NCBI GenBank assembly: GCA_029865225.1
Contig: JAOUHJ010000026.1
Location: forward strand, 1 to 41,281
Direction of reading: 5' to 3'
DNA length: 41,281 nucleotides
From: Nitrospira sp.
Lineage (GTDB): Bacteria; Nitrospirota; Nitrospiria; Nitrospirales; Nitrospiraceae
This document shows positions 1-41,281 of this stretch, one piece after another. Made by a program: the position numbers and the translations under genes. The notes under the pieces are model-generated. The model saw only the letters and a list, made by a program, of their open reading frames with translations, was not told the DNA's origin and ran no database searches. Each line of letters starts with the position of its first letter. Position 1 is the stretch's first letter.

Positions 1-286
1 CAGTAATTATTTCCTGGGCAAAAATCCGAGGGTGTCGCTTGGCATTGGGGGGTCGATAAAGGGGTCGGGAGTCATTATTCATGGATTCTTTGATCAATCC
101 CATGTGGGATGCAGGGGCTGAGATGCTCATCACGGGGTCGACGCCCTACGGATCAGAGTCTACGCGCTTCTGCCCCAGATGCAATCCCAGAAAATGGCCC
201 TAGCTGAGGGGAGATGGGGCATTCAGCCCTTGCCATAACGGTAGGTCTGAGAACTGACTAACTACAAGGCAGGGTGGGAAGCGCGC
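1..286. other. Non-coding left edge
   Basis: I see no convincing gene here. A purine-rich stretch near 50-82 (AAAGGGGTCGGGAGTCATT) resembles short motifs that often sit beside REP-associated tyrosine transposases, but no transposase is visible, so this is only a resemblance. Confidence 0.3.
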
Positions 287-406
287 TTACTTCACCTTCG
301 ACAAGTCGGCGGGAATTTGGATCTCTTGTCCGTCTTGCAGATTGACGACGAACAGAGCACCACCATCAGTCAGGAGGCAACTTTCAATGTTTTCAATCCG
401 GCCCAT
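287..406 (-). pseudogene. Detached 3' end of a secreted-protein gene
   Basis: Read from an ATG at 406, this 39-codon frame ends FVVNLQDGQEIQIPADLSKVK-stop. The intact gene at 1023-1670 ends FVINLQDGQEIRIPAELSKVK-stop, so the last 21 or so codons are clearly related, while the upstream half is unrelated and overlaps the end of higA. The most economical reading is a leftover 3' end of a second copy of the 1023-1670 gene, with higBA now lying between the fragment and the intact gene. A functional 39-residue peptide cannot be excluded but has no supporting signal. Confidence 0.6.
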
Positions 407-684
407 GGCTTGATCTTTGAGAGCTTCGCCCCCAGCGTGCGTTGAGCCACTTCGGTGTCATAGGCGGCTTGAGCTCGAAGCCAGTAGCCATTCGACAGTC
501 CAAAAAACCGGCAGAGACGTAAGTCTGTATCAGCGGAAATCGTACGTTTCCCTGCGACGATATCCCCGATTCTCTGCGCCGGCACACCGATCTCCTTTGC
601 CAACCGATACCGACTGATTTCCATCGGTTTCAGAAACTCTTCCACTAGGAGCTCACCAGGTGTCACAGGTTTGAGTTTGCGCAT
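370..684 (-). CDS. higA: HigA-type antitoxin, XRE family
   Basis: This 104-residue protein is a HigA/VapI-type antitoxin. It would bind and neutralise the toxin encoded just upstream and repress their common promoter. The N-terminus (PVTPGELLVEEFLKPMEIS) is the family hallmark. A helix-turn-helix follows at about residues 22-50 (RLAKEIGVPAQRIGDIVAGK), and then the usual segment DTDLRLCRFFGLSNGYWLRAQ. It starts 12 bp after the toxin stop, in the toxin-first order typical of higBA. Its 3' end overlaps the leftover gene fragment at 287-406, so the cassette ends exactly inside that remnant. Confidence 0.9.
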   Translation of the reverse strand: MRKLKPVTPGELLVEEFLKPMEISRYRLAKEIGVPAQRIGDIVAGKRTISADTDLRLCRFFGLSNGYWLRAQAAYDTEVAQRTLGAKLSKIKPWAGLKTLKVAS

Positions 685-696
685 GGTTATCCTCGC

Positions 697-975
697 TCAA
701 TGATAGTCCACAATCTCAACCTCTTCAGGCCCCTGGCCAGTCCAACGGAAACAGAGGCGGAACTGATCGTTAATACGGATACTGTGCTGTCCCGCGCGGT
801 CCCTTTTTAACGCTTCCAGTCGATTTCCAGGAGGAACCCGCAAATCGTCGAGCTGAGATGCGATCTCTAATTGCCGCAACTTGCGCCGAGCCACAGTCGC
901 GATACTCGCGAGTCGCCTGACCGGAGATCCATTTGCAAGCGCCTCCGTCTCGGCACACTTGAACGACTTGATCAC
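697..975 (-). CDS. higB: HigB-type toxin (RelE/ParE superfamily)
   Basis: The product is a HigB/killer-type toxin of about 92 residues, expected to be a ribosome-dependent mRNA endonuclease. Recognisable family segments are IKSFKCAETEAL at the N-terminus, ARRKLRQLEIASQLDDLRVPPGNRLEALKRDRAGQHSIRINDQFRLCF through the core (conserved basic residues), and the terminal VEIVDYH. I chose the GTG at 975 because family members usually begin MIKSF; a TTG at 984 would add three residues. No strong ribosome-binding site is visible for either. It is co-directional with and 12 bp upstream of the antitoxin. Confidence 0.88.
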   Translation of the reverse strand: MIKSFKCAETEALANGSPVRRLASIATVARRKLRQLEIASQLDDLRVPPGNRLEALKRDRAGQHSIRINDQFRLCFRWTGQGPEEVEIVDYH

Positions 976-1022
976 AGACGGCAATAGTAACGTGTGACGT
1001 GATTATCGGTCAAGAACGATGC

Positions 1023-1670
1023 TTACTTCACTTTCGACAACTCGGCGGGAATTCGGATCTCTTGGCCGTCCTGCAGATTGATGACAAACACCGATGTGGC
1101 GTTGGGATCGAACTGTTCATAGGCAAAGATGGAGGTGAAGCGGGATCGATAGGCCGGACCGTTGCCCTCGTTCTTTCGTCCCCGTTCAGCCTTACCAATA
1201 TCGATCGGCTTCACCCGCTTCGAACCCTGGTGTAGTTCGATCAGTGCCCCTTCGGCGAAATATTCATCGTCTCCGCACAGCTGCACTTCCATCTCCATGT
1301 TCGGCATATCCATCACTTTTTGGATAAACTCTTCCGGCATGCGCACATCCATCTTTCGTTTCTTCGATTCTGCCGCCTCTTGTCGACCAAAGGCTTCCAG
1401 TCGGTAATGCTTGGTGCGCAGAATCGCGCTCGCCCCGCATGGCTCCTTCTCCGGATCGGCGCCGACGCGACTTTCTAACGAGGCTTGCTGCAGGACCTTC
1501 CTCACATCCTCAGGAGAATTCGCCTTCTCCATCGGCACTCGACCGGTTTCGAGCGCCTTGCGCGCATCCTCTAACGACAGGTTCACCTCGATCGCCAAAA
1601 CAGGATGGCTCCCGATCGACAGACCTACCATCAGTCCGAGTATCAGCCCAATATGCGTACGACCCGTCAT
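1023..1670 (-). CDS. Secreted protein of unknown function
   Basis: I do not recognise this 215-residue protein. From the ATG at 1670 it starts with a clear Sec signal (MTGRTHIGLILGLMVGLSIG, cleavage likely after PVLA). A GAGAGGG ribosome-binding site six or so bases upstream supports this start over upstream in-frame codons. The mature part begins IEVNLSLEDARKALETGR, has two cysteines (EKEPCGAS and VQLCGDD), is rich in charged residues, and ends with FVINLQDGQEIRIPAELSKVK, a segment duplicated at 287-350. It lies about 100 bp downstream of maf and may be the last gene of that transcript. Confidence 0.75.
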   Translation of the reverse strand: MTGRTHIGLILGLMVGLSIGSHPVLAIEVNLSLEDARKALETGRVPMEKANSPEDVRKVLQQASLESRVGADPEKEPCGASAILRTKHYRLEAFGRQEAAESKKRKMDVRMPEEFIQKVMDMPNMEMEVQLCGDDEYFAEGALIELHQGSKRVKPIDIGKAERGRKNEGNGPAYRSRFTSIFAYEQFDPNATSVFVINLQDGQEIRIPAELSKVK

Positions 1671-1766
1671 GCGTTCCCTCTCTTGCGTGGCCATGTGGAC
1701 ATTTTTATTGAAACACCCAGACGAGATAGCCCTTGGCATTTTAGGGAAACCGACCAGCCTTTGCAA

Positions 1767-2399
1767 TCACACCGCAAAGCGATTCCAGTTCGCATAGGGC
1801 TTGCGTTGGTACAAGTCATCGACATGTACGGAAACGGGATAGCCGGCCGATCGAAGAAGACGATGAACGAGTTTCAGCGGAAGTCCCACCACGGTTGTGT
1901 AGTCACCATCAACACGATCCACCAAATCCCCACCAAGCCCCTGAATCGCATAGGCCCCGGCTTTCCCCAACGATTCTCGCGATGCGAGATATCGGTCATA
2001 AAGGTCCGATAGATCTGATTTCATTTCCACGTGTGCGGTATCGATCTCGACGAACTCGATGCCTCGATCACGGTTGCATAGAGCCACCGCCGTGTGGACC
2101 AGATGGGACCGGCCGGCCAAGCGCATCAGCATGGTACGTGCATCCGACAGATCGGCTGGTTTTCCCAGGAGCTGCCCACCAAGCTCAATGACCGTGTCGC
2201 TGCCCAACACCAAGGCATCCGGCTGCTGATCAGCAACAGCTCGCGCCTTCTCAAGAGCGAATCGCGTGACTTGCTCAATGGGTGATAGCCCGGCCGTCGG
2301 GTGCTCCCGGACATTGGGTGAAATCACTTGGAAGGACAAACCCAACAATGCGAGCAACTCTTGGCGGCGCGGTGAACTTGAAGCCAGGACTAGCTGCAT
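1767..2399 (-). CDS. maf: Maf-family nucleotide pyrophosphatase
   Basis: This 210-residue protein belongs to the Maf/Ham1-like family, which hydrolyses dTTP, UTP and modified nucleotides to monophosphates as house-cleaning enzymes. The N-terminal LASSSPRRQELL (residues 4-15) is the family nucleotide-binding motif. VLGSDTVIELGGQLLGKP supplies the catalytic Asp, and the GKAGAYAIQGLGG and GLPL segments are also present. It overlaps the upstream dihydrouridine synthase gene by 10 bp, implying translational coupling. The final 20 residues extend past the usual end. Confidence 0.93.
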   Translation of the reverse strand: MQLVLASSSPRRQELLALLGLSFQVISPNVREHPTAGLSPIEQVTRFALEKARAVADQQPDALVLGSDTVIELGGQLLGKPADLSDARTMLMRLAGRSHLVHTAVALCNRDRGIEFVEIDTAHVEMKSDLSDLYDRYLASRESLGKAGAYAIQGLGGDLVDRVDGDYTTVVGLPLKLVHRLLRSAGYPVSVHVDDLYQRKPYANWNRFAV

Positions 2400-3574
2400 C
2401 GGGAGACCAAGAGGCCTCGGTCATCAATCGCATCAGGGTGGGGGACGTATTCCCGATCCTGCTCTGTGACCCGCCGCTGGAAGTCAACGAGCACCTGTTT
2501 CAACTCATCGACCGAGGAGACACGCACCATCTGTGCGCGCAGTGATGCGGCATGTGGAAATCCCTTGCAATACCAGCCCAAGTGCTTCCGAATCCGATAG
2601 AACTGTTTCTGACCGAAGAGCTCCTGGAACTGTTGCGCATGGTCCATCAGGATCGCGAAGCGCTCTTCCTGTGGCATCGCGGGAGTAAGATCTGTGATGT
2701 CTCCCATCCCGATCGATCCAGACACGAGCTTCCGGACCTGTTCATTGCAGCGAAAGAACCATGGTGCACCCAGAGCGCCGCGTCCCACTAACACTCCGTC
2801 CACTCCCGTCTCACGAACCCGCGCCACGATGTCCCCTTGGCTTTGAATATCGCCATTCCCTAACAATAACGTCCCAGATCCCTTAGCCAGGGCGGCGGCT
2901 CGCGCGATGGCCGACCAGTCCGCCGCTCCTCGATACATTTGCTTGAGCGTCCGTCCATGAAGGGAGATCACGGTTGGCTGTTCTCGCAAGATCGTTTCAA
3001 TCCACGCTTCGACCATCACCTCGTCGTAGCCGATTCTGGTTTTCACGGACAGCGGCAGCTTGCGCCGCTGTGTGGGGCTGATGCTTCCTCGCCGCTGATT
3101 CAACCGGTGGAATGCCTCAATTCTGGCCTGCTTGAATCCAGCCCGCTCGAGCGTTTGTCCGTTGGACCAATCATCGATACCTTGCCTGGCCGCCCGTATG
3201 ATGGAGCGAGCCAGTGCTGGAGTGCGGATCAGTCCGGCCCCTGACCCTGAGGCAGCAACACTCTTCGACGGGCAACCCATGTTGACATCCAGTCCATCAA
3301 ATCCCAGCTCACAGACGGCATGGGCAGCCTGGTAGAACAAATCCGGGTCCTTTCCATACAGCTGAGCAATGATGGGGCGCTCGATGTCGCTGTAGATAAG
3401 GGTCTCCAGATGGACCTCTGGTCCACGGCAGACGTCATGTACATGGGTAAATTCCGTAAAAGCGATATCCGGCTTCCCTCGACGGGCGACCACTGATCGG
3501 AAGCAGGCATCCGTGACGCCATCCATCGGCGACAAGCCGATGATCGGACGCGGAAGATTGGACCAGAAACTCAT
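2390..3574 (-). CDS. dus: tRNA-dihydrouridine synthase, DusB-like
   Basis: This flavoenzyme reduces uridines in tRNA D-loops with NADPH and FMN. Visible motifs in order are LSPMDGVTDACFR (FMN and substrate entry), NMGCPSKSV with the catalytic Cys101, KTRIGYD (FMN-contacting Lys), SLHGRTLKQMYRGAADW (His for the substrate), LLGNGDIQ, and GVLVGRGALGAPW (phosphate binding). At 394 residues it is longer than typical DusB (about 320-350). The extra length is a polar insert of roughly 40 residues at about 138-175, between GLIRTPALA and the KTRIGYD motif. Its stop overlaps maf, and it follows the DUF692-type gene by 4 bp, so the three look like one operon. Confidence 0.93.
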   Translation of the reverse strand: MSFWSNLPRPIIGLSPMDGVTDACFRSVVARRGKPDIAFTEFTHVHDVCRGPEVHLETLIYSDIERPIIAQLYGKDPDLFYQAAHAVCELGFDGLDVNMGCPSKSVAASGSGAGLIRTPALARSIIRAARQGIDDWSNGQTLERAGFKQARIEAFHRLNQRRGSISPTQRRKLPLSVKTRIGYDEVMVEAWIETILREQPTVISLHGRTLKQMYRGAADWSAIARAAALAKGSGTLLLGNGDIQSQGDIVARVRETGVDGVLVGRGALGAPWFFRCNEQVRKLVSGSIGMGDITDLTPAMPQEERFAILMDHAQQFQELFGQKQFYRIRKHLGWYCKGFPHAASLRAQMVRVSSVDELKQVLVDFQRRVTEQDREYVPHPDAIDDRGLLVSRCS

Positions 3575-3578
3575 GTCA

Positions 3579-5063
3579 TCAGACCTCGGCCTTAACGGTC
3601 GGCTCGTTGATTAGTTGATAGGCGCGGCGAAGCTCACTGGCTTCTCGATCGACCATGTCCTGTAGGTCGGGCGCGATCTCGCATACGAATTCCACAAACC
3701 GCTCGACTTTGAGCAAAAAGAAGTCATACGATCCCGACGAACATCGTGGTTCCCGAAACCAGAACGGCACGAATCCCTCGATCGACAGTCCTCGTGCTCT
3801 GAGTTGACGGCAGGATTCGACGAACATATCCTCCAAGTCTCCTCCCCAGTGAAGAATCTCATGCGGAAGATATCCGGTTCGATAGCGGTCCAACTCTTCA
3901 GCATACGCTGAAGCTGCTTCCCATTCAGGCCCAACTGGTTCGGCCTGGCCTGTTAGCACACGGACATAGCGATCATAGGCCTCCTTCAGAACCTGCTTGG
4001 TCATCGCTGAAGTCTGCTCCTCGGGCAATGCTGAACCTTCAGGACCGAACGGGAGACCATGGCTCATCGGGATCCGAGGAAAGGCCGACGTGTAACGTCG
4101 TGAGAACCGAGTGAACTCCTCCACGATCAATTCAGCTGGTTTCATGTCCACTTCTAACGCGAGGCCTTTCAGGTTGGTGAGACGTGGATGGCTCAAAATC
4201 TGATCGAGCATCTCGAACAATACCGCCGGAATGGGGGCCTCGTGTGCATCGATCCATGCAGGCAGTACCGTCTCGCTCGAATGGCCTGACGAAATTGAGA
4301 CAGGGCTTCCGCTTGCATCATGAACATCAAGACCTGCGACATGGATTTCTACCACACGTTCCAGAGGGAATTCGTCGAGAAACGTACTCATGAATTGTGC
4401 ACGCGACTGAGTCCGCCGTGTCCATGAATAACGAAAGACCGTCCAAAGGTGACCGACATCCAACACCAGCCCGCAAGGCGACTGGTCACAGACGATCCTA
4501 AAAAAGCCTGGAAGGGACAGAGTCCCGGCGACAAAGTAGGTAAGCGGAGGCATTTCGAGCAGCAACAACGGCGTATTTCCATTCGCCAGTCGACACTGTT
4601 GATCGAGCAGACGTTGGATCTGCCTGATATTTTCGCTCACCAGGTCTGCGCTTGATCGGGTATAGAGGGGAGGCAGATAGGTCCCAAAGTAATGGCCGGC
4701 GAGAAACTTCGTCGCACATTCGTGATTCAACCAGGCGCTCTGCAATACAAGCAGATGTTCGACCGTTTCATGGAAGGCTTGCTGAAAAGCGCCCATTTCC
4801 GCCACCCCAGGTTGGGTGACCCACAACCCCTCACCGTGATACGCTATCAATTCGTTGCCGACGTCCTTCTTGACGGTTTCCAAGGCCATCGTGGTCGTAC
4901 GGAACAGTTCAAGATAGCTAGGCGGAACACCACGTTCCTGGAGACTTCGCCGTAAGCTCGCAAGAGGAGGAGAATGGACGTCTACGGAAAGACCCAGTCC
5001 ATGGGCAGGAATGGCCTCGAGTCGACGCATGAATTCATGATGGTACGACCCTCGATCCGTCAC
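3579..5063 (-). CDS. DUF692/MNIO-like TIM-barrel protein with extra C-terminal domain
   Basis: The N-terminal two thirds fit the DUF692 (multinuclear non-haem iron oxidase, MbnB-like) TIM barrel. The signs are an early GLGLSVDVHSP, IAYHGEGLWV, LLLLEMPPLTYF (metal-ligand Glu), GLVLDVGHLW (Asp and His) and VVEIHVAGLDVHD (Glu, His). Known members modify cysteines or asparagines of peptides using iron clusters. About 190 C-terminal residues (from YDRYVRVLTGQAEP) are not part of that barrel and have no family I recognise. I chose the GTG at 5063 because AGGAGGAG stands six bases before it; a TTG at 5087 would precede that site. It is followed 4 bp later by dus. No precursor peptide gene or MbnC-like partner is visible nearby, so its substrate is unknown. 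Confidence 0.72.
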   Translation of the reverse strand: MTDRGSYHHEFMRRLEAIPAHGLGLSVDVHSPPLASLRRSLQERGVPPSYLELFRTTTMALETVKKDVGNELIAYHGEGLWVTQPGVAEMGAFQQAFHETVEHLLVLQSAWLNHECATKFLAGHYFGTYLPPLYTRSSADLVSENIRQIQRLLDQQCRLANGNTPLLLLEMPPLTYFVAGTLSLPGFFRIVCDQSPCGLVLDVGHLWTVFRYSWTRRTQSRAQFMSTFLDEFPLERVVEIHVAGLDVHDASGSPVSISSGHSSETVLPAWIDAHEAPIPAVLFEMLDQILSHPRLTNLKGLALEVDMKPAELIVEEFTRFSRRYTSAFPRIPMSHGLPFGPEGSALPEEQTSAMTKQVLKEAYDRYVRVLTGQAEPVGPEWEAASAYAEELDRYRTGYLPHEILHWGGDLEDMFVESCRQLRARGLSIEGFVPFWFREPRCSSGSYDFFLLKVERFVEFVCEIAPDLQDMVDREASELRRAYQLINEPTVKAEV

Positions 5064-5165
5064 TATTCTCCTCCTATTGGCGGTCAAAATATGCTTCTAG
5101 TGTATGACTTCAAACCATTGAATGACAAGGCTTTCACCCCTTCAAGGCTGCACAAGACCTTCTGC

Positions 5166-5171
5166 TATACT
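5166..5171 (+). promoter_or_regulatory. Candidate -10 box for the CBS protein gene
   Basis: TGCTATACT contains a near-consensus -10 (TATACT) with an extended TG. Transcription would start near 5178. This supports a translation start at 5194 or 5233 and argues against the longer frame opening at 5122. Confidence 0.45.
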
Positions 5172-5232
5172 TGGCATACGTTGCGGCGGCCAGGTGAACG
5201 ACTTACTGAAAAAAGACGACCTGGCTGAGGGC

Positions 5233-6003
5233 ATGTTGGATAAGAATGATCAGCGGCTGAACGAGGCGGATCCCCAGACTACTCTGGTTGGACACATGAT
5301 GACACCCGGCGTCGTGCAGATTCCTGGAGATGTCTCCGTCACCGAGGCTGCCTCGCTGTTGGAACGTGAACGGATGCCCTGTCTCCTCGTCAAAGACTCG
5401 GAATCTCGTTTTGGACTCATGACGCCGACCGACATCGTCAAAAAAGTTGTTGCTCAGGGTCTTGAGCCTAATGAGATTGAGGTTCGAACGATCATGACCC
5501 GACCGGTCCAATTTATCGAATACGATCGGGCCGTAGAAGAGGCATCGACTCTCATGATGTCGACCGGGATGCCGATCCTGATCGTCACCAAACAGGATCA
5601 ACCGGTCGGAGTCCTGACCGCACGAGACCTCGTCCTGTCGCCGAAGCGGTGTGTGACGAATATGGCAGCTACCATCAGCATTCTAGATGGACGGGCGGTG
5701 AGTACGGCCCATCAGGTGACCATCACCCGACTCAGCCATGCCGGTGCATCGGTGACGTCTCCGGCTCTCCTCCTTTCAGGAACAAAAGTCATCCTGAGCT
5801 TTTCCCTCTCTGAAACCTTAAGTCCGTTGACGATCCGAGGGACGGTCCTCAACAATGCTCAGATCGAGCAGGTCTCCGGCGCAATTCGTTCGCTTTCCTC
5901 TTCTGGTATCGAGGTCCAATTCACCGAGCTCTCTCCTGCCGATCAGTCCAGAATCAAGGCATGGGTGCTGGCGAATCTCCCAAAGTCGTTCGACGCGTCG
6001 TAG
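5233..6003 (+). CDS. CBS-pair protein with a C-terminal PilZ-like domain
   Basis: Two CBS domains span about residues 15-135. Each has the expected pattern: MMTPGVVQIPGDVSVTEA then FGLMTPTDIVKK, and IMTRPVQFIEYDRAVEEA then GVLTARDLV. CBS pairs sense adenine nucleotides. The remaining 115 residues (ISILDGRAVSTAHQVTITRL through VQFTELSPADQSRIKAWV) have the shape of a PilZ domain. However, the c-di-GMP residues are poor: no RxxxR is apparent, and the DxSxxG position reads RLSHAG, so nucleotide binding there is doubtful. The start is uncertain: ATG 5233 has GAGG only three bases upstream, and GTG 5194 is an alternative. It is transcribed divergently from the DUF692-like gene. Confidence 0.75.
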   Translation: MLDKNDQRLNEADPQTTLVGHMMTPGVVQIPGDVSVTEAASLLERERMPCLLVKDSESRFGLMTPTDIVKKVVAQGLEPNEIEVRTIMTRPVQFIEYDRAVEEASTLMMSTGMPILIVTKQDQPVGVLTARDLVLSPKRCVTNMAATISILDGRAVSTAHQVTITRLSHAGASVTSPALLLSGTKVILSFSLSETLSPLTIRGTVLNNAQIEQVSGAIRSLSSSGIEVQFTELSPADQSRIKAWVLANLPKSFDAS

Positions 6004-6080
6004 GCCGGTCTAGATCTCGTCATTCTTTGACCAACCCCTGATCCACTGGTACAATTTCCCCACTCAGCACGAGGATGGCT

Positions 6081-7136
6081 ATGAATACAACCGGCAAATC
6101 GCCGCAGAATCGATCACGTCCGGTCTTGTCGCGAGAAGAGATTCTTCATCAAATCAGCACTCTCTTGGATAGTCCGGAGGATGACTTGCATGCCGGACTC
6201 ATGCGAGAACTTCTCACGGGGCTGTTGAAGCTCAACGACGCACACCTCGACCTCCTTGATATCAAGATTGTCAATCGTGCTGTCAAAGAGTTACGCCATG
6301 CGTTCGGCGTGTTTCATGGCTATCGTAATCGCCAGAAGGTCAGCATCTTCGGCTCGGCGCGGACCCCATCAAACGACCCCAACTATAGCCTCGCCTACCA
6401 GTTCGCCCGTGCGATTGTGCAAGATGGATTCATGGTCATCACCGGAGGGGCCGATGGGATCATGCGCGCCGCCCAAGAAGGTGCCGGGCGTGAGAACAGC
6501 TTTGGTGTCAATATCATGCTGCCGTTTGAGCAAGGACCGAACTCGACCATCGCCGATGACCAGAAGCTAATCACGTTCAAGTATTTTTTCACGCGAAAGT
6601 TGATGTTCCAAAAAGAGGCGAACGCCATCGCGCTCTTCCCGGGTGGGTTCGGCACTCACGATGAGGGCTTTGAGATTCTCACCTTGGCGCAGACCGGAAA
6701 GAGTGACCCTCAGCCCATCATCTGTTTGCAAGCTCCAGGGTGCGACTACTGGGATGATTGGTCGGCGTTCGTGGTGAGACAATTGCTACGACGGAAACTG
6801 ATCAACGAAGAGGATATGGATCTCTTTGTCATCGTGGATTCTGCGGAAGCGGCCGTGAACCATATCCGCCGTTTCTATCGCCGATACCATTCGATACGAT
6901 TTGTCGGCCGACAGCTCGCGATTCGACTCAAACAAGCCATTTCTTCAGAGCAACTTGAACAGATCCGTGAGCGATTCACAGACCTGCTTTCGGACGGCAC
7001 CTTTGACTTGCGGGGCCCCCTCGATGAGGAGCTGGATGAACCGGCCTTATCCGACCTACCAAGACTCGTGTTCAACTTCAATCGACGCAGTGCCGGCAGA
7101 CTGCGCCAACTGATCGCTCATCTGAACGGACTCTGA
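6081..7136 (+). CDS. LOG-family (TIGR00730-like) Rossmann-fold protein
   Basis: The core is a lysine-decarboxylase-like/LOG fold: VSIFGSARTP opens the Rossmann unit, VITGGADGIMRAAQEGA follows, and FTRKLMF plus PGGFGTHDE (about residues 187-195) form the phosphoribohydrolase active site. Family members cleave nucleoside monophosphates to free base and ribose 5-phosphate, as in cytokinin activation. At about 351 residues it is well above the usual 180-240, with an 80-residue N-terminal and a 100-residue C-terminal extension. ATG 6081 is preferred over ATG 6075 because GAGG lies six bases before it. Substrate unknown. Confidence 0.85.
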   Translation: MNTTGKSPQNRSRPVLSREEILHQISTLLDSPEDDLHAGLMRELLTGLLKLNDAHLDLLDIKIVNRAVKELRHAFGVFHGYRNRQKVSIFGSARTPSNDPNYSLAYQFARAIVQDGFMVITGGADGIMRAAQEGAGRENSFGVNIMLPFEQGPNSTIADDQKLITFKYFFTRKLMFQKEANAIALFPGGFGTHDEGFEILTLAQTGKSDPQPIICLQAPGCDYWDDWSAFVVRQLLRRKLINEEDMDLFVIVDSAEAAVNHIRRFYRRYHSIRFVGRQLAIRLKQAISSEQLEQIRERFTDLLSDGTFDLRGPLDEELDEPALSDLPRLVFNFNRRSAGRLRQLIAHLNGL

Positions 7137-7191
7137 TCGAATCCTCCTTCTCGTAGAGACTCGGCAAACACCTTTTCGTCGAGACCTAGTC

Positions 7192-8085
7192 ATGATATTC
7201 TCTCCCACCATTATGGGCATTGTATCGTCTGCTCCTCCTTTTCGTGGCTCTCCCGACATCGTTCTCTACCATGCGGACTGTTCCGATGGATTCGGAGCCG
7301 CCTGGGCTTTGTGGAAGAAATTCCCAAGCGCGAGCTTTGTTTCGGTCAAACATGGACAGCCTCCACCACCCGACCTCAAAGATCGCCGGGTCGTCATGGT
7401 CGATTTCAGCTATGACCGCTCGATTTTGGAAGCCATGGCCTCGGAGACCAAGGAACTCCTGATTCTTGACCACCACATCACGGCAGAGCGAACCCTCAAG
7501 GGCTTTCCCAATGCCTACTTTGATCAAACAAAGTCCGGTGCTGTGTTGAGTTGGGAGTGGGCACATGGCACCACTGCACCCTGGTTGCTTCAATACATTC
7601 AAGATAAAGACCTCTGGACGTGGGCCCTACCGGGAAGTCGCGAGATCAATGCAGCGCTCGCCTCCTACCCATTTGATTTCACTGTGTGGGACCGCTTTAC
7701 ACAAGCCTCGCTGGAGCAAGAAGGGCGGGCGATCTTACGCTACGAACAGGAGCTGGTCGGCAAACTTGCGGCACAGGCGACAATGGTGGAATTCCAAGGT
7801 CTCGTCGTTCCTTCTGTGCAAAGCGCGATTCTGACAAGCCAGATCGGCGAACGGCTCTCACCACAACACCCGTTTTGCTTGATCTGGCATGATCGCGATG
7901 GTCGTCGCTATTTCAGCATGCGCTCCCGTGAGGATGGGGCAGACGTGGGTACGATCGCGGCCTCATTCGGCGGAGGAGGCCATACCCACGCAGCGGGATT
8001 CTCTGTCCCTCTGCAGGATGATGGGACGCCGCCGGCTGATCCCAGATTGCCTCGTCACATCACCCCTCGCCGCCCAACTCCCTAG
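7192..8085 (+). CDS. DHH/DHHA1 phosphoesterase
   Basis: The protein shows the DHH metal-binding motifs: LYHADCSDGFGAAW (His27, Asp29, Asp32), VMVDFSYD (Asp71) and LILDHHITAE (Asp93-His-His). The DHHA1 substrate motif GGGGHTHAAGF is near residue 264. Such enzymes are Mn-dependent phosphodiesterases acting on nanoRNA, pAp, cyclic dinucleotides or polyphosphate. At 297 residues it is of nanoRNase size. It lacks transmembrane segments and extra CBS or DRTGG domains. The rhomboid gene starts 12 bp downstream, so the two are probably co-transcribed. Confidence 0.87.
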   Translation: MIFSPTIMGIVSSAPPFRGSPDIVLYHADCSDGFGAAWALWKKFPSASFVSVKHGQPPPPDLKDRRVVMVDFSYDRSILEAMASETKELLILDHHITAERTLKGFPNAYFDQTKSGAVLSWEWAHGTTAPWLLQYIQDKDLWTWALPGSREINAALASYPFDFTVWDRFTQASLEQEGRAILRYEQELVGKLAAQATMVEFQGLVVPSVQSAILTSQIGERLSPQHPFCLIWHDRDGRRYFSMRSREDGADVGTIAASFGGGGHTHAAGFSVPLQDDGTPPADPRLPRHITPRRPTP

Positions 8086-8097
8086 CCGGGGACTATC

Positions 8098-8808
8098 GTG
8101 ATTCCCCTCCACGACGACAATCCCACCCGACTTACTCCCATCGTCACAATGATCTTCATTGTCGCCTGTGTGGTGGTATTTCTCTATCAAGCAGGGCTTC
8201 CCGAAGAACCCGGTCAAGTCTTTGCCTTTCAATACGGCGCCATTCCTGCCGTCATCTTTGGGCATGCCACGCTTCCGGATGAGGCGCAAGTCGCGTTTCC
8301 CGCTACGTTGACCTTGATCACGAGCATGTTCCTTCACGGAGGCTGGATGCACCTCGTGGGGAATATGCTCTACCTCTGGATCTTCGGGAACAACATCGAA
8401 GATGTGATGGGCCATGCGAAATTCGTGGTTTTTTATATTCTATCCGGTATTCTCGCAGCGCTGAGCCATGCCCTTACCGATCCTTCTTCCCACATTCCCA
8501 TGGTTGGAGCCAGCGGAGCGATCTCAGCCGTGCTGGGAGCCTATCTATTGCTCTTCCCACGCGCCCACGTGCTGGTCCTGTTGCCGGGTATCGGAATGAC
8601 CCGGGTGCCTGCCGGTATCGTGCTAGGCATGTGGTTCGTCACGCAGCTCCTCAGCGGAGGAATGAGTATCGGTACCAGCGGAGGGGGCGTCGCCTTCTTC
8701 GCCCATATCGGAGGATTTATTGCGGGAATGGCGCTGATCGGATTGTTCAAGCGGCCCGACGTGAAATTTTTTGCACCGGCCCGATCAACCCGGCATGACA
8801 GGTACTGA
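8098..8808 (+). CDS. Rhomboid-family intramembrane serine protease
   Basis: This is a six-helix rhomboid. HGGWMHLVGNMLYLWIFG carries the oxyanion-side His and Asn (about 85 and 89), VGASGAIS gives catalytic Ser139, and FFAHIGGFIAG gives catalytic His203. The large L1 loop typical of the family lies between helices 1 and 2. It would cleave membrane proteins within the cytoplasmic membrane; the substrate is unknown. Translation starts at a GTG directly after the DHH gene, with GGGGA upstream. It converges on the histidine kinase gene with only 21 bp between stops. Confidence 0.92.
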   Translation: MIPLHDDNPTRLTPIVTMIFIVACVVVFLYQAGLPEEPGQVFAFQYGAIPAVIFGHATLPDEAQVAFPATLTLITSMFLHGGWMHLVGNMLYLWIFGNNIEDVMGHAKFVVFYILSGILAALSHALTDPSSHIPMVGASGAISAVLGAYLLLFPRAHVLVLLPGIGMTRVPAGIVLGMWFVTQLLSGGMSIGTSGGGVAFFAHIGGFIAGMALIGLFKRPDVKFFAPARSTRHDRY

Positions 8809-8829
8809 GCGTTCTGTGCTAGTCGGAGG

Positions 8830-10677
8830 TTACGCTGCGTCCAAGACTTCTCTCACCTTTTCGATGAGACCGAATTGGCGGTAAGGCGATTGCAGGACAA
8901 ACCGCTGATTGATCCGATGGTGCTGAATCGTTTCATCATCGTAGCTGGACACAAACAACGCCTTCATCTTCGGCTGGTGCTGCATGAGGCGACGCGCCAA
9001 TTCCCGCCCACCAAGCTCCGGCATCACCAATGGACTCACCGTGAGGTGAAGGATACCTTGATACCGTTGCGTCACCATCAGGGCCTCGACGGACGATGCC
9101 GCCTCCAGGACGTGATAGCGACATCGCTGCAAGGCTGAGAGCGCCAGCTTTCGCCCAATCTCGTTTTCCTCCACAAGTAGAATCGTTTCATTTCCTTTGG
9201 CCGACAGGGATTTTGAACTGGGCTCTTCCCGCATGTTCGTTGCCGAGGCCGCGGGGAAGAAGAGACGGACTGTTGTTCCTTTCCCAGGTCGGCTATTGAC
9301 ATCGAGGGTCCCGCCGTTTTGTTTAACAATTCCAAACACCGCAGTGAGCCCAAGCCCGATGTTGGTTTCCTTCGTGGAAAAAAACGGTTCGAACATGTGG
9401 CTCTGGGTGTCCAGATTCATCCCTGTCCCCGAATCAGTGAGTTGAATGAGAATCTGTGGAAACGTCAGCCCCGTTGGGAAAGAGCGATTCGATTGGGAAT
9501 TCTGCTCAATCAGCTGGAGCTCGACCAGCAAACGCCCTCCATTCGGCATAGCATCCCGTGCATTCACCACGAGGTGTAATAGCACGGTTTCCAATCCTTC
9601 ACGATCCACTTCGGCATAGGAGGCCCGTTCGCCTGTTCGAACGATGAGCTCGATATTGGCCGGAAGAAGACTCTTTATCGTGTCTCGTATATCTGTCAGT
9701 ACCGCGTGCACGGAAACCGTGTGCCGAACTAGGTTCCCTTCGAGATTGAGTGCGATCAGTTGAGCCGTGAGAGTGGCAGCTTTTTCTCCGACCTTGAAGA
9801 TCTCATCGGCCGATGACCGTAGGGGATCGTTCGGCTGAAAGTGCGACAACATGAGACCCGTATGCTTTCCGATGACCGTGAATAACGCTCCGAATTCCTC
9901 AGCGATTCTTGCTGCGACTCGACCTGCCGCTTCCATTTTCTGAGCATCCTGAAGTCGACGCTCCAATCCCTGACGAGCTACCTGACCTTCACGTAGCTCG
10001 GAATTCGCCTTCGAGAGATCTTCCTTGAGGATCTTGATCCGTGTTTCCAACTGAGCCTTCTTGACCTCCAACTCATCTTCGGTTTTCTTGAGGCCCTCAA
10101 TATCTTTGAGCAACAAGGCACTTTCTTCTTTCGCGATCACTGCACTTTCCAGGGCAAGGCCATAAAAAACCGCCATTACGAGAAGAACGGGAATCCCCAA
10201 TAATTGGCCGGTGACTAGCGTTCCCGATTGGAGACTGGTTTCATACAGGACGACTGCATACCCGACGCTCAAGAGGAGAGAGAGGCCAAGGACATGGCTC
10301 AACCGCCTGACTGAGGCCGCAACGAGCACTAGAACGAAGTAGGCGATGTAGAGATCCGATCTGGCATTCCCCGACAGATAGATAACGGAGGTTACGAGCA
10401 TTGTATCAGCAGTCACAAGTCCGGCAGTGAACCAAGTCGATGTGAGAATGGCCGCGGGGAGCATGGCGAGTGCAGCAATACCCAGCCATAATCCCATCAC
10501 AAGAGTATTGCTCATGACCCGACTAATCACGGAGTCGCTGCCGAAGAGCAATTCATAAGAGAGGATGATACTGACGAGGCCCTGTAATACGAGATATCGA
10601 GACGTTGTGTTGGTAAGTAGCCGGTAGAGCCTATTGGAGGCCTGACAGAGCCCTGGGTTGTGTGTGATGTCTGGCAT
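8830..10677 (-). CDS. Membrane hybrid histidine kinase lacking His and Asp phospho-acceptors
   Basis: The 615-residue protein has about six N-terminal membrane helices (residues 28-178), a coiled coil (180-245), a DHp-like segment, a HATPase_c domain and a receiver domain. The ATP-binding part is intact: N-box LHLVVNARDAMPNGG, G1 DSGTGM, F-box EPFFSTK and G2 GLGLTAVFGIVKQNGG. The H-box, normally GRLAGGVAHDFNN in this class, reads GRVAARIAEEFGA, so the phospho-His is Glu260. In the receiver, the phospho-Asp position (DxxMP) is Pro549 in PLVMP, and the conserved Lys is Ser597. Phosphotransfer by the usual route seems impossible. No response regulator gene is adjacent. Confidence 0.85.
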   Translation of the reverse strand: MPDITHNPGLCQASNRLYRLLTNTTSRYLVLQGLVSIILSYELLFGSDSVISRVMSNTLVMGLWLGIAALAMLPAAILTSTWFTAGLVTADTMLVTSVIYLSGNARSDLYIAYFVLVLVAASVRRLSHVLGLSLLLSVGYAVVLYETSLQSGTLVTGQLLGIPVLLVMAVFYGLALESAVIAKEESALLLKDIEGLKKTEDELEVKKAQLETRIKILKEDLSKANSELREGQVARQGLERRLQDAQKMEAAGRVAARIAEEFGALFTVIGKHTGLMLSHFQPNDPLRSSADEIFKVGEKAATLTAQLIALNLEGNLVRHTVSVHAVLTDIRDTIKSLLPANIELIVRTGERASYAEVDREGLETVLLHLVVNARDAMPNGGRLLVELQLIEQNSQSNRSFPTGLTFPQILIQLTDSGTGMNLDTQSHMFEPFFSTKETNIGLGLTAVFGIVKQNGGTLDVNSRPGKGTTVRLFFPAASATNMREEPSSKSLSAKGNETILLVEENEIGRKLALSALQRCRYHVLEAASSVEALMVTQRYQGILHLTVSPLVMPELGGRELARRLMQHQPKMKALFVSSYDDETIQHHRINQRFVLQSPYRQFGLIEKVREVLDAA

Positions 10678-10865
10678 GTCGCGAGGCCGTATTCGTGGAA
10701 CAAGACACCACTATCAGCAACTTCCATACCATTCGATACATACAAAACCACACCATTTAATGTGTATTCTTCTTGAGCTATGGCCCAGTACAGACGATCG
10801 GGGGACAAATTCGGACGGATAGGTTACAGGGACGGGCCGATGCATGGCCGCCCGGTAGGGATGAT

Positions 10866-12029
10866 CTAAGCAGGCCTTCCGAGGTTTACCATAAACTTCT
10901 GGGCTGCGGCTGCTACCAACTCCTCTTGTGGGCCAGTGAATGTGACATGACCCATTTTTCTGCCGGGACGAATCATTTGCTTGCCATACAGGTGGAGTAC
11001 GGCTCCTGACGTCGAGTGGAGGCTGGAACAACCCTCCGCCGACATCACAGATCGGACCTCCTCACCGATGAGATTCACCATGACTGCCGGACTCAGGAGT
11101 CTGGTTTCTCCGAGGGGCAGGCCGCAGGTCACACGCACCTGTTGTTCAAATTGGGATACCGAACACACATCCAATGTATAGTGCCCGGAATTATGCGGAC
11201 GTGGTGCGATCTCATTGATAAGCAGATTCCCATCTTCGGTGTGGAAGAGCTCTACACAAAACACGCCGATGCCCTGTAGCGCCGCGACAGCTTGTAATGA
11301 AAGCTCCTTGGCCTGTTCAGCTACGCCGGAATCGATGGGTGCAGGCACACGTGTCGCGCGCAAGATACCCTGCTCATGCCGATTCTCGACGACAGGATAA
11401 AGTCGAAACTCCTCATCCTCATTCCGCACCACCAGAACGGAGAGTTCTCTGGCAAATACAATAAACCGTTCGACAATCCACCGCTGACTCGACCCGGCTT
11501 GCTTCAGGATCGTTTCCAGCTGTTTCACATCAGCAGGAGTTCGCAGAATCCACTGCCCCTTTCCGTCATACCCGCTTGTCGCCGTTTTACAGACAACCGG
11601 AAACCCAAGACGGGCGATCGCTTCATCCAACTGATTGGCAGATTCCACCATGGCAAATGGAGCGACTGGCAGCTGTCGAGACGACAAGAACTGCTTCTGT
11701 GCTATCCGATCTTGGAGCGTGCCGAGAACCGCGCTGGAAGGCCTCATCGGGCGACGCTCCTCCAGCCACCTACACAGCTCTGCCGGAACGTTTTCCCATT
11801 CCAATGTCGTGGCTTGGACAATGTTTGCAAACTGTTCTCGGCTGGGAAGATCGGAGAAGGCCGTTGTGAAAGAGTGCCTGGCGATCTGATGCGCCGGAGC
11901 CTCGGCATCCGGATCCCAAACAGCCATATGATAACCCATCCGGCGTGCAGCCGAGGCGAACATCGCACCCAGCTGTCCCCCTCCCAGCACACCGACCACA
12001 GCTCCTGGCTCAAGGATGTGTTTCGTCAC
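10866..12029 (-). CDS. purK: 5-(carboxyamino)imidazole ribonucleotide synthase
   Basis: PurK carboxylates AIR with ATP and bicarbonate in purine synthesis. The N-terminal nucleotide motif VGVLGGGQLGAMFASAARRMGY, the ATP-grasp middle (VCKTATSGYDGKGQW, IVERFIVFARELSVLVVR) and the metal-binding GVFCVELFHTEDGNLLINEIAPRPHNSGHYT are all present. Its 387 residues match the family. The start codon overlaps the purE stop by 4 bp (ATGA), so the two are translationally coupled. Confidence 0.96.
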   Translation of the reverse strand: MTKHILEPGAVVGVLGGGQLGAMFASAARRMGYHMAVWDPDAEAPAHQIARHSFTTAFSDLPSREQFANIVQATTLEWENVPAELCRWLEERRPMRPSSAVLGTLQDRIAQKQFLSSRQLPVAPFAMVESANQLDEAIARLGFPVVCKTATSGYDGKGQWILRTPADVKQLETILKQAGSSQRWIVERFIVFARELSVLVVRNEDEEFRLYPVVENRHEQGILRATRVPAPIDSGVAEQAKELSLQAVAALQGIGVFCVELFHTEDGNLLINEIAPRPHNSGHYTLDVCSVSQFEQQVRVTCGLPLGETRLLSPAVMVNLIGEEVRSVMSAEGCSSLHSTSGAVLHLYGKQMIRPGRKMGHVTFTGPQEELVAAAAQKFMVNLGRPA

Positions 12030-12583
12030 AATCGCGGCTTCGCCTCACGCTTTCCCTTGGCCTCTGGAGAATTCAAAACCCCCGTTGTTTGATCGGCGCG
12101 ATAGCGTTGAATGCGCCTCGCGATATCAGGATCACACACAGCAAGAATCTGTGCAGCGAGGAGGCCTGCATTCTCGGCACCACCGATCGCAACTGTGGCA
12201 ACAGGAATCCCCTTGGGCATCTGAACAATGGAAAGCAAGGAGTCCAGGCCGCGCAGGTTTTCCGTTGGAATGGGAACGCCAATCACCGGCAGGTGCGTTT
12301 TGGCCGCCAACATGCCGGGAAGATGAGCCGCTCCTCCTGCTCCAGCAATGATGACCTTGATTCCACGACCGGGAGCACTGGCCGCATATTCAAACAGACG
12401 GTCCGGCGTTCGATGTGCTGAGACGACTAAGAATTCATATGGAATATCGAGTTGAGACAGTATGGTTCCTGTTTTCTCCAAGATCGGGAAATCCGATTTA
12501 CTTCCTCCGAGCACGCCGACAACGGCTCGAGGACCCTGAACCTTTCGAGGCGATCGGCTCACTGTCCGTCTCCCCTTGGTCAT
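12026..12583 (-). CDS. purE: N5-carboxyaminoimidazole ribonucleotide mutase
   Basis: Class I PurE converts N5-CAIR, the product of PurK, to CAIR. The family motifs GVLGGSKSDFP, VVSAHRTPDRLFEYA and IAGAGGAAHLPGMLAA, then GVPIPTENLRGLDSLLSIVQMP, are all visible. I chose ATG 12583 because AAGGA stands eight bases upstream; an in-frame codon at 12619 has no such site. It carries about 18 extra basic N-terminal residues and a 20-residue polar tail beyond the E. coli enzyme. First gene of purEK. Confidence 0.95.
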   Translation of the reverse strand: MTKGRRTVSRSPRKVQGPRAVVGVLGGSKSDFPILEKTGTILSQLDIPYEFLVVSAHRTPDRLFEYAASAPGRGIKVIIAGAGGAAHLPGMLAAKTHLPVIGVPIPTENLRGLDSLLSIVQMPKGIPVATVAIGGAENAGLLAAQILAVCDPDIARRIQRYRADQTTGVLNSPEAKGKREAKPRL

Positions 12584-12794
12584 GCTGTACGTCCTTTCTT
12601 TCTTGTTGGAAATCGGCACGACATGGAAGGCCTGTCTGAAGCACCTTATCGGGTCTGTCTGGGGTGGTCAAGAAGGATGCTCGTGCTCGAAATAAGGGAG
12701 ACCATCATGAGGAGGCAACCGAGGAAAGCGTCGTTGCGAGATCCGGCTGTCTAGTGTGAAAAGTGTTCTGGAAGTCTTGCGCACTCTCAAAATA

Positions 12795-12832
12795 CAAAGA
12801 TGACTCAGAGGAAATCCTCTGAGCCATCTTTG
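12795..12832 (-). terminator. Long hairpin between hlyD and purE
   Basis: CAAAGATG-A-CTCAGAGGA and its complement form an 18-bp stem with one mismatch and a 2-base loop. On the minus strand it is followed by TATTTTG. It fits a terminator for the export operon that ends at 12878. Confidence 0.6.
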
Positions 12833-12849
12833 CGAAGCTGAGTTCATGC

Positions 12850-12868
12850 GCCGCAGCAATGCTGCGGC
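12850..12868 (-). terminator. GC-rich hairpin just after hlyD1
   Basis: GCCGCAGCAATGCTGCGGC is a perfect 8-bp-stem hairpin 10 bases past the hlyD1 stop. There is no T-run directly after it, so it may act with the second hairpin 18 bp further on. Confidence 0.5.
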
Positions 12869-12877
12869 ACAATTTTA

Positions 12878-14323
12878 CTACTTAATTCCCTGGCCGGCTG
12901 ACCTTGGAGCAAACATCTCAAAGATGCTTGGTTCACGCTCCGAGTAGTCCGGTGGGAAGAAGTTAAACCGTCGCCAAAGCTCGTACCAGAGAGGAACACG
13001 ATTCATGATCACCCAGCCCAAGACATTGGTCCCCTGTCTGACCTGGGTCTGATCAGGCCAAGGTTGAGGATCATCTGGATCGGGAACGACCCAGAATCGG
13101 AAATTCCCCTTTCCATCGTCGATCTGGTCAACCACTTTGATGACCCCAGAACGAGTCCCGGCCATGAGCCCTGGCCAGGCCGGTAATGGAATGGCCGGCA
13201 CCCCGAAGAAGAGAATCCTAACCTTTCGGCCAGCCTTCAAAAGAGGTGCATCCAGCCCATCAGCAAACATTTCGATAGCTGGATCACTCGCGAGCGGTGA
13301 AATAGTGACTAAATTATCACCCTGCTTGACCGTTTCGTTAATGCCGACACGCGCCATCCTGACGACAGTGCCATCCATCGGCGCATAGAGTTTCGCGGCT
13401 TCAATACGTTGCTGGACGCCCTGCTGTTTGTACTCGATATCGGCTAACTGCTCAGTCGCCTTAGCAGCTTCTGCAACCGCGGCGTCACGTGACGCGATGG
13501 CATCGATGAGTTTCTGATTCACATCGGCCGTAATCTGATCACGACCGAAGTTGAGCGCTGACCTGGCTTGCTCGGCAGCCAACAGACTTGCTTGGGCTGC
13601 CTGTAGGCCTGCCTTCGTGCCGATTTCCGTCTGAATCGTCAACTCAAGTTCTCGTTGTGAGACCAATCCATCCCTAACCAGCTGCCGATGACGGTCGACG
13701 TTAAGCTGCGCAGTATCGACATCGATCTTGAGCTGTTCGACCTTTTGTTGGGCTTCACGGACTCTATTGTCGGCCTCGACTACCCGCGCTTCCGCTGAAG
13801 GCACAGCGGCCTGAACGAGTTTTCTCATTTCCCCGATCCGCCTGTTCAACTGATCGGCTCTACCCAGTGCAGCCTCACGCGTTTTCCCCAAGGCCTCCTT
13901 TCGTTGTTCGAAAAGAGGAAGGATTTCAGGCGCCATGTAGGTTGGGTCATAGTCCTCGAGTTCGCCGATCAGGTCCCCTTTCTTAACCTGGACACCTTCA
14001 TAGATATGCCAGGCCTTGACCCGACCGGTAATCCGCGATTCGATCTTTTGCGGACGATCGTACGGAGTATAGGCCGAAACCTTCCCTGTCGCCTGAATGG
14101 TCTGCGTCCAGGGCACGAACTCAAGGATGATTAAGAACACGAGCAGGATCGTGAGGATCGCTCGCGAAGCCGTGAACATGCTGCCAGAAAGTTTGACGTT
14201 CTCCCAGCATGGCAGCTTTGACAATGCTGAGCCCTGCTCGATTGCGATTGCCTCTAACCCAACCCCTCTCGTTACGAGGGCACGTTCTTCACCTCTGTCG
14301 AGACCACCACCTAGGCTTGCCAT
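12878..14323 (-). CDS. HlyD-type periplasmic adaptor 1
   Basis: This 481-residue membrane-fusion protein would bridge the ABC half-transporter encoded just upstream and a TolC-like channel. After a 50-residue cytoplasmic part comes one membrane helix (ILTILLVFLIILEFVPWTQT). A split biotinyl-lipoyl motif follows (RITGRVKAWHIYEGVQVKKG and YAPMDGTVVRMARVG) around a long coiled-coil hairpin at about 150-310. A C-terminal domain ends VPLWYELWRRFNFFPPDY. A paralogue is at 23165-24598. GGAGG stands four bases before the ATG. It is the last gene of a minus-strand run with abc1 and three tolC-like genes; 54 bp separate it from abc1. Confidence 0.9.
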   Translation of the reverse strand: MASLGGGLDRGEERALVTRGVGLEAIAIEQGSALSKLPCWENVKLSGSMFTASRAILTILLVFLIILEFVPWTQTIQATGKVSAYTPYDRPQKIESRITGRVKAWHIYEGVQVKKGDLIGELEDYDPTYMAPEILPLFEQRKEALGKTREAALGRADQLNRRIGEMRKLVQAAVPSAEARVVEADNRVREAQQKVEQLKIDVDTAQLNVDRHRQLVRDGLVSQRELELTIQTEIGTKAGLQAAQASLLAAEQARSALNFGRDQITADVNQKLIDAIASRDAAVAEAAKATEQLADIEYKQQGVQQRIEAAKLYAPMDGTVVRMARVGINETVKQGDNLVTISPLASDPAIEMFADGLDAPLLKAGRKVRILFFGVPAIPLPAWPGLMAGTRSGVIKVVDQIDDGKGNFRFWVVPDPDDPQPWPDQTQVRQGTNVLGWVIMNRVPLWYELWRRFNFFPPDYSEREPSIFEMFAPRSAGQGIK

Positions 14324-14377
14324 GGAGCCTCCATAAATTTACCTGTGTTGATGGGCCAATGTGTTAACCATTGCTCA

Positions 14378-16057
14378 TTATGCATGGGCATGGTGCAGCA
14401 TAATACGACGATCCGCGTGATCCGTCAGGTTTGGATCTGTGGACACAAAGATCACCGACCATGCTTCGTCCTTTGAGCACAAACGCCGCAGAATCCGCTC
14501 TCTCAACGATGGTTCAAGCGAATGAATCAAACCATCGAATATGAGCACTTGCGGACGCCCTAGGATAGCGCGGGCGAGCAAGATCTGCACAATGTGCGTC
14601 GGTGAAATGGATTCCCCGAGTGAGGAGATATCCGACTTGACTCCGCGTGGCAAACCTTCGACGTCTTCCTCCAGTTCGACAAAGCGGAGGGCCCAGTTAA
14701 GGTCATCATAGGAGACATACGAACGTCCCATGACGATGTTTTCTTCGACGGTCCCATCGACCAAGGTCAATTGGGAATCAATCATCACGCTTCGGCATTG
14801 GTTGAGGCCATTAGGATCCATATAGCGAAGATCCACCCCGTTGTACTGAACGACTCCGTTTGTGGGAGTTTCGAGCCCACCCAGGACACGAGCCAACGCT
14901 GTTTTGGCTGCCGTGGTCCTAGCATAAATGCCAAGCTTTTCACCTGGCGCCACATCTAGGTTGAAACCATCAAACACGGAGGCCCCTCCATGGATAAGGC
15001 TGACACCTTTGCAGGTGACACGAACACCCTGGGTCAAATGCTTCGGCATGCCCACAGGTGATTCGACTGAGACGTAATCTTGCTCCTGTTTAAAGACTTC
15101 ATCGAGGTGAGTCAGGGCCGTGAAGAAATAATACACGAATCCCATGTTCTTGATCAGCGTGTCAAAATTGATGACCAGAGCACCAACGACCGCTTGGACC
15201 GCGACAAGCTGGCCAAGGGTCAGCTGGCCAATGGCCATAAGGTAACCCGATATGCCGAGAGCTGCTGCCTGTGCAAGCGCTTGTCCACCCACGGAACCGA
15301 TGTACTGACGCACGAGGACCCGAAATCGTGCTTTTCGAGCGTCCACATAATGATTGACGAGATCGTTCGTCCGTTGAAGAACAAAAGGGCGGCTGTCGCT
15401 CGCTTTGAGTTGCAACGAATTCTGCGCGACCTCTTGCACCCAACGGAAGACATCGTACTTTGCGTGAGACATGTCGAGGGTCGTCTTCAACGCACCACGG
15501 GAGAGCACGAAGAACGTGATCGCAAACCCCGCCATGAGAAGCAAGTTGTACATGAGAAAATAGGGATGGTACACCATGAGCAACAGCATACCGACCGAGC
15601 CACCCACGAGCACATTGATCAAATCGAACAGCAACGTGGACAACGCCCGTTGCATGAAGACTGTTTCAATGAAATAGTTCGAAAGATACTGGGCTTGTTT
15701 GGTTTTAAATCGATTACGAGGAAGCTGCTCAACCATCGCAACCGTAATTCTGGCGAAGACTCTACGCTGGATCACGTCGATCGCGTAAAAGTGGAAGGTC
15801 TTGAACAGACCGACGAACAACAACACCGTCAACATAATTGCGGTCAATGTCCAGATCATGACCGGCTGAACCGCATACGAGAAGGTGCTGACCATCTCCT
15901 GTACGGTCAATGGGACGATCAAGGAAAAGAACGCGACGGCCAAGGCGTAGGAAATGATCAAATACATGATCCTTTTCTCAGCCTTCATGGACACTGATAG
16001 CTGTTTCATCAATGCTTGAAACAGACCCGGGTAACGATCGCCCTGAGGTTCTTTCAT
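14378..16057 (-). CDS. ABC half-transporter 1 with non-canonical ATPase motifs
   Basis: Six membrane helices (about 30-320) precede a nucleotide-binding domain (345-560), as in type-I secretion ABC proteins without a C39 peptidase. The ATPase motifs are abnormal (numbered from an in-frame GTG at 16063). The Walker A region reads GIYARTTAAKTAL, all three P-loop glycines replaced but Lys387 kept. The LSGGQ position is ISPTH (486-490). Walker B is VLIFDG, with Gly511 in place of the catalytic Glu. The H-loop is VSTDPN, with no His. ATP hydrolysis by the normal mechanism is unlikely. ATG 16057 is chosen because GGGGG lies six bases upstream. It lies 129 bp after tolC1 and 54 bp before hlyD1. Confidence 0.88.
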   Translation of the reverse strand: MKEPQGDRYPGLFQALMKQLSVSMKAEKRIMYLIISYALAVAFFSLIVPLTVQEMVSTFSYAVQPVMIWTLTAIMLTVLLFVGLFKTFHFYAIDVIQRRVFARITVAMVEQLPRNRFKTKQAQYLSNYFIETVFMQRALSTLLFDLINVLVGGSVGMLLLMVYHPYFLMYNLLLMAGFAITFFVLSRGALKTTLDMSHAKYDVFRWVQEVAQNSLQLKASDSRPFVLQRTNDLVNHYVDARKARFRVLVRQYIGSVGGQALAQAAALGISGYLMAIGQLTLGQLVAVQAVVGALVINFDTLIKNMGFVYYFFTALTHLDEVFKQEQDYVSVESPVGMPKHLTQGVRVTCKGVSLIHGGASVFDGFNLDVAPGEKLGIYARTTAAKTALARVLGGLETPTNGVVQYNGVDLRYMDPNGLNQCRSVMIDSQLTLVDGTVEENIVMGRSYVSYDDLNWALRFVELEEDVEGLPRGVKSDISSLGESISPTHIVQILLARAILGRPQVLIFDGLIHSLEPSLRERILRRLCSKDEAWSVIFVSTDPNLTDHADRRIMLHHAHA

Positions 16058-16186
16058 GAGCACCCCCAGTTATAAGTCAGGATGTGAATCAATTGGTTCC
16101 TTACTGATACGAATCACCGCCGCACTTAACCACACTACGAATTCTTAAGCCAACCCACCGAACGTACTATCTACCCCATCAAATCA

Positions 16187-17758
16187 TTAGTCACGTCCCA
16201 GAGCTGCACGACCCGATAAGCCGGCCGCATGTAACGGATCTCCGTATTTAGCGAGGATGTTGTTCGGGAGTGGCTTCGACAACGCTCCCTTGGCCCACAA
16301 CATTCCCCCTCGAGCCACGGCGTAGTCGGCTTGCGCCCGATAAAGTTCGTACGCGGCCTCGACGACAGCGCGCTCCCGTAAGTTGACGAACAGCACACTC
16401 GTCGCCCCCATGTTGAACCGAGCCCGTTCACCTTCTTCCAACGTTTTAGCCAAGCGCAGCGCTTCGGTGGCAGCTTTCACTCGGTCCCTGGCCCGCACAA
16501 TCGCCGAGAGCCAGTTGTCGACATCGATCTCGACCTGACGCTCAGTATAGGCCTGCTTATACGCCAACCGTGCCTGTTCAGCCTCAGCATGCAGGACCTT
16601 CCCGCGGGCACCTCGATTGAACAGCGGCATACTGAAACGAAGTTGCATGTTGTAGCCGAACCCTCCGACCCAATAGAGAGAGCCCACCGCCGGCCCACCT
16701 GAAAACGTCAGCTTTGGAAGGAGACTATTCTTCGCAAGCTTCAACTCGATATTGTTCAACCTAGCTTCGATGTAGAGATCACGTACTTCCGGACGATCCT
16801 CCGCGGCTTCTAGCTTAAAGGCCGCCACATCCTCTTCGCTCGGCAACGGCGTTTCCCCTTGAAATTCAGGGGCCCATTCAGGGCGAGGCGTCACCGGTTC
16901 GCCGTTTTCCCAAAGAAACAGGGCCAGCTTATATTGCTCATACTCCACCTTCCGTTGCGCGGCAATGGCAGCCTCTCGGCGGCGCTGCACTTCTTCTTGG
17001 GCCTCGACTACGTCGATCGGAGCGACCGCTCCGGCTTTGGATCTCCCTTCAACCATGCGATAGCGCTCTTCCGCGACGGCCAGCGTACGCTTCACCACAT
17101 CGGCTTGTTTGACGGCGACCTGCCAATCCCAATATTGAACGGCCCCGGCGAGATAGAGATCCTGCCGTTTCTGCGCCACCTTCACCTCGGCTTGCGGTCC
17201 GGCAAGCTCCGCCTGTTGAAACTCGGCATACTCCTCGTTGACCATGAATCCACGCAGGAGATTAAAGGCTCCGCCGACGATCAGCATTTGCTGTGGCCAG
17301 AACAGTTGGAGGTCTTGAGGGAAGGCTACCAAACTCCCGCGGGTTCCTGAATTGATAGTGTGGCGATCACCGAAACCATTACGAATACCCCCGAATACCT
17401 CAATGCCCCAGGGATGCGCCACTTTGAGCATGGTATCGCTATAGCCGCTCGTCAAGTCATTCGGTATGCCGGAAACGTTCGTCAGGTTATACGTGACATA
17501 CCGATCCATCTCGACCTCGTTCCGAATCCTCGGCTCCCACGTGCCCAACGCTTTCAGGACTTTCGCCCGGGCTTGTGACCGTTCCAGTCCGGTGGCCCGG
17601 AGCAGCGGATGGGTCAACTCAATCCTGGCCAGTACCTCTTCAATGGTCAAGGGAGCGGTCCTCACTGACTCGGCGTTAGTTGCGCCCGCAGCGGCGTGAG
17701 GTTCCGCCATTGCAGCCACCGGCATAATCATCAATGAGAACAGCAATAGAAGGATCAA
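16187..17758 (-). CDS. TolC-family outer-membrane channel, tandem copy 1
   Basis: A secreted, helix-rich outer-membrane efflux protein of about 523 residues: signal peptide (LILLLLFSLMIMPVAAMA), then the start of the mature fold TIEEVLARIELTHPLLRATG. The two OEP repeats contain QKRQDLYLAGAVQYWDW and GATSVLFVNLRER. It would form the trimeric outer-membrane duct for the HlyD/ABC pair. The TTG at 17758 is preferred: AAAGGAG lies 9 bases upstream, exactly as in its two tandem paralogues; a TTG at 17797 would overlap the previous gene's stop. It is closely related to the next two tolC genes; 129 bp follow before abc1. Confidence 0.87.
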   Translation of the reverse strand: MILLLLFSLMIMPVAAMAEPHAAAGATNAESVRTAPLTIEEVLARIELTHPLLRATGLERSQARAKVLKALGTWEPRIRNEVEMDRYVTYNLTNVSGIPNDLTSGYSDTMLKVAHPWGIEVFGGIRNGFGDRHTINSGTRGSLVAFPQDLQLFWPQQMLIVGGAFNLLRGFMVNEEYAEFQQAELAGPQAEVKVAQKRQDLYLAGAVQYWDWQVAVKQADVVKRTLAVAEERYRMVEGRSKAGAVAPIDVVEAQEEVQRRREAAIAAQRKVEYEQYKLALFLWENGEPVTPRPEWAPEFQGETPLPSEEDVAAFKLEAAEDRPEVRDLYIEARLNNIELKLAKNSLLPKLTFSGGPAVGSLYWVGGFGYNMQLRFSMPLFNRGARGKVLHAEAEQARLAYKQAYTERQVEIDVDNWLSAIVRARDRVKAATEALRLAKTLEEGERARFNMGATSVLFVNLRERAVVEAAYELYRAQADYAVARGGMLWAKGALSKPLPNNILAKYGDPLHAAGLSGRAALGRD

Positions 17759-17783
17759 GGAAGAATGCTCCTTTGTTGCTGAA

Positions 17784-19340
17784 TTAATCGCGTCCAACCA
17801 CGGGTTGACCTGAGAGACCAGCTGCCGTCAGCGGATCGCCATACTTCGCCAAGGACTCCGTCGGCCAGGGCTTCGACAACACGCCCCTCGCCCACAGCAT
17901 CCCTCCACGTGCCACCGCGTAGTCGGCCTGCGCCCGATACAGCTGGTACGCCGATTCCACCACGTTGCGCTCCCGGAGGTTCACAAAGAGCACCGTACTC
18001 GCGCCCAAATTGAAGCGGGTCCGTTCACCCTCTTCCAACGTCTTGGCCAAGCGCAGCGCTTCCGTGGCCGCCGTTACCCGGTCTCTGGCCCGCACGATCG
18101 CCGAAAGCCAGTTGTCCACATCAACGCTGACTTGTTGCTCGGCATACAACTGACTGAAGACCAATTGCTGCTGCTCCGCCTCCGCCGTCATGACCTTCCC
18201 CCGCCCTTCCCGCTGGAACAGCGGCATCGCAAACTGCGTGGCGATCCGATAGCCCACCCCCACCGCCCAGTCGCCAGGGGTATCCATCCGTCCCCCTTCT
18301 AAATTCAACTTCGGGAGGAGGTAGTTCTTGGCGAGCTTGAGGTCGATATTGTTCATCTTCGCTTCGATATAGTAGTTGCGCACTTCCGGCCGATCTTCCT
18401 TCGCCTCGACCTTATAGGCTGCGATTTCCTCTTTGGTCGGGAGCGGGGTCTCGCCCTGGAATTCCGGCGCCCATTCCGGCCGTGGGATCACCGGCTCCCC
18501 ATGCTCCCACAGAAAGAGCGACAGGTTGTACTGCTCATACTCCACCTTCCGTTGCGCCGCGATCGCCGCCTCTCGGCGATTCTGTACCTCTTGGTTCACC
18601 TCGACGACATCGAGCGGGGCCACCTTCCCGCCCTTCGCCAGCCCTTCCACCTGGACCAAGCGGTCTTCGGCCACAGCCAAGGCCCGTTTCACAATCTCAG
18701 CCTGCTTCACGGCGACCTGCCAATCCCAGTACTGCACAGCTCCGGCGAGATAGAGATCCTGTCGTTTCTGCGCCACCGTGATCTCCGCCATCGGTGCCGC
18801 GAGCTCGGCCTTCTGGTACTCCGCATACTCATCGTTGATCATGAAGCCGCGCAGCAGCTTGAACTTTCCCCCGAAGATCATCTGTTGCTGTTCATAGAAG
18901 AGGTTCACATCAGGGATGACGCCAGAAAAGGTATGGAAGAGGCGATCTCCGAAGCCGTTACGGATCCCGCCATGGACCTCAAACCCCCAGGGATGCCCGA
19001 CATTGAGCTTGCTGTCGTTAAAGCCCACCGTGTGCTCATGGATGACGGACAGAAAATTCCAATCCTGATACCGATCGACTTCGGTAAAGTTATTGAACTT
19101 CGGCTCCCAGGCCCCGAGGGCCTTCAAGATTTTCGCCCGGGCCTGCATCCGCTCGACCCCGGTCGCCCGGAGCAGCGGATGGGTCAACTCAATACGAGCC
19201 AGGACTTCATCGATGGTCAAGGGTGCGGTGCGTACCGACTGGGCCTGCACGACGCTGTGATCAATCACCGGCGCCGTACCAGACTCCGCCCTGGTCGTCA
19301 CGGGAAGCAAGATTATAATGATGAAAAATAGAGCTGCCAT
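17784..19340 (-). CDS. TolC-family outer-membrane channel, tandem copy 2
   Basis: This 518-residue paralogue has the signal MAALFFIIIILLPVTTRA, preceded by AAGGAG. It shares the TIDEVLARIELTHPLL opening and long near-identical blocks with its neighbours (EIVKRALAVAEDRL, RREAAIAAQRKVEYEQY, RPEWAPEFQGETPLP). It differs most at about residues 115-145, between GIRNGFGDR and FGGKFKLLRGFM. It lies 24 bp after copy 3 and just upstream of copy 1, and it belongs to the same predicted transcript. Why one exporter needs three channels is unknown; alternative channel use or hetero-trimers are possible. Confidence 0.88.
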   Translation of the reverse strand: MAALFFIIIILLPVTTRAESGTAPVIDHSVVQAQSVRTAPLTIDEVLARIELTHPLLRATGVERMQARAKILKALGAWEPKFNNFTEVDRYQDWNFLSVIHEHTVGFNDSKLNVGHPWGFEVHGGIRNGFGDRLFHTFSGVIPDVNLFYEQQQMIFGGKFKLLRGFMINDEYAEYQKAELAAPMAEITVAQKRQDLYLAGAVQYWDWQVAVKQAEIVKRALAVAEDRLVQVEGLAKGGKVAPLDVVEVNQEVQNRREAAIAAQRKVEYEQYNLSLFLWEHGEPVIPRPEWAPEFQGETPLPTKEEIAAYKVEAKEDRPEVRNYYIEAKMNNIDLKLAKNYLLPKLNLEGGRMDTPGDWAVGVGYRIATQFAMPLFQREGRGKVMTAEAEQQQLVFSQLYAEQQVSVDVDNWLSAIVRARDRVTAATEALRLAKTLEEGERTRFNLGASTVLFVNLRERNVVESAYQLYRAQADYAVARGGMLWARGVLSKPWPTESLAKYGDPLTAAGLSGQPVVGRD

Positions 19341-19364
19341 TAGAAGGATGCTCCTTGTGCCGGT

Positions 19365-20951
19365 TTAATCACGGCCCGGCTTTTGAAACCCGTACGTACC
19401 GGCAGCCGTCAGTGGATTGCCGTACTTCGCCAAGGATTCCGTCGGCCAGGGCTTCGCCAACACGCCCCTCGCCCACAACATGCCTCCACGCGCCACCGCG
19501 TAGTCGGCCTGCGCCCGATAGAGGTGATACGCCGACTCCACCACGTTACGCTCCCGGAGGTTCACAAAGAGGACGGTAGTTGCCCCCATGTTGAATCGCT
19601 TGCGTTCCCCTTCTTCTAGTGTCTTGGCCAAGCGAAGCGCTTCTGTCGCTGCTTTTACCCGGTCCCTAGACCGCACGATCGCCGAGAGCCAGTTGTCCAC
19701 GTCGAGGTTGATTTGTTGTTCGGCATATTGCTGTTTCAACGCTAATTGTTGCTGCATCACTTCCGCGCCCATGACCTTCCCACGTGCTCCCCGTTGAAAC
19801 AGCGGCACTTCAAAGTGAAGGTTGACATGGTAGCCGACGCCTACAATCCAGTCCGTGGCGGCATCCGCCGGGCCGCCCTCGATATCCAACTTCGGGAGGA
19901 GTTTGTTCTTGGCGAGTTTGATGTCGATATTGTTCATCTTGGCTTCGATATAGAGGTCCCGCAATTCTGGGCGAGCTTCATGCCCCTCCAACTTATAGGC
20001 CGCGATCTCTTTTTCGGTCGGGAGCGGCGTTTCGCCTTGGAATTCCGGTGCCCATTCCGGCCGCGGGGTCACCGGCTCGTTCTGCTCCCAGAGAAAGAGA
20101 GACAGTTTGTACTGCTCGTACTCCACCTTCCGTTGCGCGGCGATCGCCGCCTCTCGCCGCTTCTGCACCTCTTGGTTTGCCTCGACGACATCGAGCGGCG
20201 CCACCTTCCCGCCCTTCGCCAACCCTTCGACCTGGATCAAGCGGTCTTCGGCCACGGCCAAGGCGCGCTTCACAATTTCGGCCTGCTTGACGGCGACCTG
20301 CCAATCCCAGTACTGCACGGCCCCGGCGAGATAGAGATCCTGCCGTTTCTGCGCTACCTTAATCTCCGCCTGAGGACCTGCGAGCTCAGCCTGTTGATAC
20401 TCAGCGTACTCTTCGTTGATCATGAGGCCGCGCAGCAGTTTGACCGACCCGCCAAAGATGAATTGCTGCATCCTATCGAGCCCCTGTACGTCAGGGATCG
20501 CAGAAAAAAGTAAAGTACCGCGATCCCCGAAGCCTTGGCGGAGCCCGCCATGGACCTTCAAGCCCCAGGGATGCCCGATCTCGAGCTTGCTGTCGTTAAA
20601 TCCAGCCATCAGCCTTTGCGGCTGGAGCGGCTCGCATGGAGCGGTACAGCTAAGGCCAGCCACGGGGGCCGTCGTGAGATTCCACGTCTCATACCGTTCG
20701 GCTTCTAAAATGTTATGGAACGTCGGTTCCCAGGCCGCGAGCGCCTTCAGAATCTTCGCCCGGGCCTTCGTTCGCTCGGCTCCGGCCGCTTGAAGCAAGG
20801 GATGCGTCAACTCGATACGGGCGAGGACTTCATCGATGGTCAGGGGAGCGGTGCGAGTTGCCTGAGTCTGGACGGCACGAGAGTCCATCATCGGTTCCGC
20901 CAGTGCGGTCATTGGCAGGAGAATAACAATGGCCAATACCAGAGCGATCAT
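19365..20951 (-). CDS. TolC-family outer-membrane channel, tandem copy 3 (operon leader)
   Basis: First gene of the predicted tolC-tolC-tolC-abc-hlyD operon. It encodes about 528 residues with signal MIALVLAIVILLPMTALA. ATG 20951 is chosen because AAAGGAG lies eight bases before it. It has the same OEP architecture as copies 1 and 2, with a distinctive cysteine-containing insert LSCTAPCEPLQPQ at about residue 100. The cysteine pair could form a disulphide. It is transcribed divergently from the first LysR regulator. Confidence 0.88.
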   Translation of the reverse strand: MIALVLAIVILLPMTALAEPMMDSRAVQTQATRTAPLTIDEVLARIELTHPLLQAAGAERTKARAKILKALAAWEPTFHNILEAERYETWNLTTAPVAGLSCTAPCEPLQPQRLMAGFNDSKLEIGHPWGLKVHGGLRQGFGDRGTLLFSAIPDVQGLDRMQQFIFGGSVKLLRGLMINEEYAEYQQAELAGPQAEIKVAQKRQDLYLAGAVQYWDWQVAVKQAEIVKRALAVAEDRLIQVEGLAKGGKVAPLDVVEANQEVQKRREAAIAAQRKVEYEQYKLSLFLWEQNEPVTPRPEWAPEFQGETPLPTEKEIAAYKLEGHEARPELRDLYIEAKMNNIDIKLAKNKLLPKLDIEGGPADAATDWIVGVGYHVNLHFEVPLFQRGARGKVMGAEVMQQQLALKQQYAEQQINLDVDNWLSAIVRSRDRVKAATEALRLAKTLEEGERKRFNMGATTVLFVNLRERNVVESAYHLYRAQADYAVARGGMLWARGVLAKPWPTESLAKYGNPLTAAGTYGFQKPGRD

Positions 20952-20990
20952 GCAGGATGCTCCTTTCACATTGGGTGGCGGACGGCGCCC

Positions 20991-21019
20991 ACAGTAGCAA
21001 TCTCCCGCTTATTTTTCAA
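20991..21019 (-). promoter_or_regulatory. Predicted promoter of the tolC-abc-hlyD operon
   Basis: On the minus strand, TTGAAA (21019-21014) and TACTGT (20996-20991) are separated by 17 bases, a good sigma-70-type match. The transcript would start near 20984, 33 bases before the ATG. Confidence 0.55.
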
Positions 21020-21034
21020 AATAGATAAAACGGA

Positions 21035-21064
21035 TTGGAGTTATCGGCTAATCCGATGTATAGT
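21035..21064 (+). promoter_or_regulatory. Predicted promoter of lysR1
   Basis: TTGGAG (21035-21040), an 18-base spacer and TATAGT (21059-21064). The second LysR gene has a nearly identical arrangement. The start point would be near 21072. Confidence 0.45.
21043..21057. promoter_or_regulatory. LysR-type T-N11-A operator
   Basis: ATCGGCTAATCCGAT is a perfect 5-bp dyad containing T-N11-A, the classic LysR recognition pattern. It is centred about 66 bases upstream of the predicted tolC operon start, the usual activator position, and it sits between the -35 and -10 of the divergent lysR1 promoter, suiting autorepression. Confidence 0.55.
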
Positions 21065-21093
21065 GGCTTCCCTAACTCGACGACTAGGGCCAT

Positions 21094-21993
21094 ATGGATT
21101 GGTTGAACTATCACCACCTGCTGTACTTCTGGTCCGTCGCCAAGCACGGAACCATGACCAAAGCGTGCGAGGAGCTGCGCCTCGCGCAACCGACGATCAG
21201 CGGACAGATCCGTCTCTTGGAAAACACGTTGGGGGAAAAGTTATTTATCCGCACCGGACGCCGCCTGGCGTTGACAGAGATGGGCCACCTGGTCTTCAAG
21301 TATGCGGAGGATATCTTCGCGACCGGCCAGGAACTGCTGAACACGGTCAAGAGCCAAGGGAACGGGCACCCCACCAGGCTGGTGGTGGGCATCGCGGAGG
21401 CGATCCCAAAACCACTGGCCACTCAACTGCTCAAGTCGGCCCTGAAACTGTATCGGCCGACTCGTTTGGTCTGCCAGGAAGACAAACTGCGCCAACTGTT
21501 GACCGATCTGACAGCCCATCGGTCCGACCTGGTGATCGCAGACACCCCAGCCCCGCCTGGGACCAAGGAGCATATGTACAACCACCCCTTGGGTGAATCC
21601 GGGGTAACTCTCTTCGCGACCGCAAAGTTGGCCACACAATACCGCCGAGGCTTTCCGGAATCACTACGGAACGCCCCCATGCTGCTTCCCACCGCAAACG
21701 CCATGCTTCGACGATTGCTGGACCAATGGATGGTTAACCATGGCCTCCACCCGTTGATTGTCGGTGAGTTCGACGATAGCTCGACCTTGAAGGCGTTCGG
21801 CCAAGACGGATATGGCATCTTCCCCGGGGCCTCGGTGATCGAGCATGAGATCTGCCGCCAATACCGGGTACAGACGGTCGGACAGCTGGAGGGGCTCAAA
21901 CAACATTTCTACGCCATCACGGTGGAGCGGCGCGTGAAACACCAGGCCGTCCTGGCACTCGTCCGAACCGCCCGACGAGAGCTGCTCGGCTAA
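21094..21993 (+). CDS. LysR-family regulator 1 (NhaR-like)
   Basis: A 299-residue LysR-type regulator. The N-terminal winged helix-turn-helix includes HHLLYFWSVAKHGTMTKACE and LAQPTISGQIRLLENTLGEKL. The start MDWLNYHHLLYFW is typical of the NhaR subgroup. The effector domain follows from about residue 92. It is divergent from the tolC-abc-hlyD operon and probably controls it through the dyad at 21043-21057. It is a tandem paralogue of the next gene; most differences lie in the effector domain. The inducer is unknown. NhaR itself responds to sodium, but that cannot be transferred to this protein. Confidence 0.9.
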   Translation: MDWLNYHHLLYFWSVAKHGTMTKACEELRLAQPTISGQIRLLENTLGEKLFIRTGRRLALTEMGHLVFKYAEDIFATGQELLNTVKSQGNGHPTRLVVGIAEAIPKPLATQLLKSALKLYRPTRLVCQEDKLRQLLTDLTAHRSDLVIADTPAPPGTKEHMYNHPLGESGVTLFATAKLATQYRRGFPESLRNAPMLLPTANAMLRRLLDQWMVNHGLHPLIVGEFDDSSTLKAFGQDGYGIFPGASVIEHEICRQYRVQTVGQLEGLKQHFYAITVERRVKHQAVLALVRTARRELLG

Positions 21994-22073
21994 GAGCACC
22001 TCGACCCTGCCTCCATGTCCCCACACCTCCATTTCTATTTTGGCATCTTTGCAGGATGAGCTCGGCACGTGGT

Positions 22074-22103
22074 CTGGAGTCATCCATCGATTCTTTGTAT
22101 AGT
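22074..22103 (+). promoter_or_regulatory. Predicted promoter of lysR2, possibly leaderless
   Basis: CTGGAG, an 18-base spacer and TATAGT (22098-22103) match the lysR1 promoter layout. The -10 box ends only eight bases before the ATG, and no ribosome-binding site is visible, so the mRNA may start at or next to the start codon. Confidence 0.45.
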
Positions 22104-22111
22104 GCGATCTT

Positions 22112-23011
22112 ATGGAATGGCTGAATTATCACCATCTCCTCTATTTTTGGTCGGTTGCGAAGCACGGCACTGTGGCCAAGGCTTGCGAGGAGCTCCATCT
22201 CGCTCAACCTACGATCAGTGCACAGATTCGAGCCTTGGAGGAGAGTTTGGGCGAAAAGCTGTTCATCCGAACCGGGCGTCAGCTCATCCTGACGGAAATG
22301 GGCCGGATTGCATTCAGGTATGCGGAAGATATCTTCTCCATCGGGCGAGACCTGATGAATACGATGAAGGGACGGGGTAGCGGCCGTCCTCTCCGCCTGA
22401 CCGTTGGCATTGTCGACGTGGTCCCCAAGCTGCTGGCTGCCCGGCTTTTGGAATCGACCTCGAGACAATCCCCATCAACACGCCTGATCTGTTGGGAGGA
22501 TAAGTTAGACCAGCTGCTAGCCGACCTGGCCATCCATGGGCTGGATTTGGTCATCGCCGATACACCGGCCCCGCCAACCATCAAGGTGCAGACCCATAAC
22601 CATCTCATGGGAGAATCCGGCGTTACCTTCTTCGGGGCGCCCAAAATGGCGGTGCGATACCGTCGCAACTTTCCTCGATCCTTGAACGGTGCGCCTATTT
22701 TATTGCCCACCTCGAACGCGATCCTTCGCAGGTTATTAGACGATTGGCTGGCACGTCACCACCTGTCGCCGACTATTATCGGAGAGTTCGAAGATAGTGC
22801 GACATTAAAGGCCTTCGGCCAGGAAGGCCATGGGCTGTTCCCCGGATCGACGGTGATGGAGAAAGAAATCTGCCAGCAGTATCGTGTGCAGGTGGTTGGG
22901 CGCCTCGATTCCGTCAAGCAAAGGTTTTATGCGATCACTGTTGAGCGGCGGCTCAAACATCCGGCAGTGGTGGCCCTCCTAGACGCGGCCCGCCGTGATA
23001 TTCTGGCATGA
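22112..23011 (+). CDS. LysR-family regulator 2 (NhaR-like)
   Basis: A 299-residue tandem paralogue of the upstream regulator, the same length and colinear throughout. The helix-turn-helix (SVAKHGTVAKACEELHLAQP) is nearly identical, so the two may recognise similar operators, while the effector domain diverges (for example LGESGVTLFATAKLATQYRR versus MGESGVTFFGAPKMAVRYRR). It is followed after 153 bp by hlyD2 on the same strand, which suggests it serves the second exporter set. Confidence 0.9.
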   Translation: MEWLNYHHLLYFWSVAKHGTVAKACEELHLAQPTISAQIRALEESLGEKLFIRTGRQLILTEMGRIAFRYAEDIFSIGRDLMNTMKGRGSGRPLRLTVGIVDVVPKLLAARLLESTSRQSPSTRLICWEDKLDQLLADLAIHGLDLVIADTPAPPTIKVQTHNHLMGESGVTFFGAPKMAVRYRRNFPRSLNGAPILLPTSNAILRRLLDDWLARHHLSPTIIGEFEDSATLKAFGQEGHGLFPGSTVMEKEICQQYRVQVVGRLDSVKQRFYAITVERRLKHPAVVALLDAARRDILA

Positions 23012-23164
23012 TCCGGCTGTACAATCTCCCACCATGACCTGTTTGAAACCCATTCCTACCACTTTACACCGAAAGTTTGTGGAAACCCTGGTGGGCTTAG
23101 TATGATGTCGAAGGTGCGTGAGGATGGCTCATCAACCTCTTGAGATCCTATAGGGATACAGCTC

Positions 23165-24598
23165 GTGGGAAGCCTAGATCCTGACCTGGCACATCAACCC
23201 CGCTTTCTCAGCCAGGACAGGGCCACCGACGAGATCACCATCGACGAGCTTGCCGCCTCAACCACACTCCAGTCCTGGGAGAATGCACAGCTTCCGAAGG
23301 GCTGGAGATTTTCCTCTCGTGTACCGGTTAGCCTGGTTCTCCTTTTCTTGCTTATCATCATTTTCGTTCCCTGGACTCAGACGGTGACCGTGACTGGCCA
23401 GATGTCGGCCTACACGCCCCACGAACGACCACAGGACGTCGAAGCTCAGATTACCGGTCGCATCAAGAAATGGCACGCATTAGAAGGTGACCAGGTTCGG
23501 GAAGGTGATCTCATTCTCGAATTAGAAGACAATGACCCCAACTTCATGTCACCCGACTTACTCGCCTTTCTCGATCAACGGAAGAAGGCGCTCGAGAACA
23601 CCAAGAGCGCGGCATTGGCCAGAGTCGACCAGCTCGACAAGCGCATCTTAGAAATGCGGAATCTTGTCAAAGCCGCCGTCCCGTCGGCGGAGGCCCGCGT
23701 CGTCGAGGCCGGCAGCAAGGTGCGCCAAGCGCACCAGCAGGTCGAGGCAGCCAAGATCGCCGCCATCACGGCAGCGCTTAACCTCGAACGGCACAAACAG
23801 CTCCTCAAGAGAGGCTTGGTGTCTCAGCGAGAGCTGGAGTTGGCGGTCCAAACAGATACCGCAAGCCAGGCCGATCTCGAGGGGGCGCAGGCGAATCTCC
23901 GAGCAGCTGAAGAGGCCATGAAGTCACTGGGGTTCGGACGCGACCAAGTGAGCGCAGAGATGTTGCAGCGCCTGCTTGATGCGGAAGCGACTCGTGATGC
24001 ATCGGTTGCCGAAGCTGCCAAAGTGGCCGACCAGCTCGCCGATGTCTCGCTGCGACGGTCAAACGCCGAGCAACGCCGGTTGGCTGGCAGAATCTTGGCC
24101 CCGATCGACGGCACGGTCGTCAAGATGGCCAAAGTCGGGGCCGGTGAAACCGTGCGACAGGGCGACACGTTGGTGCGCCTTTCTCCCACCAGCACGGACA
24201 AGGCGATTGAGATGACGGCAGACGGACTGGACGCTCCTCTGCTGAATGTCGGTCGGAAGGTCAAAATCCTCTTCTATGGCATCCCAGCCATTCCTTTGCC
24301 GGCCTGGCCTGAACTCATGGCCGGTACGTACAACGGGGTGATCAAGGTGATCGACCAAGTCGATGACGGAAAGGGCAACTATCGGTTCTGGGTCGTTCCC
24401 GACCTCGACGATCGTTCCTGGCCGGAGCAGTCCCACGTCCGCCAGGGCACGAAAGTGATGGGATGGGTCATTCTCAACCGAGTGCCACTCTGGTACGAAC
24501 TGTGGCGTCGATTCAACCTGTTCCCACCCGACTACGAGGAGCGATCACACACGATCATCGATACGCTTCTGCCGAAAGCTGGGCGGGGATCAAAATAA
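23165..24598 (+). CDS. HlyD-type periplasmic adaptor 2
   Basis: Paralogue of HlyD1 (477 residues). One membrane helix (VSLVLLFLLIIIFVPWTQT) is followed by lipoyl halves AQITGRIKKWHALEGDQVREG and LAPIDGTVVKMAKVG around a coiled coil, then the shared tail VPLWYELWRRFNLFPPDY. The start is a GTG with AGGGA about eight bases upstream. Unlike the first set, this adaptor is on the opposite strand from its presumed ABC partner and converges on it with 14 bp between stops, so the second set is split into two transcription units. Confidence 0.9.
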   Translation: MGSLDPDLAHQPRFLSQDRATDEITIDELAASTTLQSWENAQLPKGWRFSSRVPVSLVLLFLLIIIFVPWTQTVTVTGQMSAYTPHERPQDVEAQITGRIKKWHALEGDQVREGDLILELEDNDPNFMSPDLLAFLDQRKKALENTKSAALARVDQLDKRILEMRNLVKAAVPSAEARVVEAGSKVRQAHQQVEAAKIAAITAALNLERHKQLLKRGLVSQRELELAVQTDTASQADLEGAQANLRAAEEAMKSLGFGRDQVSAEMLQRLLDAEATRDASVAEAAKVADQLADVSLRRSNAEQRRLAGRILAPIDGTVVKMAKVGAGETVRQGDTLVRLSPTSTDKAIEMTADGLDAPLLNVGRKVKILFYGIPAIPLPAWPELMAGTYNGVIKVIDQVDDGKGNYRFWVVPDLDDRSWPEQSHVRQGTKVMGWVILNRVPLWYELWRRFNLFPPDYEERSHTIIDTLLPKAGRGSK

Positions 24599-24612
24599 TC
24601 ACCGGCCCCTCG

Positions 24613-26313
24613 TCAGGAAGGCAACAACGGTACGGACGTGCCCGAATCATCAAGAGCAATGCGCCGATCGACATAGGGTGTTAAATTCGGATCGGTCGAG
24701 ACGAACAAGACGGTCCATGATTCCTCTTTCGAACAGATTCGCCGAAGGATGGCGTCGCGCAAGGCCGGCTGCATGTCGTGAATCATCCCGTCGAAGATAA
24801 GGAGTTGAGGCCGTCCCACAATGGCACGGGCGAGTAAGATGCGCAGGATATGGGTTGGTGCCGGAATCTCCCCGAACGCGCGGATATCGGAGTTAATCCC
24901 CAGCGGAAGAGTTGCAATCTCTTCCTGGAGCTGGGTCAACCAGAGCGCCCATCGGACATCGTCATAGGAGACGGCGGAACGTCGCCACACGATATTGTCC
25001 GCGATCGTCCCATCCATCAATGACAACTGTGAATCGATCATGAAGCCGCGGTGCTGATTAATACGGTTCAGATCAAGATGTCGGAGATCGACATCGTTAT
25101 AGGAAACGCACCCGCTGCTCGGTGATTCGAGACCAGCCAACACCCTGGCCAGCGCCATTCTGGCCGCAATGGTCTTTGCATAGATGGCCACCCTCTCTCC
25201 AGAGGCAACCTCCAGGTCAAGATTGGCGAAGACGGGGGTTCCGTCGCGAACCACGCCCAACCCGACACCGGTTAACCGGATGCCATGATTTTTGGGATCA
25301 CGAAGAGTCACAGTGGAAGTCGGCGGAGGACGACGTTCCTCTTGTGGGAGCGCGAAGAAGGCTTCGAGTTCCTCCAACGACGTGAAGAAGAAATATACGT
25401 GCCCGATACTCTTGACGACCGCATCAAAGTTGACGAGAAGGCTTCCCACCACGACCTCAACCGCTACCAGTTGCCCGAGAGTCAATTGGTCGATGGACAG
25501 CAGCCAGCCGGCCAGCGCCAGGGTGCCGCTGTGTGCGAGCGCTTGTCCTCCTACAGACGCGATAAATTGACGCAGGAGCACGGCAAAGCGTGCCCGGCGA
25601 TACTCGATATACTTTGCCGTCAATTGGTCGGTTTTCTGAATGAGCAACTCCCGGCTATCCGTCGCCTTGATGTGCAGCAGATTGCGTGAAATTTCCTGCA
25701 TCCAGTGCAGTACGTCGTATTTGGCGTGAGACATGGCGATGGTCGTCCGCAGCCCTCCACGAGACAGGACGAAGACAATGAGCGTGAATCCGAGGAGCAG
25801 CACCAAATCAAACAGAATGAAGTAGGGATGATAGAAGACCAAAATGGTCATCCCGACGAAGCCGCCGACGATCACATGGACTAGATCGACGAGGAGGACC
25901 GACAAGGCACGCTGCATGAATGACGTTTCCATGAAGAAATTCGAGACCTGGGGCTTGAATCCTTGGAGTCGGATATGAGGCAGCTTCTGAGCCATGGCAA
26001 AAGCCGTCCTCACAAAGAGACGACGCTGCAGCACCTCGACCGCATAATGTTGCAACGTCTTGAACAGCCCCACAAATGCCAGCACGACGACCATGATAAT
26101 AGCCAATGTCACAATCATGACCGGTTGGATCGCGAAGGAGAACGTGTTGACCAATTCCTGGACAGTCAACGGGACGATCAGAGAGAAGAGTCCGATCACG
26201 AGCGAGTACAAACCTACAAGTACCAGAATTCTACGCTCGGTTTGGAAAAAGCGCCCAAGATGCCGTGAGACTTGAAAGAGGTTGGGCTGAGATGTGCCGG
26301 GTGATTGTCCCAT
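24613..26313 (-). CDS. ABC half-transporter 2 with non-canonical ATPase motifs
   Basis: 566 residues, colinear with ABC1: membrane domain (about 28-320, including SLIVPLTVQELVNTF) and nucleotide-binding domain (345-555). The ATPase motifs are even further from canonical. The P-loop reads AIYAKTIAARMAL, so the Walker lysine is Arg385 and the next Ser/Thr is Met386. The signature position is PAPTH (484-488), Walker B is LLIFDG with Gly509 in place of Glu, and the H-loop is VSTDPNLT. These match ABC1's odd motifs at xxPTH, FDGxIH and VSTDPNLT. The two may work as a heterodimer, but neither offers a complete ATP site. Downstream partner of tolC4, 127 bp away. Confidence 0.88.
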   Translation of the reverse strand: MGQSPGTSQPNLFQVSRHLGRFFQTERRILVLVGLYSLVIGLFSLIVPLTVQELVNTFSFAIQPVMIVTLAIIMVVVLAFVGLFKTLQHYAVEVLQRRLFVRTAFAMAQKLPHIRLQGFKPQVSNFFMETSFMQRALSVLLVDLVHVIVGGFVGMTILVFYHPYFILFDLVLLLGFTLIVFVLSRGGLRTTIAMSHAKYDVLHWMQEISRNLLHIKATDSRELLIQKTDQLTAKYIEYRRARFAVLLRQFIASVGGQALAHSGTLALAGWLLSIDQLTLGQLVAVEVVVGSLLVNFDAVVKSIGHVYFFFTSLEELEAFFALPQEERRPPPTSTVTLRDPKNHGIRLTGVGLGVVRDGTPVFANLDLEVASGERVAIYAKTIAARMALARVLAGLESPSSGCVSYNDVDLRHLDLNRINQHRGFMIDSQLSLMDGTIADNIVWRRSAVSYDDVRWALWLTQLQEEIATLPLGINSDIRAFGEIPAPTHILRILLARAIVGRPQLLIFDGMIHDMQPALRDAILRRICSKEESWTVLFVSTDPNLTPYVDRRIALDDSGTSVPLLPS

Positions 26314-26440
26314 GTGTCAGCGTTCCACGATTCTCCGAGTCATGCGAGCGTTCACTTCATGTCAAACGTAGGCCCAGCATATCCGGCACCAGCATCCCGT
26401 ATTCACGGAGACCCTATCACGATCTGGCTGGTTCGTCATG

Positions 26441-27910
26441 TCATCGGTCACTCACTCGCAGGGAATCGCTCGGGGTCTTGGCCCAGGCTCCGACAGCCCA
26501 CTGGTACAGTGCCAAAGACTTGTGGTACTCGGCTTTCGCCCGAATAACCTGAATTTCTGAGTCCACGGTGTTGCGTTCGCGAAGGTTGACGAACAGAACG
26601 CTACTGGACCCGACGCTGTAGCGGTAACGCTCCCCCTCTTCGACGAGCTTGGCCAGACGGAAAGCCTGTGACGCTTCTTCCATCCGTTCGCGAGCCCGCT
26701 CGATGGCAGACAGGGCATTATCGACGTCGACAACGACTTGGTTTTCCCGGTACTGTTGGGCCATGACGAGCCGTTCCGCCTGGCCTTGCGCTTGAAGGAC
26801 TTCGCCTCGGCTTCGGCGTTGCAGAAGAGGAACCCTTAGCTCGACGCCGAATCGATATCCCAATCCGAGAACGAATTTCTCCGGAGAACGTGCCGGTGCA
26901 GCCTCCAAGTTTAGGCTCGGGAGCAGGTTGTTCTTGGCCAGAGCGAGGTCGATGTTATTGATCTTTGCCTCTACTTCGAGTTCTTTGACCTCGGGTCGTT
27001 CTGAGAGTGCTCTTGCCTTTTGACTCAAGACGTCGTCCACGGTCGGCATCCGCCTCTCCACCGGGAAGTCCGGGACACGCTCGAGCGGAGGAGCCGACGG
27101 GGAGCCATTTACCCACAGGAACATGGAGAGTTTGAACGCTTCTTGCTCGAGCCCTCGCCGTGCAGCGATCGCGACTTCGCGGCGTCGGTGTACCTCCTGG
27201 CCGGCTTCCGTCACGTCGATGACGGCGACTGACCCCGCATTCGCGAGCTCTTGCACCAGAGTATACCGGTCTTCCGCCACAGCGACTGCTCGCTTTTGGA
27301 CATCGAGCAACTTGGCAGCCGCAACCCAATCCCAGTATTGATGGGTAGCTGCTAAGAAGAGATCCTGCCTCGTTTTGGCGATTTTTATTTCTGCGCGAGG
27401 AGAGGCCAATTCGGATCGCTGTTGCTCAGCGCGTTCTGGATTGATCATCAGGCCCCTGAGCAACGGCAAGAAGCCGCCCAGGATGACCTGCTGATTACCG
27501 TTACCGAACGACAAGTCAGGGATTCTCGCCTCACCGATTGCTTGGTGAAATCCGGCGCTGCCTCGAAAACCCAATGGGTGAAGCGCTTCAACCAACGTGT
27601 CGTTAAACCCTACGGTTTGAGTTCCCTTGCTCGGGTCCGCGCTTGAAATAAAGCGTTCAAGCTCTGTGTCGTTCACGAGAGTGGGCTCAAAGGCACCCAG
27701 TGCCTGCAGCATCTTCCCCTTGGCGATCGTTTTTTCAGCTCCGGCGCCCCTCAGGAGCGGATGGGTCCGATCAATCCATGAATGAAGTTCCTCGAGACCG
27801 AACTGAATAGGCGGGAGCGATGTGGCCGCCGACAATTCTTTGGCCTGATCAGTGTAGCCGACCACCGGCAGCATGAGCAGACAGCTAACAACAAACACCA
27901 GGACTTTCAT
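26441..27910 (-). CDS. TolC-family outer-membrane channel 4
   Basis: A more divergent OEP protein of 489 residues, upstream of abc2. It has signal MKVLVFVVSCLLMLPVVG, then ELHSWIDRTHPLLRGAGAEK, corresponding to the ARIELTHPLLRATG block of copies 1-3, and near the C-terminus SVGSSSVLFVNLRERNTVDSE. ATG 27910 is chosen because AAAGGAG stands seven bases before it; in-frame codons upstream (27967, 28003) lack this and would bury the signal peptide. With abc2 and hlyD2 it completes the second exporter set. Confidence 0.88.
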   Translation of the reverse strand: MKVLVFVVSCLLMLPVVGYTDQAKELSAATSLPPIQFGLEELHSWIDRTHPLLRGAGAEKTIAKGKMLQALGAFEPTLVNDTELERFISSADPSKGTQTVGFNDTLVEALHPLGFRGSAGFHQAIGEARIPDLSFGNGNQQVILGGFLPLLRGLMINPERAEQQRSELASPRAEIKIAKTRQDLFLAATHQYWDWVAAAKLLDVQKRAVAVAEDRYTLVQELANAGSVAVIDVTEAGQEVHRRREVAIAARRGLEQEAFKLSMFLWVNGSPSAPPLERVPDFPVERRMPTVDDVLSQKARALSERPEVKELEVEAKINNIDLALAKNNLLPSLNLEAAPARSPEKFVLGLGYRFGVELRVPLLQRRSRGEVLQAQGQAERLVMAQQYRENQVVVDVDNALSAIERARERMEEASQAFRLAKLVEEGERYRYSVGSSSVLFVNLRERNTVDSEIQVIRAKAEYHKSLALYQWAVGAWAKTPSDSLRVSDR

Positions 27911-28074
27911 GGAACGACTCCTTTCTATGGATGTACGTCCGGTTTGATTGGAGTTTTGGGAAGCCATGTCCCGTAACAGTCTGAACGGGCGGGTTGGGAT
28001 CAAAGAGCATAGATGCCGGCGACGAAGGTGATGACTAGATAGTCGTTTGCAATCCGACCCTTTTTCTGGTGTGC

Positions 28075-29463
28075 TTATGCAAGTTTGTTGAATGCGTCCA
28101 ATGCGGCGACTTTATAGCACTCGGTCAGAGTTGGATAATTGAAGGCAGTCGACAGAAAATAATCAAGTCCGCCTCCCAACCCCAACACAGCTTGGCCGAT
28201 ATGGATCAGCTCTGTCGCACCAGTGCCGACTGCGTGAACTCCCAAGAGACGATGGTCCTGTCGGTGAAACAGCAGCTTGAGGAATCCGCTGTCATCCCCC
28301 AGGATGTGACCACGCGCAATCTCTCGATAGCGGGCAACCCCGCTCTCATAGGGAACCCTCCGCGCCGTCAACACGTGCTCCGGCTCTCCGACGGCCGACA
28401 GTTCAGGGATTGCGTAGATCCCGATGGGGAAATGAGGTGCCATCGGCTCGGCGTCGATGCCGAAAGCCGCACAAGCAGCCAGGCGACCCTGCTCGGCCGA
28501 GGTGGTTGCTAAACTCGGAAACCCGATGACATCTCCGGCGGCGAAGATGTGCGGGACGCTCGTACGATAGGCTTGATCGACCGTCAACCGTCCACGATCA
28601 TCCGCCTTCAGTCCCGCTGCGGGCAGATTCAATCGATCGGTCGCCCCCTGCCGTCCTGCGCTGAACAAGACCAGGTCGGAGACCAGCCGTTTGCCCGACT
28701 CCAAGAAGATGAGAATCCGCTTGGAGAGTCCCTCGACGATCTCCAACCGCTCCACTGCTTCCCCGAGCCGAAAGGTAACACCCGCATTGCGCATTTGATG
28801 CAGCAACTCGTCGACCAGCTCTCCGTCAAGAAACTCCAACGGACGCTCCCGCTTGTCGACGACGGTCACCTCGATACCGAGCGCAGCAAACATCGACGCA
28901 TATTCGATCCCAATGACTCCGGCTCCTATGACAGCAAGTCGTCGCGGCAGAGAGGTTATTTGCAGCAACTCGTCGCTTGTTACGACCAGATCCGGTTTAG
29001 GTGAGATACTCGGCGGCGGCGCAGGCACCGTCCCGACAGCAAGAAGGATGTTAGCGGCCGTCACCGCGTTCGACCGACTCTCTCGGCTCACCACAACTGT
29101 GTGGGCGTCTTGAAAAGCTGCTTCCCCTGACAGCACGGTGACGTCGTTGCGTTGAAGCTGTTCCCGGATAATCTCGGCCTGTAAGTGTTCCACCTCGGCG
29201 ACCCGGGCCATGAGAGCTTGTGCACTGGGCCGCTGCCATAATGCCTGCTGTCCTGACCCATCAGTGAACCCGGCTCTGCCCATGACCGTCAGGACCGCTT
29301 CCCGAAACGTTTTGCTTGGGATGGTTCCTGTATCGACGCAGACTCCACCGACGAAACGGCCTCGTTCGATTACAGCGGTGCGTTTCCCCAGTTTGGCAGC
29401 TTGCACTGCAGCCCGCTGCCCGGCTGGGCCACTCCCGATGCAGAGGAGGTCGTAATCAAACAT
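28075..29463 (-). CDS. sthA: Soluble pyridine nucleotide transhydrogenase (SthA-like)
   Basis: A 462-residue FAD-dependent class I disulphide-reductase-fold enzyme. It has the FAD motif LLCIGSGPAGQRAA, the NAD(P) motif AVIGAGVIGIEYASMFA, the second FAD motif VPHIFAAGDVIGFPSLA and the dimerisation domain from about 340. The active-site region reads GGVCVDTGTIPSKTFRE with only one cysteine. This points to SthA-type transhydrogenase (NADPH + NAD exchange) rather than a dithiol reductase. It is 138 bp downstream of the carbonic anhydrase gene and 164 bp upstream of tolC4. Confidence 0.88.
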   Translation of the reverse strand: MFDYDLLCIGSGPAGQRAAVQAAKLGKRTAVIERGRFVGGVCVDTGTIPSKTFREAVLTVMGRAGFTDGSGQQALWQRPSAQALMARVAEVEHLQAEIIREQLQRNDVTVLSGEAAFQDAHTVVVSRESRSNAVTAANILLAVGTVPAPPPSISPKPDLVVTSDELLQITSLPRRLAVIGAGVIGIEYASMFAALGIEVTVVDKRERPLEFLDGELVDELLHQMRNAGVTFRLGEAVERLEIVEGLSKRILIFLESGKRLVSDLVLFSAGRQGATDRLNLPAAGLKADDRGRLTVDQAYRTSVPHIFAAGDVIGFPSLATTSAEQGRLAACAAFGIDAEPMAPHFPIGIYAIPELSAVGEPEHVLTARRVPYESGVARYREIARGHILGDDSGFLKLLFHRQDHRLLGVHAVGTGATELIHIGQAVLGLGGGLDYFLSTAFNYPTLTECYKVAALDAFNKLA

Positions 29464-29559
29464 GGTTACCGGCTCGCCCCGATTGGTTCGATGTGCTGCA
29501 CACCCTCTCTCTAGCGTGTCACGGCTTCTCGAAAGTCCGTCCTGGAAAGCCGCTCAATT

Positions 29560-29569
29560 CCCCCCCCCC
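29560..29569. repeat. Run of ten C
   Basis: A homopolymer in the 138-bp gap upstream of sthA. It could slip during replication and alter spacing in the sthA leader, but it is short and could also be an assembly artefact. Confidence 0.6.
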
Positions 29570-29601
29570 TCCTGGGCACTTCGCGAATCAGGCATTGGAG
29601 T

Positions 29602-30306
29602 TTAGATCAAACTGACCTTTCCTGTCGCGAGGTCATACACGGCGGATTCAACCCGTAATTTTCCGGCCTTCGTTGTCTCCCGAATCACCGTAGAGGATGC
29701 GCGCAACAATTCAGCCTGAATCTTCGCATTGGCTTGGATGGCCTTATCAAGATTGCCGCCGGACTTTTCTATCGCCGGATAAATGCGTTGATACAACACG
29801 CTGATCTGCCCTGGGACGGTATCCGTCGTCATCGCAGCCTTCACGGCCCCACAATTACTATGACCGATCACAAGCAGGGTCTTGATCCCAAGGACCGCGA
29901 CACCGAATTCCAGGCTGGCCACAATCTCCGGTGTCACCACGTTGCCGGCCACTCGTGTGACAAAGAGGTGGCCGATCGTTTGGTCAAAGACCAGTTCCAC
30001 CGGTATGCGAGAATCGGCACAGGTCAGCACCGCCGCAAACGGCTCTTGTTTATTGACCGTACGCTCTTTCATGATGTTAAGATCGTGAGTAATGGATGTC
30101 AGCCGATCGGCAGCAAACCGTTGGTTGCCCGCGAGCAATTCATGCAGGGCTTCATCGGGGCTGAGGCCGGTTTGGGCATGAAGCGTTCTGGGGGAAGCAA
30201 GCTCGATTCCTGCTTGCGTGGCCGCACCAAGAGCCGCACCTGAAAGAACCGTTTGAAGGAATTGTCTCCTACCCATACCTGAGTGACTGCTGGCACGATG
30301 TATCAT
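29602..30306 (-). CDS. Tat-exported beta-carbonic anhydrase
   Basis: A 234-residue beta-class carbonic anhydrase with zinc ligands in LTCADSRIP (Cys96, with Asp98 and Arg100) and IGHSNCGAVKAAM (His149, Cys152). The N-terminus has a twin-arginine signal (GMGRRQFLQTVLSGAALGAA), ending near LHAQ, so the enzyme is predicted to be exported folded to the periplasm. There it would interconvert CO2 and bicarbonate for uptake, relevant to an autotroph. AGGAGGT six bases before the ATG sets the start. Confidence 0.92.
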   Translation of the reverse strand: MIHRASSHSGMGRRQFLQTVLSGAALGAATQAGIELASPRTLHAQTGLSPDEALHELLAGNQRFAADRLTSITHDLNIMKERTVNKQEPFAAVLTCADSRIPVELVFDQTIGHLFVTRVAGNVVTPEIVASLEFGVAVLGIKTLLVIGHSNCGAVKAAMTTDTVPGQISVLYQRIYPAIEKSGGNLDKAIQANAKIQAELLRASSTVIRETTKAGKLRVESAVYDLATGKVSLI

Positions 30307-30460
30307 GTTCCTACCTCCTCAAACGCAGAGAGATCCATGCCTGGACAGACAGATGTTCCCATGAGGGAGAAGCTTTTTCTCTTATCCCATGGTTCCCACG
30401 GGGCCGACCCTTGAGTCCGGACTGACACCCACCAACTCTTCGACACGAAACAACCAACGG

Positions 30461-30874
30461 TCACCATGGGCGAGGATCGCCCCACGCATTTTCCCGGTTG
30501 AGGCTCGCTTCTCTAGGTGGTGCCTGTGTGCTCATCTGAAACGTTGGAAGGCTTCCCAAAGGCCAGCTGAACATCAACGCTCCACCGTCCGGCATTTGAA
30601 AGTTGCGGTAAGGAACAGCGTAGTGCGGCCCAGTTCCGATAAGGTGATGTGGATCGGTATGGGTCAGGCCCACCCAATCCCATGACGGTCGCTCCGCACG
30701 TTGCGACAAGCTCTCAAGGTTCAGGACCGGTCCCACAAATTCATGAGGTTCGACAAACATAAGCGATCGCCTCTGTTGTTCATCTTGAGCGACGACGTGC
30801 CTATGTGCCCATGAAAAGTCCGGGAATGCACATCCGACGACAACGAAGCTCAGAACCGTCGCCATCTTCTTCAT
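30461..30874 (-). CDS. Small exported protein of unknown function
   Basis: From ATG 30874 (AGGAGG seven bases upstream) this is a 137-residue protein with an N-terminal signal MKKMATVLSFVVVGCAFPDF. The VVGC sequence could be a lipobox, giving a lipoprotein, or cleavage could follow SWA. The mature part is rich in His, Pro and Trp (THTDPHHLIGTGPHYAVPYRNF), which hints at metal or haem contact but does not match a family I know. Confidence 0.65.
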   Translation of the reverse strand: MKKMATVLSFVVVGCAFPDFSWAHRHVVAQDEQQRRSLMFVEPHEFVGPVLNLESLSQRAERPSWDWVGLTHTDPHHLIGTGPHYAVPYRNFQMPDGGALMFSWPLGSLPTFQMSTQAPPREASLNRENAWGDPRPW

Positions 30875-31015
30875 GATCATGCCTCCTCTCGTGTCCTGCG
30901 GCATGAAACAGCCATTTTCTTCGGCTTCTGCTCAAGAGGCTCCACAGATCCCTGTCGCGTATGAAACTGCGGCGGCAGACCCGTTCACACTCAGGTAAGC
31001 CGCCGCCGCGGCCTA

Positions 31016-31210
31016 TCACTGGCACTCTTCCTCGAGAATTTCCCGCTCTGCCTGCAACCAATCTTCAACTTCGTGTCCGTTTATTCCGCCTCGCTCGAGG
31101 TACAGCTCGTATGCTCGCCGGGCAATTCTTTTTTGAACGAATAGATCGTCACCCTCTTGTACCACTCCATTCAGCTCATACTTCTTCTCCGTCTGACGGT
31201 CTCGCTTCAT
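31016..31210 (-). CDS. DUF2934 family protein
   Basis: A 64-residue protein whose C-terminal half, RIARRAYELYLERGG and HEVEDWLQAEREIL, is the DUF2934 signature. It is a soluble, highly charged helical domain with no established function. The ATG at 31210 is chosen because GGAGGGGG lies immediately upstream; an earlier in-frame codon at 31279 lacks support. Confidence 0.8.
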   Translation of the reverse strand: MKRDRQTEKKYELNGVVQEGDDLFVQKRIARRAYELYLERGGINGHEVEDWLQAEREILEEECQ

Positions 31211-31315
31211 AGCCCCCTCCCTTGTTGAAGATAGAGCCCTTACGCTATTCCCGTGCATCATCTTCGGCTTGGGATGCACAAAGAAACATCCATGACCTTT
31301 CTTTATCGGCTATGG

Positions 31316-31642
31316 TTAATTGCCTAGCCGTCCTGTGTAGGGATGGATATACTCCACAACAATTTTTCCATCTTTGGTTACCGCTGGACCGCTTCCTCCA
31401 GTCGCTTTGAGTGGAATCAGCAGATACGCGTTCCCGTTCGAATCAATCACCTCCATATGCGACACTTGCTCATCCAGTTCATGTACGTCCAGCTTCTCGT
31501 GTGTGATGACTTTGGGTTTGAGCTCCATGCCTACGCCGCTCATAGCTGACTTATCGCCAGCCCATACCGTTGATGCCATGACGATGGCCGTCCCCGCGAT
31601 GACCGGCAGAATTCCTGCTTTGAACACGCTTGGCAATTTCAT
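31316..31642 (-). CDS. Small secreted protein of unknown function
   Basis: A 108-residue protein with a Sec signal (MKLPSVFKAGILPVIAGTAI, cleavage after VWA) and AAGGAGG before the ATG. The mature 80 residues contain SHMEVIDSNGNAYLLIPLKA and KDGKIVVEYIHPYTGRLGN. I do not recognise the family. It is followed after about 105 bp by the DUF2934 gene on the same strand. Confidence 0.7.
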   Translation of the reverse strand: MKLPSVFKAGILPVIAGTAIVMASTVWAGDKSAMSGVGMELKPKVITHEKLDVHELDEQVSHMEVIDSNGNAYLLIPLKATGGSGPAVTKDGKIVVEYIHPYTGRLGN

Positions 31643-31736
31643 GATGCCCTCCTTATGGCTATGTGAGCGATGCGTTCACATAGTCATGATGTACCGGATC
31701 AATCGTTACATAGACAAATAGATAATGTATTGGTTA

Positions 31737-31757
31737 ACCATCTAAAAATTAGATGGT
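31737..31757. promoter_or_regulatory. AT-rich inverted repeat upstream of a secreted-protein gene
   Basis: ACCATCTAA-AAA-TTAGATGGT is a perfect 9-bp dyad in the 250-bp gap between rluF and the 108-residue secreted protein, 95 bp upstream of the latter. It could be an operator, or a terminator for rluF on the minus strand; no long T-run follows. Confidence 0.4.
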
Positions 31758-31892
31758 ATGTCTTTGTGAAGGCCGTGAAGTGCCCTCATCTGGGATGGTA
31801 CGAGCTCATGATGAACAATCGCAGGTGTGACCGAAGGATGAAAGGTGAACGAAGAGAGAGCGCGTGGCAACGACTTGGCCTGGAAGCATCAG

Positions 31893-32606
31893 TCACTGCC
31901 CATGCCGCCCCACTGCCCTGAGCAACCGCTCTCGCTCCTGCGTCGTGAGTTCTTTCCATTCACCCACTTTTAACCCTTCGATGGTGAGGTGCATGATTCT
32001 CGTGCGGTGGAGCTTGATCACGCGATAGCCGAGCGCTTGACACATGCGCCGGATCTGCCGGTTGCGTCCTTCAGTGAGAACAATACGAAACCGATCTCCC
32101 CCCACCCGCGTCATACGACAAGGTTTCGTCTTGCTTCCGAGGATGACCACGCCGCGCGACATCTTATCCAAAAATGATTGATCGAACGACCGATCGACCT
32201 GCACCAGATACTCTCGTTCATGGCCGAATTCTGTGCGGAGGATGTCGTTGACGATGTCGCCGTCGTTCGTCAATAAAATCAGACCGGAGGAATCTTTATC
32301 CAGTCTTCCGATCGGAAAAATTCGCTCAGGGTGCCCGATTTCCGCAATGATGTTTCGGGGAATATGGGTCTCACTCGTGGTCGTCACGCCGACCGGCTTA
32401 TGGTATTTGATGTACAGACCAGCCTTCCGCCAGAGGATCACGCAGCCCTCACGAGCAATGACGTCTTTAGGCTCTACGTGATCACCGAGTTTGGCCACCC
32501 GACCGTTAATCGTGACGACACCAGACTCGATCAGCCGGTCAGCTTCCCGCCGTGAGCATATCCCTTGTTCTGTAAAAAACTTATTGATGCGGATGGTGTG
32601 AACCAC
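31893..32606 (-). CDS. rluF: 23S rRNA pseudouridine synthase, RluF-like
   Basis: A 237-residue enzyme with an N-terminal S4 RNA-binding domain (RINKFFTEQGICSRREADRL) and an RsuA/RluB/E/F-type catalytic domain. The motif PIGRLDKDSSGLILLTNDGD carries catalytic Asp103. The later segments ILGSKTKPCRMTRVG, EGRNRQIRRMCQALGYRV, KLHRTRIMHLTIEGL and GEWKELT follow RluF (23S U2604) more closely than RluB. It is the last gene of the polyamine-linked minus-strand run, separated from speB by an inverted-repeat element. Confidence 0.9.
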   Translation of the reverse strand: MVHTIRINKFFTEQGICSRREADRLIESGVVTINGRVAKLGDHVEPKDVIAREGCVILWRKAGLYIKYHKPVGVTTTSETHIPRNIIAEIGHPERIFPIGRLDKDSSGLILLTNDGDIVNDILRTEFGHEREYLVQVDRSFDQSFLDKMSRGVVILGSKTKPCRMTRVGGDRFRIVLTEGRNRQIRRMCQALGYRVIKLHRTRIMHLTIEGLKVGEWKELTTQERERLLRAVGRHGQ

Positions 32607-32624
32607 AGGAAATTGGCCTTAGCC

Positions 32625-32748
32625 CCCGGATACTCAAACAGGTTGCCAGCAAGGCCGCAGCGAGCGAAGGCGCGAGTCGTACGGTTTGTGTACGTCGAGC
32701 GTCTGAGCGAGGCGAGAACGATGCGGGCAGCCTGTTTCAGTGTCCGGG
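32625..32748. repeat. Inverted-repeat element between speB and rluF
   Basis: Arms at 32625-32647 and 32725-32748 (CCCGGATACTCAAACAGG and the complement of CAGCCTGTTTCAGTGTCCGG) pair with three mismatches. The 77-base centre carries further short complements (CGTAC/GTACG). It begins next to the speB stop. It looks like a dispersed non-coding repeat, but only one copy is in view. Confidence 0.6.
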
Positions 32749-33687
32749 TTAGTAGACACGTTTGCCGGCCTTGATCCGACCAAGCATCCGATAGATCAAC
32801 CGCGCGACGGTGAATTGCGGTGCGACAAACCCTTCAATGGGAGCGATCTCGCTGACATCCATTCCCACAATTCCTGGTCCGTCCGCAAGGGCCGTGATCA
32901 GATTGAGCGTATCATACCAGCCCAATCCACCAGGCTCAGGGGTCCCGAGTGCGGGGACAAGCGAGGCATCCAGCCCGTCGCAGTCGAAGGTGAGATACAC
33001 GGGCGTTCGGCAGGCCGCCACGACATCCGGTATCCATTTCGACGCCCTGCCTTCATAGGGACCAGACGGATCAAGAATCGTGGCTGCAAAAAACGTTGCA
33101 ATTCGATCAGTGGAGTCGGTACGGGCCACCTCCTCCAGACTAATCGATCGGATGCCCACCTGCACCAGGGACACCCCATCCTCCACCACCCGCGCCATGA
33201 CACTGGCATGGCTGAAGGGATTCCCTTGATAGGCTTCACGCAGATCTCCGTGGGCATCGATCTGTACGACCGTCATCTGCTGGTACCGCTTCGCATGGGC
33301 CCGAATCGCTCCCAAGGCACCGGTATGTTCACCGGTCAACGTGACCACAAACCGGCCAGTTCCGACATGGGGTGAGACAAACGCCTCGATGGCGTCGACT
33401 GCTGCTCGGTCGACCTTCCCCTCGAGATTCAGGGGCACAGCCGTCGCAATCCCACCCCACTCGCGATAAGGCTCAACTCGAAGTTGTTCATCGTAGAACT
33501 CAACCTGGCTGGAGGCTTCCAGGATAGCCGATGGACCACGGTCTGATCCTCGGATGTAGCTGGAGGTATGCTCGTAGGGAGCCGGCAGGACATAGACGCC
33601 TGCTCGATCCGGATGGCACCAAGGTTCGTCGAGGCCCAGAAAATTGCGATCCGCCCCCTCCCAACCGACGGGAAGCGTCATGGGCAT
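32749..33687 (-). CDS. speB: Agmatinase (ureohydrolase family)
   Basis: This 312-residue ureohydrolase probably converts agmatine to putrescine and urea. Manganese ligands are visible in VQIDAHGDLR (Asp144, His146, Asp148) and LTFDCDGLDAS (Asp235, Asp237). The first ligand motif, usually GGDHS, reads TGEHT (His121), a variant that keeps the His. The arginine decarboxylase gene lies 56 bp upstream, which supports agmatine as substrate over arginine or guanidinobutyrate. Confidence 0.87.
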   Translation of the reverse strand: MPMTLPVGWEGADRNFLGLDEPWCHPDRAGVYVLPAPYEHTSSYIRGSDRGPSAILEASSQVEFYDEQLRVEPYREWGGIATAVPLNLEGKVDRAAVDAIEAFVSPHVGTGRFVVTLTGEHTGALGAIRAHAKRYQQMTVVQIDAHGDLREAYQGNPFSHASVMARVVEDGVSLVQVGIRSISLEEVARTDSTDRIATFFAATILDPSGPYEGRASKWIPDVVAACRTPVYLTFDCDGLDASLVPALGTPEPGGLGWYDTLNLITALADGPGIVGMDVSEIAPIEGFVAPQFTVARLIYRMLGRIKAGKRVY

Positions 33688-33743
33688 TCTCCCCTTACGC
33701 GAGACGGGCAGCCAAAGCCGACACAGCCAATCCCTCAGCCCCT

Positions 33744-34316
33744 CTACTTGCGGGAACGGTTGGGATCATTCTCCGGTGGAATGAAGACGGCCAGCGCGAT
33801 GACCGTCGTCCACTTGCCCTTCTTCCCGACGGCCGACTGAGTGATGTTCAGCGTCTTGACGATTTTTCCGCCCATCTTAAACACCTGTTCACGCTCTTTC
33901 CACGCGACATTCGGATCGAACTCCACGCCTAAGGTCGTGGCGAGCATCTGCGCCGCCAAATCTTCTGTATATTCTCCGGTCTCTTCATCCGTTTCGCCAT
34001 GCGCATGGTGCTCCGAAAGGTACCCATAGGTGCCGATGTCCGTGGGCTTCGCCAGGCCGACGGAGGCCGAAACCAGTTGGTTCCGTTCGTTGGTCTCGGA
34101 TCGGGCCATCACGCAAAACGTGATCTCTCCAGGTTTTAACAGTTTCTCTCCGCGTTTTCGGGGGATGATCTTGCAATAGGGTGGAAGAATGGAGGACACA
34201 CTGACGAGGTTACAGTAGGCGACACCCGCGCTGCGCAACGCTTCTTCGAACGAGGCCAGCTTCTCTTTGTGAACTCCCACACCTCTCGTGAGAAACATTT
34301 GCGTAGGTACCATCAT
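33744..34316 (-). CDS. pdaD: Pyruvoyl-dependent arginine decarboxylase
   Basis: A 190-residue PdaD, the type first known from archaea. The proenzyme cleaves itself between the serines of [10 protein letters not shown] (Ser41-Ser42), turning Ser42 into the pyruvoyl cofactor. Other conserved blocks are [37 protein letters not shown], and the subunit-interface [18 protein letters not shown]. It makes agmatine, the substrate of the next enzyme. Two adjacent ATGs follow a GGGGAG; the second (34313) may be used. Confidence 0.93.
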
Positions 34317-34463
34317 CTCCCCTTTCGTCTGATAACCGACCTTTCAGGTTGCGTGGAGGTTGTTTCGTGATGTGTTCGCGAGCGGCTAGACTAACAAATC
34401 GAACCAGTTCAGCTACAGCATCGCGTGTGTTGTAGCAAGATTGGACCGGCTTCGCAATATCTT

Positions 34464-35918
34464 CTAGAGAGTTTTTTCAGCTGAGCTGGCTGGTTCTTTG
34501 AGGTTCATGATCAGCATGCGCGGTTCCGTCATATCCTCGATTGCTGCACGCACACCTTCTCGTCCCAACCCGGAATCTTTCACCCCGCCGTAGGGCATAT
34601 GATCCGCGCGAAACGTGGGAATTTCATTGGCCAGGACGGCACCGACCTCCACATGACGAAAGGCGTAAAAAATCTTATTGATGTCTTGTGTGAAAATCCC
34701 GGCCTGTAGCCCATAGTCGGATTGATTGAGCAAGGCGACGGCCTCGCTCAACTGGCGATACGGCGTGACCGTCACGACCGGTCCAAACACCTCTCGGCAT
34801 GAGACCTTCATCTGAGGGTTCACGTTCGACAGTACGGTGGCCTCGACCAGCGATCTCGTACGTTTTCCGCCCAATAGCACACGCGCTCCATCCGCTACAG
34901 CTTCACCGATCCACCCTTCTACCCGTTGCGCCGCTGCCTCGTCGATGAGCGGGCCCATGCTCGTCGTCTCGTCGGTTGGATCGCCTGTCTTTAACCGAGC
35001 GACGTGCATGAGGAGCTTGGTCGTAAACAAATCGGCGACCGAGTGGTGCACGAAGATCCGCTGCACGGAAATGCACGTCTGGCCGGCATACCCAAATCCG
35101 CCGGCGGCGCATCGCTGAGCGGCGACCTCGATGTCGGCATCCGGTTCGATCACGACCGCCGCATTGCCTCCGAGCTCAAGCGTCACTTTTTTCTTTCCAC
35201 ACTTGGCCTTCAACATCCACCCTACGGAGGCACTCCCGGTGAAACTCAGCAACTTGAATCGCGAATCGACCACCATTCGCTCAGCCAGAAGGTTATCGCA
35301 CGGCACAATATTCAGTCCCCCTGGAGGAACTCCCGCCTCTAACGCGACCTCTCCGAGCAAGAGAGCCGTCAGCGGCGTTTGAGGAGCCGGTTTGATCAAG
35401 ATGGGATTACCGGCAGCCAGTGCCGGTGCAACCTTGTGCGCCACCAGATTGAGCGGAAAGTTGAAGGGCGTAATGCCGAGAATCGGACCGATGGGGAACC
35501 GGCGGAGCAGGCCAAGATGCGTATCAAAACCGGGGGTCCAATCCAGCGGAACCACTTCACCCGGAATTCGTCGGGCTTCTTCAGCCGCAACCGTGAACGT
35601 TTGAATAGCCCGGGCGACTTCCCGCCTCGCATCGGTGATCGGCTTGCCGGCTTCCGTCGAAATCGTCGTTGCAAAGTCGTCCCGACGTCGAGAGAGCCGG
35701 GTCGCAATCTGTTGGAGAATATCGTATCGAGCATGGGCCGGCAGCTGTCCCATGGGAGCAGCTGCGCTGGATGTCGATGCGACGGCCTGTTCGATATCGG
35801 ATTCCGTCGCTTGGGTAACCTGCGCAACCAGCTTCCCGGTAAACGGGTCAACGACCGGAGACGTACTGTCACCCACTTTCCACTGGCCATGAACGAGGAA
35901 TGGTCGCGGTTCCTTCAC
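34464..35918 (-). CDS. NAD(P)-dependent aldehyde dehydrogenase
   Basis: A 484-residue ALDH-superfamily enzyme with all catalytic residues: Asn153 in ITPFNFPLNL, Glu248 in VTLELGGN and nucleophile Cys282 in GYAGQTCISVQR. The C-terminal HMPYGGVKDSGLGREG is also typical. The closest overall flavour is lactaldehyde, glyceraldehyde-3-phosphate or succinate-semialdehyde types; the substrate cannot be told from sequence. Its place between polyamine genes makes an aminoaldehyde possible but unproven. Confidence 0.9.
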   Translation of the reverse strand: MKEPRPFLVHGQWKVGDSTSPVVDPFTGKLVAQVTQATESDIEQAVASTSSAAAPMGQLPAHARYDILQQIATRLSRRRDDFATTISTEAGKPITDARREVARAIQTFTVAAEEARRIPGEVVPLDWTPGFDTHLGLLRRFPIGPILGITPFNFPLNLVAHKVAPALAAGNPILIKPAPQTPLTALLLGEVALEAGVPPGGLNIVPCDNLLAERMVVDSRFKLLSFTGSASVGWMLKAKCGKKKVTLELGGNAAVVIEPDADIEVAAQRCAAGGFGYAGQTCISVQRIFVHHSVADLFTTKLLMHVARLKTGDPTDETTSMGPLIDEAAAQRVEGWIGEAVADGARVLLGGKRTRSLVEATVLSNVNPQMKVSCREVFGPVVTVTPYRQLSEAVALLNQSDYGLQAGIFTQDINKIFYAFRHVEVGAVLANEIPTFRADHMPYGGVKDSGLGREGVRAAIEDMTEPRMLIMNLKEPASSAEKTL

Positions 35919-35953
35919 TGGACGACTCGCTGGAGTCCGTGATGAAGCCGATG

Positions 35954-36226
35954 TTAATCCGCCGCTTCAACCGGAGCGGCAGATTCAACGGGAGGTTGAG
36001 TAGTCGTGGCCGTCTCTTGTGCAGCGACGGCCTTCGCAATCAGTTCTTCCGTACCCCAGTCGCGGATCGCGTCCAAGGTGAAGCCTTCATACGTCGACAC
36101 GCCGTGGCAGGACGGACAATCCGGCATGGGAACTTTTCGGTAGAAGACTTCCGTGAGACAAGACATGCACACCCAAAAGTCATCGTCGCGATGGGACACG
36201 GGCCAGAACGATTGTACGGAATCCAT
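35954..36226 (-). CDS. Small zinc-ribbon protein
   Basis: A 90-residue protein. CMSC at 20-23 and CPSC at 37-40, 13 residues apart, form a zinc-ribbon knuckle pair, followed by a helix and an Ala/Pro/Thr-rich tail. The family is not one I can name. It sits 35 bp upstream of the aldehyde dehydrogenase and is probably co-transcribed. Confidence 0.65.
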   Translation of the reverse strand: MDSVQSFWPVSHRDDDFWVCMSCLTEVFYRKVPMPDCPSCHGVSTYEGFTLDAIRDWGTEELIAKAVAAQETATTTQPPVESAAPVEAAD

Positions 36227-36322
36227 AGGATATCCTACCCTTTCTGGTGAACAGGTCTAACGCAACCGAATGCGCGATGTCAACAACACTCGCGGAGGAC
36301 AGGCAACCGACACCTTCTCTGC

Positions 36323-36964
36323 TTACTTTTTGGTGCCTGCCAGAAGTCGCTCGATTTCATCCGAAAACATCTCGAACGGAAATGCTCCGGGTATCGCAAT
36401 AGCGGGTTCGTGCTCCGTCGGCGCAATGGCCGTGCGTACGAGAATAAACCCTGGTGTTCCGTGAAAGCCCCACTGATTGGCTTCCTGACGATCTTCGAAG
36501 ATCGAATTGGTGTACCGTCCCTCAGCCATACACTGTTCAAACACCGAACGATCCAAGCCGAGCGTCTTGGCATGACGGTTATAGACTTGCTTATCCAGTT
36601 GTCCGCCTTCGGAAAACAAGCGATCGTGCATCGCCCAATATTGCCCTTGCGCTCCCGCACATCGCGCTGCCATTGCTGCATCCACTCCAGGCCCTCGGTC
36701 GGCCCGTGGATAATCTCGATACACAAACCGCACTTTCCCGGTATCGACATAACGGGCTTGTATGCGTGGCCAGGTATCCTTGAAAAACTTCAGGCAGTAC
36801 CCGCAGGTGAAGTCGGAGTATTCGATCAGCGTCAGAGGGGCATTGGCCTGCCCCCTTATCCGGACATCAGTCTCTGTCGAATCTCCAGCGGTAGCGACAG
36901 AAGACCATAGGAGGATGCTGCCAAGACATAACTGGCCCAACCGTCGTCTAATCATCCATTTCAC
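36323..36964 (-). CDS. Exported DsbA-like thioredoxin-fold protein
   Basis: A thioredoxin-fold DSBA/DsbG-like protein with an N-terminal signal (IRRRLGQLCLGSILLW, cleavage after VATA). The redox motif is FTCGYC at about residues 54-57 and the cis-Pro loop is GTPGFIL. It would oxidise or isomerise disulphides in the periplasm. A GTG at 36964 overlaps the stop of the DHS-like gene (GTGA), implying coupling; an ATG at 36955 is the alternative. No DsbB partner is nearby. Confidence 0.85.
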   Translation of the reverse strand: MKWMIRRRLGQLCLGSILLWSSVATAGDSTETDVRIRGQANAPLTLIEYSDFTCGYCLKFFKDTWPRIQARYVDTGKVRFVYRDYPRADRGPGVDAAMAARCAGAQGQYWAMHDRLFSEGGQLDKQVYNRHAKTLGLDRSVFEQCMAEGRYTNSIFEDRQEANQWGFHGTPGFILVRTAIAPTEHEPAIAIPGAFPFEMFSDEIERLLAGTKK

Positions 36965-38067
36965 GACTGGCGCACCACGCCGGCTTTTTTTCTTTCGAGC
37001 AGTCCCATCATCAAGAGGGGCCACACAACGGTGGCATCACTCAAGACTTCGGCAAATCGTCCGCCGTCCTTCGGCGTCACAAACTTTCCCCAGGAGAGCC
37101 CTTCTTGATAGGTACAGCCGCTGAGCCCACCCCAGTAGTCCGGCTCGGGACAAATTCTCACTCCATATTGAAAGCGTGGAGGCTTCACAGACAGCCCTAA
37201 CCGCAGATTACCGATTTCAATGTACGGGCCGACTTGTTGCGCCCAATTCCTTGGGACGCCTCCGCCGATCGTGAAGATCCCCAGGCGTTTGGCCGAAAGG
37301 ACGGTGTCCGCATAACTATTGAGATCCAGGTAGGGGTTAAACGATGGATAGAAGTTCAGAATGGTTTGCAAGATTCCCAGATCGCCGTTGGGACCAGCCT
37401 TAGATCGCGCCTGATCGACCTCTCGGCCCATTGCCCATATACCCATATCGAGCCCGACCTCTGAATCGGTGAAGGCCGGAATATACACCGGAACCTTTTT
37501 CAAGTAGGCACTCTTCAGAATCCCTTCGCCGTCAAACTCCTCGGCCAAGGTCTTTCCCAATTCCCGCGTGAGGATCTCCGATGAAAGCGGCCGATCTTGG
37601 TTGAGGCGCTTCACCGTCCGGCTGACGACATGCTCGACATAGTTAAGATTGGCTTCCATCTCGAGGGTATCGTAGACGCGATTGTACCCCTTTCGAAAGA
37701 GCTCCTCATCGCTCATCGATGGGTCGTGCCGATAGTGTGTCTTCCCGACGGACTCACTGAGGCCATGAGCCATCAGCGCCCCGGTCGAGATGATGCAATG
37801 CACCATGCCTTCATCGATCATCTTCGTGATGATCTTCCCCATCTTGGCAATGGTCATCGCTCCGGACAATGTCATGACGACACGGCAGTCCGGATCTTCG
37901 ATCATCGCCCACAGCACATCGAAGGCTTTGCCGAGGTGTCGTCCTCCAAAAGCCGTCTTGCCCATGGCTTCGAGCAATTCGCTAAACGAGGTGATCTTGT
38001 CGGGATCAAGCGGTTCGAGCGCTTCTAACCCGTCCTTGGCGCCATCACGAAATTCACGTGCGTACAT
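36961..38067 (-). CDS. Deoxyhypusine-synthase-like protein (probable homospermidine synthase)
   Basis: A 368-residue DHS-family protein. It keeps the active-site lysine in GCTYQEGLSWGKF (Lys328, matching human Lys329) and the NAD-binding STGALMAHGL and FTIGGGVPRNW segments. The human catalytic HH after GGG is replaced by NW. Bacteria have no eIF5A substrate, and homospermidine synthases are known to have arisen from DHS, so a polyamine aminobutyl transfer (putrescine to homospermidine) is the likely reaction. The pdaD-speB putrescine route encoded nearby supports this. Confidence 0.85.
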   Translation of the reverse strand: MYAREFRDGAKDGLEALEPLDPDKITSFSELLEAMGKTAFGGRHLGKAFDVLWAMIEDPDCRVVMTLSGAMTIAKMGKIITKMIDEGMVHCIISTGALMAHGLSESVGKTHYRHDPSMSDEELFRKGYNRVYDTLEMEANLNYVEHVVSRTVKRLNQDRPLSSEILTRELGKTLAEEFDGEGILKSAYLKKVPVYIPAFTDSEVGLDMGIWAMGREVDQARSKAGPNGDLGILQTILNFYPSFNPYLDLNSYADTVLSAKRLGIFTIGGGVPRNWAQQVGPYIEIGNLRLGLSVKPPRFQYGVRICPEPDYWGGLSGCTYQEGLSWGKFVTPKDGGRFAEVLSDATVVWPLLMMGLLERKKAGVVRQS

Positions 38068-38168
38068 ACGACCCTCGAAAGGAGTTCATCATCGTCCAGT
38101 CGTTTATACACAACCGTGAACGGAGGCGTCAATGAAAGGTTCGCGCATACGACTACGCGGGCACCGAT

Positions 38169-38183
38169 TCAGTCAACGACTGA
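38169..38183 (-). terminator. Weak hairpin after ftsH
   Basis: TCAGTC-AAC-GACTGA forms a 6-bp stem 12 bases beyond the ftsH stop. There is no T-run, so it is only a possible terminator. Confidence 0.25.
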
Positions 38184-38194
38184 CTCTAGTGCTG

Positions 38195-40006
38195 TTAAGC
38201 AGGTACCGTTCCTGCAGAAGACTCCATAAGAATTCGGTCGATGTCTATCGCATCCAGCGATTCTTTGACCAACAGGGCCTCGGCCAGCGCGGTCAAGCCG
38301 GCCATGTGTTCGGTCAAGACTTGCTTGGCGCGTTCGTAATTTTCAGTCACAAACTGCTTGATCTCGGAATCGATCTCCTTCGCCACTCGTTCGCTCAGGT
38401 CTCTTTTTGCGGTCCAGTCCCGGCCCAGGAAGACGGAGTCGTTTTTCTGCCCGAACGTGAGAGGCCCCAATTTCTCGCTCATACCCCACTCACAGACCAT
38501 CTTGCGAGCAAGATCCGTCGCCTGATTTAAATCGTTCCCCGCCCCTGTCGTCACGTGGTTAAACACGAGTTCTTCCGCCACTCGCCCCCCCATCAAGACG
38601 GCCAGTCTATTCGACAGGAACTCTTTGGTATAGCTATGCCGATCCTCGGTCGGCAACTGCATCGTGACACCCAGCGCTCGTCCCCGTGGGATAATCGTGA
38701 CTTTATGTACGGGATCCGTCCCGGGCAAGAGCCTCGCCATCAGCGCATGTCCCGCCTCATGATAGGCCGTGACCCGTTTCTCCTCTTCGGTCAGGATCAT
38801 GCTCTTACGTTCGGCCCCCATGATGATTTTATCTTTGGCCATTTCGAAATCGACCGTGTCTACCTCCGTCTTGTTTTGACGGGCCGCCCACAAGGCCGCC
38901 TCATTGACCAGATTTTCCAAGTCGGCTCCTGAGAACCCAGGCGTCCCGCGGGCTATCTTGTCTAATTCCACGTTAGCCGCCATCGGCACCTTTTTCGTAT
39001 GGACCTTGAGAATCTCCGCTCGGCCATGAAGGTCCGGTCGATCGACGACGACCTGACGATCGAACCGCCCAGGACGCAGCAAGGCAGGATCAAGAACGTC
39101 CGGCCGATTTGTTGCCGCGACCAAGATCACGCCTTCCGTCGTGTCAAACCCGTCCATCTCCACGAGCAGCTGATTCAGCGTCTGTTCTCGCTCGTCATGA
39201 CCTCCACCCAACCCGGCTCCACGCAGACGACCGACGGCATCGATCTCATCGATAAAAATGATGCACGGTGCATGTTTCTTTCCTTGTTCAAACAGATCCC
39301 GCACCCGGGAGGCTCCGACTCCGACAAACATCTCCACAAAGTCAGACCCGCTGATGCTGAAAAAGGGAACACCGGCTTCACCCGCAACGGCTTTTGCCAA
39401 CAGGGTCTTCCCGGTTCCGGGCGGGCCGACCACCAACACGCCTTTTGGAATGCGGCCACCCAGCGTCTGAAACTTGCGTGGATCTTTCAAAAACTCAACG
39501 ATCTCCTGCACGTCGTTCTTCGCCTCATCAACGCCGGCTACGTCTGCAAAGGTGACCTTCTTATGTTCCTCGGTCAGCATCTTGGCACGGCTTTTCCCGA
39601 ACGACAGGGCCCCACTCCCGCCAGATTGCATCCGCCGCATGAAGAAGATGAACAGCCCGAGAAAGAGGATGAAGGGTCCCCATGTGTACAGAAATGTGAC
39701 GTACCACGGGCTCTCGCCGGACGGCTTCACCTCGATCTGGACCCCCTTCTCCCGCAACATCGCGATCAGGTCAGGATCATCGGCCGCATAGGTATGAATG
39801 CGCGTGCTGTCTTTCAAGACCGCACTGATGTGATGGCCCCGCATAATGACCTTGACCACCGAGCCCTGTTCCACCTTCGCGATGAAATCACTGAAATAGA
39901 CCTCTTCTTCCGGTGCATGCGTCGGAACGGAAAACATATTGAACAACAATACTATGAACAGGGCGATCATGCCCCATAAGAGTAAGTTTTTCATTCTGGT
40001 ATTCAT
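38195..40006 (-). CDS. ftsH: ATP-dependent zinc metalloprotease FtsH
   Basis: Membrane-anchored AAA+ protease of 603 residues that degrades unassembled or damaged membrane proteins and regulators. Two membrane helices (about 8-24 and 106-123) flank a periplasmic domain. They are followed by Walker A GPPGTGKT (194-201), Walker B IIFIDEID (249-256), the second region of homology [20 protein letters not shown], and the zinc site HEAGH (416-420). Everything expected is intact. GGGGGAAG lies just before the ATG. Confidence 0.97.
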
Positions 40007-40092
40007 GGCTTCCCCCTCGCTCTATCGAACAGCACAGCGCCCTGAGTGCTCCTCGCTATTCGCCGTATCGTTGGACTATCGTCTAGTTTGCG

Positions 40093-40122
40093 ATTCTAAG
40101 TCCTTAGCTTACCAGTAGTCAG
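40093..40122 (-). promoter_or_regulatory. Possible ftsH promoter
   Basis: On the minus strand CTGACT (40122-40117), an 18-base spacer and TAGAAT (40098-40093). A modest sigma-70 match about 85 bases before the ATG. Confidence 0.3.
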
Positions 40123-40290
40123 CGCCTTACGCCAAGCGAGTTCCGCATCGTGATCGACGCCTCCGCGAACGCGAGACACAGAATATCGTTCCTTTGACGA
40201 GCGACACATCCGAGTTTTATCAAGGAGCGGCTATCAAGCTGAAAAACACGATAAAGAAGCTGCTGCACGCGCAGGCTTGGTTTGGTCTAC

Positions 40291-40333
40291 AACGGGATTC
40301 GAATCCGGGTTTGAATTCCACGACGACTTCGCC
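40291..40333 (-). repeat. tRNA-3'-end-like element, copy 1
   Basis: Directly repeated at 41090-41132, with about 35 of 43 bases identical. On the minus strand it contains GGATTCGAATCC, like a T-arm, but the acceptor part is degenerate and no CCA follows. Confidence 0.6.
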
Positions 40334-40374
40334 AGCGCGTGTCGCCAACCGCCCCCATATGTCGGGCCGGTTCT

Positions 40375-40938
40375 TTATCGTTTCGTCTGCAACTCCACAT
40401 TGATGAGTTTTATTTCTGAGAGATCCGCGAGCCGTGGACACCACCGTGTGCCGGCACGCCACAAGGCCGAGTCCAATTGGTCATAGATCGTCCCTGGATG
40501 CTCATAGTGAATCCCATAGGCATGGGTGGCCGCATGTCGGCACGGGAACACGAACGACTTCGCCAAGTCGTCGGACTCCACCTCGAGCCGTGTCACGGTC
40601 AGGTCAAATGTGAGCCGGATCTTGAACCAACAATGCGCGTGATGGTCGTCGACCTGCATTGATTGCTGATAGCACTCCAACACATCCCGGACGATCACCA
40701 TCGTCAACGACGTATTCCCCCAGAAAACCTCGGCTCGCTTGTCAAGCACCAAGGCCTTTGCAAGGGACAAAGCATGTCGTACTTGAATCGGGTTGAGGAG
40801 ATCGAACGCCGACTCATAAATGGTGATGTTGGGATGGACCTTGAATTCGCGTAGGGATCCTCGTTTGGCCAACTCAAGGTTCCAATAAAAGTCTACGGCC
40901 GAGGACTGGCGAAAGCGAAAGGTGACCAGGTTCATCAT
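40375..40938 (-). CDS. Orphan protein of unknown function
   Basis: A 187-residue soluble protein with a good ribosome-binding site (GGGGG before two adjacent ATGs). Composition looks genuinely coding: mixed hydrophobic strands such as CWFKIRLTFDLTVTRLEVES and charged helices, with no signal peptide. I know no matching family. It is bracketed by two direct copies of a 43-bp tRNA-end-like element about 800 bp apart, as though it arrived as a cassette. Confidence 0.65.
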   Translation of the reverse strand: MMNLVTFRFRQSSAVDFYWNLELAKRGSLREFKVHPNITIYESAFDLLNPIQVRHALSLAKALVLDKRAEVFWGNTSLTMVIVRDVLECYQQSMQVDDHHAHCWFKIRLTFDLTVTRLEVESDDLAKSFVFPCRHAATHAYGIHYEHPGTIYDQLDSALWRAGTRWCPRLADLSEIKLINVELQTKR

Positions 40939-41281
40939 TCAACCCCCGTCGCTAGGGTTCGCTATATTGGCAACCTCCAGGAAGGTACTCAGTCACGGTT
41001 AACTTACACCACCTTCTGCAGCATTTTCAGCTCTCTCTTTGACAAAAGCGTGAATTTCGCCAGGCCTCCAGGGAAAGGGTGGTGGTCCCAACAGGATTCG
41101 AACCCGTGTTTCAATTCGACTGCGACTTCGCCCTTTACTATCGATATGTTAAACGTCACTCTTGTCCAAAACAGCTTAGACGTTGGGTCATCCAACGGTG
41201 TAGGGTGCCAGTGAATCGCCAAACCCACCTGCACCCAACCGAAGGAGACCCAACGTGAACGCATCATGCAGCATGTTCAGT
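40939..41281. other. Right edge without a convincing gene
   Basis: An 87-codon frame spans 41004-41267 on the minus strand, but it runs straight through the repeat element and looks like a chance frame. A perfect 6-bp hairpin CGTTGG-GTCAT-CCAACG lies at 41181-41197. Confidence 0.4.
41080..41132 (-). repeat. tRNA-3'-end-like element, copy 2
   Basis: On the minus strand, ACGGG-TTCGAAT-CCTGT folds as a 5-bp T-stem with a 7-base T-loop. It is followed by TGGGACC (acceptor strand), A (discriminator) and CCA, ending at 41080. No matching 5' half (GGTCCCA) occurs upstream within the window, so this is a tRNA end fragment or mimic, not a gene. Confidence 0.65.

Follow-up and report, generated by a model that had tools for sequence, protein, structure and literature searches.

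The described systems closest to the locus reported here are the type I secretion systems (T1SS) of the HlyB–HlyD–TolC type, with ABC proteins such as HlyB, LssB/LapB and PrtD. Each ATP site of an ABC protein consists of the Walker A and Walker B motifs of one subunit and the signature motif of the other. The ABC fold can also be used for a non-pumping role, as in the CFTR channel and the SUR regulators, which retain one site that binds and hydrolyses ATP; in contrast to the proteins described here, they are eukaryotic and lack a tripartite operon. Exporters built as heterodimers in which one of the sites is degenerate form a known class (PMC7756269). T1SS-like parts also occur in loci that combine SecA_DEAD with an HlyD domain, with Nitrospirae among their hosts; these loci contain no ABC homologue, and a SecA-like ATPase has been proposed as their motor (Kamneva et al. 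2015, PMC4452313). The present loci are likewise T1SS-like without a conventional ABC ATPase, but they do have an ABC protein, and no SecA-like motor gene was found in their annotated flanks. No description of such a family was found in the open-licence literature.

The window (the whole 41,281-nucleotide stretch of Nitrospira sp. DNA analysed) encodes two pseudo-ATPase, T1SS-like ABC half-transporters. Copy 1 occupies positions 14378–16063 of the minus strand and is 561 aa long, or 559 aa if translation starts from the ATG at 16057; the coordinates in the first-pass annotation were right, but the gene is encoded on the minus strand, stops interrupting the plus strand here. The gene of an HlyD-type periplasmic adaptor (12878–14323, minus strand) lies 54 bp downstream. 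Upstream of copy 1, at 16187–20969, are three tandem paralogues on the minus strand, encoding TolC-like OEP 1 (16187–17797; PF02321, 120.7 bits), OEP 2 (17784–19340, overlapping OEP 1 by 14 bp) and OEP 3 (19365–20969), with pairwise identities of 65–73%. TolC is normally a homotrimer; the three OEPs could possibly form a heterotrimeric outer-membrane channel. Two LysR regulator genes, 65% identical, follow on the plus strand (21094–21993 and 22112–23011), the first divergent from the copy-1 operon.

Copy 2 (24613–26313, minus strand, 566 aa) is located about 8.5 kb from copy 1 and is 54% identical to it, with its own partner genes alongside: an HlyD-type adaptor (23165–24598, plus strand), about 58–60% identical to that of copy 1, and TolC-like OEP 4 (26441–28003, minus strand). 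A β-carbonic anhydrase gene is found near the copy-2 operon (29602–30306). A gene cluster at 32749–38067 encodes agmatinase, a pyruvoyl-dependent arginine decarboxylase, an aldehyde dehydrogenase and a deoxyhypusine-synthase-like protein; this cluster is conserved next to the operon in many Nitrospira. At the other end of the window, positions 3579–5087 encode a MbnB/TglH/ChrH-like RiPP-modifying enzyme (PF05114, 50.8 bits).

The ATPase motifs of copy 1, all read from the minus strand, are degenerate throughout. Walker A, canonically GxxGxGKS/T, is ARTTAAKT (residues 379–386, positions 14900–14923), with all three glycines replaced and the Lys and Thr retained. The Q-loop region reads MIDSQLTL (residues 425–432, 14762–14785), the Gln being gone and DSQ standing instead, and the A-loop Tyr is His. 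The LSGGQ signature has become ISPTH (residues 484–488, 14594–14608). Walker B and the catalytic site, canonically D-E-A-T-S, are represented by FDGLIH (residues 507–512, 14522–14539), where the Asp is retained and the catalytic Glu is Gly. The H-loop is replaced by VSTDPNLT (residues 538–545, 14423–14446), with Thr in place of His. The first-pass annotation had reported the replacement of the P-loop glycines, the signature, the catalytic Glu and the H-loop His, all of which hold for copy 1; the Q-loop and A-loop losses are additional. It had also pointed to a diverged second copy with the same replacement motifs, and copy 2 indeed carries AKTIAARM (the Lys and the Ser/Thr also being lost), APTH, FDGMIH and VSTDPNLT.

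An alignment of 145 unique Nitrospirales relatives, 140 of them with a readable NBD, was compared with ten canonical ABC exporters of that order. All 140 NBDs have Gly in place of the catalytic Glu. The Q-loop Gln and the first signature Gly are each present in 0/140, the second signature Gly in 4/140, and the three P-loop glycines in 0, 0 and 19 of 140, respectively. The H-loop His is retained in none (0/138), Asn (81) and Thr (53) being the usual residues there. Since the same losses are found in 140 homologues, chance is excluded as their source. Walker A Lys385 and the Walker B Asp are each kept in 120/140 NBDs, so nucleotide binding may stay possible; Thr/Ser386 is also retained in most members. 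On a 14-residue scale of canonical motif positions, full-length family members score 1–5 and canonical ABC proteins 13–14, and no intermediate was found. The former active site has near-invariant residues of its own across Nitrospirales, namely Gly509 (140/140), His512 (139/140), Asp541 (138/139) and Pro542 (136/139).

The fold of the domain is preserved and the HlyD and TolC-like OEP partner genes are intact, in line with the preserved fold and partner genes of the first-pass annotation. The AlphaFold model of copy 1 has pLDDT values of mostly 83–96 over NBD residues 341–550; the TMD is partly of low confidence (below 50 at residues 152–162 and 290–299). HlyB, from a structure of the HlyB/D complex, is the top Foldseek match (E 7e-19), although TAP, IrtAB and TmrAB match equally well, and the comparison of folds does not single out T1SS. 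Copy 1 belongs to the ABC superfamily by its type IV exporter fold (six TM helices and an NBD) and by its PF00005 score of 36.3 bits against a cut-off of 25, whereas copy 2, with 21.5 bits, is under that cut-off. The superfamily's set of functional ATPase motifs is absent, with 1–5 of the 14 canonical residues in the 140 NBDs. The description of the system as type I secretion stands as a resemblance in fold, in a TM1 motif (PL..Q) and in an operon with HlyD and TolC-type genes. It does not stand as a class assignment, since the scores of copy 1 are well short of those required by all curated T1SS ABC models (TIGR03375, 110 against 693 bits; TIGR01846, 84 against 726; TIGR01842, 89 against 510). 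Unlike HlyB, LssB and PrtD, the pseudo-ABC protein has neither the canonical ATPase motifs nor a C39-like N-terminal domain. The NHLM bacteriocin transporters ABC1/ABC2 provide the top NCBIfam match of copy 1, also far from the required score (TIGR03796, 124 against 853 bits; TIGR03797, 104 against 709); the pseudo-ABC protein differs from them in having no peptidase domain and in the loss of the ATPase motifs. With the heterodimeric exporters TM287/288, TmrAB, BmrCD and TAP it has in common the fold and degenerate NBD residues. In these exporters each dimer retains one complete ATP site, whereas the pseudo-ABC protein supplies neither Walker A nor the signature.

The gene is present in 52/54 sampled congeners and in 48/56 other genomes of the same family. 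Elsewhere in the order it occurs in 11/28 genomes of a second family (f3), and it was found in 0/258 other genomes of the phylum; its reading frame is open in nearly all members. HlyD and OEP genes adjoin it in 81/89 well-flanked Nitrospirales members, and eight pseudo-ABC genes (L057, L060, L142, L157, L162, L166, L169 and L170) are orphans with no such neighbours. A second family member, also degenerate, adjoins the gene in 21/89 well-flanked members (L111, L107, L129, L133, L141 and others); such pairs might form a heterodimer of two dead ATPases. A four-helix-bundle membrane protein (4HB_MCP_1) is encoded after the ABC gene in 56/145 members (e.g. L044, 8088–8915) and is absent from the window. 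No recurring gene for a large secreted protein or other cargo was found in the flanks of the family loci, nor was linked RTX-type cargo seen. In a single case (L128, 11977–19236), a 2420-aa kelch/Ig/RHS-repeat protein, a possible cargo, is encoded directly downstream of a pseudo-ABC operon. DabA/DabB inorganic-carbon pump genes adjoin the operon in f3 Nitrospirales and on the Sphingobium plasmid pHAL16, where the order is DabB–DabA–ABC–HlyD–TolC–LysR; loci with these neighbours include L054 (13978–17001), L061 (8449–14733), L062, L063 and L200 (2–5656). A functional link between DabA/DabB and the pseudo-ABC operon is possible.

Outside Nitrospirota, where plasmid records were the range searched, twelve more members were found in Bacteroidota (Persicobacter, Aureibacter, Riemerella) and Sphingomonadales (Novosphingobium, Sphingobium, Sphingomonas, Croceicoccus), all 12 with a degenerate NBD. 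One, SARO_RS19820, is carried by a cultured strain, Novosphingobium aromaticivorans DSM 12444. The ABC gene is followed by HlyD and TolC genes, according to annotation or, at the unannotated loci examined, to similarity search; the exception is Sphingobium sp. TKS, with an IS3 transposase directly 3′ of the ABC gene. Genetic linkage with an HlyD adaptor and a TolC-type OEP, a T1SS trait, is thus seen both at Nitrospirales loci and on Bacteroidota and Sphingomonadales plasmids. The replacement motifs themselves are less widely shared. The first-pass annotation had singled out xxPTH, FDGxIH and VSTDPNLT as recurring motifs, and these are conserved under purifying selection. However, xxPTH and VSTDPNLT are characteristic of the clades to which the window's proteins belong, and other residues are found in Bacteroidota and Sphingomonadales, so that the family-wide trait is the loss of the ATPase residues and not one particular new motif.

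The TMD has a signature that spans the three phyla. His164, Gln251, Trp206, Lys200 and Ser197 are present in 17/17 sequences and Glu288 in 16/17, and the canonical exporters of the same alignment lack them; their position 164 is Ser or Asn. Within Nitrospirales, His164 (144/144) and Gln251 are invariant and the other signature residues vary; Glu288 is replaced by Gln in 40/145 members, copy 1 included. His164, in a YHPxF motif, is predicted to lie in the periplasmic TM3–TM4 loop, and Glu/Gln288 near the start of TM6, according to hydropathy. The predicted periplasmic loops, one of which holds His164, are the most conserved parts of the TMD (3.5–3.8 bits, against 2.5–3.5 for the TM helices). 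Another acidic residue, Glu54, was considered as a general proton site and rejected, being invariant in Nitrospirales and absent in the other phyla. Within the family, each comparison gave a higher identity for the TMD than for the NBD, whereas canonical ABC proteins show the reverse (34% for the TMD, 56% for the NBD). This inverted conservation is what a lost ATPase constraint combined with a retained TMD function predicts.

The suggestion that the replaced motifs are under selection is borne out by Nei–Gojobori counts, made for the copy-1 clade (at least 70% identical, 45 sequences) and for the NBD-free genes described below. In the copy-1 clade, the median ω is 0.029 at the replaced motifs, 0.040 in the NBD and 0.085 in the TMD. 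Gly509 and Pro542 are each encoded by four synonymous codons with the amino acid unchanged. Gly509, His512, Asp541 and Pro542 are common to two families of the order, and the loss would therefore be older than their split. Close homologues with canonical motifs, which the first-pass annotation had named as a sign of isolated decay, were not found among family members (99 relatives, 396 genomes of the phylum and the best 80 loci from a scan of 84,980 species). All of these best 80 loci are Nitrospirota by tree position, including the oddly labelled records L130 and L140; L140, labelled Acidimicrobiia, is probably a mis-binned contig, its family member grouping with Nitrospirota in the tree. As judged from the alignments, the catalytic elements have disappeared as a set, in a loss that is ancient and has become fixed, and purifying selection on the domain is strong.

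One lineage dispenses with the NBD altogether. In the second family (f3), three species that belong to a single genus have a TMD-only version of 339–348 aa, in the order HlyD–OEP–ABC with LysR alongside. No NBD remnant was found downstream of these genes, which nest among degenerate-NBD members in a TMD tree. The TM4–TM5 cytoplasmic loop, the would-be dock for the NBD, has diverged and the remaining TMD is kept; the predicted structure, with a pLDDT of only 67, resembles exporter TMDs. The ω values are 0.27–0.31 in the NBD-free genes against 0.09–0.20 in their HlyD and OEP partners, and one HlyD of the lineage is a short ORF. Given this weaker constraint, the lineage could possibly be starting to lose the system.

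The reading we favour, with a probability of about 0.65, is that the protein is an ATPase-dead relative of T1SS ABC transporters that would form the inner-membrane part of a tripartite complex with the HlyD-type adaptor and TolC-type channels. Sequence comparison shows a conserved operon, a lineage that lacks the NBD and, throughout the family, stronger conservation of the TMD than of the NBD. The protein probably does not hydrolyse ATP. The TMD dimer would dock HlyD and TolC and form a working conduit, and the pair of pseudo-NBDs would serve as a cytoplasmic scaffold, a gate or a substrate-docking platform without an ATP cycle. A drive other than ATP is plausible for the exporter, and the NBD-free lineage speaks for it. 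More speculatively, transport might draw its energy from the proton-motive force or from a gradient of the substrate itself, with His164 and Glu/Gln288 as candidate coupling residues; Glu288 is weakened as a general proton site by the frequent Gln noted above. The broader proposal of a multi-phylum ABC-fold family that has abandoned ATP hydrolysis and serves as the inner-membrane component of an HlyD–TolC conduit, energised by the proton-motive force or by a gradient, without an NBD in one lineage and possibly linked to inorganic-carbon (DabAB) physiology, is tentative and somewhat doubtful.

Alternatively, the pseudo-ABC protein could be a scaffold, sensor or regulator, with a pseudo-NBD that recognises a ligand or a partner protein and either gates the HlyD–TolC channel or sends signals to it. 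Such a role, for which the non-transporting SUR subunits of K-ATP channels are a precedent, would account for the lineage-specific near-invariant residues filling the former active site, and the sensor-like 4HB_MCP_1 gene that often follows the ABC gene and the eight orphan members also point that way. The complete ABC–HlyD–OEP setting of most loci, recurring in three phyla, fits an envelope conduit, and we regard this non-transporting role as unlikely. It is improbable that ATP is still used, whether through an unusual catalytic site that the new motifs would form or through binding of a nucleotide that is not hydrolysed. The intact NBD fold and the frequent retention of Lys385, Thr/Ser386 and the Walker B Asp would allow it, but the catalytic Glu, the Q-loop Gln, the H-loop His, the signature Gly and the P-loop glycines have been lost jointly, the Lys itself is gone in copy 2 and others, the other phyla carry different residues and three species have no NBD.

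A silent half of a heterodimer, with the ATPase supplied by a canonical ABC half-transporter encoded elsewhere, would belong to a known class (PMC7756269) and might be suggested by the members that stand beside a second family member. As the pseudo-ABC protein lacks both Walker A and the signature, no partner could complete a canonical ATP site with it. No partner completing one canonical site was found among family members, the tandem neighbours, themselves degenerate, included. Furthermore, the reduced genomes G361 and G243 (1.7–1.8 Mb) keep the gene and have only two other half-exporters, of 595–620 aa, neither as long as the CLD/C39-bearing HlyB/LssB. We consider this arrangement improbable. 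The lost catalytic residues could in principle reflect a pseudogene or relaxed decay, for which the probability is close to nil. Decay is rejected for the copy-1 clade by an ω of 0.03–0.04 in the NBD and by synonymous-only codon changes at Gly509 and Pro542, and the open frames and the retention of the gene in nearly all sampled Nitrospira, reduced genomes included, speak against it as well; decay might apply to the NBD-free lineage.

Hydrolysis of ATP is the defining property of ABC exporters. A conserved family that has given up the catalytic residues, retains a tripartite operon in three phyla and lacks the motor domain in one lineage offers a natural way to test what the TMD does by itself and whether an energy source other than ATP can drive an ABC fold. 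The label 'ABC transporter ATP-binding protein', borne by several of the plasmid records, may mislead for such genes. Almost every sampled genome of Nitrospira, a genus important in nitrification and wastewater treatment, carries the family.
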